DNA from: Branchiostoma lanceolatum
Lineage: Eukaryota > Chordata > Leptocardii > Amphioxiformes > Branchiostomatidae
Length of the DNA: 64,000 nt
Assembly (NCBI RefSeq): GCF_035083965.1
Contig: NC_089727.1
Location: 2,733,501 to 2,797,500 of the forward strand
Direction of reading: 5' to 3'
Below are positions 1-64,000 of this stretch, one piece after another. The notes under the pieces were generated by a model. The model was not told where the DNA came from, ran no database searches, and saw only the letters and a list, made by a program, of their open reading frames with translations. Position numbers and translations under genes: made by a program. Within the stretch, counting starts at the first letter, position 1. The number at the start of each line of letters is the position of its first letter.

Positions 1-152
1 ACTGACCAATCACGGAGAATTTGACATCACTTCCCTTGTTTTCACGACAAAATGGCGGACGGCTTGAAAAAGTGCGAATGAATCGCCTGGAAATTTGGAC
101 ATTTTGGCGATTTTCGTGAGATATATGGAATTTTATTGAATTCTGACGAATG
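1..152 (+). promoter_or_regulatory. Promoter-proximal region and 5' noncoding exon of the epimerase-PAN-EGF gene
   Basis: A CCAAT motif lies at about 5-10. A GT donor (GAATG|GTGAGT) ends the exon at 152, and the next exon begins after a pyrimidine tract and CAG at 901, four bases before the start codon at 906. A short upstream frame opens at 52 in the context AAAATGGCGGAC and closes at 81 after nine codons; it could dampen translation. The transcription start cannot be seen and may lie left of the window. Confidence 0.45.
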
Positions 153-450
153 GTGAGTACACAATGTGTCGTGAGGTACTTGATCCGGGTGAGCTTATTC
201 ATTTTTATCGCTTGATTGTTGTGTAAGATTGATGTTACACGAACATGTACTGACAGCTAGCTAGCAGACGAAAACACTCGGTTGTCAAAACATACAGCTA
301 GCTTGTGCGAGCTGTTAAACCATTTCACGTATTTTTGTTGGAGTCTAGATATCTTATTTATCACCCAATTATCTATGATTAAATCAAATTTTGTCATTTG
401 TTTGAAGTATCTAGGTAGAAAAATAGATATTCGGCAGTTTGCATAAGATG

Positions 451-682
451 AATAAGCTAGTTCGGAGTTGCTACTACCAAGGAAGTTAAAATAGGATATT
501 TTTTAACCTCCTTGCTACTACGCATGTGCAGTGTCAAAGGTGAAGGCCCCCGGCTCGTATACAGTGCTCGCCTGGGCATTGTCTAGATTTGCATAACAAC
601 GCCCGACTGGCTTTGTTGACGTCTGGGGGGCCTTCACCTTTGACACTGCACATGCGTAGTAACAACTCCGAACTAGCTTATT
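451..682. mobile_element. Foldback MITE with a tiny palindrome nested in its left arm
   Basis: The left arm from AATAAGCTAGTTCGGAG and the right arm ending CTCCGAACTAGCTTATT are inverted copies. The match resumes after an interruption with GCATGTGCAGTGTCAAAGG and its complement. The left arm is broken at 477-511 by a 35-base palindromic insert flanked on both sides by TTGCTACTA. The element lies in intron 1 of the epimerase gene. The superfamily was not identified. Confidence 0.7.
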
Positions 683-905
683 ACCTGATCTAGTATACAT
701 CCCCTTGAATAAAGTGAAAGTGAGTTTTTATTTGTGTTCTGCATACAGGCGTATGTGGATCCTATGTGGTGACTATATCATAATGCAAAGATTTGTCATG
801 TTTGAACAGAAGAAATTTGCAATAGCATGACTAATAAGATTTGTAAAATTATTGACAATATGAGAGTCATTATGTTACTTTGAAAAAACACTCCTTTTCA
901 GTAAG

Positions 906-3900
906 ATGCTGTCCCGACCCGTCCTCATCACTGCTGCCGGCATCACGAGCTGCCTGCTGTTCCTCTACACAGTCAGCAAGACTGGGCACATCCCAGGTCA
1001 GGTCCAGATAGATACTCTTTACCTCAGGGAAAATGGAGGTACCGTATTGTAATCAGTTTGCGTGTTTGTTTGCTTGCTTGTTTGTCCAGGTTTGCAGTTA
1101 TGCAGCCTGCCAGGATTTAAGGCCAAAATGGTGTAATAGGATACTTGGAGAATTGGAAGTCTAGCTTGGCTTCTTGGGTCCAATGTTGTAGATGGACAGG
1201 AAATGATTGCGTGCAATCGTAGCATAGATTGATGTCTCATGGCTGCACCCACACAGTAATGTCAGGTCATTAGGTGTACCCATTTAGAGCTTGTCTCAAT
1301 AATGTTCAGCATATTGTCTCTAAAAAAAAATTTTGGATTATCATTAATACAATGTAACCCAGCCAGGGTTACATGGAAAAAGGGTCTTACATCTAACATC
1401 TGGCAGTATGCAACATAGAATGGCATCACAAAGAAATATCCTGCATTTGCTTGCAAATGTTTGCTGTCTTTCTAATCTTCCAGTCAATGTATCACGTGTC
1501 AGTTTAACTTTGTTTTAATGTACAGAACATGTTATTCAGTTCTTGGGCTGCCAAATGTTCTTTTGATAAAAAGCCCAAAGCTTGTAACTGTCGGATTTCT
1601 TTCTGATCATTCTCTTTTCTGTTTTTCTCCCTAGGCACCGTTGACCCACCCATCCTGGGTGCCCTTACAGACAGCCCTAAGCACGTGTTAGTAACCGGAG
1701 CAGCGGGCTTCATAGGGTTCCACCTGACCAGGGCTCTGCTGGACAAGCCTCACGCTAGAGTCTTTGGGGTGGACAACTTTGACAAGTGGTCTGACTTGAA
1801 GCTGAAGCAGGTGGGTGGTGCTGCCATTAATAGATCTTAACTGTCTTGGAATGGAACTCTCTACCATATACAGCCACCTGAGGAAATAGGATTATCCACA
1901 CACTACTAGTACTACCTCTTGGGCGTGTGACCCCAACAAAGGGGTGTTGTCCAGTATACTACCAGAACTAGAACCAGATAGATACAATATACTGTGAATC
2001 ATGAAATGTTTGCAGCGGTTGTATGTTTGCCTTTTCACTGTGACTTCTTCGTAGTTAAAAGTAGATAGTATCTGTATAATTATATACCTAAAATATACCA
2101 TTGGGAACTTGATAACATAGTACCTGACTAGATTTGATTTGATATCATGAAATTTTACTGTAGGGAACTTTTAAACACTGATCTAGACAATCTCTGTGTC
2201 TTTAACCTATTAAAGGACAGAGCTCATTAACTGTATGAATAAGGGTTCTGTTAGAGGATGCAGGAGACATCTGTGAAGAGGAGTATCTGACTATACTGTA
2301 AAAACTTAGTAAGAGTTTAAAACACTGATCCAAACAATCTCTGTATCTTTTCCTCAGGACAGAGCTCATGAGCTGTGTGAATACAGGGCTCTGTAAGATG
2401 ATGCAGAGACATCTGTGAAGAGGACTAAACTGTACCATATTGAGAAACTAAGTACGAGACCCAGTCTAAAACACTGACCCAAACAATCTCTGGGTCCTTA
2501 CCCCAGGACAGGGCCCATGAGCTGTATGAATACGGAGTTGCCCTTGAGGATGGAGACATCTGCTACCAGGAGTACCTGACTAAACTGTACCTTACAAAAC
2601 AAGTACAAAACGAGACAGTACAATGTGTATAATAGACTCACTCAGTGTAAAACACTGAAACAATCTCTGTATCTTTACCCCCAGGACAGAGCCCATGAGC
2701 TGTATGAATACGGAGTTGCCCTTGAGGACGGGGACATCTGTGACCTTGAGTACCTGACAGACCTCTTCATCAGGGAGAACTTCACCCATGTGGTGCACCT
2801 GGCGGGGAGGTCGGGGGTCAGAGGTCAGGACCTGGACGCGGCCGCCATCATGGAGAACAATGTGGAGTGCTTTGTGACCTTGCTGGAGGTCGTGAAAAAC
2901 TATAAAGTGAGTTATCATGCAGAATAGAAAACAATCTTTGATTTCCAACACACATGGTCTAGTGGTATTGTAAAATCTATTCTGGCATGCCACAACCAAA
3001 ACCTACAAGTTAGCCAAAACACTTAAGATTGACCAGCTTTAGCTATACATGTATGTTAGCTGAGTAGAATAAATAAAAGATTATCAAAACACTCTTAAAC
3101 TTAATTTAAAGGTTAACATTGTATTTATTTATAAAATTCTTTTACAAAGATAATCAAAGCTTTGCTTGATACATTTTGTGTTTAGTTGTTTCAAACATAC
3201 AATTGCTGTAAGGAAAAGCTGCTCGGAACGTTGAATACTCAATGTTATTGTTTGGTTTTTCAAGTATTAAAAGTACTAGAAACAGCCATGATAACACATC
3301 CTTTCTCTTTCAATTCTTCCTACTTTCAGAACATCAAGCTCGTTTACGCCTCGTCAGCGTCGGTCTACGGAAGCTCTTCCCCGCTTCCCTTCTCCCCCTC
3401 TCACCCTGTAATCCAACCTGACACCATAGAGGGCCTTGCCAAGCGGACAGTAGAGCTCCTAGCACAGGGGTACTGTAAGGAGTTTGGGGTGCAGCAGGTG
3501 GGGCTATGTTTTGGCAGGTCACTTCATGAATTCAGTACATTGTATTAACATCAGGACTGCATGGGTCTCATATTTTGGTACCAACAGCAGAAGAAAGCTC
3601 TTAGTTCTCAAGTTTTGTAACACACAAATGACAAGTTTTTAAGAATAAGATATTTAACCATTAAGCATTTATTTGTAACACACAAATGACAAGTTTTGAA
3701 GAATGAGATATTTAACCTTTAGCTGGTATGTTAAGATTTTGTTCAACGGATTTGTTAAATCATAGACAGATTTTGAACAGTATAGCAGAAGCATGGTTGT
3801 CTATTGTAGAATAGCTTTTTTGGCTATTTTGCCTGCTTCATGTTTGTTTTTTTTGTTGCTAAAACCGAGAAACTGGATGGATGTGGCTTTAACGATGCGT

Positions 3901-6226
3901 ACAATGTAGGTGGGTCTGCGTTTCTTCACGGTGTACGGGCCGTGGGGGCGCGAGGACTCGGCGCTGAACACCTTCACACAGCAGCTGCTGGAGGGAGAAG
4001 TTCTGCAGGTGTTCCACACCAGGTGGGTATCGGGACGTTTTGGCACCTGGACAGTTTAGCACAAGGCCTATAGGACGATGTTGTGGTTATGAAAGATGTT
4101 AGAGTTCTACAGGTGGGATCTGGTGGGAGAATATTCCTTTTTTTCTTTGGCATGCTGTAGTGATGTGGCATCGCGGTGGTGGAATGGCAGGGTGTTTGGC
4201 CCAGAACCCAGAAGTCATAGGTTCGAATCCTGACATGCCCCGCTGATGTTGTGCCCTTGGGAAAGACAATTAATATGAATTTCCTCACTTCACTCATGAG
4301 TACCTAGCTTTGATTAGAGATGTCCCTCGGACAGGACATTAAATGCAGGTGCCATGTTTGGGGAGCCACACCTCAAACATTTAAAAGAACCCACCACACT
4401 TATCAGAAAGGACTGGCCAGGGCTGTCTACTGAGGGCCTGTTGCTCTGTGCAGGGACGGAGATCTGAACTTCATGATGTAAGATTAAAGAATATTTATAA
4501 GCTTAAAATGACAAATTAACTTACTTCATTTTAGTTTTGACAGATTTAACAACGAAAATTAACAACATGATCTCCCTATCAATGAGTGGGATGGGGAGGA
4601 ATTAGATTTAGAGCTTGAGACAGCTCTAGAATAGGTGCACCTAACCAAACAATTCATCTGCATAACATGAACCAAAGTAGAATTTCAGAAAAACATTTTG
4701 CATTTATCGGTCTTGTTTTCCAGGGAGGGCCGACCCCTTGAGAGAGACTTCTTGTACGTGGAGGATGCGGTGCGAGGTGTCCTGTCTGCCCTGGACCTCA
4801 GCCCTGCTCACTGTGGACAGGTGTTTAACCTGGCTTCAGGTCAGGCCCAGTCAGCAGTGGACATAGTGGCTCTACTGGAGCAGCAGCTCAATATTCAAGC
4901 TCAGGCCGTGAGTTATTGCTTGTTTAGAGTTAGACAGTACAGAGTGGTGGACATGCTAATTATCTAATACCAGCTCATAAAAGAAGGAGAAATAGTCATG
5001 TCTTTAACAACAACACAAGTATCAGATTTATCAACCTAGGATTTAGTTGTTTGAAAATTCTTTTTTTCTTAGCACTATCGTACAGTAGAACTCATTACCA
5101 CCAAGCACAGTAGAGCATCCTCACTAGATACATGTAGATTTAAACAATGCTTGCAGCTAGATATGCAAAGGTAAGATGTTTTACCGGAGTTATCAGCCAA
5201 GGATTGATGTGTTCAAAAATTCGTATTTTCCTAGAACCAAAGTAGAATGGAACTCGTTGTCATCAAGTACTGTAGGAGCATCCTCACTGAGTAGCTTTAA
5301 AGAACGGTTACAGTCAGATATGCGAAGACTAGGTGTAACAGACCATTCGGTGTAATATGACCAGCTGCTGCCGCGCCGCGTGCCTGCGAAGCTGGTGTGT
5401 TACGCCTAATGGCGGTTGTACCGGCTATATAGATACAGGTACAGAAGATATGACAGGACACCGGCATGCAGGCAGGAAAACAGGTTGTATTCAAATAACC
5501 AAATGACTGTGTCATGTACATGTTCTACTAAGTATGATATGATAGGAATACAAAGTGCTGAAATTTTGTTTTTTCAGGTGAAGGTACTGGCCCCACCCCT
5601 GGAGGTAGTCAGGATGGTAGGAGACGTCCAGTGTTCCCTGAAACAGCTAGGGTTCAGACCCAAGGTATCTCTCCACCAAGGTAGGTAACCTCTCATCATC
5701 AATATCATGAAAGTTAATCTGTGTTGGTAGTAATCATAATACAATGCTTAAGTTTATTCCGACACTAAGATATTCACGGATCAAATTTTCAAGGACCACT
5801 GTCGCCTTCTTCAGGATCAATAAAGTGTAGACCAGTGGTTAGTGACCCTGCCTCTGGACCAAGGAGTCGTGAGTTTGAAATTCCTGAGCTGTGTCGCTCA
5901 CTCCACATGCACGCTGCTGAAAAGGGTAGCAATCCTTTGGATGGAACGTTAAGCCGTGGTCCACTGTTCATTGTTCTTGTCAAAAAGAGCTAGAGGAATT
6001 TCCCCCGTACAATAAACCTTTTAGATATTGTTCATACCAAAGATTGTATCCCTTTCATTGTCTCAGTGAAGAAAAATGGTAATCTTTGAAGTAAGATGGT
6101 TTGTTCTTTGCACCTGTGTGTTTTAGGTGTGCAAGAGTTTGTCCAGTGGGCCCTGACGTATCGAGAACAACAGAACAGGAGCCAGAAGTCCAAGCAGGCC
6201 AGCCTGGCTCAGAAGTTCAGAGACAG
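906..6226 (+). CDS. Exon block encoding the NAD(P)-binding epimerase domain
   Basis: Exon 2 carries the Rossmann loop TGAAGFIG (residues 65-72) followed by FGVDNF. Exon 3 gives [17 protein letters not shown], the family's adenine-ribose region. Exon 4 has YASSASVYG, keeping the active-site Ser. Exon 5 reads [14 protein letters not shown], typical of UDP-glucuronate epimerases. Exon 6 has [13 protein letters not shown]. Exons 7-8 give [18 protein letters not shown], the usual C-terminal end of the domain. In these enzymes YxxxK supplies the catalytic Tyr and Lys. Here residues 211-215 read EGLAK, so Lys215 remains but the Tyr position is Glu211. Either activity is lost or the chemistry has changed. 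The Met at 906 is preferred because it directly follows the splice acceptor and opens a hydrophobic anchor. Confidence 0.82.
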
Positions 6227-8714
6227 GTAAGTTGCCTTCATCATAAGTACGTTGTATTTTGCTCTGGTCACTTGTTCCTTTGGAATGAGAATAAACAAAT
6301 GAATAGAAGTTTTCAAATCCCCTAATGTTATGGTTGTTTCTGTGTATTTCTTTCATGAAAAAAAGCATTCTGGAGACTTAAGGTTTCTGTGCATTGAGCA
6401 TATGAACGAATTTTCTTTGTTTTCCAGAGAAGGATTTATAGATTAGTACATTATATTGTAGATCATTATTGGAAAAAAAGATAAAGTACACAATGCAATA
6501 CTAGTAACATGCAATGTATAACTTCCACTACAAAATAGTGTAAAGTAGTCATCTAAAGCAGAGAAAAATTTTAAAGCTTGCATTATGTTTTCAGCTATAC
6601 AACTTTTTGTTTTTCACAGCCCAGTGCATATGGTTTATTTTGTGTCCCAGAGACTTCATACATATAGTAAGTACTTATACATGTATATGATTTCCTCCAT
6701 ACATTTCTAATTTGAGAGTTCTCTACAGTTTCAACCATCTTCAGACCTTGTTTGAAGTTTCCCTCATGTTGTGTGGAAAGATAACCTTGAGTTTGTTTCT
6801 TTGTCATGTTTTTCATTCTTTGGTTTTACACTTGGGTATGTTGTGCACTATCGGTAAACCGCCTCAAAGCATAACACACCTGTCCAGTTTTGTACAGTAA
6901 GTACAAGCTACATGTAAGATTTGTGAGATTTGATCCATTCACACTAGGATGGACCCCTACTCTTACCAATACAAAACATTTAATTGTGGTGGGTTCTTTA
7001 ACGTGCTTAAGGTGTGGCTCTCCTATGGCTTCATGTCCCCTTTGAGATAAAGTCTCTAACCAAAGCTAGGTACTAGAACCTTTAGATTGTTTTATTAGAA
7101 CTCTAACCTACCTGTGAGAAAGAGATGTTATGTATTGGCTTCCACCATAACATTAACTAATGAAGGATGTACAGCCGTTAGCCATGTGTATGAGGGAGCT
7201 TTTGAGCGTCAAACCCCTGCACAAAAGAACCCAACACACTTATCGAGAAGAGTAGAGATGACCCGGTGTGCTTGGCCAAAAATATTTGAGCCGTAGCAAA
7301 GCTGCATTAACTGCTGGCAAACAAGAAAGCATCATGCTCCGTCCTCAGTCTGAGGTTCGACTTCTTTACCTTACTTTTAATAAAAAAAGTAACACCTGAG
7401 TGTTGAAAATTGTCCTGATCTCTTTTCCTCCCAGGCTTCTGTCGGAGAGAAATGAACGCGAGGAGAGACTCCAGAGCGAGAGTCTGGCGCGGAGGAATGA
7501 GGAGCTGAAAGCCATGGTCCAGCAGCAGAGAGACGTGTGAGTAGAGTTACCAGCAGCAAATATTAGTGGGCAACCTCAAGCCAACCGTACACACTTACGC
7601 TGTATCTTCAGAAAAGACGCTGTAGCCGTTTAGAACTTTATTCAAGCTCACATCCAGACTAGTTTCACCTTGCACCTGGTCTATATAAGACAGGACACAT
7701 TGTACTTGCTCATTCGAGTCTGAACCATCAAGAAAGCCACACACAAGGCAAAAGTGGTCTGGATGTGGGCTTGAATAAACTTCTAAATGGGAACTATGCA
7801 GCTACAGCATCTTTCCTGAAGATGTGGCGTGAGTGTGTACAGTTGACTTGAAGTTGCCCACTACTATTTGCCTGGAGTTGCCAGCAGCGTTATAGTAGCG
7901 TGTGTACATGTAGTCCAGTGGTTAGCAACTCTGCCTCTGGACCAAGAAGTTGGAGTTCGAATCCCAGCTGTTGTCGCTCACCCGACATGCACGCTACTGG
8001 AAAGGGTTGCAGTCCTTAGGACGGGATTTAAAGCCGTGGTCCACTGTTCATTGTACTTGTCGAACAAAGGCAGGGGAATTTCCCCGGTACAATGAACCTG
8101 TAAATACTGTACATAGCATCTGTTTTCTCAATGTCATGACCAGTGGGAGATTAGCTCTTCAGTGAGCTAATTAACTGGTTCAAGCCATGGTCCAGCAGCA
8201 AAGAGACATGTGAGTAGTCAAAGTTAAAAAGACCCTCCTGTACCACATTGTGCAATCTGGCACCTTGGGGTCTGCTGTCAACCCTCGACAACTAAAGCCC
8301 CTTGACGACCTTGCTGTGACCGAGGGATATGACAGAATGCTCAGCCAATTTAATTGATTTAAACTTATCTTTTTACACTTTGTGTGTTTTCTTGTCTTTT
8401 TAGTAATACTAGTACATTTTGCATGATTTTCCCATTGTTAAGTGAAGGGTAACACAAATCCAATTTAGGATGCAGCGAGGTTGCCAACGTGTCGCGGGTC
8501 CAGTGAGATGCACATCTAACCCTCTTGAGACGTGGAACAAAAGATGACTAACCAGATAGTGAGAGTGGTTTGTGTGTATGTATGTGTTTGTGTGTGTGTG
8601 GGTGTATGTGTGTGTGTTTTTGTGTGTGTGTATGTACATGTATGTGTGTGTTTTTGTGTATGTGTATTTGTTTGTGTTTGTGAGTGTGTTTGTGTGTGTT
8701 TGTGTTTGGGTGTA

Positions 8715-8745
<31 letters not shown>

Positions 8746-11700
8746 GTGTTTATGTGTTTGTGTGTGTATGTGTGTGTGTTTGTGTATGTGTTTGTGTGTG
8801 TATGTGTGTGTTTGTGTGTGTGTGTGAATTGCCTGAACCTTTTCCGTCTCTTTCACTTCAGATTTCTGAAGTATGCCGAGAAGAACAACATTCCGCTGCC
8901 TGACATGACCAGAGGACCGTTCCACTTCTACCCGGGGGTGGACTCACCCGGAGGGGACATCATTAAAGCCACCAGTCTGAAGAACAACACAGGAGTAAGA
9001 GGAATCATCGTTATCATGGTGTTCCCCCAGATGACCCTGCGAGGGGCAAAGTAGGGGGGGGGGGGGGGTTGTCCCATGCTCTATCCCTGAATCGATCTCA
9101 AATATGCTTCAGCATTGATTACTGTACATGCATTTAAGTTCACATAGTTTTAATTTCACGGCAGGGAGAAAATGGAGTGTTTGCGGTGGTTCTACACATA
9201 AAAGAAGCCATCACGCTTATTGACCAAAAAAAGATAGGGGTGACCAGGTGTGCTTGGCTAAAAACACAAGCCGTAGTATTGTGCTAGTTAATGCTTCACC
9301 TGATTTGGGGATGACAAAAGATGTATATGATGTCAGGTGTCGATGATGCTTATCATTTAAACAATTTTTAGGAAGTCAACTGGCAGTAGAATGCTTATGA
9401 TTAAGCTAGGTTTGAGTCACAAATCAAATTCTTCACAACCAAAGCTATAGACTGGGGCCATCCAGAAATGCTTGGATGTTGATATTTTCAGTCCTCAGGC
9501 TGAAGGTTGATGAAACTGCTGTCTTTTTCACCCAGGCCATGAAGAAACGCTGCCTGGAGGCTGAGCAGTGCGTCGCCTTCAGCTCTGCCGGGATGCTGAA
9601 GAGTCGAGTCAAACCTCCCCATCTGTGGCAGCAGGCAGCCTTCTCCATCCCCGACCAGGGCATCTATGTAGCAGGTAAGGGTTTCTCCATCTATGTAGCA
9701 GGTAAGGCCTTCTCCAGCCCCGACCAGGGCATCTATGTAGCAGGTAAGGCCTTCTCCAGCCCCGACCAGGGCATCTATGTAGCAGGTAAGGCCTTCTCCA
9801 GCCCCAACCAGGGCATCTATGTAGCAGGTAAGGCCTTCTCCAGCCCCGAACAGGGCATCTATGTAGCAGGTAAGGCCTTCTCCAGCCCCGAACAGGGCAT
9901 CTATGTAGCAGGTAAGGCCTTCTCCAGCCCCGAACAGGGCATCTATGCAGCAGGCAGCCTTCTCCAGCCCCGACTAGGGCATCTATGTAGCAGGTAAGAC
10001 CTTCTCCATCTATGTAGCAGGTAAAGGTTTCTCCATCTATGTAGCAGGTAAGGGTTTCTCCAGCCCCGACCAGGGCATCTATGTAGCAGGTAAGGCCTTC
10101 TCCATCTATGTAGCAGGTAAGGGTTTCTCCATCTATGTAGCAGGTAAGGGTTTCTTTATCTATCTAGGAGGTAAGAGTTTCTCCATTCCTGACCAGGGCA
10201 TCTATGTAGCAGGAAGCCTTCTCCAGCCCCAACCAGGGCATCTATGTAGCAGGTAAGGCCTTCTCCAGCCCCGACCAGGGCATTTATGTAGCAGGTAAGG
10301 CCTTCTCCAGCCCTGACCATGGCATCTATGTAGCAGGTAAGGCCTTTTCCAGCCCCGACCAGGGCATCTATGTAGCAGGTAAGGCCTTATCCAGCCCCGA
10401 CCAGGGCATCTATGTAGCAGGTAAGGCCTTCTCCAGCCCCAACCAGGGCATCTATGTAGCAGGTAAGGCCTTTTCCAGCCCCGACCAGCTCAGGGCATCT
10501 ATGTAGCAGGTAAGGCCTTCTCCAGCCCCGACCAGGGCATCTATCTAGCAGGTAAGGCCTTCTCAAGACCCGACCAGGGCATCTATGTAGCAGGTAAGGC
10601 CTTCTCCAGCCCCGACCAGGGCATCTATGTAGCAGGTAAGGCCTTCTCCAGCCCCGACCAGCTCAGGGCATCTATGTAGCAGGTAAGGCCTTCTCCAGCC
10701 CCGACCAGGGCATCTATGTAGCAGGTAAGGCCTTCTCCAGCCCCGACCAGGGCATCTATGTAGCAGGTAAGGCCTTCTCCAGCCCCGACCAGGGCATCTA
10801 TATAGCAGGTAAGGCCTTCTCCAGCCCCAACCAGGGCATCTATGTAGCAGGTAAGGCCTTCTCCAGCCCCAACCAGCTCAGGGCATCTATGTAGCAGGTA
10901 AGGCCTTCTCCAGACCCGACCAAGGCATCTATCTAGCAGGTAAGGCCTTCTCCAGCCCCAACCAGGGCATCTATGTAGCAGGTAAGGCCTTCTCCAGCCC
11001 CGACAAGGGCATCTATGTAGCAGGTAAGGCCTTCTCCAGCCCCGACCAGGGCATCTATGTAGCAGGTAAGGCCTTCTCCAGCCCCGACCAGGGCATCTAT
11101 GTAGCAGGTAAGGCCTTCTCCAGCCCCGACCAGGGCATCTATGTAGCAGGTAAGGCCTTCTCCAGCCCCGACCAGGGCATCTATGTAGCAGGTAAGGCCT
11201 TCTCCACCTATGTATACATGTAGCAGCTAAGAGTTTCTCCATCTATGTAGCAGGTATAAGAATTTCTCCATGTATGTAGCAGGTACTAAACATTTCTCCA
11301 TCTATGAGCAGGTAAGGGTTTCTCCATCTATGTAGCAGCTAAGAGTTTCTCCATCTATGTAGCAGGTATAAGAATTTCTCCATGTATGTTGCAGGTACTA
11401 AGCATTTCTCCATCTATGAGCAGGTAAGGGTTTCTCCATCTTTGTAGCAGGCAAGAGTTTCTCCATCTATGTAGCAGGTACATGTAAGTGTTTCTCCATC
11501 TATGTAACAGGTAAGGGTTTCTCCAGCCCTGTCCAGGGCATCTATGTAGCAGGTAAGGGTTTCCCCATCTATGTAGTAGGTAAGAGTTTCTCCATCTATG
11601 TAGCAGTTAAGATTTTCTCCATGTACATGTATGTAGCAGGTAAGGGTATGTATATGTACATGTGCATTTTCTATGTGTCTGTGTTTGTGTGTCTAAGTGT

Positions 11701-14700
11701 GCCTTGTACTCTATGAAAGCGGTGACGATGATGATGATGTACTCTATGAATTGTCTATCAATTTTATTAGGCTAACAGAAATAGGTGTGCTACATACATG
11801 TACATGTAGACTTCCCCTCTAATGTAAGTTGCCATACTTCATGAAATAGTAGAAAAGTTGTGGGATACAGTGTGACATTTCTCTGCTTTATTTAACAAGT
11901 TTAAGGTGTTACATATTGTACAAATGTACCAGCCTAATACAATGTACATGTGTGATAAAGGTGATATAAACATGACTTGTGAACAAAAATCTGAACACTC
12001 TAAATCTAACTATGAAAATTGTCATTAGCTTCTCAATGTAGAGAAATTTGACACATAATACCATTTAGTATCACTAACACCAGAATAAGTTTTGTTTTTA
12101 CAAAGTTTAAGCTACAGCTAAAGTACCAGCCATTGATATACTCAAAAGAGAGGGTCAAGTTGATAGATGTTTCACAGTGACTTATTAGTACAAAATACAT
12201 TTATTTTGTGGCTAACAGTTATAGTAAAACAGCTGATTAAGCTACACTTATAGCCATCGGCCAAGTTAGTATAACACACGCTGATTAAGCTCTGTCCATC
12301 ATCCATATTTCATGATAATAAGAATCCCAAACTAGCTGAACTCTGTCTATAGTTGATAGCTTCCTTCAGCTGAGCTTAGTCTAGAGTCTAGTCCATGACA
12401 AGGACAGAATATGTACAGATTCTATTTACAGTGTACAAATAATGTACTAATTTCCCTGCCCTTTTTAAACAGCAGAATGATCATTGGGATTATAGTTTAG
12501 CATCCCAACCTAAGAGTCCATGCTACCAATCTGTAAGAAGAGCCATATGTTTTACAAGCACTGGCTTAATATATTCAAACTGGAGAGTAGAACTTTGAAA
12601 GGGTATTTTGGAACCTGCAGTAGATGTACAAGCACATTTAAAAAGCTGAAATTTTTAGATTGAAATGCTACATGTACATGTAAACTCATGTAAAAATTAG
12701 GAAACTTTAAGAGCTGTCTTATGGACCTGCCAAATGATCAGGCATCAGCATCATGATGCTACATATGGTCATGACCACTGGTTGTTACAGTAACCGTAGT
12801 GTCTGGTGCACCACCGGTTGTTACAGTAGCCATGGTGTCTGGTGCACCATCGGTTGTTACAGTAACCGTGGTGTCTGGTGCACCATCGGTTGTTACAGTA
12901 ACCGTAGTGTCTGGTGCACCACCGGTTGTTACAGTAGCCCTGGTGTCTGGTGCACCATCGGTTGTTACAGTAACCGTGGTGTCTGGTGCACCTCTGGTTG
13001 TTACAGTAGCCCTGGTGTCTGTGCTGTTGGATACAACACCAGGGTCTGGGCCAACAGAGCGATTCCTGGTCCACCTCTTCCAACAGATTGTGAAAACGAT
13101 GCTACCAATGAGGACAGTGCCGGCTGCTGCACCAGCAATAGTGGCAATGGGAACAGACACTGGGAGATTGGGATGAGATTCAGGTTCTTCTGAAGGTGGA
13201 GAATGGACAAGAACAGGGGAAGAGAAGGTAGAGGCAGCAGGTACAGGTTGGTAGAAAGTGGGAGAGGATACAAGATTGCCATTGCTTGTGAGATGGGTTG
13301 AAGAACCGGTGGTACCAACAGAAAGAGGTGAAGCATTTGTGGTAGTCTTGGGCAGATTCAAGAGGACATCAACAGAGAGTGTGGAAGATGCATAGCCAGC
13401 AGGATTCCCTGCTGTACAGATGTACTGCCCTGCATCTGCTGCAGTGACATTAGTTATGGCGATGGTACCATTCACATCCACAGTAACCCTCCCTCCTGAC
13501 TCAGCATTAGCATTCAGTCCAGATGGGAGGGTGACTGTGATGTCTGGTTGAGGTATACCAGAAGCTTCACAGACCAAATGGAGCTCGAGAGTGTTCCCCT
13601 GCACCAATGTGTTATTGTTGGCCCTCTGAAAGCTTACAATGGTTGGCTCTTCACAGTTCAGATCCTCAGGACTGATATCTTTCAGCTTTTGCTCTTGAAA
13701 CTTGGCTGGTTGGGAACAAGTTATCTGATTTTCAAATGATTGAGATCCGCTCATCTTTAACCTGAACGGAAGCATGCTACAGTTACACTGCCAGGGGTTG
13801 CTGGAAACTCTTATGCTAGAGATTGCTGATAGCATGGAATAGGCAGTAGAGGGAAGTGTCACCATTCGGTTGGAGTTCAAAGTCAACTGTAGGAGCTTTG
13901 GTAGATCTGAGAACATACTTGGTTGGATGGTTGTTATTTTGTTGGAGTGCAGGCGCAGTATTTCGAGCTTGGGCAGGTTTGAAAATGCACCAGACTGAAT
14001 GGTTTTTATCTTGTTGTTGTTCAGGTACAACTGTTGGAGCAGTGAGATGTTTGAGAATGCACCAGGCAGAATGTTAGTTATTTGGTTGTAGTGCAGAGAC
14101 AACGATCGCAGCTGTGGTAGGTTTGAAAATGTGCTGGGCTGAATGTTAATTATCTTGTTTCTAGACAGGGCCAGTGTTTGTAGCCGTGGTAGGTTTGAGA
14201 ATGTATCAGACTGAATGTTACTTATCTGATTAGAGGACAACATCAACCGTCGGAGCTGTAGTAGATTTAAAAATGCATGAGGCTGAATTGTTGTTATCTG
14301 GTTAAAGCTCAGCAGCAACTGTCGAAGGTGGGATAAATTTGAGAATACACCGGTCTGGATGGTTGTTATCTGGTTGTAGTCCAGGCACAACCGTTGGAGC
14401 TGTGGCAGGTGTGAAATTGTACCTGGTAGAATGTTCGTTATCTTGTTTCTGGACAGGGTCAACATTTGAAGCTGTAGTAAGTTCGAGAATGTACGGGGCA
14501 GAATGTAAGTTATATGGTTTTGGGACAGATCTAGGTCTACCAAACTCCTGTATCTTACGAAAGCAGATTGACTCATGGTTGTGATGTTATTGCTTCTTAA
14601 GTAAAGGTGGGTGACACCTATTGGCAGATACTGAGGAACAGTGCTGAGGCCTTTACTGGTGCAGCTGCAGGATGATAAACAGCTGCTGCTGCAGGCTGTG

Positions 14701-16434
14701 CTTGGTCCAATTTCTGTCAGGACAATGAGTAGAAGAACCAGCAGTCTCTTCAGCCTGCCAGACATTCTATCTGCTAGAGAAGGAGAAGAATATACGAGGG
14801 TGAGTCAATATGTAGTGCAATTTGTTTTATAACAAGCTCAATTTTTCATCAAATGAGTTGAAGTATGGCGCAAAAGTTAAGTCACTTATCTTTGTGAGAC
14901 TGAAATATGTAAATTTTGTCGTTTGGATTTTTATGAGCAATTGAGTTGCTTTCCAGACGACCAAACCCAGGGAAGATCAGTTCCTCTAAGATCTGACCAA
15001 CTTGAAATTACTGTAGGAAGATGAAATCACACCTGTGTAGTGATAAATGTCTCTATCTACATTTGTATTAGGTTACATGACAATTTTGATTTCTGAACTC
15101 CCAACAGCCCTTGCCAAACTGTTGTCTAATGTAGCATTAATGCCAGAAATACATATCCAGCACTAATGCTTGGTTAGTGCTCACTGCCATGGTAATTTCA
15201 TGGTCATTATGGCTGTCCAAATACCAGTCCCTCAATGTCCTACCAGCCATGCCTTCGACCAAGGCTTGAACCAATTAGTTGGCATCTTTCCAGCATTAGT
15301 GCTTTCTGCCACGGCCTTTCGTCATGCTTGACCTATACATTAGCACCCTGCAACAACTGGGGTTTTTGACAAGGGTGGACTGTAGTTAGGGGGCAGAGGG
15401 TTAATTTGGTGTGACCACCCCCACTGGCACCAGCCAGGGGAAAGGGTTTCCACTTCCCCTTCAGTCCTAGAAGACTGGGTGATAAATGATGATTAATGGA
15501 CAGGGGTGTATGCCGGCATTAATGCTCTGTTCCAAAGGGAGCAGAGGGAATCCAGCATTAATGCCCAATGTGCTCCGGTAAGGAGCGCGTAGTGCGGCAT
15601 TAATGCTACATTAGACAACAGTTTGGCAAGGGAGTGCCTCCTTTACATCTGCTAGGATGGAGTGAGGTGTGGTATTACAGTTGTTTTCTTAGTCAAATAT
15701 ATTGTGATGTGTTGATTAAAGCTTTTTCAGACTCCTTTCCCATTGACTCAGAGAAACAAAACTTGACACATTTATTATGTCTTTAAAGGCCAAGAACTGT
15801 GGTTTTGTTTCTCTTAGTTTATGGGAAAGTAGTCTACCTTTAATCAGCGCAATGCATAATTAGGACCCTGACAACTGCTCTGGATTCGAGTCATACCCCC
15901 CTCCACTCCAGCAATGAAAAAAGAAGATTCTGAAGTGATAGGATTTCAAAGATGAAAATAAGCATGAAACTTATAGAGATTGCATGTTGATGCATGTGCA
16001 GTTTCAGTCTCCTATAATAGCTAAGGCGGGTCAGGGAAATTTTGATTGCACGTTGATTGAACCTCCTTTGCTCTTTGCTTCTGATGGACCTCCAAGGATG
16101 TGTTCACCTTTGAGTCAGTCGCTCATAAAAATGTGATCAACAAATTGAGATGTTTCAGTCTCAAGAAGATATACACACGTCTGCCTTTTCCTTTGTGCCA
16201 ATATCAACTCATTTGACGAAGAGATGAACTTGTTATCAAACAAATTGCATTACATATTGACTCACCCTTGTAAATGTACATGTAAACTGAAAGCAAACTC
16301 TAAAAATAAGTGAAAGCAAACTCTTAAAATAACTGCCCCTAAAATGTGTTTAAGGCCAGGTACTTGTTTATTTTTATATTCTGGGCTAGGAGTTTTCATT
16401 ACAACAGTACTACTAGTTAGAACTTTATCCCAAA

Positions 16435-16489
<55 letters not shown>

Positions 16490-19400
16490 CGCATGTGCAA
16501 AACGAAAGTAAAAGAAAGCTTGAGTACCAGTGAGTCAAATTTTGTATACCATTCTAAAACTTGCTGACCTGCAGTAACATACAAAAGTATGATAATTGGA
16601 TTGGATTTTATTGGGATTGTGACAATACAATCAGGTGGGACACAGGCAGCTATTGCTGGTGACGTGACCCACACATAAAACATTACAGAACACAAAGCAA
16701 GACATATATTGTATAGACCTAAGTCACAAACGAAGCACTAAATACAATCTAGAAAGCAGCCTGCTAAAATACAACCTATCAGTCAGTCTATTTCAATAGT
16801 CTGGTATATACAAACAACCTGCGTGCCGATTTGAGCTTATCATGAATAAACAAAGGTTCAAACAAACAAATGTAGTTACGAGTAGTTCCAGTTTATATGG
16901 TTTCTAGCTCCCAGAATGTTACTGTGTCTGGGCCATTTTGCATATTGCTAAACAAAATAGAAAAGTCAACATCATGATGTATAATAATGTAGGCCTGTGG
17001 GATACCATAAAATATACACTGGTCCAAAACACCTATACCGAATGTTATGATGGCCCAAGTACAATGTATGACATAATGCAACTAATACTCTAGCAAACAT
17101 GCAAGCTGTTCACTTGTCTAATGTAAGCAGTCCTGCATACCTTATTGTATTCTTCACAGTTGAGTGCTTTGTAGAACAAGGATTCTGTGTTCTTCACCTA
17201 AGTTGTGTTGTTCTGTCAAGGACCACTTTTCAACCGATTGGTCTCCAAAGCTAATTTAAAAGAAATTCATGTAAAACACCAATGTCAAGTTCTGCATGAA
17301 AATCAGCTCTGAACATGATGGTGTGAGTGTGTAAGCTTAACACCTGTCTTATCAATGGATGGTAGCTTACTTTTCCTGAGTACCTAGTTTCTACTAGGAC
17401 TTCACAAAGAAGACATGTTAAAAATGCAAATGATGAGCTTTTCTTACAAATCAAAGAGTCTGATAGATTACACGATAAAGACTTACCAAGTAACAGTGTC
17501 CTGAAGAACTGTTTCCAGTCACAAGCAGATTCTGTACTTAGAGGTCAGCTCCAGTGGTCTAAGATAAGCCAGGGAAGTCTTGGTTGTGGCTGTGGTGCCG
17601 AGCGTAGCCAACTGTACAGCTGCACAGTTTGTTCCCCGTCTATTTATACATTGTACATGTATGTCCTCACAGTTTCTGCTTCCTCAAGTGAGTAAAATTG
17701 AATTTGGTTTCCTGTGATTATTCTCCTTCTTGAAATGCATCAGACTCTGGTCTGTTTAGAAGAGATGAAAGTCGAGTTGACCCTGATGTTGACATTCTAA
17801 GTAAGCTGCTGACTTAGGGAATTGTTGCCAAGACACTGTGGCTTTTTCATCAAAGTACAAAGCCACACAATTTGTAACTGAAGTGATTGTTTGGTGGACC
17901 TGCTTGGTTTAAATAATCCTGATGGCAGAAAAAGGAAGAAAGATCTACTGCAATAATGAAAACTCTCCTTTGCCGTTTTTGATTCACTTTTCTAGCTCTC
18001 ATTAACAGCTGTATCATTTCTTTGATGAAGGTTTGATGAAGGTTTGCCATATACGCATCATGTTGGGGATGAGGAGTTCTCTGCCTTAGGCTTGAAAACC
18101 TTAGTGTCTAGGAGAAACTTGCACCTACTACAATCAATGTACAAGGCAGTTAACAACGAACTTCCAGAGTACATCAATATCTTTCATAGAACTTCTGAAT
18201 ATCATAATTATCCAACCAGGCACAGTCTGAATCTATCCTTGAAACTGCCGCTAGTACGCCTTGAATGTGGAAAGCGCAAGTTTTCATATAGAGGTGCGAT
18301 TATGTGGAACCACCTGCCACAATCTATGAAGACTTCTTCATCCATGTCTGTCTTTAAAAACAAATGTAACACTTGGCAAGGACTGGCATGACCTCTGACC
18401 CCTCAATGACATGGAACGGATTTGATTATGATTTGACTTGTATTATGATTTGTATTATGATTTGTACTATGATTGTTATCATTTATTTACTATTGTGATC
18501 ATTACCTTCATTGTTTTCATTATGATCTTTATTGTTATTATTTCTATATGTTGATATTTCTGTTTGTATTATCAGTTATTTTATGTATGGCAGGGCCCCT
18601 CTGAAAAGCAGTGGTAACCACTGAGCAGGGCCACCCTGGATAAATATGACAGAATAAAATAAAAAAAATGGTATTATTTCTCTCACTAATGTAGCATTTT
18701 AGCATGTGATCCTATAACAAGAAAACCAATTGAGAAAATTAATTTTGGACTGAACATTTGAAACCTGTAGGATCAAACCTCTAAACCTTCATCTTGGAAT
18801 TCACCAAATATGCAGATGAGCTTTCATGCTTGTGTTGATTCTAATACCAGTAGCTTTTGAAGTTTTAAGCTTCAGAGCTGTTATTATGTGTTGCCAAGAG
18901 CAATATTATGATAGGTATTGAAATTTGCCAGAGAACTATTATTTAGATGACACATACATGTATACTAGTAAACATTGACAAGGGAAAAATCATTTTCCTT
19001 GCAAGTCAGGGCTGATGTTTGTAGTGGTGGTGACGTTATGTTGAAATTGACTTCTGTATACTAGTACATTGCACTAGAATTTTATAAGGTTGAAAAGTGT
19101 ACCAGCAAAGCAATCACAGATGCCGTGTGTGTGTGTGTGTGTGTGTCTTTGTGCTGTCAAGCAGAAAAAGCTTTCAAATTGTAAAGTCCATTTGGTATTT
19201 TTCATCAATTGATTGAAAATTTGTGGGCAATAATGTGACATTTCTCCAGTGATTGTTTATTGGTGGTAGACTCCAAAAGAAGGTTAATATGAATACACTA
19301 AATCTTATCACTATGAAACAATCATTAGCTTCTCTCTGTAGAAAGATATATTGAACACACACTTCTAGGCAGCTACAGTGGTTCGGGTGACAGATGGAGA

Positions 19401-22400
19401 ATGGCATCACTAACACCAGACTAAGTTTTGGTTTTTCAAACTTTAAGCTACCGTTAAAGTATCAGCCATGCATGAGTAACAAAAAAATACATTTATGTAG
19501 AGACTAACAATTATAGCAGCTGATGAAACTGTTCAACAGCCAATCTAATAATAATGCACACTGGTTAAGCTCTGTCTATCAGACAAGTTAATGATAACAC
19601 ACTGGTTGAGCTCTGACCATAACCCAAGTTAATAATAACACTCTGATTAAACTCTGTCCATCGGCCAAGTTAATACCGATACAGCTTCAAGTACCAGCAA
19701 TTGGTATACACTGAAGAGTGAGGTGTTTCCCTCAGTACAATCATGGCAAAATACATTTATAGCAAAACAGCTGATTAAGTTCTGTCTATCTGTGTTGAAG
19801 CTAAATTGTAGTATAGTAACACACACACTGATCAAACTCTGTTCATCAACCAAGACGTTAATAATAACACACACTGTTAAAACTTTGTCCATCACTAAGT
19901 TAATGATAACACACACTGGTTAAGCTCTGTCAGACAAGTTAATAACAACACACACTGGTTAAACTCTATCCATCAGACCAGTTTATGATAACACACACTG
20001 ATTAAACTATGTCCATCACTAGGTTAATAATAAACTGATGAAGCTCTGTCTATCAGCAAAGTTGATGATAATGCATGATAATTAAGCTCTTTCCATTACT
20101 CAGTTGATAATAACACACACTGTTAATAATAACTCACTCTGGTTACGATCTGTCCATCAGCCAGGTTGATACTTACACACACTGGTTAAGCTCTGTCCTT
20201 GACCCAAGTTAATCAAAATCCAAACTGACTAAACTCTGCCTGTAGCTAACAGCTTCCTTCAGCTCGGTATAGATTAGTATACACTACAGTGCATGATAAG
20301 GACAGAATATGTACACTCAGGTTCAATCAAGGAGGTTAAAATATGATCTTATTTTAATATCTTTGGTTCAGTTTACATTGTAGAAATAATGTAATGAGAA
20401 ATTCCTCTGCCCTTTTACACAATGCAGTGAACATGGGAATGACAGCTCAGCATTACAACCTATACATGCATGTAAGTCCATCTCAGCAATGCAATCCACA
20501 AGACTACAGTTACACTGGAGTAATTGTGCAGAGCCTGCAGAACATTTTAGAAAGCTATTAAGTTTTCAGATTGTGATACTTCATGTAGCCACACCTGCAA
20601 AGTAGGAAACATTAGAAGGTGCCTGAGTCTTATGGACCTGCCAAAACCTCTGAGTCAGGCATCTACATCATGATGCTGCATCTGGTCATGACCACCGGTT
20701 GTTACAGTACCCGTGGTGTCTGGTGCACCACCGGTTGTTACAGTACCCGTGGTGTCTGGTGCACCACCGGTTATTACAGTACCCGTGGTGTCTGTGTTGC
20801 TGTATACAGCACCAAAGTGTGGGACAACAGAGCGATTCCTGGTCCACCTCTTCCAACAGATTGTGAGAACGATGCAACCAATGAGGACAGTGCCGGCTGC
20901 TGCACCAGCGATAGTGCCAATGAGAACAGAAATGGGGAGATTGGGATGAGATTCAGATTCTTCTGAAGGTAGAGAATTGACAAGAACAGGCACAGAGAAA
21001 GTGGGAGAAAATACAAGCTTTTCTGAGGGTATAGAGCCAACAGAGACAGTTTGAGACAAAGTGGGGCTAGATTTAAGGTGTTCTGAAGGTGTAGAGCCAA
21101 CAGGTCCAGGCTCGGAGAAAGTGGGAGAAGAAGAAAGGTTGCCATTGCCAGTGGGATGGGTTGAAGTACCTGTGGTAGCCACAGAAAGAGGTGAAGCATT
21201 TGTGGTAGTCGTGGGCAGATTCAAGTGGACATCAACGGAGAGTGTGGCAGAAGCAGAGCCAGTAGGATTTGTTGCAATACAGACGTACTGCCCAGCATCT
21301 GCTGCAGTAACATTAGTTACGGTGACAGCACCATTCACTCCCACAGTCACCCTCCCACCTGACTGAGCATTAGCATTCAGTCCAGATGGAAGGGTGACTG
21401 TGATGTCTGGTTGAGGTATACCTGAAGCTTCACAGACCAAACGGAGCTCGAGTGTGCCCTGCGCCAATGAGATATTGTCAACCATCTGAAAGCTTACAAT
21501 GGTTGGCTCCTCACAGTTCAGATCCTCAGGATTGATATATTTCAGCTTTCGTCCTTGTAACTGGGCTGGTTGAGAACAAGTTATCTGATTTTCAAACGAT
21601 TTAGACCCTCTCATCTTTAACCTGAAGGGAAGCATAGTACAGTTACACTGCCAAGGGTTGTTGGAAATTCTTATGCTAGTGATTGCTGACAGCATGGAAT
21701 AGGCAGTGGAGGGAAGTGTCACCATTCGGTTTGAGTTCAAGGTCAACTGTAGAAGCTGTGGTAGATCTGAGAACATACGTATACTTGGCTGGATGGTTGT
21801 TATCTTGTTGTTGTCAAGGCGCAACTGTTGGAGCTTGGGTAGGTTTGAGATTGCACCGGGCTGAATGTTTTTTATCTTGTTGTTGTTCAGGTGCAACTGT
21901 CGGAGATGTGGTAGATTTGAAAATGCACCAACATGGATGGTAGTTATTTGGTTAGAGGAAAGGTGCAACTCTCGGAGAAGGGGTAGGTTTGAAAATGCAC
22001 CTGCCTGAATGTTACTTATCTGGTTGTAGTCAAGGCGCAAATGTTGGAGCTGTGGTATGTTTGAGAACATACCAGGCTTAATGGTTTTTATCTTGTTGTT
22101 GTTCAGGTACAACCTTCGGAGCTGGGGCAGGTTTGAGACCATACCATGCTGAATGATTGTTATCTTGTTATTGTTCAGGTGCAACTGTTGGAGCTTGGGT
22201 AGGTTTGAGAATGTACCGAACTGAATGTTATTCATCTGGTTGTTGTACAAGTACAACCTTTGGAGCTGTGGTAGGTTTGAGAACATACCAGGCTGAATGA
22301 TAGTTATCTGGTTGGAGTCAAGGCGTAACTGTTGGAGCCGTGGTAGGTTTAAAACTGCACCAGGCTGAATGTTGGTTATCTTATTGTCGTTCAGGTGCAA

Positions 22401-25400
22401 CCATTCGAGCTTTGGTAGGTTTGAGAAAGAACCAGACTGAATGTTCATTAGCTTGTTTCCGGTCAGATGCAACTCTTGAAGCTGTTGTAGAAAGTAGAAT
22501 GTACTGGGCTGAATGTTAGTTATTTGGTTTCTGGATAGATATAGTTTTATCAAACTTCTGTACCTGAGGAAAGCAGATTGACTCAAGGTTGTGATCTTAT
22601 TGCTTCTTAAGTTAAGACTAGTGATACTTTTTGGCAGATTCTGAGGAACACTGCTGAGACCTCTATTGCTGCAGTCGCAGGATGATGGTGTACAGCTGCA
22701 CCCAGCTGCAGTCGGTCCAGTTCCTGTTAGGATGATGAGCAGAAGAACCAGCAGTCTCTTCAGCATTTTGTCTGCTAGAGAAGGAAATGAATGTAAAATG
22801 CAACTGAAAGCAAACTCATGTTACTTAGCTGTAACTTAAAATGTCATCAAAATGTCATCATCATGTACTGCAGCTTCTTCATCTGCATCATTGGAAATGT
22901 GTTGCAGTTAAAATCATATCTCCGTGAAATGTTTTGATTATGCAAATAACATCACATTTCCATATATGTATGCTTGGTCATGAACACCTTTAACTGACTT
23001 ACACATGTCACAATGTGAACAGTCCAGTCATTTACCACTTAGAAGAATTGTATGGCACTTTTGCATTAATTATGCCAATTAGGAATTTATTTGCATAATT
23101 GATTGTCTATTAATGTTCCACCTGCCATAAACTACAGTTGTTACATGTATTTGAGCCCTATAATGGAAAACACTGCAAATATAGATTTTCCTCATTAATT
23201 ATGCAAATTCAGTTTCAATTTGTATGATTTGCATTTCATTGTGTACATCTCTGTCCAAGCTACCTGCATACTAAATATCATGGAAATCTGTTGTTCCTTT
23301 CTTCCGTTATTCTCCTTGAAAGATTTTAACAAAAACTGCAGTTCCAGAGCAAGCTGCTAAGGGGCCCAAACCTTTACCACTTACACACCAAAAACATGAT
23401 ATCAATTTTTCATGGAGATAATCAGTCATATGGCAATGATACATATTTAAATCCTAGCACAACTAGTCCCTTCAAGACAAGCTTTTTTAAAGCACTTTTT
23501 GGGGATTTAGTGTAATCATTGCAACCGGTTAGAATTTTATCTCAAAACCTGTGCATAGGGCAAAAAAAGCTGAGTGAGTAAAATTTTGTATATTTCAATT
23601 GTCATTGAGTGTCATACAATAGCACAATGATTGTTTGTGTGCTTATTGCTAAAAGAAAACTACAGAATAATGTGCATACCATAGCATAAAGACTGATCTG
23701 GAACACCCATATTGAACATTATTAAGGCCCAGGCATGACATAAAAGAATGTATAGCATGTATAGTTTTGCAAACATGCAAGCCATTCATTTGAAGGCAAC
23801 CAGTCCTATTAAGCATTATATCCGATTTCTCGAAACCTGTGTTTAGAGAAATAACCAAAAGAAAGTTGAGTGATCGATATGAGAAAAATTTTGTATTAAA
23901 AAACTTACCCCTACAGTGTCATACAGCATAGGGACCATTTGTGATGCATGTTGCTACGAGAAAACAACACATACTATGTATTCTAGCAAACATGCAAGCT
24001 ATTCCTTCTTTTACAGTAAGCAGTCCTGCATAGTTTATTACCTTATTGTGTTCTTCACAGTCGAGTGCTCTGTACAACAAGGATTCTCTGTGCTTCCTCT
24101 AAGTTGTGTTGGTCTGTCAAGGATCCCTTTTCTGATGTAGCCAGTCCTGTATACCTTATTACGTTCCTCACAGTTGAGTGCTGAGCAGAACAAAGATTCT
24201 CCTTGGTGCTTCTCTTAAAATCTCCCACTTTTCAACCACTGTCTCCCAAGCTATAAAAAAAAAAGTTATTAGCCTGGCATCTGTCTTTTCAATTGGTAGT
24301 GGCTAACTTTTACTGCTATGTACTTGTATTATACTTCTTGTATTACAGCCATAGTTTGTGTAATATAAACTGTCTCTCACTGTCTAGGGCTTTTAGTTCT
24401 AAAAAAAATAATAACTTTATTGCACAACAATTGTACAAGGTACAAAGTATGGCATTCACTGGTACATAGATAACATTCTATTAGGCTAACCAATCTATCT
24501 AATACAATATTATGTAGTAGTCTATCTTATACAATAGGGTGAAGTAGTCTATCTTATACAATATGGTGTAGTAGTATGGGATGATAGTGGGATTTTACAA
24601 TCATTGGGGGACATGACGATAGGACAAGTTTACATTGGACTAACAGGGCACGTTAACTTTGCACCGATGAAGACAGGAGGCAGGTTATCAAAACAGCGGT
24701 AGAGAAGAAAAATAAGCTTACGGACTTAAGAAAACTTGTGAAAATGCACCAGAGTTTGAGAAAATTTGGTGTCCTCAAACGAAAAATTGTCAAAACATCT
24801 GATTCTGTTCACATTATTTTTATATAATCATGTGGAAGCCCATGGAATACAAGGAGAAGCCAGTGGGATACCATGAAATATAGACTGGTCCGGAACACCC
24901 CCATCATACATGTATGTTATAACGGCCCAGGTACATGTATAACACACATGTAAACAACTTATACTACGTATTTCTAGTAAACATGCAAGTTCTTCACTCT
25001 TCTAAGGTAACCAGTCCTGCATACCTTATTGTGTTCTTCACAGTTGAGAGTAGAATAAGGATTCTATGTGCTTCTCCCAATTTGTGTTGGTCTGTCGAGG
25101 AGCACTTTGACAACTTATGGGTCTCCAACGCTGAAAAATCATAGTAAGTAAACCCAATGTCAAGATCTGAATGAAAATTAGTTTTGTACACAATGGTGGG
25201 GGTGTGTTAGCCTAACACCTGTATTATCAATGGGTCGCAGCTTATTTTTTACTGAAATGACTAGTTGTGATAAGGACAGGTAAGGCCCTAATTTTTTCAG
25301 TGAGTATGATCTCAAAGCAGTTTAGGTCACAAAATGAACAGTCGAATCTTCCATTGGTTGTGACAGAGAAAACAGACGCTGTCGGTATGTACATGTACAG

Positions 25401-28400
25401 TATTTTCATGTTCCTGGTACGAGGAACATTCCTCTTTTCAGCATGTATACTGAACAGTGGACCACTGCTTAACATCCCGTCTTAAGGACCATAACCCTTT
25501 CCAGTAGCAATGCACATTGGCTGAGTGCCACAGCCAGAATTTGAACTCGCAGCCTCTTAGTCCGGAGGCAGGGTCGCCAACCACTGTACTTTGCATGCAA
25601 CTTTCTCTCTAGATTTTTCTTTTTGTAAGTTTGAGAGTCTGATAGATATAAGAGAAACACTTACTGAGTTCTGCTGAACTGTATCCAGTCACAAGCACTC
25701 GTAGATTGTCTTTATATGTCAGTTCAAACAGTCTAAGACACCGCAAAAAAGCCAGGGAAGTCTTGATTGCAGCTGTGGTGCCGGGAGTAGCCAACTGTAC
25801 AACTGCGTGGTCCGTTCCCCGACTATTATATGTTCACACAGTTCCTGCTCCCTCAAGTGGGTAGAATTTAATTTAGCTTCCTGTGATTCTCCTGGTTCAA
25901 AAGATTAAGATTCTTGAAGAGATGAAAGTCAAGTTCACCCTGATGTTGACATTCCAAGTAAGCTGCGAAGTTAAGGTAGGTAATTGTTGCCAAGAAACAA
26001 TGTGGCTTTTTCATCAGAGTACAAAGCCGCACGATTTGCCAAGAAACAATGTGGCTTTTTCACCAGAGTACAGAGCCGCACGATTTGTAACTGATCAACT
26101 TTCTTGCTTGAAATAATCCTGATTGCAGAGAAAGAAAGGAAAAAAATTACCACATTCACAAAACTCTCTGTAGTTTTGGTTCACTTTTCTGGCTCTGATT
26201 AACAATTGCATCATATCTTTTATGAAGGTTTGAATAGTATTGCTTCTCTCACTAATGTAGCATTTGAGCATTTGATCCAATAAAAAGAAAACTGTTTGAG
26301 AAAATTACTTTTGGTCTGAACATATGAAACCTGTTGGATGAAAATTTACCAAGTATTCAGATGAGCTCATGCTAATGTTGTTTCTACTGCTGGTAGCTTT
26401 TGAGCTTTAGAGTTGTTGAGGCCTGTTGTTATGTGTTGCCGATAGCAATATTATGATAGTTGACTCTTGTTTCTTTCCTGTTTGGAAAGCGTCTTTGGCC
26501 ACACCAATTTACTTTCTTGGTTCTCTCGAACCTCCATTTTACATTACATCCAAGGGGATGTGCCTAATAAACTAACTCATTTTTTATTTGAGTAGTGTAA
26601 GGAAATAGGGTTAAAGTGCCTTTCCAAAGGGCACAACTTTGGTCCCCGTGAAGGAATTGAACCCAGAACCTTTATATACTACATGTATGTCAACAACCCT
26701 GACCATGAAGACTACCTGGCCACCAACGTACTCTAACTTCTGTAAAGAGGAATGAGCAATCCACTGTCTCTGTGACGTTCCGTTATGCAGATACATGTAG
26801 AACACGTGACTAAGGGAACATTGGATCATACGTTGCAGAAAGTATGTGGCACCCCCAGTCTCTTTCAAGTAACCTCTAACTTATTGTTACAGATGTGGAC
26901 ATGTGTGCGGCAGACCTGCATGACTGCGATGAGCATGCTGTCTGCAACAAGACTGGCCCCGCCCAGTTCAGATGCACCTGTAGGGACGGTTACTATGGCA
27001 ACGGACAAACCTGCCTCCCCAGGTAACTATCGGCAACTAGTACATGTTGGACTGTATATCAATGACCAGGTGGTCCTTATGTAGGGGTGGTCACATGTAC
27101 AGGTTTGACTGAGTATATCAATGGCCAGGTGCTCCTTATGAAGAGGTGGTCAGGTTTGACTGTATGGCAATGGCCAGGAGGTCTTCATGTAGAGGTGGTC
27201 ACTAGTACAGGTTTGACTGTATATCAATGGCTAGGTGGTCCTTATGTAGAGGTGGTCACTTGTACAGGTTTGACTGTATATCAATGGTCAGGAGGTCCTT
27301 TTGCAGAGGTGCAGGGTCACCAGTACAGATTTTTACTGTATTTGCCCCCCTCCAGGTACGAGGCAGATGAGCCCCTTTTGGTGGGCCTTATGTAGAGGTG
27401 GCCACTTGTACAGGTTTGACTGTATTTGCCCCCTCCCCCCTCCAGGTACAAGGTAGACGAGCCCCTGCCTCTGGATGTGAAGCGAGACGGCCTCATCAGT
27501 GTCTTCAACGGTATCGACCTGCAGGGCATGAAGACTTCTGCTCAGTTTGTCTTCTTCCAGGTGGGGAAGTTTGACATGGTATTGGATCTTACCTTCATTG
27601 TGAACTTTAAGGTCTAAGGTGTGATTTGGCACATGTACAGCACTATTCCTTCCTTCCTTCATTCATGCATTCATCCATCAACCCATTCATTCATTCATTC
27701 AGTGAGTGAGTTGTGCCATGGATTTTTGCGTTTCGGCGCATGCGCGCCGGAACGCATTGTCCTGGCTTTTACCTTCAAGCAAGGGACCTTCAAGGAAGGA
27801 ACCAGGGAAGCTTGGTTCAACACTGTGTCGCACACAATAAGACCTTATATGGCAATACGTTCTCAAATCCTTGTATAGCCGTTGCCTTATATGGCAAGAG
27901 AGCACGAAAATGCAGGCAGGCTAGATTTGCATGTGACACAGGACGGCGACCGCATGTAACTGTTCGGAAATATCATTGCATTGTGGTTTCGGACTTTGAT
28001 ATCCTGAAAAATGACCATATTACATCTATTCCACAAGATTGCAGAAGAAAAAAAATGATTTCGTCAAGAAAACGACCAAAAATCGGCATAAATGATACCA
28101 TATAGTGAGGTTATAGCATTACGTCCAGAGTGAACAGTTACGTACCGCAGCTTGGCCGATCTGGCAACGCGAAGCACTTCGGACCCAGAAGATCCGGGTT
28201 CGTCTCCGTGCGTGGATTTTTTTTTCTTTTTAGATATTGAATATCAAAAATATATATTGATATTATATTAATCTATCAATATCATATTTATGAATATCAT
28301 TTTTTTTCATTAATAAATAAAGAAATATTTTATATTTGTTATTTTTAAATATTCATTTAATATATACAAGGCCTTTGTCTTATGAACAGGACTTCATAGA

Positions 28401-31400
28401 TTCCAAACCCGGCATTCGAATTTTTCTGTTCATTGTAATGGAAAATACCGTGCAGCGGCTCCTATGCGCGGTAAGATGATTCTTGCAAAACACTCGCCAC
28501 TAAACTTCTATCCCCGATGTAAACAGAGGCTCTTGATGTTGTTTGCAAAACAGCGATTCTTTGTTACAGTAGCAAATGCTCCATTGTTCAGTATCGACTT
28601 CATTCAGACAACACGGACGTGGAAAGTGGCGCCCCTCGGCACAAAACTATGGGAATTTTCATGAATTTTAGCAAAATTACCCAGGAAAATAAGGAAGAAA
28701 TGTTGTAAATGCGGAAACCAGAATAATACGGATGAGGTAGCTGTTGATTTGTTTGACATTTGGTAGTCATTTTAGATAGAACCTTAGCTGTTATGAACTT
28801 CTATTTCACTTAATTACCATAGTTCTGATGATTCAATGGTGCTTTTTCAAATTTTATGTTTTATTGCGTGCCATGTACATAATTACATTGATAGCTTTTA
28901 TAATGAGCCTATTATACATTTTACAAATAAGTACAAGTTGTAGGCCAAGACCAGCTTTTTCAAAAGCACTTAAGTTAAGTGACGTAACTTCAAAATTGCT
29001 TTCCCCAATCTGCCTTTCTCTATTAAAACAGTACTCATTTCCCAAAATGACAATTTTTCTTATAGACTGAACAGCCCTTGAGTGACTTCCTCTGGCAGAT
29101 TTTACTTCAAGTAAAGGGAAAAGACAATTCACACTTATAAACGTAGCCGAAACGCCAGCTTTTTTTAAAAGCTCTTGTTTCTTATCTGAAGTAATGTAGT
29201 AGCCCTTCTGTAAACATCAGACTTGAAAGTCAGCTGACTTCTTGTACCTCACTTGAGCTTATACTATATGTTGCTTAGCCTCCATAGCAGGCTCTAACTG
29301 GCCTTTTTGGGGGGCTAGATTATACACTTTTTGCAGCCAGCCCGTAACCATCAGCCACCCTGTTACTATCTTGCAGTTCACAGCAGCTCACAGCATATAT
29401 TATTACAAATCTTACACAATTCTTGTGTCTGTTTCCATTAGATACATTAAAATCAAAATACAAGGAGCAAAACATATGCAATTGAGTGTTCTTGAATCTT
29501 AAAATGTGTTTGTCGTGCTCAGGGTATGGATTCCTTGGGAGGAGACTTCATGGTCGCCGAGCAGTTCCGGGGACAACCCAAACAGCTGCAGTCCATCTGC
29601 ATGGACATCCCCCAGTGTATCGGTGAGATTTATTTTTGTGTCTATCGGTTCAGCATGTACAACGTACATGTACATGCCAGGGTTGCCGAACTAGGCGGAG
29701 GCTATTACTAAAGGGCGAACCCATGTGTGATCATAGGACTGTAGGTTTTTGAACCACTCACACCGGGAAGGACCCCTACTCTTTTCTGGCCCCTAATTTC
29801 GGTGAGACTTATTCTTCTTCTTCTTAAAGTGTTAGAAAAGTAATGACTCCGATGACCACGTACACGTAGGTTCTCCTCCCTGAAACATGTCCAATAATGT
29901 CATGAGATTTCATGGCTTTCTGTTAAGCCTCTGTCATACATAGCCGACCATGGCCTCCCAACCTTCCCTATCTAAACCTCCTTGCCTATGCAAGCTGTAA
30001 TGGTGATGTTAAAGATTTTGATATCTCAGTATACAGTAGAACATTGTTACTGTCAGAGCGATTCAGGGTCCTATCAAGCAGCTAATTCGAAACAGATGGG
30101 TGCGGCCAAGCCGGCGTCCCGGCTAGCTCACTTCTGACTTGAGCGTCTTGTTAGCAGCCATGATAAGTGTACTCCTCAGTACAAACTTGCTGTATGTTGA
30201 TGTTGATCTGAAAATAAAGTGACTTCAGCTACAACAAAAGAAGAACCCCCCCTAAAAAAACTTGCTGTGCTACGCTGTAATTCCCAGGGTTCAACAGTAA
30301 CGGGATGCTGAAGATGTCCATATTCATGTCATATTCATGTCATATTCATGTCACAACAAATTGATTGATTGGTTGATTGATTGATTAGTTGATTGATTGA
30401 TTGTCCTGTACCTGCCAGGGTTCAACAGTAACGGGATGCTGAAGATGTCCATGAGTCGTCCCTCCGGGTGGATAAGGTGGAGTAACAAGGACTCCGACGG
30501 TCTCTACCTGCTGGGTACGTTTGTTATCTCCATGAAAAGTGGAGATATCGTTTTGGGTGTCTGTGTGTGTGTGTGTCTGTCCATGTGTCTGCAAGGACTC
30601 TGACGGCCTCTACCTCCTGAATACGTTTATTACAGTAAATGCAGAAATGTTTTTATGTTCGGTTGTGGTGGTTTTATGTTTGCTGTTTTTGCGGCGACCG
30701 TTTCACCGCAAACGTTAAGCCACCGTAAACATTTTTGTCCAATACTGTAGCGGTATGTGACAAAAGCTGCCGCGAACTTAAAACCACTGCAAACACTTCA
30801 ATTTTGGCTCAGCACGAAATAAAAACCATGCAAACTTAAATGCATATTTTACAGTATCTCCATGAAAAGTGGAGATATTGTTTTGGGTGTGTCTGTGTGT
30901 GTCTCAGAATTGATGATGATGATGATGATGAATGGTTTATTAAAAATAAATCCCTCGCAGCCAATTCGGCTGAATTGCGGATTATACAATGTTTAAAATT
31001 CATTTCTGTATAACATGGCAACATTATTACATAAACACATGGCAACATTATTATATAAAAGTCCGTGATAAACAGACAATTGGTTTTGCATTAGCAGAAT
31101 CTGAAATATACTTCTAGTATTTTTTTTTTTTTACAAAATGAGCATACACTTAAAAGCCTCGGTAATATATAAGAAGTTAAGCATTAAGAAGTCGAACAAT
31201 GTAGGATATGGGAGAGTTCTTAAGTCTGTCTGTTCTGCATTTGATAGGTCGATATTTGTCCCTGTTTCTAGTGGGTCTATCGTGACAGTCAGATCCCTTT
31301 GGTGGCAGCATTGATGAACTATGTGCTTCTAACTGAGTTCCGAACTTCAGACACAGTTTCTGCCTGCGGTCTGAGAGCAATGGCAGGTTTAAGTCTTTCC

Positions 31401-34039
31401 TGGCTTGTTTATAGCTGGTAAACCGCCTTCCGAGTATTGTCCGAACTGCTCTCCGTTGAACTGCTTCGATCTTGTCCGACTGTGCACAGGTGAGCCCCGG
31501 ATGCCAGACTGGCGCACAGTATTCCAGTAGTGGTCGTACAAAGGATGTAAATATGGTGACAAGGTCCTCGGTGGGAAGGTTGAAATGTTTAAGTTTCCGC
31601 AAGAAGAAAAGGCGTCCGTTAGCTTTCCCTACCATTCTGGTAACCTGTGTCTCCCACTTCAAGTCTCTCTGCAGCCACACTCCCAACAGGCACGTGACTG
31701 GCACAACCTCAAGGGGGGATCCATTTATTGTGAGTGTTGGTGGTGGGGGTGGGCATTTCATAAAGCAAAAAGTGATGACTTTACACTTGTCTGGGTTGAG
31801 TAACATATGGTTGTCACCACACCATCCAGAGAAACTGTCCAGCTCGTTCTGCATTAATGACGGCTTGAGGTAGTGACGCGATTCAGTCATAGACAGATCA
31901 TCAACATATTTCCAGTGATGAATCAGCGTGTCCCTCATCGCATCATCGAAAACTACGAGGAAAATCAACGGGCCCAGCAGTGTTCCTTGTGGCACTGAAC
32001 AGGTAAGTACTTCCCAGTCCGAGAGATGCCCTCCATAACGAACTCTTTGCCGTCGATGGCTAAGAAAGTCGCAGACCCACTGGATTAGACTCCCCCTCAC
32101 ACCAAGTCGTAATAACTTCTGGATGGCTAACGTATGGTCTATCCTATCGAATGCTTTCGAAAAGTCTGTCATTACCATTGTGCAAATGTTCTTGACCTTT
32201 TCAGATTCCCTGCAGAGAAAGTCTAACAAACTGACTAGGTACAGTGTTGTAGAGCGACCTTTCAAGCAACCAAACTGCTGTTGGTCTAGGGATGCACTTA
32301 CATCTTCTAAGATCCATTTAGTGACGAAGGATTCGGCTACCTTGGCGAGTTGAGAGGTAAGAGAAACTGGTCTCAGTTTGTCGACTGATGGGGGATGTGA
32401 CTTGGGTAAGGGCACGACTGTGGCGTCTTTCCATACTTGTGGGACGTACCCTTCATTGAAAGAAGCATTCATAATATCTGTGACCGGGTAACTTATTTCA
32501 AAAGCAAATTCTTTCAATATCCTAGCGCTCAACTGATCAGGCCCTGACGCCTTTCCGGCTTTCAGTCTGCGCAGACGGTTGTAGGTATCCCATATGTTCA
32601 CCTCAGGTGGGCATGACTGTACGGGCCTGTATGCTGGTAACAGTTCCGGATCCAGTGGCGGTCTTCCCTGAGCTACCCCTGCAAACTTTTTGTTGATGTG
32701 GTTTGAGATGAAACTGCTGTCTGCATCGTCATGACCAGGGATAGTGAGTGTGAGTTCTGTCTGCTGAATATTCAGGATGGTCTTTATTTCCTTGTACCAA
32801 TCCGCCGGATTTTCTGCTTTAAGGTTTTGTACTCTGTCCTGGTAGAAAGACTTACGAGCTTTCTTGACTTCTCTGTTCACCTTGTTTCGCAGGTATTTCC
32901 ACAGCGTCGTCTTGTTGTGTGAGAATGCTTTTTGTCGTCGACGAATCATGTCCTTAATTTCCGGTTTTAACCACGGTTTGTCCTTGTTGTGCATTGTTAC
33001 CTGCTTGGTTGGAAAGTATTTGTTTATAGCGTCCTCCATGACTGTGTAGAAGGTCGTAGCCTTGCTGGCACAGGTTGGGGATGCGTAAACATCGTCCCAA
33101 GATTGAGAACATATCCATTGGCCAAAGGCCCTGCGGTCGGAGTCACGGATAGGTCTCAGTGTTTTGCGCTTGGTAAAGTTCTCTTTCCTTGTCGTCAGCG
33201 GCTCCCACAAAACTGTGTTGTGATCGCTCAGGCCCAGGGGGCTGCTTACTTGGGGTGTTTTGTAGTGTTTGTCCAGGTTGGTAATGATCAGGTCTAGCAT
33301 TGCCTGTCCTCTTGTTGGGTCTTTGATGACTTTATACTTAAAGGAACATGCTTGAAAATTCCATTTCTAGAAAATGTATTGTATGTGTTTACTTTGTAGT
33401 TGGAGTACTTCGGACTGCAGCTAGGTGTCGCTGCTGCATTGTGAGAAATGCAAACCCAAAGGTGACTGACTTTATGTCCCCCCTCATCACTTTTCATGAC
33501 TGGATATAATAAACTTGTCACGTTTTGGACCACATTCTTCACACTACAGCAGCAACACCTCAGTGGCGTGTGAAGTAGAACCAGTCAGTATTACCCCAAG
33601 GAAGATCACATTTGGCTACATTAAGACACTTTGTTGCATACTTGTACAACTAGAACTTTGCTATCCAGTGATTTACCGACCTGATGAAACTACATGACAT
33701 ACTGTATTCATAGCCTGGAATCCAAACCTATTATACATTGTAGCTCCCAAGTCTCCTATTTGCAGGAGGAGACTCGGGAGCTATAATAGGTTTGGATTCC
33801 ATGCTACTGTATTCATGGACTTCACTGTCTTTTCTGTAGATCTGAACTACTGTGAGCTGGACTTGGAGCTGTGTCCCGAGGAGTCTCACTGCCAGCGCCA
33901 TGCCCCTGGGATCTACCAGTGCACGTGTAAGACCCCGCTAGTCATGGTGAACAACCAGTGTGTTCAGGTCCCAGGATATCGGAACATGTCTGCCGCAGTC
34001 TACCCTGGCAGGGAGGTGGAAGTAGGGGGCTACATGTAA
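906..34039 (+). CDS. Type II membrane epimerase-like / PAN-like / EGF chimeric protein, 737 aa from 16 coding exons
   Basis: Coding exons: 906-1038, 1635-1810, 2685-2906, 3330-3497, 3910-4022, 4724-4907, 5578-5680, 6127-6226, 7435-7536, 8862-8994, 9536-9674, 26893-27022, 27446-27560, 29523-29622, 30419-30514, 33840-34039. All junctions are GT/AG, phases agree, and the total is 2214 bases ending in TAA. Exon 1 could instead end at 996 in the same phase. Residues 1-30 form a signal anchor. Residues 55-400 are an extended-SDR epimerase closest to UDP-glucuronate 4-epimerases. Residues 385-445 are a charged coiled coil. PAN-like modules lie at about 445-525 and 607-672, EGF modules at 525-568 and 672-715. 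The topology suggests a Golgi-lumenal or cell-surface protein. I know of no such fusion, so the linkage across the 17 kb intron rests on matching phase 1 (G|AT) and on the shared module style; a cDNA is needed to prove it. Confidence 0.62.
2174..2600 (+). repeat. Three decayed tandem copies of the 5' edge of coding exon 3, with acceptor
   Basis: Units start near 2174, 2320 and 2470; the real exon context starts near 2650. Each contains AAACACTGA, CAATCTCTG, a pyrimidine run and (A)GGACAG, followed by about 80-90 bases of exon-like sequence (GCCCATGAGCTGTATGAATA in the copy at 2501-2592). The third copy keeps a plausible acceptor and an open frame for about 35 codons. Similarity falls with distance from the real exon. 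Confidence 0.75.
4155..4445 (+). mobile_element. tRNA-derived SINE
   Basis: The head has an A-box-like GGTGGTGGAATGGCAGG and a B box GGTTCGAATCC near 4213. A body (TGCCCTTGGGAAAGAC) and a tail module containing AGAACCCACCACACTTATC follow. The same tail modules recur elsewhere in the window. It lies between coding exons 5 and 6 of the epimerase gene. Confidence 0.65.
5025..5335 (+). mobile_element. Tandemly duplicated 3' coding scrap of a non-LTR retrotransposon
   Basis: In one frame 5252-5335 reads [20 protein letters not shown] then LQSDMRRL. This matches the usual C-terminal end of CR1-like reverse transcriptase ORFs (WNsLP...SFK). A degraded direct copy lies about 150 bases upstream (5085-5175). 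Both have stops and are relics in intron 6 of the epimerase gene. Confidence 0.55.
5824..6005 (+). mobile_element. tRNA-derived SINE, family with GCCTCTGGACCAAG
   Basis: It shares CAGTGGTTAG, CTGCCTCTGGACCAAG, the B-box region, TGCACGCT, GCCGTGGTCCACTGTTCATT and GGAATTTCCCC with the copies at 7906-8100 and, inverted, at 25439-25592. The B box is degenerate (GAGTTTGAAATTC). Confidence 0.7.
6930..7320. repeat. SINE tail-module fragments
   Basis: The phrases TTCACACTAGGATGGACCCC, TGGTGGGTTCTTTAACGTGC, ACCAAAGCTAGGTACT and AAAGAACCCAACACACTTAT recur near 9180-9290, 29755-29800, 40090-40150 and 63275-63440. These are pieces of one dispersed family and contain no gene. Confidence 0.45.
7435..7536 (+). 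CDS. Coiled-coil exon between epimerase and PAN modules
   Basis: The exon encodes [20 protein letters not shown] and continues to [14 protein letters not shown]. It is highly charged with heptad-like leucines and follows the equally charged [12 protein letters not shown] segment of exon 8. It probably forms a stalk or oligomerisation helix joining the epimerase to the PAN/EGF part. The acceptor is CCCAG at 7434; the donor GT starts at 7537. Confidence 0.6.
7906..8100 (+). mobile_element. tRNA-derived SINE
   Basis: This is the best-preserved copy of its family here. The A-box region is CAGTGGTTAGCAACTCTGC and the B box GTTCGAATCCC is about 40 bases on. The body ends GGAATTTCCCCGGTACAATG. It lies in the intron between the coiled-coil exon and the first PAN exon. 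Confidence 0.72.
8182..8216 (+). repeat. Copy of the 3' edge and donor of exon 7435-7536
   Basis: AAGCCATGGTCCAGCAGC, then AAAGAGACATGTGAGTAG, repeats the last ~30 bases of the coiled-coil exon together with its GTGAGTAG donor, about 670 bases downstream. Few bases differ. If used it would be a pseudo-donor. Confidence 0.75.
8563..8828. repeat. GT-rich microsatellite
   Basis: About 265 bases of TGTG with occasional TTTG, TATG and GGGTG. All frames look open because the tract lacks stops, so protein-like readings here are artefacts. It ends about 35 bases before the acceptor of the exon at 8862. Confidence 0.9.
8862..9674 (+). CDS. Two exons encoding the first PAN-like module
   Basis: Exon 8862-8994 encodes [20 protein letters not shown]. 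Exon 9536-9674 encodes [20 protein letters not shown], then [20 protein letters not shown]. The pattern DSPGGD, then C, C.AF.S.GmLK, then W, then D.GIYV recurs in the second module (29523-30514) and resembles PAN/apple-like folds that bind protein or carbohydrate. The family name is inferred from this cysteine and GWLK-like pattern only. The exon ends in GTAGCAG|GTAAGG, the very segment amplified in the following array. Confidence 0.6.
9632..11660 (+). repeat. Tandem array of exon 3' end plus splice donor (42- and 27-base units)
   Basis: Units of 42 bases run from GGTAAGGCCTTCTCCAGCCC through CCAGGGCATCTATGTAGCA. A shorter unit of 27 bases (GGTAAGGGTTTCTCC plus ATCTATGTAGCA) is common at both ends. 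I estimate roughly 40 units in total. Both lengths are multiples of three and each unit carries GCAGGTAAG, a consensus 5' splice site. The founder is the end of exon 9536-9674. Read through in the + frame it encodes [14 protein letters not shown] repeats until a CAG-to-TAG change at about 9975-9977. Occasional 6-base insertions (CTCAGG type) and single-base changes occur, so the array is not fresh throughout. Confidence 0.92.
12759..14765 (-). CDS. LRR-Ig transmembrane receptor 1, 668 aa
   Basis: This is a single coding exon. The start at 14765 follows an acceptor (CTCTAGCAG, then ATAG) and opens a signal peptide ([16 protein letters not shown]). An LRRNT ([11 protein letters not shown]) comes next, then about 11 leucine-rich repeats (L.L..N.I.....F..L) to residue ~320 and an LRRCT starting NPWQCNC near 325. 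One Ig domain spans ~370-463 (VCEASG and [10 protein letters not shown] cysteines), then a Ser/Thr/Pro-rich linker, a TM helix (~540-565, [20 protein letters not shown]) and CWKRW stop-transfer residues. The tail is almost wholly a 12-residue [10 protein letters not shown]-type repeat. Membrane LRR-Ig proteins of this layout are expanded in amphioxus and proposed as immune or adhesion receptors; the ligand is unknown. The gene is nested antisense in an intron of the epimerase gene. Confidence 0.9.
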   Translation of the reverse strand: MSGRLKRLLVLLLIVLTEIGPSTACSSSCLSSCSCTSKGLSTVPQYLPIGVTHLYLRSNNITTMSQSAFVRYRSLVDLDLSQNHITYILPRTFSNLLQLQMLTLSRNKITNILPGTISHLPQLQRLCLDYNQITTIQTGVFSNLSHLRQLLLSFNQITTIQPHAFLNLLQLRRLMLSSNQISNIQSDTFSNLPRLQTLALSRNKIINIQPSTFSNLPQLRSLSLHYNQITNILPGAFSNISLLQQLYLNNNKIKTIQSGAFSNLPKLEILRLHSNKITTIQPSMFSDLPKLLQLTLNSNRMVTLPSTAYSMLSAISSIRVSSNPWQCNCSMLPFRLKMSGSQSFENQITCSQPAKFQEQKLKDISPEDLNCEEPTIVSFQRANNNTLVQGNTLELHLVCEASGIPQPDITVTLPSGLNANAESGGRVTVDVNGTIAITNVTAADAGQYICTAGNPAGYASSTLSVDVLLNLPKTTTNASPLSVGTTGSSTHLTSNGNLVSSPTFYQPVPAASTFSSPVLVHSPPSEEPESHPNLPVSVPIATIAGAAAGTVLIGSIVFTICWKRWTRNRSVGPDPGVVSNSTDTRATVTTRGAPDTTVTVTTDGAPDTRATVTTGGAPDTTVTVTTDGAPDTTVTVTTDGAPDTMATVTTGGAPDTTVTVTTSGHDHM
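12773..13020 (-). repeat. 36-base in-frame tail repeats of LRR-Ig 1
   Basis: About seven copies encode T(T/R/M)(V/A)TVTT(D/G/R)GAPD. The sister gene has only three units at 20690-20800. Because the unit is a multiple of three and lacks stops, other frames on both strands are also open here. Thr-rich, no tyrosine: possible O-linked or Ser/Thr phosphorylation sites, otherwise low complexity. Confidence 0.85.
14795..16270. mobile_element. Tc1/mariner-like foldback element with TA target duplication
   Basis: The termini C(G/A)AGGGTGAGTCAATATGT are inverted copies, and the similarity continues about 75 bases inward (GCAATTTGTTT, ATAACAAG, TCAAATGAGTTG). Both ends abut TA (14793-14794 and 16271-16272). 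Length is 1476 bases; no transposase frame is recognisable. It sits 30 bases upstream of the LRR-Ig 1 start codon, inside the 5' intron. Its end contributes to the bases before the acceptor tract. The corresponding site in the LRR-Ig 2 unit (about 22790) is empty. Confidence 0.82.
15108..15632. mobile_element. Nested MITE with 38-base terminal inverted repeats
   Basis: It begins CCCTTGCCAAACTGTTGTCT and ends AGACAACAGTTTGGCAAGGG. The inverted repeat extends to AATGTAGCATTAATGCC. The interior is dense in GCATTAATGC motifs. It is inserted in the mariner-like element, so it arrived later. Confidence 0.85.
16437..16486. repeat. (GT)n microsatellite
   Basis: About 25 uninterrupted GT units, followed by GCGAGCGCATGTGC. 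The surrounding 16271-17480 is intron of LRR-Ig 1 with no exon seen. Confidence 0.95.
17487..17615 (-). other. Noncoding first exon of LRR-Ig 1 (5' UTR)
   Basis: On the minus strand the exon runs from about 30 bases downstream of a TATA box to the donor CTTG|GTAAGT at 17487. The paralogous segment in unit B (25665-25800) also ends in a donor and shares GTTGGCTAC, GGCACCACAGC and AAGACTTCCCTGGCTT. This conservation supports a real exon. The acceptor is the one just before the start at 14765. The transcription start is estimated from the TATA position. Confidence 0.55.
17640..17648 (-). promoter_or_regulatory. TATA box of LRR-Ig 1
   Basis: TATAAATAG on the minus strand, followed by ACGGGGAAC. 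Unit B has ATATAATAG then TCGGGGAAC at the matching place. Conserved position upstream of a conserved donor argues for a core promoter. Confidence 0.6.
18030..18668 (+). mobile_element. 5'-truncated CR1-like LINE 3' end
   Basis: The frame 18044-18391 reads [20 protein letters not shown], then [40 protein letters not shown] and [10 protein letters not shown]. This is the standard C-terminal region of non-LTR reverse transcriptase ORFs. A short 3' UTR follows, with GCAGGGC(C/A)(C/A)CC-type repeats, ending AGAATAAAATAAAAAAAA. The paralogous site near 26224-26245 lacks it, so the insertion postdates the LRR-Ig tandem duplication. Confidence 0.85.
19550..20220. repeat. ~40-base diverged tandem repeat 3' of LRR-Ig 2
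   Basis: About 12 copies of a unit containing AACACACACTGGTTAAGCTC, TGTCCATCA and CAAGTTAAT. The matching part of unit A (12190-12350) has only two or three, so the array grew after duplication. Confidence 0.75.
20320..20370. mobile_element. Micro-palindromic insert, ~39 bases
   Basis: CAAGGAGGTTAAAATA and TATTTTAATATCTTTG form a hairpin around TGATCT. The direct repeat GGTTCA flanks both sides. The paralogous site near 12425 has no such hairpin. The element at 477-511 is related (CAAGGAAGTTAAAATA). Confidence 0.6.
20655..22766 (-). CDS. LRR-Ig transmembrane receptor 2, 703 aa
   Basis: Tandem paralogue of the gene at 12759. The start [17 protein letters not shown] follows the acceptor CTCTAGCAG. 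LRRNT ([14 protein letters not shown]) is followed by about 13 leucine-rich repeats to residue ~365 and an LRRCT from NPWQCNC (~370). The Ig domain spans ~419-510 (VCEASG, DAGQYVC). A longer Ser/Thr/Pro linker than in gene 1 holds tandem [15 protein letters not shown] pieces. The TM helix lies at ~615-640, and the tail [11 protein letters not shown] is followed by only three [12 protein letters not shown] repeats. The two proteins differ mainly in LRR number, linker and tail-repeat number; the Ig and LRRCT are very close. Likely an immune or adhesion receptor. Nested antisense in the same intron as its sister. Confidence 0.9.
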   Translation of the reverse strand: MLKRLLVLLLIILTGTGPTAAGCSCTPSSCDCSNRGLSSVPQNLPKSITSLNLRSNKITTLSQSAFLRYRSLIKLYLSRNQITNIQPSTFYFLQQLQELHLTGNKLMNIQSGSFSNLPKLEWLHLNDNKITNIQPGAVLNLPRLQQLRLDSNQITIIQPGMFSNLPQLQRLYLYNNQMNNIQFGTFSNLPKLQQLHLNNNKITIIQHGMVSNLPQLRRLYLNNNKIKTIKPGMFSNIPQLQHLRLDYNQISNIQAGAFSNLPLLRELHLSSNQITTIHVGAFSNLPHLRQLHLNNNKIKNIQPGAISNLPKLQQLRLDNNKITTIQPSIRMFSDLPQLLQLTLNSNRMVTLPSTAYSMLSAITSIRISNNPWQCNCTMLPFRLKMRGSKSFENQITCSQPAQLQGRKLKYINPEDLNCEEPTIVSFQMVDNISLAQGTLELRLVCEASGIPQPDITVTLPSGLNANAQSGGRVTVGVNGAVTVTNVTAADAGQYVCIATNPTGSASATLSVDVHLNLPTTTTNASPLSVATTGTSTHPTGNGNLSSSPTFSEPGPVGSTPSEHLKSSPTLSQTVSVGSIPSEKLVFSPTFSVPVLVNSLPSEESESHPNLPISVLIGTIAGAAAGTVLIGCIVLTICWKRWTRNRSVVPHFGAVYSNTDTTGTVITGGAPDTTGTVTTGGAPDTTGTVTTGGHDQMQHHDVDA
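24005..25110. repeat. Scattered ~110-base repeats in the LRR-Ig 2 5' region
   Basis: AGCAGTCCTGCATA, CTTATTGTGTTCTTCACAGT and TTGTGTTGGTCTGTC occur near 24005, 24135 and 25008, and once in unit A near 17130. Could be duplicated regulatory or exon-like DNA; no function can be assigned. Confidence 0.5.
24405..24560 (-). mobile_element. LINE 3' tail, reverse orientation
   Basis: AATAACTTTATTGCACAACA, then TTGTACAAGGTAC and ACTAGTA-like sequence, is the inverted counterpart of 40735-40885. Only the 3' UTR is present. Confidence 0.65.
25439..25592 (-). mobile_element. tRNA-derived SINE, reverse orientation
   Basis: On the minus strand: CAGTGGTTGGCGACCCTGCC, a GAGTTCAAATTC B-box region and GTCCACTGTTCA, as in the copies at 5824 and 7906. 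Unique to unit B. Confidence 0.65.
25665..25800 (-). other. Noncoding first exon of LRR-Ig 2 (5' UTR)
   Basis: It is the paralogous counterpart of 17487-17615, ending in a donor (AACTCA|GTAAGTG at 25665). The TATA-like ATATAATA lies at 25824-25831 on the minus strand. The 5' end is estimated. Confidence 0.5.
25824..25831 (-). promoter_or_regulatory. TATA-like element of LRR-Ig 2
   Basis: ATATAATA followed by GTCGGGGAACG, at the position matching TATAAATAG of the sister gene. Confidence 0.5.
25990..26090. repeat. 49-base tandem duplication
   Basis: Two copies of CCAAGAAACAATGTGGCTTT plus TTCA(T/C)CAGAGTACA(A/G)AGCCG; only one counterpart is present in unit A near 17828. Confidence 0.85.
26585..26735 (-). 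mobile_element. SINE head fragment, reverse orientation
   Basis: Minus strand: CTGGGTTCAATTCC B box, then GCCCTTTGGAAAGGCACTT, the body motif shared with 38810-39070 and 40196-40400. Confidence 0.6.
26893..27022 (+). CDS. Exon encoding EGF module 1 of the chimeric gene
   Basis: Preceded by TTGTTACAG and ended by CCCCAG|GTAACT. It encodes [20 protein letters not shown], then [16 protein letters not shown]: six cysteines in EGF order with a calcium-binding-like DVDMC start. It enters in phase 1, matching the donor at 9674. The N in DEHAVCNK may be glycosylated (NKT). Confidence 0.85.
27040..27425. repeat. ~55-base intronic tandem repeat
   Basis: Six or so diverged copies of GTACAGGTTTGACTGTATAT, CAATGGCCAGG and GGTCCTTATGTAGAGGTGGT fill the intron between the EGF exon and the exon at 27446. 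The last unit includes a copy of that exon's 5' edge (27340-27378). Confidence 0.8.
27446..30514 (+). CDS. Three exons encoding a linker and the second PAN-like module
   Basis: Exon 27446-27560 encodes [20 protein letters not shown] and [18 protein letters not shown]. Exon 29523-29622 encodes [15 protein letters not shown] and [12 protein letters not shown]. Exon 30419-30514 encodes [20 protein letters not shown] and [12 protein letters not shown]. DSxGGD, the CxxxxxC pair, FnSNGMLK, W and DSDGLYLLG align with the first module at 8862-9674. Phases run 2, 0, 1, 1. In the introns, 27640-29500 holds AT-rich sequence and a tRNA-like head; no other exon is seen. Confidence 0.65.
28140..28215 (+). 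repeat. tRNA-like sequence, probably a SINE head or tRNA pseudogene
   Basis: CTTGGCCGATCTGGCAACGC resembles an A box, and CCGGGTTCGTCTCC a B box about 35 bases on. A short CTTC/GAAG anticodon-like stem lies between. The T-arm does not pair and position 33 is not U, so a working tRNA is unlikely. AT-rich ATATTGAATATC sequence follows. Confidence 0.4.
30281..30321 (+). repeat. Copy of the 5' edge and acceptor of exon 30419
   Basis: CCCAGGGTTCAACAGTAACG then GGATGCTGAAGATGTCCAT, identical to the first ~35 bases of the exon, occurs 134 bases upstream with its own CAG. TTGATTGA and CATATTCATGT simple repeats lie between the copies. Confidence 0.85.
30523..30905 (+). repeat. Copies of the 3' edge and donor-side intron of exon 30419
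   Basis: GCAAGGACTCTGACGGCCTC then TACCTCCTGAATACGTTTAT at 30591-30635 repeats the exon end and its intron start. ATCTCCATGAAAAGTGGAGA then TATTGTTTTGGGTGT at 30855-30905 repeats intron sequence from 30523-30570. Both lie within 400 bases of the exon. Confidence 0.8.
30905..33342 (-). mobile_element. 5'-truncated CR1/L2-type LINE
   Basis: The 3' end, reading minus, is TTTTAATAAACCATTCATCA then (ATC)n, a microsatellite tail typical of the CR1/L2 clade. The 5' end is cut within the endonuclease, where the frame reads [10 protein letters not shown] before the first Met. It lies in the last intron of the epimerase gene, antisense to it. Confidence 0.85.
31177..33300 (-). CDS. LINE reverse transcriptase ORF, C-terminal part of endonuclease plus RT, 707 aa
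   Basis: The frame starts with the end of an APE-type endonuclease (LDLIITN, then [10 protein letters not shown]). A linker leads to the RT motifs: [37 protein letters not shown] and YVDD near residue 468, in place of the common [16 protein letters not shown] and [14 protein letters not shown] follow in the thumb. It is uninterrupted over 707 codons, so the copy is young or selected until recently. It cannot be autonomous without the missing endonuclease and ORF1. It has no role in the host gene. Confidence 0.9.
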   Translation of the reverse strand: MLDLIITNLDKHYKTPQVSSPLGLSDHNTVLWEPLTTRKENFTKRKTLRPIRDSDRRAFGQWICSQSWDDVYASPTCASKATTFYTVMEDAINKYFPTKQVTMHNKDKPWLKPEIKDMIRRRQKAFSHNKTTLWKYLRNKVNREVKKARKSFYQDRVQNLKAENPADWYKEIKTILNIQQTELTLTIPGHDDADSSFISNHINKKFAGVAQGRPPLDPELLPAYRPVQSCPPEVNIWDTYNRLRRLKAGKASGPDQLSARILKEFAFEISYPVTDIMNASFNEGYVPQVWKDATVVPLPKSHPPSVDKLRPVSLTSQLAKVAESFVTKWILEDVSASLDQQQFGCLKGRSTTLYLVSLLDFLCRESEKVKNICTMVMTDFSKAFDRIDHTLAIQKLLRLGVRGSLIQWVCDFLSHRRQRVRYGGHLSDWEVLTCSVPQGTLLGPLIFLVVFDDAMRDTLIHHWKYVDDLSMTESRHYLKPSLMQNELDSFSGWCGDNHMLLNPDKCKVITFCFMKCPPPPPTLTINGSPLEVVPVTCLLGVWLQRDLKWETQVTRMVGKANGRLFFLRKLKHFNLPTEDLVTIFTSFVRPLLEYCAPVWHPGLTCAQSDKIEAVQRRAVRTILGRRFTSYKQARKDLNLPLLSDRRQKLCLKFGTQLEAHSSSMLPPKGSDCHDRPTRNRDKYRPIKCRTDRLKNSPISYIVRLLNA
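33700..33816. mobile_element. 93-base hairpin element with 12-base direct repeats
   Basis: GGAATCCAAACCTATTATA and TATAATAGGTTTGGATTCC are the arms; TAGCTCCCAAGTCTCCT pairs with AGGAGACTCGGGAGCTA inside. TACTGTATTCAT stands on both sides (33700-33711 and 33805-33816). It ends only 24 bases upstream of the last coding exon, next to its acceptor. Confidence 0.8.
33840..34039 (+). CDS. Last coding exon: EGF module 2 and C-terminus
   Basis: Acceptor TTTCTGTAG at 33839; phase 1 entry matches the donor at 30514. It encodes [20 protein letters not shown], then [16 protein letters not shown], a six-cysteine EGF module, and a short tail [20 protein letters not shown] ending in TAA at 34037-34039. The tail region recurs in the flank, so the 3' end may have been reshaped by duplication. 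AATAAA motifs near 35145-35165 are possible poly(A) signals. Confidence 0.72.
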
Positions 34040-34049
34040 AATTTGTTCA

Positions 34050-34705
34050 GTTATGGTGTGTTAATGATGAGGTGTCAAGCAATAGAAACATGTCTGTTAC
34101 CATCTACCCTGGTATGGAGGTGGAGGTGGGTTGGTTACATGTAAACATTAATCTGTTACCACAGTTTTTTATGTGAAGCCCTGCTTTTCGTAGTGATTAA
34201 CCTGTGTGTTAAGGTATCTTTATAAGAAAATGCTCTACTGCTGTCAGCTCTGGTTGAGAGGTGGAGGTGGGGGTACATACATGACATTGTTTATGTAATG
34301 TAAACTTAAGTCCGTCATGATAAACATTGTTTAAGATGTGAAACTTTGTACATGTAGGTGTGAGACCCGACTAGTCATGTTGAACAACCAGTGTGTTCAG
34401 GTCCCGGGATATCAGAACATGTCTGCCGCGGTCTACCCTGGTAGAGAGGTGGAAGTAGGGGGCTACATGTAAAATTTCTTCGGTTATGATGAACATTGTT
34501 GCTTTTGATGTACATGTGAGTCCCCCCTATAGGATGCCCAACCAGTGTAGGTAATTGTTAACCATCTAAACGTTATTTAGATGTATGTGTGAGTCCCCTA
34601 CATGAAGTTATGGTGAAAAACTAGTGTGTTTATTTTGAGGTGTCCAGCTATAGAAACATGTCTGTTGCCATCTACCCTGGGAGAGAGGTGGAAGTGGACG
34701 TTTAA
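34050..34705 (+). repeat. Partial copies of the last exon of the chimeric gene
   Basis: GAACATGTCTGCCGCGGTCT then ACCCTGGTAGAGAGGTGGAA recurs at 34357-34480, nearly intact from the fifth EGF cysteine to the TAA. More decayed copies lie at 34080-34150 and 34635-34705 (AGAAACATGTCTGTTRCCAT). These sit in the presumed 3' UTR or flank. 34710-35225 shows no other feature. Confidence 0.8.
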
Positions 34706-35227
34706 TGTGAAAGTTTGATATGAAAACTTTTAAATCATTGCTTTAGATGTAGAATTTTGTGACGATTTCAGTATGGAGAGGTCACCAGGAAAACTGTGTT
34801 GATTATTTCTCAACATTTGCAGTATTGTGTTGTTTACTTTTCCATTGGCAGATGTCTGTTATGTACATGCAAAAAATATTGTAGATTAGAATAACTCCAT
34901 CTGTTGACCTCAACAGAATGAGAAAAACAAGAAGAATGATTATGATAAGGAAAGCATATCATGGGTAATCTGGTTTACAACTTGTACATTTTACTTGAAT
35001 CAATCTAAAGTGCATGGTAAAGATATAAACACCTACTAGATACAGAAAGAGTAATTATTTGCTTGAGATAGACCCTTTTATTAACATATTGTTCAATAGT
35101 CAGATGATGAGTTCCACATTGAATGAAATAATAAATGAAATAAAGGCTTTGACTTGACTTGAATAAAAGGACTGAAATTCTGTATATAAGGTCTCTGTGG
35201 ATTGGCAGCTAGACAGATAGATTGCAT

Positions 35228-36240
35228 CAACAATTACTTCTTCAGAATAGGTTACAAGACTTCCATAATGCTTTCCCTAAAAGGTCTTCCCAACCCTGGT
35301 TTCTCCAACAATTGCTTTTATGACAAGCTATTATATATCATCCCTCACCTTCATTATATTGTGCAGATTTTTCAAAGACAGATAGGTTACATCAAGAAAT
35401 GCCAATGACTTCTTCAGGAAAGGTTGCAAGACTTCCATGATGATCTCCTTAAAAGGTCATGTCTTCCCAATCCTGGTTTCTCCAAGAAGTGCTTTTAAGG
35501 GAACACAATGTAGTTGTCAAGCTTTTGTTTTTCATTGCTCACCTTGCACATTTTTCAAAGATTGCATGAATAATTACTTCTTCAGGAAAGGTTGCAAGAC
35601 TTCCTTAATGCTTTCCCTGAAAGGTCTTGTTTCATTCATTATTGTTCACCTTCATTATATTCTGCAGATTTAGCATTCTGCAAAGACATAGATTGCATGG
35701 ACAATTACTTCTTCAGAAAAGGTTGCAAGACTTCCTGAATGCTTTCCCTAAAAGGTTTTCCCAATCCTTTTTTCTCCAAGTCCAACAAGAGCTTCTATGA
35801 CAAGCTTTTATTAATCCTTGCTTCACTGTATTGAGAAAATTTTTCAAAGACAGATAGATTGTAGCTCTTAGTCTTTCTTTTTTATTGCTCATCTTTCTTC
35901 CACATTTTTCAAAGATTGCATGAACAATTAATTCTTCAGGAAAGGTTGCAAGACTTCCTTAATGCTTTCCCTAAAAGGTCTTGTTTTATTCATCATTGTT
36001 CATCTTCATTATATTCTGCAGATTTTCAAAGACATAGATTGCATAAGCAATTACTTCTTCAGGAAAGGTTGCAAGAATTCCTTAGTGCTTTCCCTAAAAG
36101 GTTTTCCCAATCCTGTTTTCTCCAACAAGAGCTTCTATGACAAGCTTTTATTTATCATTGCTTCATTGAGAAAATATTTCAATGACAGATAGATTGTAGC
36201 TCCCAAGCCTTTGTTTTTCGATTGCTTTCTTCCACATTTT
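35228..36240 (-). repeat. MAT2B: Six tandem copies of the MAT2B last-exon end plus 3' UTR
   Basis: Copies begin near 35228, 35405, 35563, 35690, 35914 and 36040; the functional one begins near 36245. Each repeats, on the minus strand, the coding end ([17 protein letters not shown] then TAA in the best copies). Most continue into TGACAAGCTTTTATT, which includes a poly(A)-signal-like AATAAA. Spacing is 125-230 bases. Several copies keep the amino-acid sequence and the stop. Confidence 0.85.
36147..36152 (-). terminator. MAT2B: Candidate MAT2B poly(A) signal
   Basis: AATAAA on the minus strand, about 108 bases past the stop codon, inside the first duplicated 3' UTR unit. Other copies offer alternatives further downstream. 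Confidence 0.4.
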
Positions 36241-36259
36241 TCAAAGATTGCATGAACAA

Positions 36260-39200
36260 TTACTTCTTCAAGAACGGTTGCAAGACCTCCTTTATACTCT
36301 CCCTGAAAGGCCTCGTCTTCCCAATCCCAAGATCCCGGAGTCTTGAGATGTCCAGGTGTGCGTCGTAAGGGCGGGGGGCTCCCCCAGAAGGCTCCTTGTC
36401 AGCCACCAGGTGAGAGGAGGGGAGGCTGAAGACCTCCGCCATGGCAACAGCCATCGTGTACTTCGTCATCTCCTCGTCTCCGCTCCAGTGGAACACACCA
36501 CACAGGCTTGGGTCCTGTGAATGGAAAACAGGAAAGTCTCAGAAGACACAAATGGTGGGAAAGTTGTCTTTTGGTTGCAATTTTAAGGTTATGACACACC
36601 AATTTAATTTCTAGGGTTAACGGATTTTTATCTGGAGGCCCAAGTAAGGCTGGAGGCCCAAGTTTGAGGAGAGCCACACCTCAAGTGCCCTAGAAGCACC
36701 TTTATACCACTGTCTTAATGCCATCATTTTACCCCCTTGTATGGAGATATTGTTATCTTCGCCGAGTACTTGTACTCGGAGAAGATTATGTTTTCGGTTG
36801 AAAAATCTGTTGGGTGGGTCTAAATGTATGTCAGGAGCATAACTCAAGAAAGCTTCAATGAATCTTTAAGATTTTTGGTAGGTGTGTAGTGGTTGTGCAA
36901 AGGAAAGTCAAGTTTGAAAATGGTTCACCTTGCGTTTTTCAACAGTACTGCAGCAGACTACATTTTTTTGTGTTTGTATGTAGGCAAAAAAAGTGACGGA
37001 AACATTGATGGATCTTCATGATTTTTGCAGGTGTGTAGATGTTGTGGAAACGGGGGTCAACGTCAAAAATGGTTCCCCTGGTATTCTCCGTTGGTACTGC
37101 AGCGGGCTTTGTGTGGATGTGTATTTGTATGTCGCCAGCATAACTCAAGAAGCTGTTGATGGATCCGTATGATATTCAGTGGATGGGTAGGGTTTACAGA
37201 AAGGAAGGTCAAGTTCGATAATGGGCCTTCTAGCGGGTACCTAAGGTACTGCAGCGGAGCTTCAAAATTTAGGGGCATATTTTCTGAAAGTGCTATGGTC
37301 ATGACTTTTGTGTGGTAGATAGTTCATGCCACAGAAAGTAAGTTCTGTAAATTTTGGCTCCCTAGCGGCTTGTTAAGAACTGCAGTGGGTGTTTTTGTTT
37401 TGACATTCGGACATGAATAACTTGAGAAGGGGTCGACAGATCGTCGTGATGTTTGGTATGTAGAGAGCTCAGATGGTGGTTTACATTATCAATGACTAAT
37501 TAAGCAAATCAGGAGCTAATTTGCATAATTAGTAAGGAAAGTTTGTTAACCTACTGCATTTCAATGGGACATGGGACAGTGTCAGGTCATGTAAACAGAT
37601 GGCCTTGCATAAACGTACATGTAGGTCAAATAAATAAACTATTCTCCAAGCAGAGGTGTGGGTCCTGCTGGTTTAACGCGTTCAGTTTAGGCATTTTTGT
37701 TCAACACGGTTGGCGACATAACGAAAAGGGGACAAAATATAAAGCCTGACAAAAACACCTAAAACACGTCAACAACCAGCCAGATTTTTTCTATTCATAT
37801 ATATTGACTTTACTATTTCATCATCACTTTCAACTTACAACACTGCAATATCGAACCTTTGTGGCCCATATTATCAACGTACTCATATTGTTTCATGACC
37901 AGTTATAACATATATCAGCACACTCTACACATATACTAGTCCTGTACCAGCAAATGATTTTTAACCATATCTAGACTGGACTCATTCGCCCCATCATAAC
38001 TTCCAAATGGTATGGTGCATGATCAAATTTGCAGGGGGTGATAAGCACGTAAATATCAATCACTCTCCATGATAAGCCTTGATTATTTGGCGAAGACAAT
38101 GTGTTCGTGGAACTCTAGTTTTTTATGCATCTGAGTGCAGGAGTGACAAGGAAGTAGGATTCAGAGTTGGCAGAATTAGTCATTTATCATGTGACAGCTG
38201 ACTGACATTCCAGGTCATGGGGTCAATGGAAGAGGCTACTAATTTATGGAGACGTATTGTCTGGGTTTTTTTCTGTGTTTTTGCAGTTAAACAAAATGCA
38301 CATTTTCTATGTGCATCGTAAAATGTGATTTGTGATAATCTAGACCTTTACAAGGGTTTTGACCTATAGCACACTGAAGTAGCCATTTGGCACCCAATCT
38401 CCTGTTGGTTACAGAGTTAGGCAGCAGGGAGAAGGTTAACATAACTCCTCACCTGTAGCCTCTTCTCCGCCAACTGCCTGCAGACCGCAGCGACGTCCCC
38501 TACGTGTGTCGGATACCTCCTCTCGTAGTCCGACATCTTGGCCGTCTGTCCTGAGTTCTGCACGGCGCCAAAGAGAACCGTCACAGCGCTCTCGTCTACT
38601 GCCTCCACTGGTCCGTACAGGATGGGAACCCTCAGCACAGCACCATCTGAAAAATAGTACCTCCCCGTGAATTAGTAGCCTCTTCCATTGACCCCATGAC
38701 CTGTCATGCCTGATACTTAACTTCAGGATGGTCACCCTCAGCACAGCACTGTCTGACGTTGAATTAAAAATGAATCTCAATATAGAAAATAATAGCATCT
38801 GCACTACTTTATCATCAGGCACATGGATTGTCTCCTTGGCATAACAGATAGGTTGTTTGGCCCAGGGTTCGAACCCCATGACATGCCACCGATATTGTGT
38901 GCTTGGGAAAGGCACTTAACACAACTTTCCTTACTCCATCTAGGTGTAAAAATGGGTACCTGACTTCGGTTGGGGAGGTAAAAGGATAGGGATGGGCTCT
39001 GCCTTCCAATACAATGCCCTAGACACAATAGATAACTACCCACTGCCCCTAGGGTCTCAAAAAGGCTATGTGGGACTACCTTCACCTTTTGCCATCTAGT
39101 TTAGCACTAATATTGTGAATCCAAGAACCAACATGTTGATTTGATGTGGCCTTACCTTTGGCCACCTCCAGTGCAGTCTTCTCCCCAGCCAGTTTGCTGG

Positions 39201-40697
39201 CCCCGTATTTGTTGAGAGGATTTGGCGCGTCCGTTACCTTGTGGGGGGGAGACTTGCCGTCAAACACGTAGTCAGTACTGATGTACACCAGAAAGGCACC
39301 AACATCAACTGGAATATAAATAGTGGATCAAAACCTTCAAACTATACTAATAAGAATATAACAGAACAATATGTTTACTTCTGTGAAGGTAAACATAAAT
39401 ACAGATTACATCATTCAGGTCCTAATAAATCTATATCAAACAAATACCATTTACGCATACATAGTACAAAACGCACATTTTGATCACTGCAAATCTCTTT
39501 TAGATGCATGTTAATCATAATTTGTACATCCAGGTTATAATTCTGTGGCAACATTGCAATTTCCAATAACCCACTCATCTGGGCTTCATACGCAAATGTG
39601 TAGCACATCGGTGTGACCACAAGAGAAAATTTTTTGAAAGATTCCCATTTTTTGTAACAAACAGTGAGATACCAGCTTTACCTGCAGCCTGGGCCACTGT
39701 CCTCGTGGCGTCCACGTTCAGCGCGCTCGTTGCTTCATCATCCTTCTCCACCACATCAGGTCTTCTCTGGGCAGCGGAGTGGATCAGAACGTCGGGCTGG
39801 AAATTAAAACAGTCGAGTCTGTCACCAGGAACCTTCATGGAAATTTGCTTCTTGGGACAGACAAAGATTTCACTCCATCCGTACCAAGAATCTGAACTTC
39901 TTGACACAAAATTAATGAAAATGTATTTTCGTAAACTGAAAATGACAGATTTAACCAAGAAAATCAATAAGAATGATGAGTGGGATGGAAAAATATTTGT
40001 AGCTGGAGACAGCCCTGGATAGCAGATTTCACCCCCTCATAACCACAAGATTTTAGGTTTCTTAAGGGTAAGAATAGAACAGAACATCTCAAGTACACTA
40101 AAGAACCCATCACACTTCTCTTTTACACATTAACGGTCCATCCTGGAGTAAATGTAAAAAGGTAATGACGAGTCCCATGTAGCTTTTTTGAGGCTGTCAC
40201 AGGGGCAGCGGGTTATTATCCTCTGTGTCTAGGGCACGGTTTTGGAAGGCGGAGCCCATCCCTCTCCTTCCAATTTTACGCCAGGGTGGAGTGAGGAAAG
40301 ATATTTTAAGTGCCTTTCCCAAGGACACAGCATCAAGCCAGAAATTGAACCCATGACCTCTTGATCTTGAGTCCTCTGGTCTAGCCACTTGACCATTCAA
40401 AGCCACTCTGCAGTGTGCATCCTGGAGTGAATGGATCAAACGTGTGTGCATTATGCTGTTTACTCAGTGGTCCTGCACCGCAGACACACAACTGTGTCTC
40501 TTCATACACACGCCTACCTTGAATTCCTGAACAGTCTCCCTCACGGCTGCCTGGTCCCGCAGGTCCACCTTCTTGAGCCTCCCTCCCGCTCGTGAGTAGG
40601 CCAGTCCGAGGACCTCCCATCCTGTCGCGCCCTGGAACTCCTGCATGAGGGCACGGCCCAGCAGGCCTGACGCCCCCGTGATCAGGACTCGCCCCAT
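36260..40697 (-). CDS. MAT2B: Methionine adenosyltransferase 2 subunit beta, 298 aa, five exons
   Basis: Exons (minus): 40697-40518, 39796-39682, 39308-39156, 38646-38453, 36514-36260. Phases agree and the sum is 897 bases with TAA. It is an extended-SDR protein that regulates S-adenosylmethionine synthetase (MAT2A) as a noncatalytic subunit. The Rossmann loop is [17 protein letters not shown]. Next come [72 protein letters not shown] and [12 protein letters not shown], all hallmarks of the family. The YGASK motif is intact. It is slightly shorter than vertebrate forms at the N-terminus; the Met at 40697 directly precedes the nucleotide-binding strand, and a longer upstream exon cannot be excluded. 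Convergent with the epimerase gene. The terminal exon is multiply copied downstream. Confidence 0.93.
36760..37535. repeat. Dispersed repeat, AACTCAAGAAG-type family
   Basis: Internal phrases (GAACTGCAG(T/C)GGG, ATAACTTGAGAAGGG, GGTATGTAGA, ATTTGCATAATTA) recur at 41525-43390. It starts at a short hairpin (GAGTACTTGTACTC). It occupies the last MAT2B intron. 37540-38440 shows no further feature. Confidence 0.6.
38810..39070 (+). mobile_element. tRNA-derived SINE
   Basis: B box GGGTTCGAACCCC, body TGCTTGGGAAAGGCACTTAA, then GGGATGGGCTCTGCCTTCCA and ATGCCCTAGACACAATAGAT. In a MAT2B intron, antisense to it. Confidence 0.7.
40196..40400 (-). mobile_element. tRNA-derived SINE, reverse orientation
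   Basis: On the minus strand: GGTTCAATTTCTGGC, TCCTTGGGAAAGGCACTTAA, GGGATGGGCTCCGCCTTCCA, CCCTAGACACAGAGGATAAT. Same family as 38810-39070, in the first MAT2B intron. Confidence 0.7.
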
Positions 40698-40734
40698 TGC
40701 TGGCTTACGAATGTGCTATATGATATATATAAGA

Positions 40735-40885
40735 TAGACCATATTGTATAAGATAGACTACTACATAATATTGTATTAGATAGATTGGTTAGCCTAATAG
40801 AATGTTATCTATGTACTAGTGAATGCCATACTTTGTAGTAATTGTACCTTGTACAATTGTTGTGCAATAAAGTTATTACGATAAG
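40735..40885 (+). mobile_element. LINE 3' tail next to the MAT2B start
   Basis: TTGGTTAGCCTAATAGAATG, then TACCTTGTACAATTGTTGTG and CAATAAAGTTATTACG: a LINE 3' UTR with its AATAAA, inverted relative to 24405-24560. It begins within about 40 bases of the MAT2B ATG, so it lies in the 5' UTR or promoter. Confidence 0.6.
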
Positions 40886-41149
40886 AAAAACTAACCCCAA
40901 GGGAATGAGAATCAACCTTGCCTTAACTTTGTCAAATTTGTTCCCTACTAGTATTGGACTATCTAAAATTGTATAATATCAATTCATAGTTCATGGTTAA
41001 AAAACCCTGCTCATCAGCAAATCTTGCCACTGACGAAAAGTAGTGGATGCTACTTGAAACGTCTGACATTTTCTGAAATTTCATATTTCATATCCATTTG
41101 CTTGAGTAACATCACTGCTATTTGGTGAATGAGGTATTGTTTTTTGGCT

Positions 41150-41205
41150 TGCCTATCTGTGTGTGTGTTTGTTTGTTTATTTGCTTGTTTATGTGCATGC
41201 GTGTT

Positions 41206-41237
<32 letters not shown>

Positions 41238-41505
41238 TGTGTATATATACTATATATGCATATGTGTGTGTGCACATGTGAATGAATGAATGAATGAACA
41301 CACATGTGTTTTGTGTGTGTGCACATATGCATGCATGTGTGTTTGCATGTGTGTGTGTGTGTGTGTTTATGTGTGTGTGTATATGTGTGTGTGTGTCTGT
41401 GCACATTGTGTGTTTTGCGTGTGGGCGCATGTGTGCGTGCATGTGCGTCTGTGTGTGTGCACATATGCATGCATGTGTGTTTGCATGTGTGTGTGTTACT
41501 AATCT
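41150..41505. repeat. GT-rich microsatellite with an internal duplication
   Basis: TGTG-rich tract. GTGCACATATGCATGCATGT then GTGTTTGCATGTGTG occurs twice (about 41320 and 41458). Open frames through it are low-complexity artefacts. Confidence 0.85.
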
Positions 41506-41524
41506 GCATGAAGTCTGATTGCTT

Positions 41525-43390
41525 TGTTACCTTCGCGACGAATGGTTTCGTCGAGTAGGTTATTCGATGATGCTTGTCTGTGTGTCTGTTAGTGAACAGA
41601 ATAAGTCGAGAACGCCTGGATGGTTTGTTGTCGTATTTGGTGTGTCGGTGTGTATGTGGGAAATCTCAAGATGATTAGATTTTGGGCGAAGTGTTTTGCA
41701 TAATTAACGAGAAAAGTGTAAAAATGTGTTAGATTGTATGCTCATACTATGCTTTCTGGTTGCGACGTGTGGGCTGTATTGTTTCAGGGGATATTGACAC
41801 GGGTAAATGGGTGCAAAGTTGGTCATGAGGGGTCATGAGGCAGGCAGGAAACGTCAGTTACTGCCAGGGACAAATTGGCTATCAGCCAGCTGTAGGGCAG
41901 ATACAAGAGATAGACTTGCCCATATAGGCAGTAATGCTTTAAAGCACTAAAACAAGGGCTCAGAAAAGGATTCACCTTAATTGCAAGCCCCCAAAATTCT
42001 TATGCACCAGAAAGCCACATCTGTCTACTTTAGAATCATGCAAAGAAAATAGACAGTTGACCAGCTCGTTCTCTCGTAACAGCTGACAGACGAAAACAAT
42101 CGTCAACTTTGACCTACTCCCAGCCTGGAAGAGTCCACTCGGAGCATGTGAAACCAAACCACAAAGATATCTCCTTACACCAATTAAAAGACTGAAACAT
42201 ACAAATTTTGACCAAAGTTGGATATACACGGCCTTATATGAGTAAGAACAGTCATTAATGCAGTGCCACAGCATGGGAATACCGAGCATGTCTGTGTGTC
42301 TGTTAGTGAACACGATAAGTCGAGAATTCTTGGAAGGATCGTCTTGGTATTTGGTATGTTGGTAGGTCTCGATGAAACCTGAAAATGATTAGATTTTGGG
42401 CCCCCTATCGGCTTGTTACGGTACTGCAGCGGAACTTCCTGTTATGATATCTCGTGTTGTGGACATGCTATGGAACTGATTTTTGAGTGGTAGATAGCTC
42501 GTTGGGCAGAGAGTAAGTGGTATAGGTTTGGGCCCCCTAGCAACTTTTTTGGAACTGCAGGGGTAGGTTTTGCTTCAGACTTTGAAAGGGAATAACTCAA
42601 GAAGGGCTTGATGGAAGGTCATGATTTTTTGCATGTACATAGCTTGAGCGATGATGTACATGATTGGATACTTATTATGCAAATCAGTAACTAATTTGCA
42701 TAATTAATGAGGAAAGTTTATACATTCATCAATTTCCATGATAGGACTCGCAAACATGTGACATATGTAACTGAGGAAGAGAGAAATATTAATAGATATC
42801 AGCTATGCAAATGAGAACCTCATTTACATAATTAATGAGAAAATAATATAACTCGAGATGGGCTTGATGGATGGTCATGATTTTTGGTATGTAGATAGCT
42901 TATGTGATGCTTTGTATGATTGGATGATAATTATGCAAATCAGATTATAATTAATGAGGCAATTTTAAAAACCTGCTGTGTTCCATGATATGACTATTCA
43001 AATATGTGACATTTGTAACTGAGGAAGAGAGGAATGTCAATAGATAGAAATTATGCAAATGTAGGCCTAATTTGCATAATTCATGAGAAACTACTATCAT
43101 TCCACACTAGTAAATAACGGCAATTTCATACTTGTTGCATTTAGAAGTTGTGTGAATGTGAACACCATTGAATCAAATTATGCTAATAAGGAGCTTATTT
43201 GCATTATTGATGAAAAATGTTAGCATAACCTTCTTTGTTAAGCTCATAATCATAACAAGGAGGTTTGGACAACTTATGTTATTTGGGTGAGGAGGATCAA
43301 CTGGTATGATTTTTGATTGATGAAAAACACTCCTAATACGTCAGTCATAAAGGTCAAAATCATTTAGCGAAGGTATGAGGTCGTAGAACT
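41525..43390. repeat. Dispersed repeat cluster
   Basis: Related to 36760-37535. Units with AATAACTCAAGAAGGGCTTG, ATGGTCATGATTTTT, GTA(C/G)ATAGCTT and ATGCAAATCA...TAATTTGCATAATTAATGAG recur near 42590, 42840 and 43020. No gene is seen between 40890 and 43660. Confidence 0.6.
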
Positions 43391-43724
43391 CTTGTTAGGA
43401 GATGTTTTTACAGCAAAATAAACTGTCATTGTTATGCCCCACTCCAAAAGAGGGCTGGTCTGCCTTTGTGTCTGTCTGAAATCATTTCACACACACCAAC
43501 CCACCCCCACCCCCTAATAAAGGCTAAAATATATGGTCCTACAAAGTTAGGGGGGGGGCGTATGCACTCAATCAGTGAGCCAGGCCTTTCTGGTCGATGA
43601 CCTTTGATGCCGTCTTTGCATGTAGTCTCAAACTTCCATCAGAATAAAGCTGAAGCTTTATTTACGATAATGGTAATCCTAAGGTCACGAAAGACCAAAA
43701 GACAACACAGATATGTACACGTAC

Positions 43725-43955
43725 CTTCCACAGGTGGACCCGAGTAAAGTTGTGCAGATCACTTCCGGGTATGCGACCTTTGACCCTTAGGTACACTGTA
43801 TGAGCGCGAGTTATGAAATCATGCTTATTCAGTGCCAATGACAAATATTTATTGAACAGCCTTGCGTTGTAAATGTTTGACAACGGCGAAAGCAGGAACA
43901 GCCAAAGAATAGAAATTGGTACGTATCCGTATACGTTTATCTTTGCCGTATACAC
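43725..43955 (-). CDS. Candidate isolated first exon, 77 codons
   Basis: The minus-strand frame MYTAKINVYGYVPISILWLF then LLSPLSNIYNARLF resembles a signal anchor and ends exactly at TGGAAG|GTACGT. No partner exon was found and the start context is poor (TTAGTGTATG). It may be chance in a repeat-rich region. Confidence 0.2.
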
Positions 43956-44852
43956 TAACTTAAAGACTTAGGCCATGTTGATTATGTTTAGCCATAAGTA
44001 TGGCTAAACATATTGTTTTCTCTCATGTTTCTTCTCCTGTCAAATCTTCAAATCGATTCATCTCTGTCATTTTTTGACCAAATGACCTGAAATTTGGTAC
44101 AGAGGTAATGTAGGCAAAAACCAATGTACGTTCTTTTCCTTTTTTTGATATTGACCTTGAAAGTGATTTTATTGAGGTTTTTATGCTATTGTTAGCATAT
44201 CTTGGCCTCCTGCGCCCTGGTATTTCAACCGAATGACCTGAAATTTGCTGTATATGTGGCTTGAACAAATATTTAAAGGACTACATTCCCATTTTTGGCA
44301 TACGTATATTCAAAACGATTTATTTTGGGCTTTCTTGACAATATTTGCCACTTCTGTCACTTTCAATACTACATATGACCTACAGGTCGTTGACCCCGAG
44401 TGCCTTGCACCTGGCCAAGCTGGAAGTTTGCTTACGAGGAGGAAAGACCGGACATAAACATTTAACGTGATTATCGGGAAAACACCATGTTCCCTTTAAC
44501 TCAGTGGTTAAATTGCAGTTTAGGAAATTTTATAACAGAAAACAAGTTAAATCAATGATTTTGTGAATGTTTATTCTAGCATTTATTATTCCAGATATTT
44601 TCAAACTCCAAATTCTTCAACACAACACGGGAGATCGTTTCTCCTCAGACTGGCGCGACACTCCTGTCAAAATTGATTGATGATCTCTCTCTGCCGCCGA
44701 CTTCATACATGATCAAAGGCGGGTGGTAGGCGGTGCGCGGGGAAACGTAAACATATAATGTAGCGAAGTGTTGCACAAGGAATTCTCACGCTGAGGGGTA
44801 CATGAAATAATGCTTACAAAATAGACCTCTATGAATCGGGCTACATTCAGCA

Positions 44853-45054
44853 ATGGTAGACGGATTCGGGGCATGCGGCGCAACAGGCGTTTTGATCCGG
44901 CACGTTGTCGCAGCGGTGCGTCGCCGATACGCGATCGAAAGCACGCCGCTGTCTGTCTCGGACCAACACGCGTCTCCCGTGATGTGTAGCGTCCACCACC
45001 AGGCCTTCCTACATGTCCTACGTACGGGCGTATGGCCAGTAGAGTCAGTCCCCG
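44853..45054 (+). CDS. Candidate first coding exon in a CpG-rich patch
   Basis: ATG in the context GCAATGG opens MVDGFGACGATGVLIRHVVA, then RRRYAIESTPLSVSDQHASP, ending CCCCG|GTAAGG in phase 1. The surrounding 44690-45100 is rich in CpG, unlike its neighbours, as at an active promoter. No domain recognised and no second exon found. Confidence 0.3.
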
Positions 45055-45468
45055 GTAAGGTCAATGATTCGCCCCTTTGCGCTAGCTTGTAACGTTAAAT
45101 GAATGTACCCTCTGGTGGCCAAACTTCACTGACAAACTTTCTCCCTATTATCATCATGAGCTTGCGTTAGTCTGGTACTAGTGACTATTATGTGCCGGGA
45201 ACGTTTATCTATCGCACGCCTTGGAAGGAAGTTCAGCCATGATAAATGGTCGGCCGTTGCGAAAATTTGGAATCCCATGCTGTTGATTTTCGTGATTGAA
45301 TCTGTAAGAAAATATATTTTCATGTCGTTCATGTTTTTGGGACGGACGCCGGGACGGGGTGGATTTTTTCTATCATTTTCGTCCCGTTAGTAATGCAAAT
45401 CGAATCGTGTTGCACAAGAGGCAAAACACTAAAAACGTGGGTCTTGTGGAGTGTTTTGGAGCGGGAAA

Positions 45469-45705
45469 ATGCCGGATATTAGCGGTGCCGAACAGTGTAC
45501 ATCGTCGCGCGCGGGTGACGCTCCGTCAAAACAAATCCGCTGGTGGTCTAGCGCGGCCACCGAAAATAGGCAGAAACACACAGGAGGACTTAGCACCTTC
45601 GTTTATGAGGGCAACTGTGAAAATCTTTTGTTACAAATTGTTCGAACATTGAAACATTTGGATAGATGGTTTGAAACTGTTCTAAATAAAGAGATTTTTG
45701 TGTAG
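45469..45705 (+). CDS. Unrecognised 78-codon frame downstream of the CpG patch
   Basis: The start context is GGGAAAATGCC. It encodes MPDISGAEQCTSSRAGDAPS, then QIRWWSSAATENRQKHTGGL, STFVYEGNCENLLLQIVRTL and LDRWFETVLNKEIFV before a stop. The first two thirds are CpG-rich and look coding-like. It could be a small gene, an exon, or part of a transposon. Confidence 0.22.
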   Translation: MPDISGAEQCTSSRAGDAPSKQIRWWSSAATENRQKHTGGLSTFVYEGNCENLLLQIVRTLKHLDRWFETVLNKEIFV

Positions 45706-48243
45706 TTACGTTCGAAATGTTTCCAACGTATGTGAAATAAGTTCAAACATGTTATAAGTTTCAATTCTAATTGTTTGAACACTTTAGAACTATTGTGACT
45801 TAGACATTCTTTTAATCAAAATAGTTCAAACATATTACAAATATTATACTAAAACCCTCTCGGTGACTTTGAATTGACTCAAATATGTTGTTTTTGTTCA
45901 TTTCCTTCGTCTCCTGTCAAATCTTCATATGTATACTATGGAAAACTTCATTCTTCCCTGGGGTTGATCTTTTTTAATTCAATTTTGAACTGGGTTGATT
46001 ATGCGCAAGAGTGTAATTTTCAGCGGATATTTTTCGACTGGTTTACATGGAAATGGCACGGAATATCCCATTCTTGCAAGGGGAGGATTCTTTAATTATT
46101 TTTCAATTTTGAGCTGGAATGATTATGAAAAAGTCCATTTTTTAGCAGAAGTGTATTTGTTAATCAATTAGTGGATATGGTTGTGGACTGGTCCGTATTG
46201 TGTTGAGGTGCTACTGAAAAACTCAATTTTGGACTGGGGTGATTCATTTTTTTAGTGCAAGTATTTTAGAATGGTCCATTGTTATTTTGGGAGAGTCCAT
46301 TTTTTGCATGGCGAGGAGTATGGCTAAACATGCTGTATTTGCTCGCAAATGTTGCCTTTCTAGTTTGATTTATCATTATATGGATGACGTCCGACACGCG
46401 CGCGTCAATTTTCGTCCGTTTAAAAAAAAAAATGATAAAATTTGGCTATACTGTATATCGGAGAAAGCAGATGCAAAATGAGGCAATAATGCTGCAAATT
46501 ACAAAATAAAAATTTGGAAAAGGCTACATGGGACTGAAAATAAAAAATATCAAAAAAGTTTGGAAACTAATGTCGCAGAATGCCAATGTCAATTCCAAAA
46601 TCAAAGAAGAAGTTTTGAAAGAACAAATATGAGGGACCTACATTTCGGTATACCATACTCTGTGTGTCAAGTTTTGTTCATCCTTCCTGACAACGCAGAT
46701 TTCGTAATGAAGGCAACTTTTTTTGCCAGACTTTTTGTTTATTCACACTTTCGCATTGAACAGTTTTGGGGTCCCTAGCGGAAATCAACAATCAATCAAT
46801 AATCAAATCAACATGGCCTTACGGCATGCGGCAGCAACAACACCCATGTCGCAATGCAGTGCGTCTCGAATCTTCTAAATGTAATGACTAAATGAAATAT
46901 AACCACAAAGAAGTCCTTTGCAACTTTCGATAAAAAGTTCAACCCTGCGATACTTACTTATTGAGCATCTGAGTTGGCAACACTATAGTTACTGTTCAAG
47001 GCACAAAGGAAACAGGTGTATATGATCTATATTTATATATAACAAGTTACTGATGTTACAGCCACTGAATATCTTCTAGATTGCTGCAATGTACATCGAC
47101 AGAATAATAACTGATTTCAAAGGGAGCTCAACAAAATCATCCAAAAAAAGAATACAAAAGTAAAATATTTGACAAATCATGCATATTCACCATAATATAA
47201 CATTAAGTAGTAACCATCGAACATAGGCCTTACAATTCACTATAGTCTAGTACAGACTACGACTTGGTGTTGAGCACAAAAATAAAGTAGCACGAAATTC
47301 GAAAAACAGTTTAAAAGTTCAGAAACAGTTCAAATATTCAAAATACAGTTCAATATACAATTCAATCTATAGCAGTATGTACTGATATTACATCAATTGA
47401 AACTCTTTGAATACTTTATTTTACTAATGCTACAATGGAGCTGAATAACATTGGAATTCGCATCAGCAACCTAATCTCCAAACAAATTTGAATATTCCTA
47501 CTGAAAGTCTTTTTGGTTACAAAATAACGTTACAACTTATAACTCTCTCCGCTTACATTGAAAACTGCAACTGATCCAGGACAATGAAATTGCACATTAC
47601 ATAATGTGTTCAGCGGGGGGTGTCGTTAACAGTATGACGGGATGACCCCTCGGATATTAATGAAGTTTATCTGTAAACAATTACTATCTCGAGATATCAA
47701 ACAAACAGACATCTCACAACAGTCCCACATGATATAGTTTGTGTGGAATTGAATAAAATTGAATTAACTCAGTATGTCTAGAAATGGGTGGAGGCATGGC
47801 CTGCTCCCGATACAATCATGTTTTGTTTTGTGTATTGTCAACGAATAACGCTATTGTGTCTCAAACTCTTTGTACTATTTAATCTGTGTTCTACAACAGC
47901 AAGTTACTAGTATTTGAATGGAGAAGCTCATTAACATTTCTTCTACTGGTATCAAAATTCACTAGAGTTAAAGATTCATGCTTCTTTACTCACGACGCCT
48001 CCAGAATGAACTCGACATGCTTTTTCATTTCATGTGGAGGCCTTGGTTATGGGATATGTTGGTTGAACTCTACCCAAACGAAAATGTCTTAGTTTGCCGC
48101 TTGAAGTGAGGCGTTTTTTTTCAGCCATGATATTCGTAGTAATTATTTACACCCATTTCTGGGGACCGTGGTGGCTCCTCAGAGGTATAAATGGTGCTTC
48201 TTTCTACATAGTTGTTCTCAAAGATTATTTGCCATCCCCATAG

Positions 48244-48604
48244 ATGCGCCAAAAATAGTTACTCAAGTTGAAAATTTTGAAACAGTCAGACGTTTCTGGC
48301 AGCATCCGCTATCTTTCCTCAGTGACTAAGGAAAGATCTGGCAGAACCAGGTTTTATACCAAACCTCTGAATAGATATATGTCAATGAAGTGAAGACAAT
48401 TTCAGGTGGTTCAATAGAATAGTAAGTCAAGACAAGATTGTCTGCTAATGAATTAGCTCCTGTTGTTTTAGGAGCTAATGTTGTTCGTCTGGTGTGGGGG
48501 GTAGCGCGTTGGCCCAAGTGCCTAAAAGTTCGACGCGTGGACCTCCTGAAGCGTCTGTATTAAAAAACTGCATCCAGTTGCTTGAGTAACTATTTCTGGC
48601 GTAT
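48244..48604. mobile_element. Foldback MITE 3' of LRR-Ig 3
   Basis: ATGCGCCAAAAATAGTTACT and AGTAACTATTTCTGGCGTAT are inverted copies, with CAGACG near each inner arm. A related right end lies at 41060-41110. The stretch 46800-48240 is the 3' flank of LRR-Ig 3, with no other gene seen; AATAAA on the minus strand at 47415-47420 is a possible poly(A) signal. Confidence 0.65.
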
Positions 48605-48676
48605 CTTATTACGGACCTAGATTTTTAACCTTGATCAACGTATTCCCATAGATGATCGGAGAAAAGAAGATTCTAG

Positions 48677-51600
48677 TTACTCGTTGTTTTTGTAGATGGA
48701 CTGACAAGTACTCGACACTGCTTTTTCATCTTCATTGCCATAGATGATATCAGATGCAGCAGATGCCACTCCCTCCTCGTATTCATTTTCAATGATGATA
48801 TGGAAATCTTTCCCATAAATGACTGGAGAAAAAGCAGATTCTGCTTTCCCATTGTTGTTATGGTTTGTGGACTGACAAGTACTAAATGCTGATTTTTCAT
48901 CCTCATTGTCATAGATGAGCTGCGAAGAAACATGTGATACTGCTCCTTCCTCATTTTCATTCTCGTAAGGAACCCGAGAAGAATCACATATTGCTTCACC
49001 TTCATTGTGCATCTCATTGACGACTTGAAAAGCAACAGAATCATTTGCTTTTTCATCGTCACTGTCAGAGAGGAGGTTAGAAGGACAGTTTGATAATGCC
49101 CCTTCCTCATCATTATTCTCGTGAATAACCTGTGGAGTATTATTACATACTTCTTCCATCTCATCGTCGTTTTCATAGACAGACTGAGAAGTAGTAGCTA
49201 CTATTTGCTCCTCGTTATCGTTCTCATAGACAGACTGAGAAGCAGCAGCTACTATTTCCTCCTCGTTATCGTTCTCATAGACAGACTGAGAATTAGTAGC
49301 GACTACTTCTTCCTCGTTATCGTTCTCATAGACGGATTGAGAAAGAGCAGCTACTATTTCCTCCTCGTTATCGTTCTCATAGACAGACTGAGAAGTAGCA
49401 GCTACTATTTCTTCCTCGTTATCGTTCTCATAGGCAGACTGAGAATTCGTAGCGACTACTTCTTCCTCGTTATCATTCTCATAGACAGACTGAGAAGTAG
49501 CAGCTACTATTTCCTCCTCGTTATCGTTCTCATAGACAGACTGAGAAGTAGCAGCTACTATTTCCTCCTCGTTATCGTTCTCATAGACAGACTGAGAATT
49601 AGTAGCGACTACTTCTTCCTCGTTATCATTCTCATAGACGGATTGAGAAAGAGCAGCTTCTCCTTCGTTATCGTTCTCATAGACAGGGTGAGAAGTATCA
49701 GCTTCTTTTACTTCATTGTCATTCTCGTAAATGTGTGTTTGTTGCCCAGCGGTACTATCACCATCACGCATGTACATGGTGTTAGCTTGCTCCTGGCCTG
49801 CTAACGGTTTGTGGACTTGCACAGATTCCAGTGCACGTACCGATGCAGGTGCTGGGTTTAAACGGACCCTGTTTGTCCTTAACACGTAACAAAGTGCAAA
49901 GGCAAGAGAAGAAATAAAGAAAAACATAGCGAATATACTAACACCAATATAAATGTGAACATTGCTTGCTGTATTACCCATTGAAGATGTTGACATTGGA
50001 GATGAAGTGAATGGGGACCAAACCGATGTTGTCATTTCCACATCAACAAACAGTGTTGTCGATGTGGAACCGCCAGGATTTACACCAATACAGATGTACA
50101 AACCAGCATCTGCTGCAGTAACATTCGTTATGGTGATGGTACCATTCACTCCCACAGTCACTCTCCCTCCTGACTCAATAGTTGCATTCAGTCCAGATGG
50201 GAGGGTGACTGTGATATCTGGCTGAGGTACACCTGAAGCTTCACAGACCAAATGGAAAGGCCGCCCCAGTACCAATATGTTGCCATTGTTCCTTTCAAAC
50301 CTCACTATCCTTGGCTTTGTACAGATGAGATGCATGGGATTCAAATGTCTAATAAGCTTTCCATGAAGGCTAATGGGTCCTTTACAAGTCATTTCAATTT
50401 TAGAAAATAGATCCTGATCATTAGACTTGTTCATCTTCTTCCAGATACCAACCATCCTACAGTCACATTCCCATGGGTTATCTTTCAGCACCAGACTGGA
50501 TAGCTTGGTGAGATTTGAGAATGATCCAGGATGAATGCTAGTTATCTTGTTGTCTTGCAAATACAAATATTGGAGCAGTGGTAGATTTGAGAACGTACCA
50601 GACTGAATGTTAGTTATCTGGTTCTGTTGCAGGCCCAATTTACAAAGCTGTGGTAGATTTGATAATGCACCCGGCTCGATATTAGTTATTTTGTTGTGTT
50701 TCAGACGTAAGTCTTCGAGATTGGGCAGGTTTGAGAATGTACAAGGTTGAATGCTAGTTATCTTATTGTTTTCCAGGTACAAATATTCGAGCTGTGGTAG
50801 ATTTGTGAATGCGCCAGGATGAATGCTACTTATGTTGTTGTAATTCATGTACAAACCATAGAGCTGTTGTAGATTTGAGAATTCACCCGGCTCGATATTA
50901 ATTATCTTGTTGTGTTCAAGGTGTAAGCCTTCGAGATGGGGCAGGTTTGAGAATGCACCAGGTTGAATGCTAGTTATCTTATTGTTTCCCAGGAACAAAT
51001 ATTCGAGCTGTGGTAGATTTGAGAATGCACCAGGCTGAATGCTAGATATCGTATTATTTTCCAGGTCCAATTCTTGTAGCTGTGGTAGATTTGAGAATAC
51101 ACCTGGCTTGATCTTAGTTATCTTGTTGTGTTTCAGATGCAACTCTTGAAGATGGGGTAGGTTTGAGAATGTACCAGGTGTAATGTTAGTTATCTGGTTA
51201 GAACCCAGCCCCAACACTTCGAGCTGGGATAGGTTTGAGACTGTACCCGGAAGAATGCTAGTTATCCTATTGTATTCCAGGTACAAATCTTGGAGCTGTG
51301 GTAGATTCGATAATGCACCAGACTGAATGCTAGTTATCCTATTGTTTTTCAGGTACAACTCTTGGAGCTGCGGTAGGTTTGAGAATGCGCCAGACTGAAT
51401 GTTACTTATCTGGTTAGAGTCCAGTCTCAACCGTTTAAGCTGGGATGGGACTGAGGATGTGCCAGCCTGAATGTTAGTTATCTTGTTCTTTCCCAAGTAC
51501 AACTCTTCGAGCCGGGGTAGGTTTAAGAAAGTTCGAGGATAAATATAAGCTATTTGATTGGAGGATAGTCTCAAACTTAACAGCTGTTGTAGATTTGAGA

Positions 51601-52021
51601 ATGCACCAGGATGAATGTTAGTTATCTTGTTGTTTGCCAGGTCTAAATCTTGCAGCTGCGTCACGTTTGAGAATGTAAATGGTTGAATGTTACTTATCTG
51701 GTTAGAGCGCAGGTTCAAAACATGGAGCACGGGAAGACATGAGAATGTTTCCTCCTTTACTGTGAATATTCTATTCGCGCTGAAAACTAGTTCTGTAAGT
51801 TTCTTGTACCTTAATACGTCAGACTGGTTTAAGGCTGTGATGACATTGCCCTGCAAATAAAGGGTAGTGATGTTTGTAGGTAGATCTTGGGGCACACGAC
51901 TGAGTCCTTTCTTTTGGCAGTGGCAGATCGATGAACAGCTGCTGCTGCAGGCTGCGGTTGTTGCAGTTTCCCTCAAAATGATGAGCAGAAGGATCAGTGG
52001 TGTACTCCGCTTGTTGGGCAT
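48677..52021 (-). CDS. LRR-Ig transmembrane receptor 3 with a YxN-repeat tail, 1114 aa
   Basis: The start is placed at 52021, directly after TTTTTACAG|AAA. An in-frame Met 30 bases upstream lies before that acceptor and gives a poor signal peptide. Domains: signal peptide (STPLILLLIILRETATTA); LRRNT (CSSSCSSICHCQKKG); about 19 leucine-rich repeats to ~510; LRRCT from NPWECDC (~517); one Ig domain (~570-662, VCEASG and DAGLYIC); Ser/Thr linker; TM helix (~690-712, IGVSIFAMFFFISSLAFALC). The cytoplasmic tail (~762-1114) is dominated by a 17-residue repeat SQSVYENDNEEEIVAAT. Ectodomain and Ig resemble the genes at 12759 and 20655, but the tail is unrelated. Tyr-x-Asn is the Grb2 SH2-binding consensus, so tyrosine-phosphorylation signalling is inferred. 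Confidence 0.9.
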   Translation of the reverse strand: MPNKRSTPLILLLIILRETATTAACSSSCSSICHCQKKGLSRVPQDLPTNITTLYLQGNVITALNQSDVLRYKKLTELVFSANRIFTVKEETFSCLPVLHVLNLRSNQISNIQPFTFSNVTQLQDLDLANNKITNIHPGAFSNLQQLLSLRLSSNQIAYIYPRTFLNLPRLEELYLGKNKITNIQAGTSSVPSQLKRLRLDSNQISNIQSGAFSNLPQLQELYLKNNRITSIQSGALSNLPQLQDLYLEYNRITSILPGTVSNLSQLEVLGLGSNQITNITPGTFSNLPHLQELHLKHNKITKIKPGVFSNLPQLQELDLENNTISSIQPGAFSNLPQLEYLFLGNNKITSIQPGAFSNLPHLEGLHLEHNKIINIEPGEFSNLQQLYGLYMNYNNISSIHPGAFTNLPQLEYLYLENNKITSIQPCTFSNLPNLEDLRLKHNKITNIEPGALSNLPQLCKLGLQQNQITNIQSGTFSNLPLLQYLYLQDNKITSIHPGSFSNLTKLSSLVLKDNPWECDCRMVGIWKKMNKSNDQDLFSKIEMTCKGPISLHGKLIRHLNPMHLICTKPRIVRFERNNGNILVLGRPFHLVCEASGVPQPDITVTLPSGLNATIESGGRVTVGVNGTITITNVTAADAGLYICIGVNPGGSTSTTLFVDVEMTTSVWSPFTSSPMSTSSMGNTASNVHIYIGVSIFAMFFFISSLAFALCYVLRTNRVRLNPAPASVRALESVQVHKPLAGQEQANTMYMRDGDSTAGQQTHIYENDNEVKEADTSHPVYENDNEGEAALSQSVYENDNEEEVVATNSQSVYENDNEEEIVAATSQSVYENDNEEEIVAATSQSVYENDNEEEVVATNSQSAYENDNEEEIVAATSQSVYENDNEEEIVAALSQSVYENDNEEEVVATNSQSVYENDNEEEIVAAASQSVYENDNEEQIVATTSQSVYENDDEMEEVCNNTPQVIHENNDEEGALSNCPSNLLSDSDDEKANDSVAFQVVNEMHNEGEAICDSSRVPYENENEEGAVSHVSSQLIYDNEDEKSAFSTCQSTNHNNNGKAESAFSPVIYGKDFHIIIENEYEEGVASAASDIIYGNEDEKAVSSTCQSIYKNNE
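49140..49735 (-). repeat. 51-base in-frame repeats encoding the YENDNEEE tail
   Basis: Twelve fairly uniform YEND units plus decayed ones downstream (IHEN, YENE, YDNE, YGNE, YKNN). Endings cycle VVATN, IVAAT, IVAA(T/L), suggesting a three-unit (153-base) higher-order repeat. The complementary strand is also open, an artefact of the period. Confidence 0.92.
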
Positions 52022-52069
52022 TTTCTGTAAAAACAGATTAAATCTTATCACGAAGTTTTATATTATTGT

Positions 52070-53755
52070 TATTGTTATAAAGACAAACATCGGAAGCAAA
52101 GTACTTGAGACTAAAGTGTCTCTTTTGACGGAGGAGGAAGTGTTCTGATTCGCCACTTTTGCTATCAGTAATCTTTCCTCCGTGTTTCTTTTTTAAAGCC
52201 CAGCCTCGACTTCTAAGCGAAGTAAGTAAGGACTTCAGTAAGGTTTCAGGTGGGGTGGGGTCCGACAGTTTTCTTTTCGGCACTCTTAAGTAGGCATTGT
52301 CGTCTCTATTGACCACATAGGGACTAGCCCAGCAGCAGACAGACTGCACTAAGCTCTTTTTACATCTTCATGATTACATTTTCCATCTTACTGGACGTCC
52401 TGTATGTTCAAGGAGAGGCTTTAGTAGCCTTCCACTGTCTCTAAGTGCTGCCACAGTAATAACTGACGGACAGAATCGGTCTGGCTGGCGATAACAGTAA
52501 CTACATATTTGATGTTCTTATTTGATGTACTGTACAAACACCTTCAAACTTCGAAATTCTGTCCCGCGTCTACCTGACTCAGAATCAAGAAGCAGACAGA
52601 ATTATCATCTCCTCGATGTCGCCCCATACAGGGTGTGGTTATTTGTCTAAGCGTTGCGACGTCGCCAATGCTCGCATTTCCTAGAATGGGGATATTGTCC
52701 ACATCTTGCGGGCTCCGCTGGATGGAGCACACATGTACAGGTTCATGCCATAGGATTTCCCTCACCAAAGTACAATATCAAGATTCCATTTAGCGGTCAC
52801 TGTCGCTAAAATTTCAAATCCACCGGCCACAGAACTCGGTGTTGATGACAACATTTACAAAAGACATTCCTAAAATGCCTGTGCCGAAATCTGACAGACA
52901 ATTAAATTTTATTCTATCCCGACTAAAGTTCTAGTCGCATACAAAAGAAATAGATTCATGATCTTCCTCTTGAAGCATTCTCTCACTGTTGTCAAGACAA
53001 ACAAATTACGCTCCGTTTCTTGTTGACTTACGGATACAAGTAGCACCAAAACAAGAGGCAGGCTAACCTGTATTTAACAGTCTTTTCACCGTTGGTTTTT
53101 ATCTGTACGAGTCAGCACTTCTCGTCGAACATGCAATTATCCCCCTCAGTATCTAAAGGCGCGGTCTCTTTCCTCTGTTGTTTTTTGCCTCACGGTTTTC
53201 AGAAGGATTGTTACAGAACCGACCGTCTACAGAGAACTAAAACAACTTTTTCCGGCAAGGTTTTCAACGGTACATCCGGAGGTTGTAGTAGGTACATCCT
53301 AACTTTTCCTCGGTAAAGCTGTCATGTGACGTAAAAGGCACGAGCTCAGGCTAAGGTAGCTGACAGAGTTATGGTTTTCGTAGGAGCTCAGACTGAGATA
53401 CAGTTCTCGTGCTCGGCGGAAGGAACCACGCTTGGGCCGAGTCATTAGCGTCTGGGTTCCGTGCAGACGTCACTTGGAGCTTACGCAGTGTGTGTTTGCC
53501 GTTTGACTAATTCAGTGGAGACACACGTTCTTTGTAAATTCATTATTTTTTTCTTGGGAGGGACTTAACAGAGGCGGTGACTTTTTCGACCTTTTTTGAT
53601 AATATAGGACACCTGGTTTGGGGTTTGTCCACAATTTTCAGTTGTTTTTTTGGGGTGTAACGTCGTGTGTTTAAGGGATCACTTAGCTAAGCTTATGGCA
53701 TGCATCAAATGAATGACGTTTTTGTATAGTGGACGTCACGACATGTATTGACTAA
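52070..53755. repeat. Segmental duplication copy C, 5' flank of LRR-Ig 3
   Basis: It matches 54955-57290 in order (AAGTACTTGAGACT, TTCTGATTCGCCACTTTTGC, ATTTAGCGGTCACTGTCGCT, CATGTGACGTA, GACGTCACTTGGAGCTT, GACGTCACGACATGTATTGA). It holds a possible minus-strand donor CTTTG|GTGAGG near 52765. The promoter and first exon of LRR-Ig 3 probably lie here; no TATA box was evident. Confidence 0.75.
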
Positions 53756-54169
53756 ACGCGCCTGCGCCGCATTCTGTTCCTATCGATATTGGGGAGAAAG
53801 GTCCGGGAGCCTTGCGTGCTCTTTAGACTATTTCAGACTAGTTTATCTTATAGTAAGCAAGTTTCACAAAAACATGCCATCAAGGACAAACTGTCCGACA
53901 AATGTCATATGGAACATGGCGTCAGAAAAGACTGCACTTCCTCGTATCATCAGACTGGACACAGACTAGGACACATTAGTATGAAAGTTCAGCTGTGTTG
54001 GCCTACGACACTATAGAAATAGTAAAAACATATACAACACAAATGTTAGACGCTGCGAATGTTTAACTAGTCCTAGTAGTCTCCTTCAGAATGACTGAGG
54101 ACCAGATCGCTCAGAACGCATCGCATGTAATGGCATAATGAAACTTTTTCGCCTTTTGGCGACAATTGT

Positions 54170-54960
54170 CTGACTCCCTAAGTCACACATCCTTGTTCTT
54201 TAAAGCCAAGAAGCAAAGTATTCGAGTACGTCTTAAAAGGTCTGTCGTTTGACGGTGGTGAGGGGGCTTAGCTGATTTGTCAGTTTCTTATCAGCAATGT
54301 GTCTTCCGTACCTTATCTTCTTTAAAGCCCAGACTTGTAAAGACTTGAGGGAAAAATGTCAAAGACTTCCAAAGACTGAGGTAAAGCTATTTCTAAGCTT
54401 TATGAAGCTGAGTTTAAGCCTTACTGGCGGCAATTATCTGATTACCCAAGCTACATATTCGTGTTCTGTAAAGCCAAACCTTGGAAGCAAAGTATTTGAG
54501 TAAGACTTAAAAGGTCTCTTTGCACGGGGAAGAGCTTAACTGATATGTTTGTTTGTTCTCAGCAATGTGTCTTCCGTCACTGTTCTTCTTTAAAGCGTAT
54601 CCTTTTAAAGACTTCAGGAACAAATTTCAAAGAATTTCAAAGACTAAGATGATACTAGTTTTAAGCTTTATCTTTATGAAGTGTTGTTGTTGTAGTTTGT
54701 AAATTTTTGCAATTGTAATACGTATTGTATGGAAGATAACATATCAGAATAAAGCTTGAAAGCAAAGTCAGAAAGGCTTAACCGTTTCTATTGCCCCTAA
54801 TCTTCTAGTTTGTTCTCAGTACTCTTTCTTGCGTACCGTCATTGATTTTCTAAAGAATGGTAAGAAATGTTTGGTCTGTTCTGACCAAGGCGGCAAGTGG
54901 GCTTCACTAATCCTTGTATTTGTTCCCCGTGATATTTCCTCGGTACTTATTCTTCTCTAA
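54170..54960. repeat. Three ~250-base diverged tandem repeats
   Basis: Units near 54195, 54440 and 54750 share TTCTTTAAAGCC, GAAGCAAAGTA, GTCTTAAAAGGTCT, AGCAATGTGTCTTCCG. They are related to the start of both segmental copies (52070 and 54955), so five related units lie in the region. The stretch 53755-54170 shows no feature. Confidence 0.65.
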
Positions 54961-57290
54961 AGACAATCATCGTAAGCGAAGTACTTGAGACTTAAGTGTC
55001 TCTTTTCACGGGTGAGGAAGTGTTCTGATTCGCCACTTTTGCTATCAGTAATCTTTCCTACGTGTTTCTTCTTGCTTAGTTCGCTTACATGTCGAGGCTG
55101 GGCTTTAGAGAAGAAACACGGAGGAAAGACTACTGACAGCAAAAGTGGCGAATAAAAGAGACGATAAATCCTTGCATACTTCTCTTACACGTCGAGGTTG
55201 GTCTTTAACGGACTTATGGTCTCTTTTGACCAAAGGTTTAAGGTGGAGTGGGGTCCGTCGATTTTCTTTTCAGTATTCTTAATTAGGCTTTGTCGTTTCT
55301 TTTGAACAAATAGGGGGCTAACCCAGCAGCAGACGGACTGCACTAAGCTCTTTTTACATCTTCATGATTGCATTTCCCAAATTGACATCCTGTTTGTTCA
55401 CAGAGCTAGGGCTTTAGTAGCCTTCCACTGTCTCTAAGTACTACCAAAGTAATAGCTTACGGACTGAATTGGTCTGGCTGGCGATAACAGAAACTACATA
55501 TTTGATGTTCTTATTTGATGTACTGTGCAAACATCTTCAAACTTCCGCCCTGCCTCTACTACCTAACTGAAGTAGCATACAGACTTATTACATGTAACTC
55601 CCCGATGTCGCCCCATACAGGGTGTGGTTATTGCTCACATTTCCTAGAATGGGGATATTTTCCACATCTTGCGGGCTCCACTGGATGGAGCACACATGTA
55701 CAGGCTAATGCCATAAGATTTCCCTCACCAAAGTACAATATCAAGATTCCATTTAGCGGTCACTGTCGCTAAAAGTTTTCATCCACCGGCCACAGAACTC
55801 GGTGTTGATGACAACATTTACAAAGGATATTCCTAAAATGCCTGTGCCGAAATCTGAAAGAGAATTGAATTTTATTCTATCCCGACTAAAGTTCTACTCA
55901 CATACTGAAGAAATAGATTCATGATCTTCCTCTTAGAGCACATCCATCTGTCCTTAGCCAATCAGGAGCGGGTATTTTGCTGTTTGAAATCCACATACAC
56001 AGCCAAAGTTAGTTCGAGCACCTCTCTCCCTTGAAGCAGAGGTGCTTGAACAGAAAGTCTGGCTCTCCATTGGCTGAGACCAGATCCCAGGTTGGTTCAA
56101 GCACCTCTGCCTCAAGGGAGAGGAAATAATGGTCACTCCTTGGTACTCGCCTGTCACCTCAACTGAACCACAGAAGTAAAACCACATGTGGACTGGGGAT
56201 TATTCTAAGAAAAAGATACTCACAAACCCAAACATTCATATTGGCATATTGTGTTTGTTTCAGTGTATATGTCAAACTATTTCCCAATATGTTTGCTTAG
56301 CTTTGCTTCGGACAGATGGCTGTGCTCTAAATCAGTTCAAGGATGGACGGGCTTGTTTGTGAGGATATATCAGAGCCCGCCTCCCACGGAGCTTGTTGGC
56401 ATCCTCGGGCTACGCCCTCGGGACGTCAACAACCTCCTCGGGAGGCGGGGCTCTGATATATCCCCACAAACTCGCCCGCCCATCCTTGAACTAATACTTG
56501 AAGCATTCTCTCACTGTTGTCAAGACAAACAAATTACGCTCCGTTTCTTGTTGACTTACGGATACAAGTAGCACCAAAACAAGAGGCAGGCTAACCTGTC
56601 TTTAACAGTCTTTCCACCGTTGGTTTTCATCTGTACGAGTCAGCACTTCTTGTCGAACATGCAATCCTCCCCCTCAGTATCTCAAGGCGCGGTCTCTTTC
56701 CTCTGTTGTTTTTTTGCCTCACGGTTTTCAGAAAGACTGTTACAGAACCGACGGTCGACAGGGATCTAAAACAACTTTTTTTCCGGCAAGGTTTTCCAGG
56801 GTACATCCGAAGGTTATCCTAAATTTTCCTCGGTAAACCTGTCATGTGACGTAGAAGGCACGAGCTCAGGCTAAGGTAGCTGACAGAGTTTAGTAGAAGC
56901 TCAGACGGACATACAGTTCTCGTGCTGGGCGGAAGGAACCACGCCTGGCTGGGCCAAGTAATCAGCGTCTGGTCCCCGTGCAGACGTCACTTGGAGCTTG
57001 CGCAGTGCTGGTTTATTATTTGCTGTTTGAGGAATGAAGTGCAGACACATGTAATTGTAAATTCATTCTTTTATTTCTTGGGAGGGACTTAACAGAGGCT
57101 GTGACTTTTTATACCTTTTTTGATAATATAGGACACCTGGCGTTGGGTTTGTCCATAATTTTCAGGTGTTTTTGTTTGGCACGTAACGTCGTGTGCATAA
57201 GGAATCACTTCGCAAAGCCAATGGCATGCTTGAAATGAATGACGTTTTTTTTTATAGCGAACGTCACGACATGTATTGACTAAACGTGCC
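54955..57290. repeat. Segmental duplication copy D, without an LRR-Ig gene
   Basis: Colinear with 52070-53755 but carrying a ~560-base insertion (55935-56496). No LRR-Ig coding exon adjoins this copy in the window; the side where one would be expected holds the tandem repeats. Confidence 0.75.
55935..56496. mobile_element. ~560-base insertion made of two foldback structures
   Basis: Absent from copy C, where CTTCCTCTTGAAGCATTC is continuous. It includes an inverted pair at 56010-56125 (GCAGAGGTGCTTGAAC and GTTCAAGCACCTCTGC). It also includes a MITE at 56334-56492 with ends AGTTCAAGGATGG and CCATCCTTGAACT, whose arms include GGATATATCAGAGCC and GGCTCTGATATATCC. Confidence 0.8.
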
Positions 57291-58535
57291 GCTAGGAGTC
57301 GAAAGAATCCCAATACAATGCACAACGTATTCCCATGTGTCCTGTTGCCAGTAATCCACTGCCCAATTGCACAATATTGTCCAATTTTATCACACAAAAA
57401 CTGCCTGCCCTTCAGACCCTATATCGTATACGGGGGAAAACCCAGACTTGGAGGTATCGAATATTAAGCTGATAACCGTACATAGTGTAACGAAGAGGCT
57501 AGCAACTGTTATAAGAACTTAATGTTTATAATTTCTGTGCCATCCATCAGAAGGAAGACCAATTTCTAGTTGTAAGTTTTAGACTATCTGGTACCAATTA
57601 ACAACAAAATGTATTCTATTCTGCACCACCACCCCATCACGCCATTGATCGGGCTTCCTGTAACGCCCAAGTTATTTTGTCCTGTTCCGTGCATAAAGCT
57701 ACCTTACCAAGCTCCCTATCTACTGTATTCAATAAAAATTGTCATTAAGAATTTTTACGATGTAAGCTGTTTTCCTATGTATGCCACAAACAGTCACTTA
57801 CAAAATGACAAGTCAATGCCTTGTTTTTGTATGATTTTACGGAACAAAACACTTAGAACAGCAGGTGAGTGGTGCGGTGACTACAGCGAACTTTATACTT
57901 TGTCCTTTGTATCAAAAGTTGATTTGATCATCAAATAGGCCTGCAGGGAAACTTTTTGTCTTCAGCTCCGCCCGACGGTTAACCCAATTTACCCTTCATG
58001 CTATCAGTGCCTCCGTGTTTGTTTTTCACGATCATAGATCGCTTGAATTGCACCATAAGGCCACAACAGGTGAATTTCACGGATGCCATCCTCTGTAGGC
58101 GCAAGAACTAATGCAGGGGCAAGAAAATCTATAAAAAAACAAGATAGGTAAAAAATGCAAAAATAGAGACCATAAACATGGTAACATAATTTGGAGCGAC
58201 ATAACGTAGCATCACAGCGAACAAGTATTTTATTCCTGTTTTCAAGAAGCGCACAATGTGTCACTTGTACAAATACACTCATTGCAACCACACGACATAT
58301 CTTCCAAATTTCGTTATTTCATTGTCATGTTGGCCATCTCTTAGTAACAAAATTTCGTCTTTTGTTATCGGGCAGAAATCTTTGCGCGCATTGATGTCAT
58401 CCTTACAATTTACTTAACGTAGCCTACGCTGTATTTTAGCTGGGCTGCTCTGTGTCACGCCGTCCTTGGCCAGTAAGCGATCAACAGGTGTCAGGGGTTA
58501 TTACATAGTTTTCGAAGCGGTAAAATCTTGAAGAG
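57290..58535. other. Intergenic stretch upstream of the SOUL gene
   Basis: No convincing exon, RNA or mobile element seen. The last ~150 bases before 58536 presumably hold the SOUL gene promoter; no TATA box was recognised. Confidence 0.4.
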
Positions 58536-61500
58536 ATGAGACTACCGGTGTTGTTCACTGCGCTGGTGCTGACTGTGTTGCAGTCAGAAGGACACTGGGT
58601 ACAAGCAGATACGGCGAGGTGTGTATAAGAAGTTACCTAACGTGTTTATATTCTATAGCCTTCACCAGGCCCTCCTGATGGGCTATGTATACTACGTGAT
58701 TCATAGGCCAGGAGAGTCTGTCCACGTACATGTATCATCAAATGTTACCCTATGGTCGTCAAACTCCCCTGGCAAACTATGTATTCTCCATATAGCCAGC
58801 TTTTCTTTTGGCTTGTGCTGAATGTGTTTGTGTCAGGAGGTCACTGGGGACAAGTAGGTACAAGGTGTGTGAACCCACAGCCACATGTTCAACTCAACAT
58901 GTTGACTTATTCATGTACTTATACGTAGGTTAATACATTTGTATCCGCTTGTTTGTTTGCGTTTTTAGCTGCAGACCACAAAATCGCTATAATTGTGTTG
59001 TATCAATAAAGATTTGTTTGTTTGTAAACATGTATGACGGCCTGCATGGGGGTGGAGTGTGTTGGTGTTGCCGATGACGTCTTGCGCTGATATCTGGAGA
59101 ATCCTATACATATTCTGTAAAATTCAAGGAAGCCCATTAAGCTAATTGTGGTATCGAAAGGCCTTTAGTAAGTTTAAGGCGTATCGTATTACCTAGATGT
59201 CTAACCTTCATCAGCGTAATTTGCATATTGCCTTCCCTGAAAATCACCGACAGAACGTTCGTCCCATTTCAGTTCGACATCCTGTGATGTCACCGACCAT
59301 CTGCACACGTGCTTGTGCTCGTACCCGGAGTACCATGTGCGACGCATGCGCAGATCGCTGTGGGTCTCAACTACCGTATGGGACCTCTCTCCCAGCAGCG
59401 GTCGCGCACGCGCACTGAAGAAATTGCAGAAATACCTGAATGGCTACAACGACCAAGGTAATAAGATGAAGGCAATTTTTTTTGTCGTTGCTGAATTTGG
59501 AAATGGTCTTTATTTCAAATCCAGCATCTTTTATCGGTGAATGGCACTGGAAGGTATCTATTGTATTTCTATATACTATCTATATTGTACTATTAGTACT
59601 AACGTTAATAGTACTAATATTTCCATACAAGAAGAACAACGTAGAAAATGTTGAGTGATCAGTGTTTCTCTCATCGCTATATATATGTAAATGAAGCAAT
59701 TGTGTTCCCAGTACAGCATCATAAGTTTTCAACATTTTACATGTCTTCATTTATAGGGATTGTGGGATCTCTTACATATACCGTATTATCTCTTACATAT
59801 ACCGTGTTATCTCTTACATATACCGTATTATCTCTTACATATACCGTGTTATCTCTTACATATACCGAATTTCCACGGTTTGTCCACCAGGTTTGAAGAT
59901 TCCGAGGGAATGGCCGCTGGCAACGCAAACGTACGTGCCGACCGGCTTCATGCGGGAGGTGACCGTGTCCCTGCCCCTCCCCCGGGAGAAGTGGAACAGT
60001 CCACCTATGCCTGAGGACCCCACGGTCAGTTTGTAGCCTGTGTTATGCTTTGGTCCCATTTCCAAAGTAGGGCCCCGGTCGGACAGATTGTGGGAACGAA
60101 AAATATTATATGAAAGACAACAAAAGACACAAAAAGTCAAAAGCTTACTCTTAAACATATATTGTGTATTTTCTTGATATGCATTTTTTTCGTTCTCACA
60201 AACAGCACGACCGGGCCCCGGATTGGAAATGGGACCAACCCGAGACCCAGTAACAAATAGACGCCGTAAGAAAATCGTGAGAACGCCGAGAGGTATTTTG
60301 TATTTTGCATGTCGCCATGTGCCGTCTCCGAATCAGGTAATTTCAGCAAAAAAAACGCTCCATCTCTCCAGGTTGTCCTAGACATTGTCCCGGAGACCGT
60401 CCTGTATGTGAGGTCCTTCCGCAGACGAGGGGACCTGGGCTTCGGCGCTGAGCGGGAGGCCCAGAAACTGCTCCATCTTCTGATTGCCAATCAAGAACCG
60501 ATCGTTCGGAGGGACGACTATTACTACATTCTTCAACACAGCAGGTACAGTAACAGGAAAACCTGTCTATACTCCAAGGACTTGAGGAGAAAGGTCGTGG
60601 TTGCTTTATTCTTAAGCCAGTTTATTCTAGTTGTTTATTCTGTCAATTGTGCAATAAAATATCATTAGAGCATCCTGTCAATAGTGACCATTTGCAAACT
60701 TTGCAAGAGCCGCCCATCGCCGAGTCCATCGACGTTGAACTGAACGTCCATCAGGATGATAAGAAGAAGAACATTCTGCCATTAGTGCAAAAATATCATT
60801 GACAGGAACATTCTTTTAATCGTGTAATTTTTTTATTGACAATGACATTGTCTCAGGAGCTCAAAAAAATCTTGTTGGAAGGAACATTCTTTCAACATTA
60901 AGACAAAAATTTTTATTCAATAGCATGTTTTTTTTGTTTACAAAAACCATATAATCGGCATTGTGGAGAGACACACTTGTTTGACTTGACTTACTGACTC
61001 ATGTCGAGTGTTAGACCTCCTTCGCCACTCGAACCACTCCGTCAGCCCAGAACCCTCTGTCCTCCATTGCCTTCTCCAATGCCTCAGAGGGTAAGCCACA
61101 CTGTCCTTCTGTAGTACTCATATACTTACTTAGTACATTATCTATATAACTATAGGTTTAAGCCTAGCTTTATGTCTAAACAGGGGGTGTCCCTGTGGTG
61201 TAGTGGTCTGTTCCTCTGCTACTCTGCCACAGCTGGTTCAAATTACTTGGACCAGAAGGACTAGGGTTCAAGCCCTAGGTAGGACACCTCTGGACAAGAG
61301 GCGCATTGAGTCATACCAAAGACTTAATAAAAATGGTACATACTTCTGAAACAGTATGGAAGTTAAACACACTCCACTGCCAGTGGACTAGCCCCCTGCT
61401 GCAGTGATTGCACCACAGTGTGGCCCCAGGGCTATGAAACGGAGATGGGCACCGCCCTATACATCAATTATGGTGTGGGAGGATTTTAACTTATGTCTAA

Positions 61501-63930
61501 ACATGTAGCAATGACAGTACTTCGCGGGAACTCTACGAGGTAGCCGTCTTCGCCACAAACGCCGTGCTGGACGAGTTCTACCGCGGGACGGACGGACCGG
61601 AGGCCCGACTGTCCCGGCTGCCCAGGTGCCTCCGCGACAACGACCGTTTGTGGCCGTCAGGGGGCGCTTCTATCCAGGCGGATTTGGTGCGGCGGGATTG
61701 CGGCACGACGTTTTGCTATGGTGAGTAGTAAAATGTTGATGCATACTGTAAATGTTAAATCTTTTGCGGTGGTTGTATTTTTCTTGATTTCCGCGGCCAT
61801 ACGTCCACCGCTCATTTTGACACCGTTGCTCATCTGTTACTACTGTTCATTGTTTCAACCGCGAATTAGGAACACTGCGAAAACCTGCCTTTCTCTCGTA
61901 CCGCGAAATGAAACCGCCGCCAAAGAACACCTCTAACTCGAAAGAACCATTCCCAATCCCAGGAGTACCAATAGGACCTCATAATTCTCTGTCGCCCTCG
62001 CAACCAGTCATCATAACTTCCCTTTTGGTTTCCCCCTAGGCCCAAATTGCCCTGCGTACACCGTACGGAGTAAGGACAGACGCGGAGTTGAGCGGCGCTC
62101 TTACCCGACCGTCGGACCGTTCATGCGCGCTGAGCCGCTGACGTGCCAGTTCGAACGTGCCAGACAACAGGGACAGAAGATCATGTTCCAGACGTTGAAA
62201 GGTAGAGGCTTGACGTTCTCATAGGCTTTGATATTTCTGCAAGAAACAGTTGCCGTATGCTAATTTTTCCAAATGCCATACCGAGTTGGGTATGATATTT
62301 GGCATTTGGTTAGGTGTCGGCAAAACAACGGACACTTATGACAATACAACAGAACTTTAAGCTTTCTGACCTCGTGTTATGGGCATGCAATCGTCATCAT
62401 TTTTATCATAGATTTCCCTTTTTTGTTTTGAAAATGTTTTATTCTAATCCCAACCCAGAGGAAGGTCTGACGTCACCAGGAGGTAACTTTTCCCGGTTCG
62501 CGCCGACTGTGACATCGGTTGTGCAGGCCAGACCGGGGCGGGGTCCGTGCAGCCGGACCTACACGTCATACATGCCCGTACCGAGGGACGTCATCACCAG
62601 AGTGGCGCGGGAGAAAGCAGTAAGACAAGATTTGTGTAACATACTGCATATATACACACACACATACACGCGAGCGCGCTCTCTCGCTCTCTCGCTCTAT
62701 CTCTCTCTCTCCTCTCACTCTCTCTCTCTCTCTGTCTTTCACACAGGCACACGCGCATACACAGACACACCTACAGACACAAACACAGAGTGAGATACAA
62801 CACACACACAACTCATACATATACACATGACACACAAACGCATATGCAGACACATGCACGCGCACAACACACACACACGTAACGGTAGTCATGAAATTTA
62901 ACGTAGAGTTTCATCGGTGTATTTAACGTAAAACGGAGGTCGGCAAATATCTTTTCTCTGTTCGTTGTCAGGAAAGTTTTGGATCTGGATGCCAAGCCTT
63001 GTCCGGCTACGCGATGTGTTTCGGCGGGCACGGCGGTGCGGAAACGTCGTTCGAAGCGGGCCGGAGACTGAGCAAGGTTCTGGCAGACCGTAGAGAGCCA
63101 TTCTCTGACGACGCCATGGTGGTGGTGGAGTACCACGTGCAATCTCGTATCTTTGACAGACACAACGAGGTAGGTGCATGCTGATTGTTTGTATGTTTGT
63201 TTTGCATAACCAGTAAACATGCTCTAGGCGTAACACATCAGTTTGCAAAAGCTGCGTAAGACCAGGCTGTAAAATTCGTTCCACTCACACCGGGATGGAC
63301 CCATACTCTTTTCGATAAGTGTGGTGGGTTCTTACACGTGCTCACGGGGCCTAATGCTTTGCATCCCATCTGATAGGACGTCCCCAACTGAAACTAGGTA
63401 CTCATCTTCATCCAAGTCGAGTGAGACACACAAACTAAAAGCAATACCCACTGCCAATGGATAGATTTAAGATGCTCCTAAACATGCCTTTTAGTAATTT
63501 CGCTGATGTGTTGTGTTGGCTTCAGGTGTTTATGGAGACCCGAGACAGTGAGAACCGGTGCCTCCGCGCAGGCAATCCAGGTACACACGACCACCACAGC
63601 CTCGACTTCAGCCCTCCCAAAGACTGGTACGAAAGCTCTTCAAGAAAGATTCTCCCGGACATACCTCCGGTTGTAGTAGGAAATTAAAATTGCGCAACCA
63701 TACCTGAATACCTCCTTCCCTACCTAGTCCCTTGACCTGGCCAGGTCGTTAGGCGGACAACTAAGTTTCAGCTCAGCTCTGATATGTACAAGTATTGCCC
63801 TCTGTAGGTTTCACGAACCGGACATTAGGAGCCCTGACCTGCCGCACCCGTGTGCCAAGACCCCCTGTCCACTCCGTAAGCTCACCCGAACGTTCGACTA
63901 CTTCCAGGAAAACCACTACATCAACAGTAC
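58536..63930 (+). CDS. Secreted tandem SOUL-domain (heme-binding-protein-like) protein, partial
   Basis: Ten exons: 58536-58618, 59273-59457, 59891-60024, 60372-60544, 61509-61720, 62040-62201, 62459-62619, 62972-63169, 63526-63626, 63808-63930, with agreeing phases (about 510 codons); the gene continues past the window. MRLPVLFTALVLTVLQSEGH is a signal peptide. SOUL domain 1 (~40-205) shows YPEYHVRRMRRSLWVSTTVW, ALKKLQKYLNGYND, TYVPTGFMREVTVSLPLP, ETVLYVRSFRRRGD and YYYILQHSS. Domain 2 (~262-436) shows CPAYTVRSKDRRGVERRSYP, PTVTSVVQARPGRGP, YMPVPRDVI and YAMCFGGHGGAE. SOUL/HEBP proteins bind tetrapyrroles, with wide variation in key residues. The domain 2 core is more diverged. The last junction (63626 to 63808) is less certain: reading on gives a stop at 63687, so a short isoform is possible. 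Confidence 0.8.
58812..58875 (+). repeat. Decayed copy of SOUL exon 1 end and donor
   Basis: TGTGTTTGTGTCAGGAGGTC then ACTGGGGACAAGTAGGTACA and AGGTGTGTG parallels the end of the signal-peptide exon (CAGTCAGAAGGACACTGGGT, AGGTGTGT), about 200 bases downstream. In-frame TAG codons make it nonfunctional as coding. Confidence 0.6.
59768..59867. repeat. 21-base tandem repeat, about five copies
   Basis: Unit TCTCTTACATATACCGTATT plus A. It ends about 24 bases before the acceptor of the exon at 59891 and covers the usual branch-point zone. Confidence 0.92.
60050..60238. mobile_element. Palindromic MITE in a SOUL intron
   Basis: Ends TTGGTCCCATTTCC and GGAAATGGGACCAA; inner arms GGGCCCCGGTCG and CGACCGGGCCCC, then GGGAACGAAAAA and TTTTTTTCGTTCTC. 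189 bases, no coding capacity. Confidence 0.88.
61195..61480 (+). mobile_element. tRNA-derived SINE
   Basis: A-box region GTGGTGTAGTGGTCTG and B box AGGGTTCAAGCCC, followed by TACATACTTCTG. In the intron before exon 61509. Confidence 0.6.
62650..62880. repeat. Simple repeats (CA)n and (CT)n
   Basis: CACACA, TCTCTC and ACACAC tracts in the intron between exons 62459-62619 and 62972-63169. Open frames here are low-complexity artefacts. Confidence 0.9.
63275..63440. repeat. SINE tail fragment
   Basis: CACTCACACCGGGATGGACC, GTGGTGGGTTCTTACACGTG and AACTAGGTACTCATC match modules at 6930-7080 and 29755-29800. Confidence 0.5.
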
Positions 63931-64000
63931 GTAAGACTGTAAAGGCTGATTTCAGCTCCTCTCTATTCAAGCTTTTGGTGTCATTGATTTCTGGGTTCGT

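Follow-up and report, generated by a model that had tools for sequence, protein, structure and literature searches.

Mirages, tandem arrays in which an exon edge is repeated together with its splice signal, are described in amphioxus from Adh3 and from two globin genes, where they occur on both the acceptor and the donor side (PMC3087553). According to that source, the mirage units measure 10-72 nt in Adh3 and about 150-160 nt in the globins, and two haplotypes of BflGb6 differ, one with 6 mirage units and the other with 3. The arrays undergo concerted evolution, with somatic instability at Adh3, and the Adh3 data together with RT-PCR of the globins suggest that regular splicing is unaffected by them (PMC3087553). 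For PGBD5, the repeat number is given as 2 to 7 in one assembly and 3 to 6 in another, and troponin C is also cited as a mirage gene (PMC3902484). Compared with this set, which comprises Adh3, the globins BflGb6 and BflGb9, PGBD5 and troponin C (PMC3087553, PMC3902484), the locus described here carries a far longer array, with 51 units as opposed to the 6 and 3 reported for BflGb6 and the 2 to 7 reported for PGBD5, and most of its donors are intact. It looks like a new and large example of a type of structure already described from lancelet genes, an assignment to the mirage class based on the sequence features of one haplotype.

Two further systems show a partial likeness. In the Rogers model and the potato RdRp case (PMC4974935), short AGGT-containing copies likewise stand in tandem with a splice signal in each. 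There, as reported, the new intron spans exonic copies, whereas those of our array set out from a donor that was already there and, on the reading preferred here, are contained in an intron that already existed. A resemblance also exists to alternative tandem 5' splice sites, as treated in PMC6783452, where donors compete at a single exon end, two of them there in contrast to the 45 candidates found here. We consider it probable that the array is a donor-side mirage, that is, a minisatellite that arose by duplication of an exon edge and is passive, with the donor at 9675 mostly used. The evidence counted for this reading consists of the anatomy of the array, the small share of usable donors (7 of 45), the internal turnover, an acceptor-side array in the same gene, the finding that local copies are no commoner at splice sites than at random positions, and the published precedents. 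Among the three options offered by the first-pass annotation, a minisatellite founded on an exon edge is the best fit, and it matches the published amphioxus mirages.

The array is located at an authentic splice site of a predicted gene, the donor of exon 9 in a phase-consistent ten-exon prediction. It lies in a window of 64 kb, by which we mean the whole stretch of DNA that was analysed. Exon edges were picked by eye from open frames, and the gene model, which is a prediction, reaches as far as exon 10. Its exons are as follows.

906-1038, 1635-1810, 2685-2906 and 3330-3497, + strand: predicted exons 1-4, with consistent phases in the joined model
3910-4022, 4724-4907, 5578-5684 and 8862-8994, + strand: predicted exons 5-8, with consistent phases in the joined model
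9536-9674, + strand: exon 9 of the predicted host gene, 139 nt, open in frame, entered in phase 0 and left in phase 1
26893-27022, + strand: predicted exon 10, an EGF module with an EGF_3 match, the acceptor partner in phase 1, with an open joined frame

The ten-exon spliced model (906-27022) has matching phases throughout and encodes 501 residues with no stop. Pfam matches in this sequence include a NAD-dependent epimerase (PF01370, E 1.3e-43, residues 62-307) and EGF_3 (E 5.5e-10, residues 463-499). The acceptor at 26893, named in the first pass as the partner of the array, is backed by its phase and by the EGF_3 match. The predicted product would be a signal-anchored nucleotide-sugar epimerase fused to a CVAF-type segment and an EGF module. 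When scored with approximate splice-site matrices, the authentic donor CAG/GTAAGG at 9674/9675 reaches 11.5 and ranks at the top of the ten model donors. Eight of the nine predicted authentic acceptors score between 5.1 and 10.3 on these matrices; the ninth, in front of exon 5, is weak (-5.2), which makes the exon 5 boundary uncertain. In the region 3481-3960, predicted intron 4 begins with bases (GTGGGGCTATGTTTT) similar to those that open exon 5 (GTGGGTCTGCGTTTC), so that perhaps intron 4 was born by tandem duplication or the boundary is wrong. Predicted intron 9 measures 17.2 kb and contains two LRR-Ig ORFs on the - strand (12759-14804 and 20655-22820), each with a 36-nt tandem repeat near its 3' end, the two repeats having similar consensus sequences. 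The LRR-Ig ORFs in the window suggest a cephalochordate source.

Exon 9 had been labelled as part of a PAN module, a label that found no Pfam match. The exon 9 piece and the ORF 9416-9994 matched no family of any kind (E up to 1), PAN is absent among the 16 Pfam families of the 501-aa model, and Pfam returned nothing for the segment formed by exons 8 and 9 with E up to 10, which leaves the label unproven. Weak matches can be dropped by the HMMER filters, and a distant PAN-like fold may exist in the exon 8 and 9 segment. A PDB sequence search with the same segment (E up to 1) gave a sole match, to the putative glycosyltransferase R655 (9crz, E 0.08).

Both Tandem Repeats Finder and a direct cut into units confirm that an array of about 2 kb is founded on the 3' edge of exon 9 and its donor, as noticed in the first pass; it extends from 9663 to about 11648 on the + strand. 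The founding segment joins the final 36 nt of exon 9 (9639-9674) to the first 6 nt of the intron (GTAAGG), giving a 42-nt unit that straddles the exon-intron boundary, and matches to the exon recur throughout the array. Units were delimited by cutting the region at every fuzzy copy of TCTATGTAGCAGGTAAG, which yields 51 units and one terminal copy. Their lengths are 42 nt (28 units), 27 nt (11 units), 47 nt (three units), 40, 29, 33 and 56 nt (two units each) and 35 nt (one unit), with each of the 56-nt units made of two fused units. The 42- and 27-base units proposed in the first pass are therefore present, but the array is not built throughout in multiples of three, since 10 of the 51 units depart from this rule. 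Tandem Repeats Finder reports a period of 42 at 10158-11206 (24.7 copies, score 1760) and a period of 126, equal to three units, at 9688-11206 (11.9 copies, score 2203). The pattern NAGGT[AG][AT] picks out 45 donor-like sites in the array. The + strand of the window contains 40 copies of the nine-mer CAGGTAAGG, and 39 of them fall within 9632-11660, a clustering far above chance. The AG/GT signals are kept in many copies and not in all, the donor being gone in units 8 and 16, for example. From its 5' to its 3' end, the array comprises the following parts.

9663-9941, + strand: array units 1-7, with seven in-phase, stop-free donors at 9675, 9702, 9744, 9786, 9828, 9870 and 9912
9942-9981, + strand: 40-nt unit with no donor, which reads GCAGGCAGCC as the exon body does and shifts the frame
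9982-10240, + strand: mixed block, units 9-16, of 27-, 42- and 40-nt lengths, with donors in phase 2
9995-9997, + strand: TAA, the first in-frame stop of the exon extended into the array (translation of 9416-9997)
10241-11214, + strand: homogeneous block with recent internal duplications, in which units 17-38 measure 42 or 47 nt and unit 39 measures 35 nt
11215-11648, + strand: degenerate block of mainly 27-nt-type units, ending in the donor at 11640, with several donors lost and a 112-nt block duplicated at 98%

All three phases are represented among the 45 donors (phase 0, 16 donors; phase 1, 17; phase 2, 12). Only seven of them, donors 1-7 (9675-9912), give an open in-phase join to predicted exon 26893-27022. 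The frame breaks at unit 8, the 40-nt unit at 9942, and donor 8 (9994) is in phase 2, its join to 26893 running into a stop. The first in-frame stop is the TAA at 9995-9997, so that every later donor sits beyond a stop; a TAG near 9975, previously taken as the terminator, is out of frame. The statement of about 40 in-register donors given in the first pass is wrong: the array has 45 donor-like sites, 39 of them exact copies of CAGGTAAGG, but with the frame break at 9942 only the seven named above join openly. Likewise, the claim that every unit could end the exon in frame applies to those seven donors and fails for the rest. The 42-nt consensus is open in one frame on the + strand and two on the - strand, and an open repeat frame is not in itself remarkable.

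On the mirage reading, the spliceosome would mainly use the donor at 9675, because the first donor is favoured among equal donors and gives the shortest exon (139 nt). Use of this first donor would leave the array inside intron 9, as an unstable and passive passenger of that intron. Occasional use of donors 2-7 is possible and would give minor isoforms longer by 9 + 14k residues, and donors 8-45, if used, would lead to frameshifted or stopped mRNA. In human K562 cells, when two tandem donors were both made consensus, the first was predominantly used (PMC6783452). The same report describes the earlier evidence on donor choice as conflicting and notes that context can break the first-donor rule, and its two-donor experiments do not extend to 45 donors as in the array. 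In the accessible passages of PMC8724738, the choice between two equal donors is not addressed. With 45 donors, mostly identical, at a single exon, the locus provides a natural test of spliceosomal choice between equivalent sites. Its size also makes it suitable for studying how exon-edge minisatellites are tolerated in animals.

Donors 1-7 are identical CAGGTAAGG nine-mers, all in phase 1 and all open into exon 10, and these properties are compatible with a ladder of alternative 5' splice sites. If all seven were used, the protein would carry 0, 9, 23, 37, 51, 65 or 79 extra residues before the EGF domain, mainly in steps of 14-residue repeats. Gain or loss of units would make the ladder longer or shorter from one individual to another, perhaps even from cell to cell, with the remaining units acting as a reservoir for unequal exchange. 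However, the base differences among the in-frame 42-nt units 2-7 lead to amino-acid replacements (D to N, D to E), which gives no sign of protein-level constraint. The loss of frame from unit 8 onward also speaks against such a ladder, as does the published description of mirages as leaving regular splicing undisturbed (PMC3087553), and we regard it as unlikely. The length-variable module suggested in the first pass could thus be realised by donors 2-7, but not with any number of units.

Joined to exon 10, the remaining 38 of the 45 donors give a frameshift or a stop, and most of them match the authentic nine-mer. A downstream donor used conditionally could therefore produce a long exon containing the TAA at 9995, leading to destruction of the mRNA and to tuning of the output of the gene. 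Such a switch would need exons of up to 2104 nt, though, and it runs counter to the preference for the first site in the two-donor experiments (PMC6783452); the sequence holds no pointer to regulation, and we find this reading quite improbable.

The units themselves record turnover inside the array. A single difference separates the 42-nt unit from the exon end, CCATC in the exon versus CCAG in the longer units, the unit at 10159-10200 being an exception among the latter as it does not show the CCAG change. The exon contains two copies of CATC 15 nt apart, and dropping this interval yields the 27-nt unit with CCATC retained; from these comparisons we infer an order of events leading to the 42- and 27-nt units. 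Both 40-nt units (9942-9981 and 10201-10240) are devoid of a donor and read GCAGGCAGCC or GCAGGAAGCC, resembling the exon body. The best match of the array to the exon includes the first of them (93% over 57 nt), and exchange between exon and array would fit its exon-like sequence. Three units carry five additional bases. The centre of the array contains an exact 159-nt repeat at a shift of 42 and an exact 138-nt repeat at a shift of 383, and the duplicated 112-nt block lies toward its 3' end. Near-identical blocks of this kind inside an array are what unequal exchange would leave. The array thus has a homogenised centre of near-identical units and a diverged 3' end, where units 39-51 are degenerate and several have no donor; the pattern is less clear at the 5' edge.

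Mapping the changes onto the columns of the units gives no firm sign that selection keeps the donors. Among the 28 regular units, no change falls in the nine donor columns (0 of 252), compared to 22 out of 924 in the other 33 columns. An equal absence of change is found in 6373 of 100000 random nine-column sets and in eight of the 42 contiguous nine-column windows; selection on the donors could also yield the pattern seen in the regular units. Over the 27 columns shared by all 51 units, deviations affect 27 of 459 positions in donor columns and 56 of 918 in the others. The corresponding values are 11 of 342 and 24 of 684 for units 1-38, and in units 39-51 the donor columns deviate more often than the others (12 of 117 versus 15 of 234). 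Titration of donors, another role proposed in the first pass, is left unsupported by these counts, as donor columns deviate as often as others and more so in units 39-51.

The same comparison bears on the possibility that the sites, through their complementarity to U1 snRNA, recruit U1 and thereby strengthen the definition of exon 9 or shield the 17-kb intron from early polyadenylation. The presence of 39 copies of CAGGTAAGG in 2 kb at the head of a long intron is in line with this, and so is the distribution of AATAAA/ATTAAA motifs, with nine in intron 9 and none of the nine in the array. Yet donor columns are kept no better than the others across the array, and worse in the 3' units, and the nearest AATAAA/ATTAAA stands at 15715, 4 kb past the array, which makes us consider such a platform very improbable. 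Rfam at the gathering threshold gave no match in 9000-12700. Least credible of all is a self-correcting array in which each AG/GT doubles as an acceptor, so that the extension from a late donor would be removed by a later splice from donor 1 to the late AG and the normal mRNA restored: a pyrimidine stretch does precede CAG/GT in the 27-nt-type units, and 11 of the 45 sites have positive acceptor scores (2.1-4.1, 92nd-97th percentile of + strand AGs, approximate matrix), but the other 34 score below 0, far from the values of the authentic acceptors apart from the ninth.

Returning to the mirage reading, a second exon-edge array is present in the same predicted gene, this time on the acceptor side.

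2165-2610, + strand: second exon-edge array, made of three decoys, each copying the last part of intron 2 and the first part of exon 3

The decoy copies lie upstream of the authentic exon 3 start at 2685, with 80%, 66% and 70% identity, nearest first, and they are also recovered when the 2685 acceptor is used as the query. Tandem Repeats Finder reports this acceptor-side array as a 149-nt repeat at 2214-2533. It is older than the donor array of exon 9. The occurrence of two arrays in one predicted gene, at a donor and at an acceptor, hints that they are by-products of general tandem duplication in this genome and not special devices.

Direct copies spanning the site within 3 kb are found for two of the 19 splice sites of the model. 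As a control, 398 of 3000 random positions have a local copy (800-30000, with the LRR ORFs and the array excluded), and at this rate the binomial chance of at least two in 19 is 0.74. In a control over the whole window, 662 of 3000 random positions have such a copy, and 558 of 2895 when the array is left out. Splice sites are therefore not richer in local copies than random positions, for the 19 sites of this one model. Local duplication is abundant in the window, so that exon edges seem to be bystanders.

A 57-nt tandem array of 4.9 copies at 27036-27311 starts 13 nt past the exon 10 donor and excludes it; we did not count it as an exon-edge array because no copy of the donor at 27023 occurs nearby. 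Elsewhere in the window, a third LRR-Ig ORF of 1126 aa occupies 48677-52057 on the - strand and contains a 51-nt tandem repeat of 10.6 copies (49167-49703). A further ORF on the - strand, at 31177-33366, matches the reverse transcriptase family RVT_1 (E 3.5e-22) and is likely a LINE-type element.
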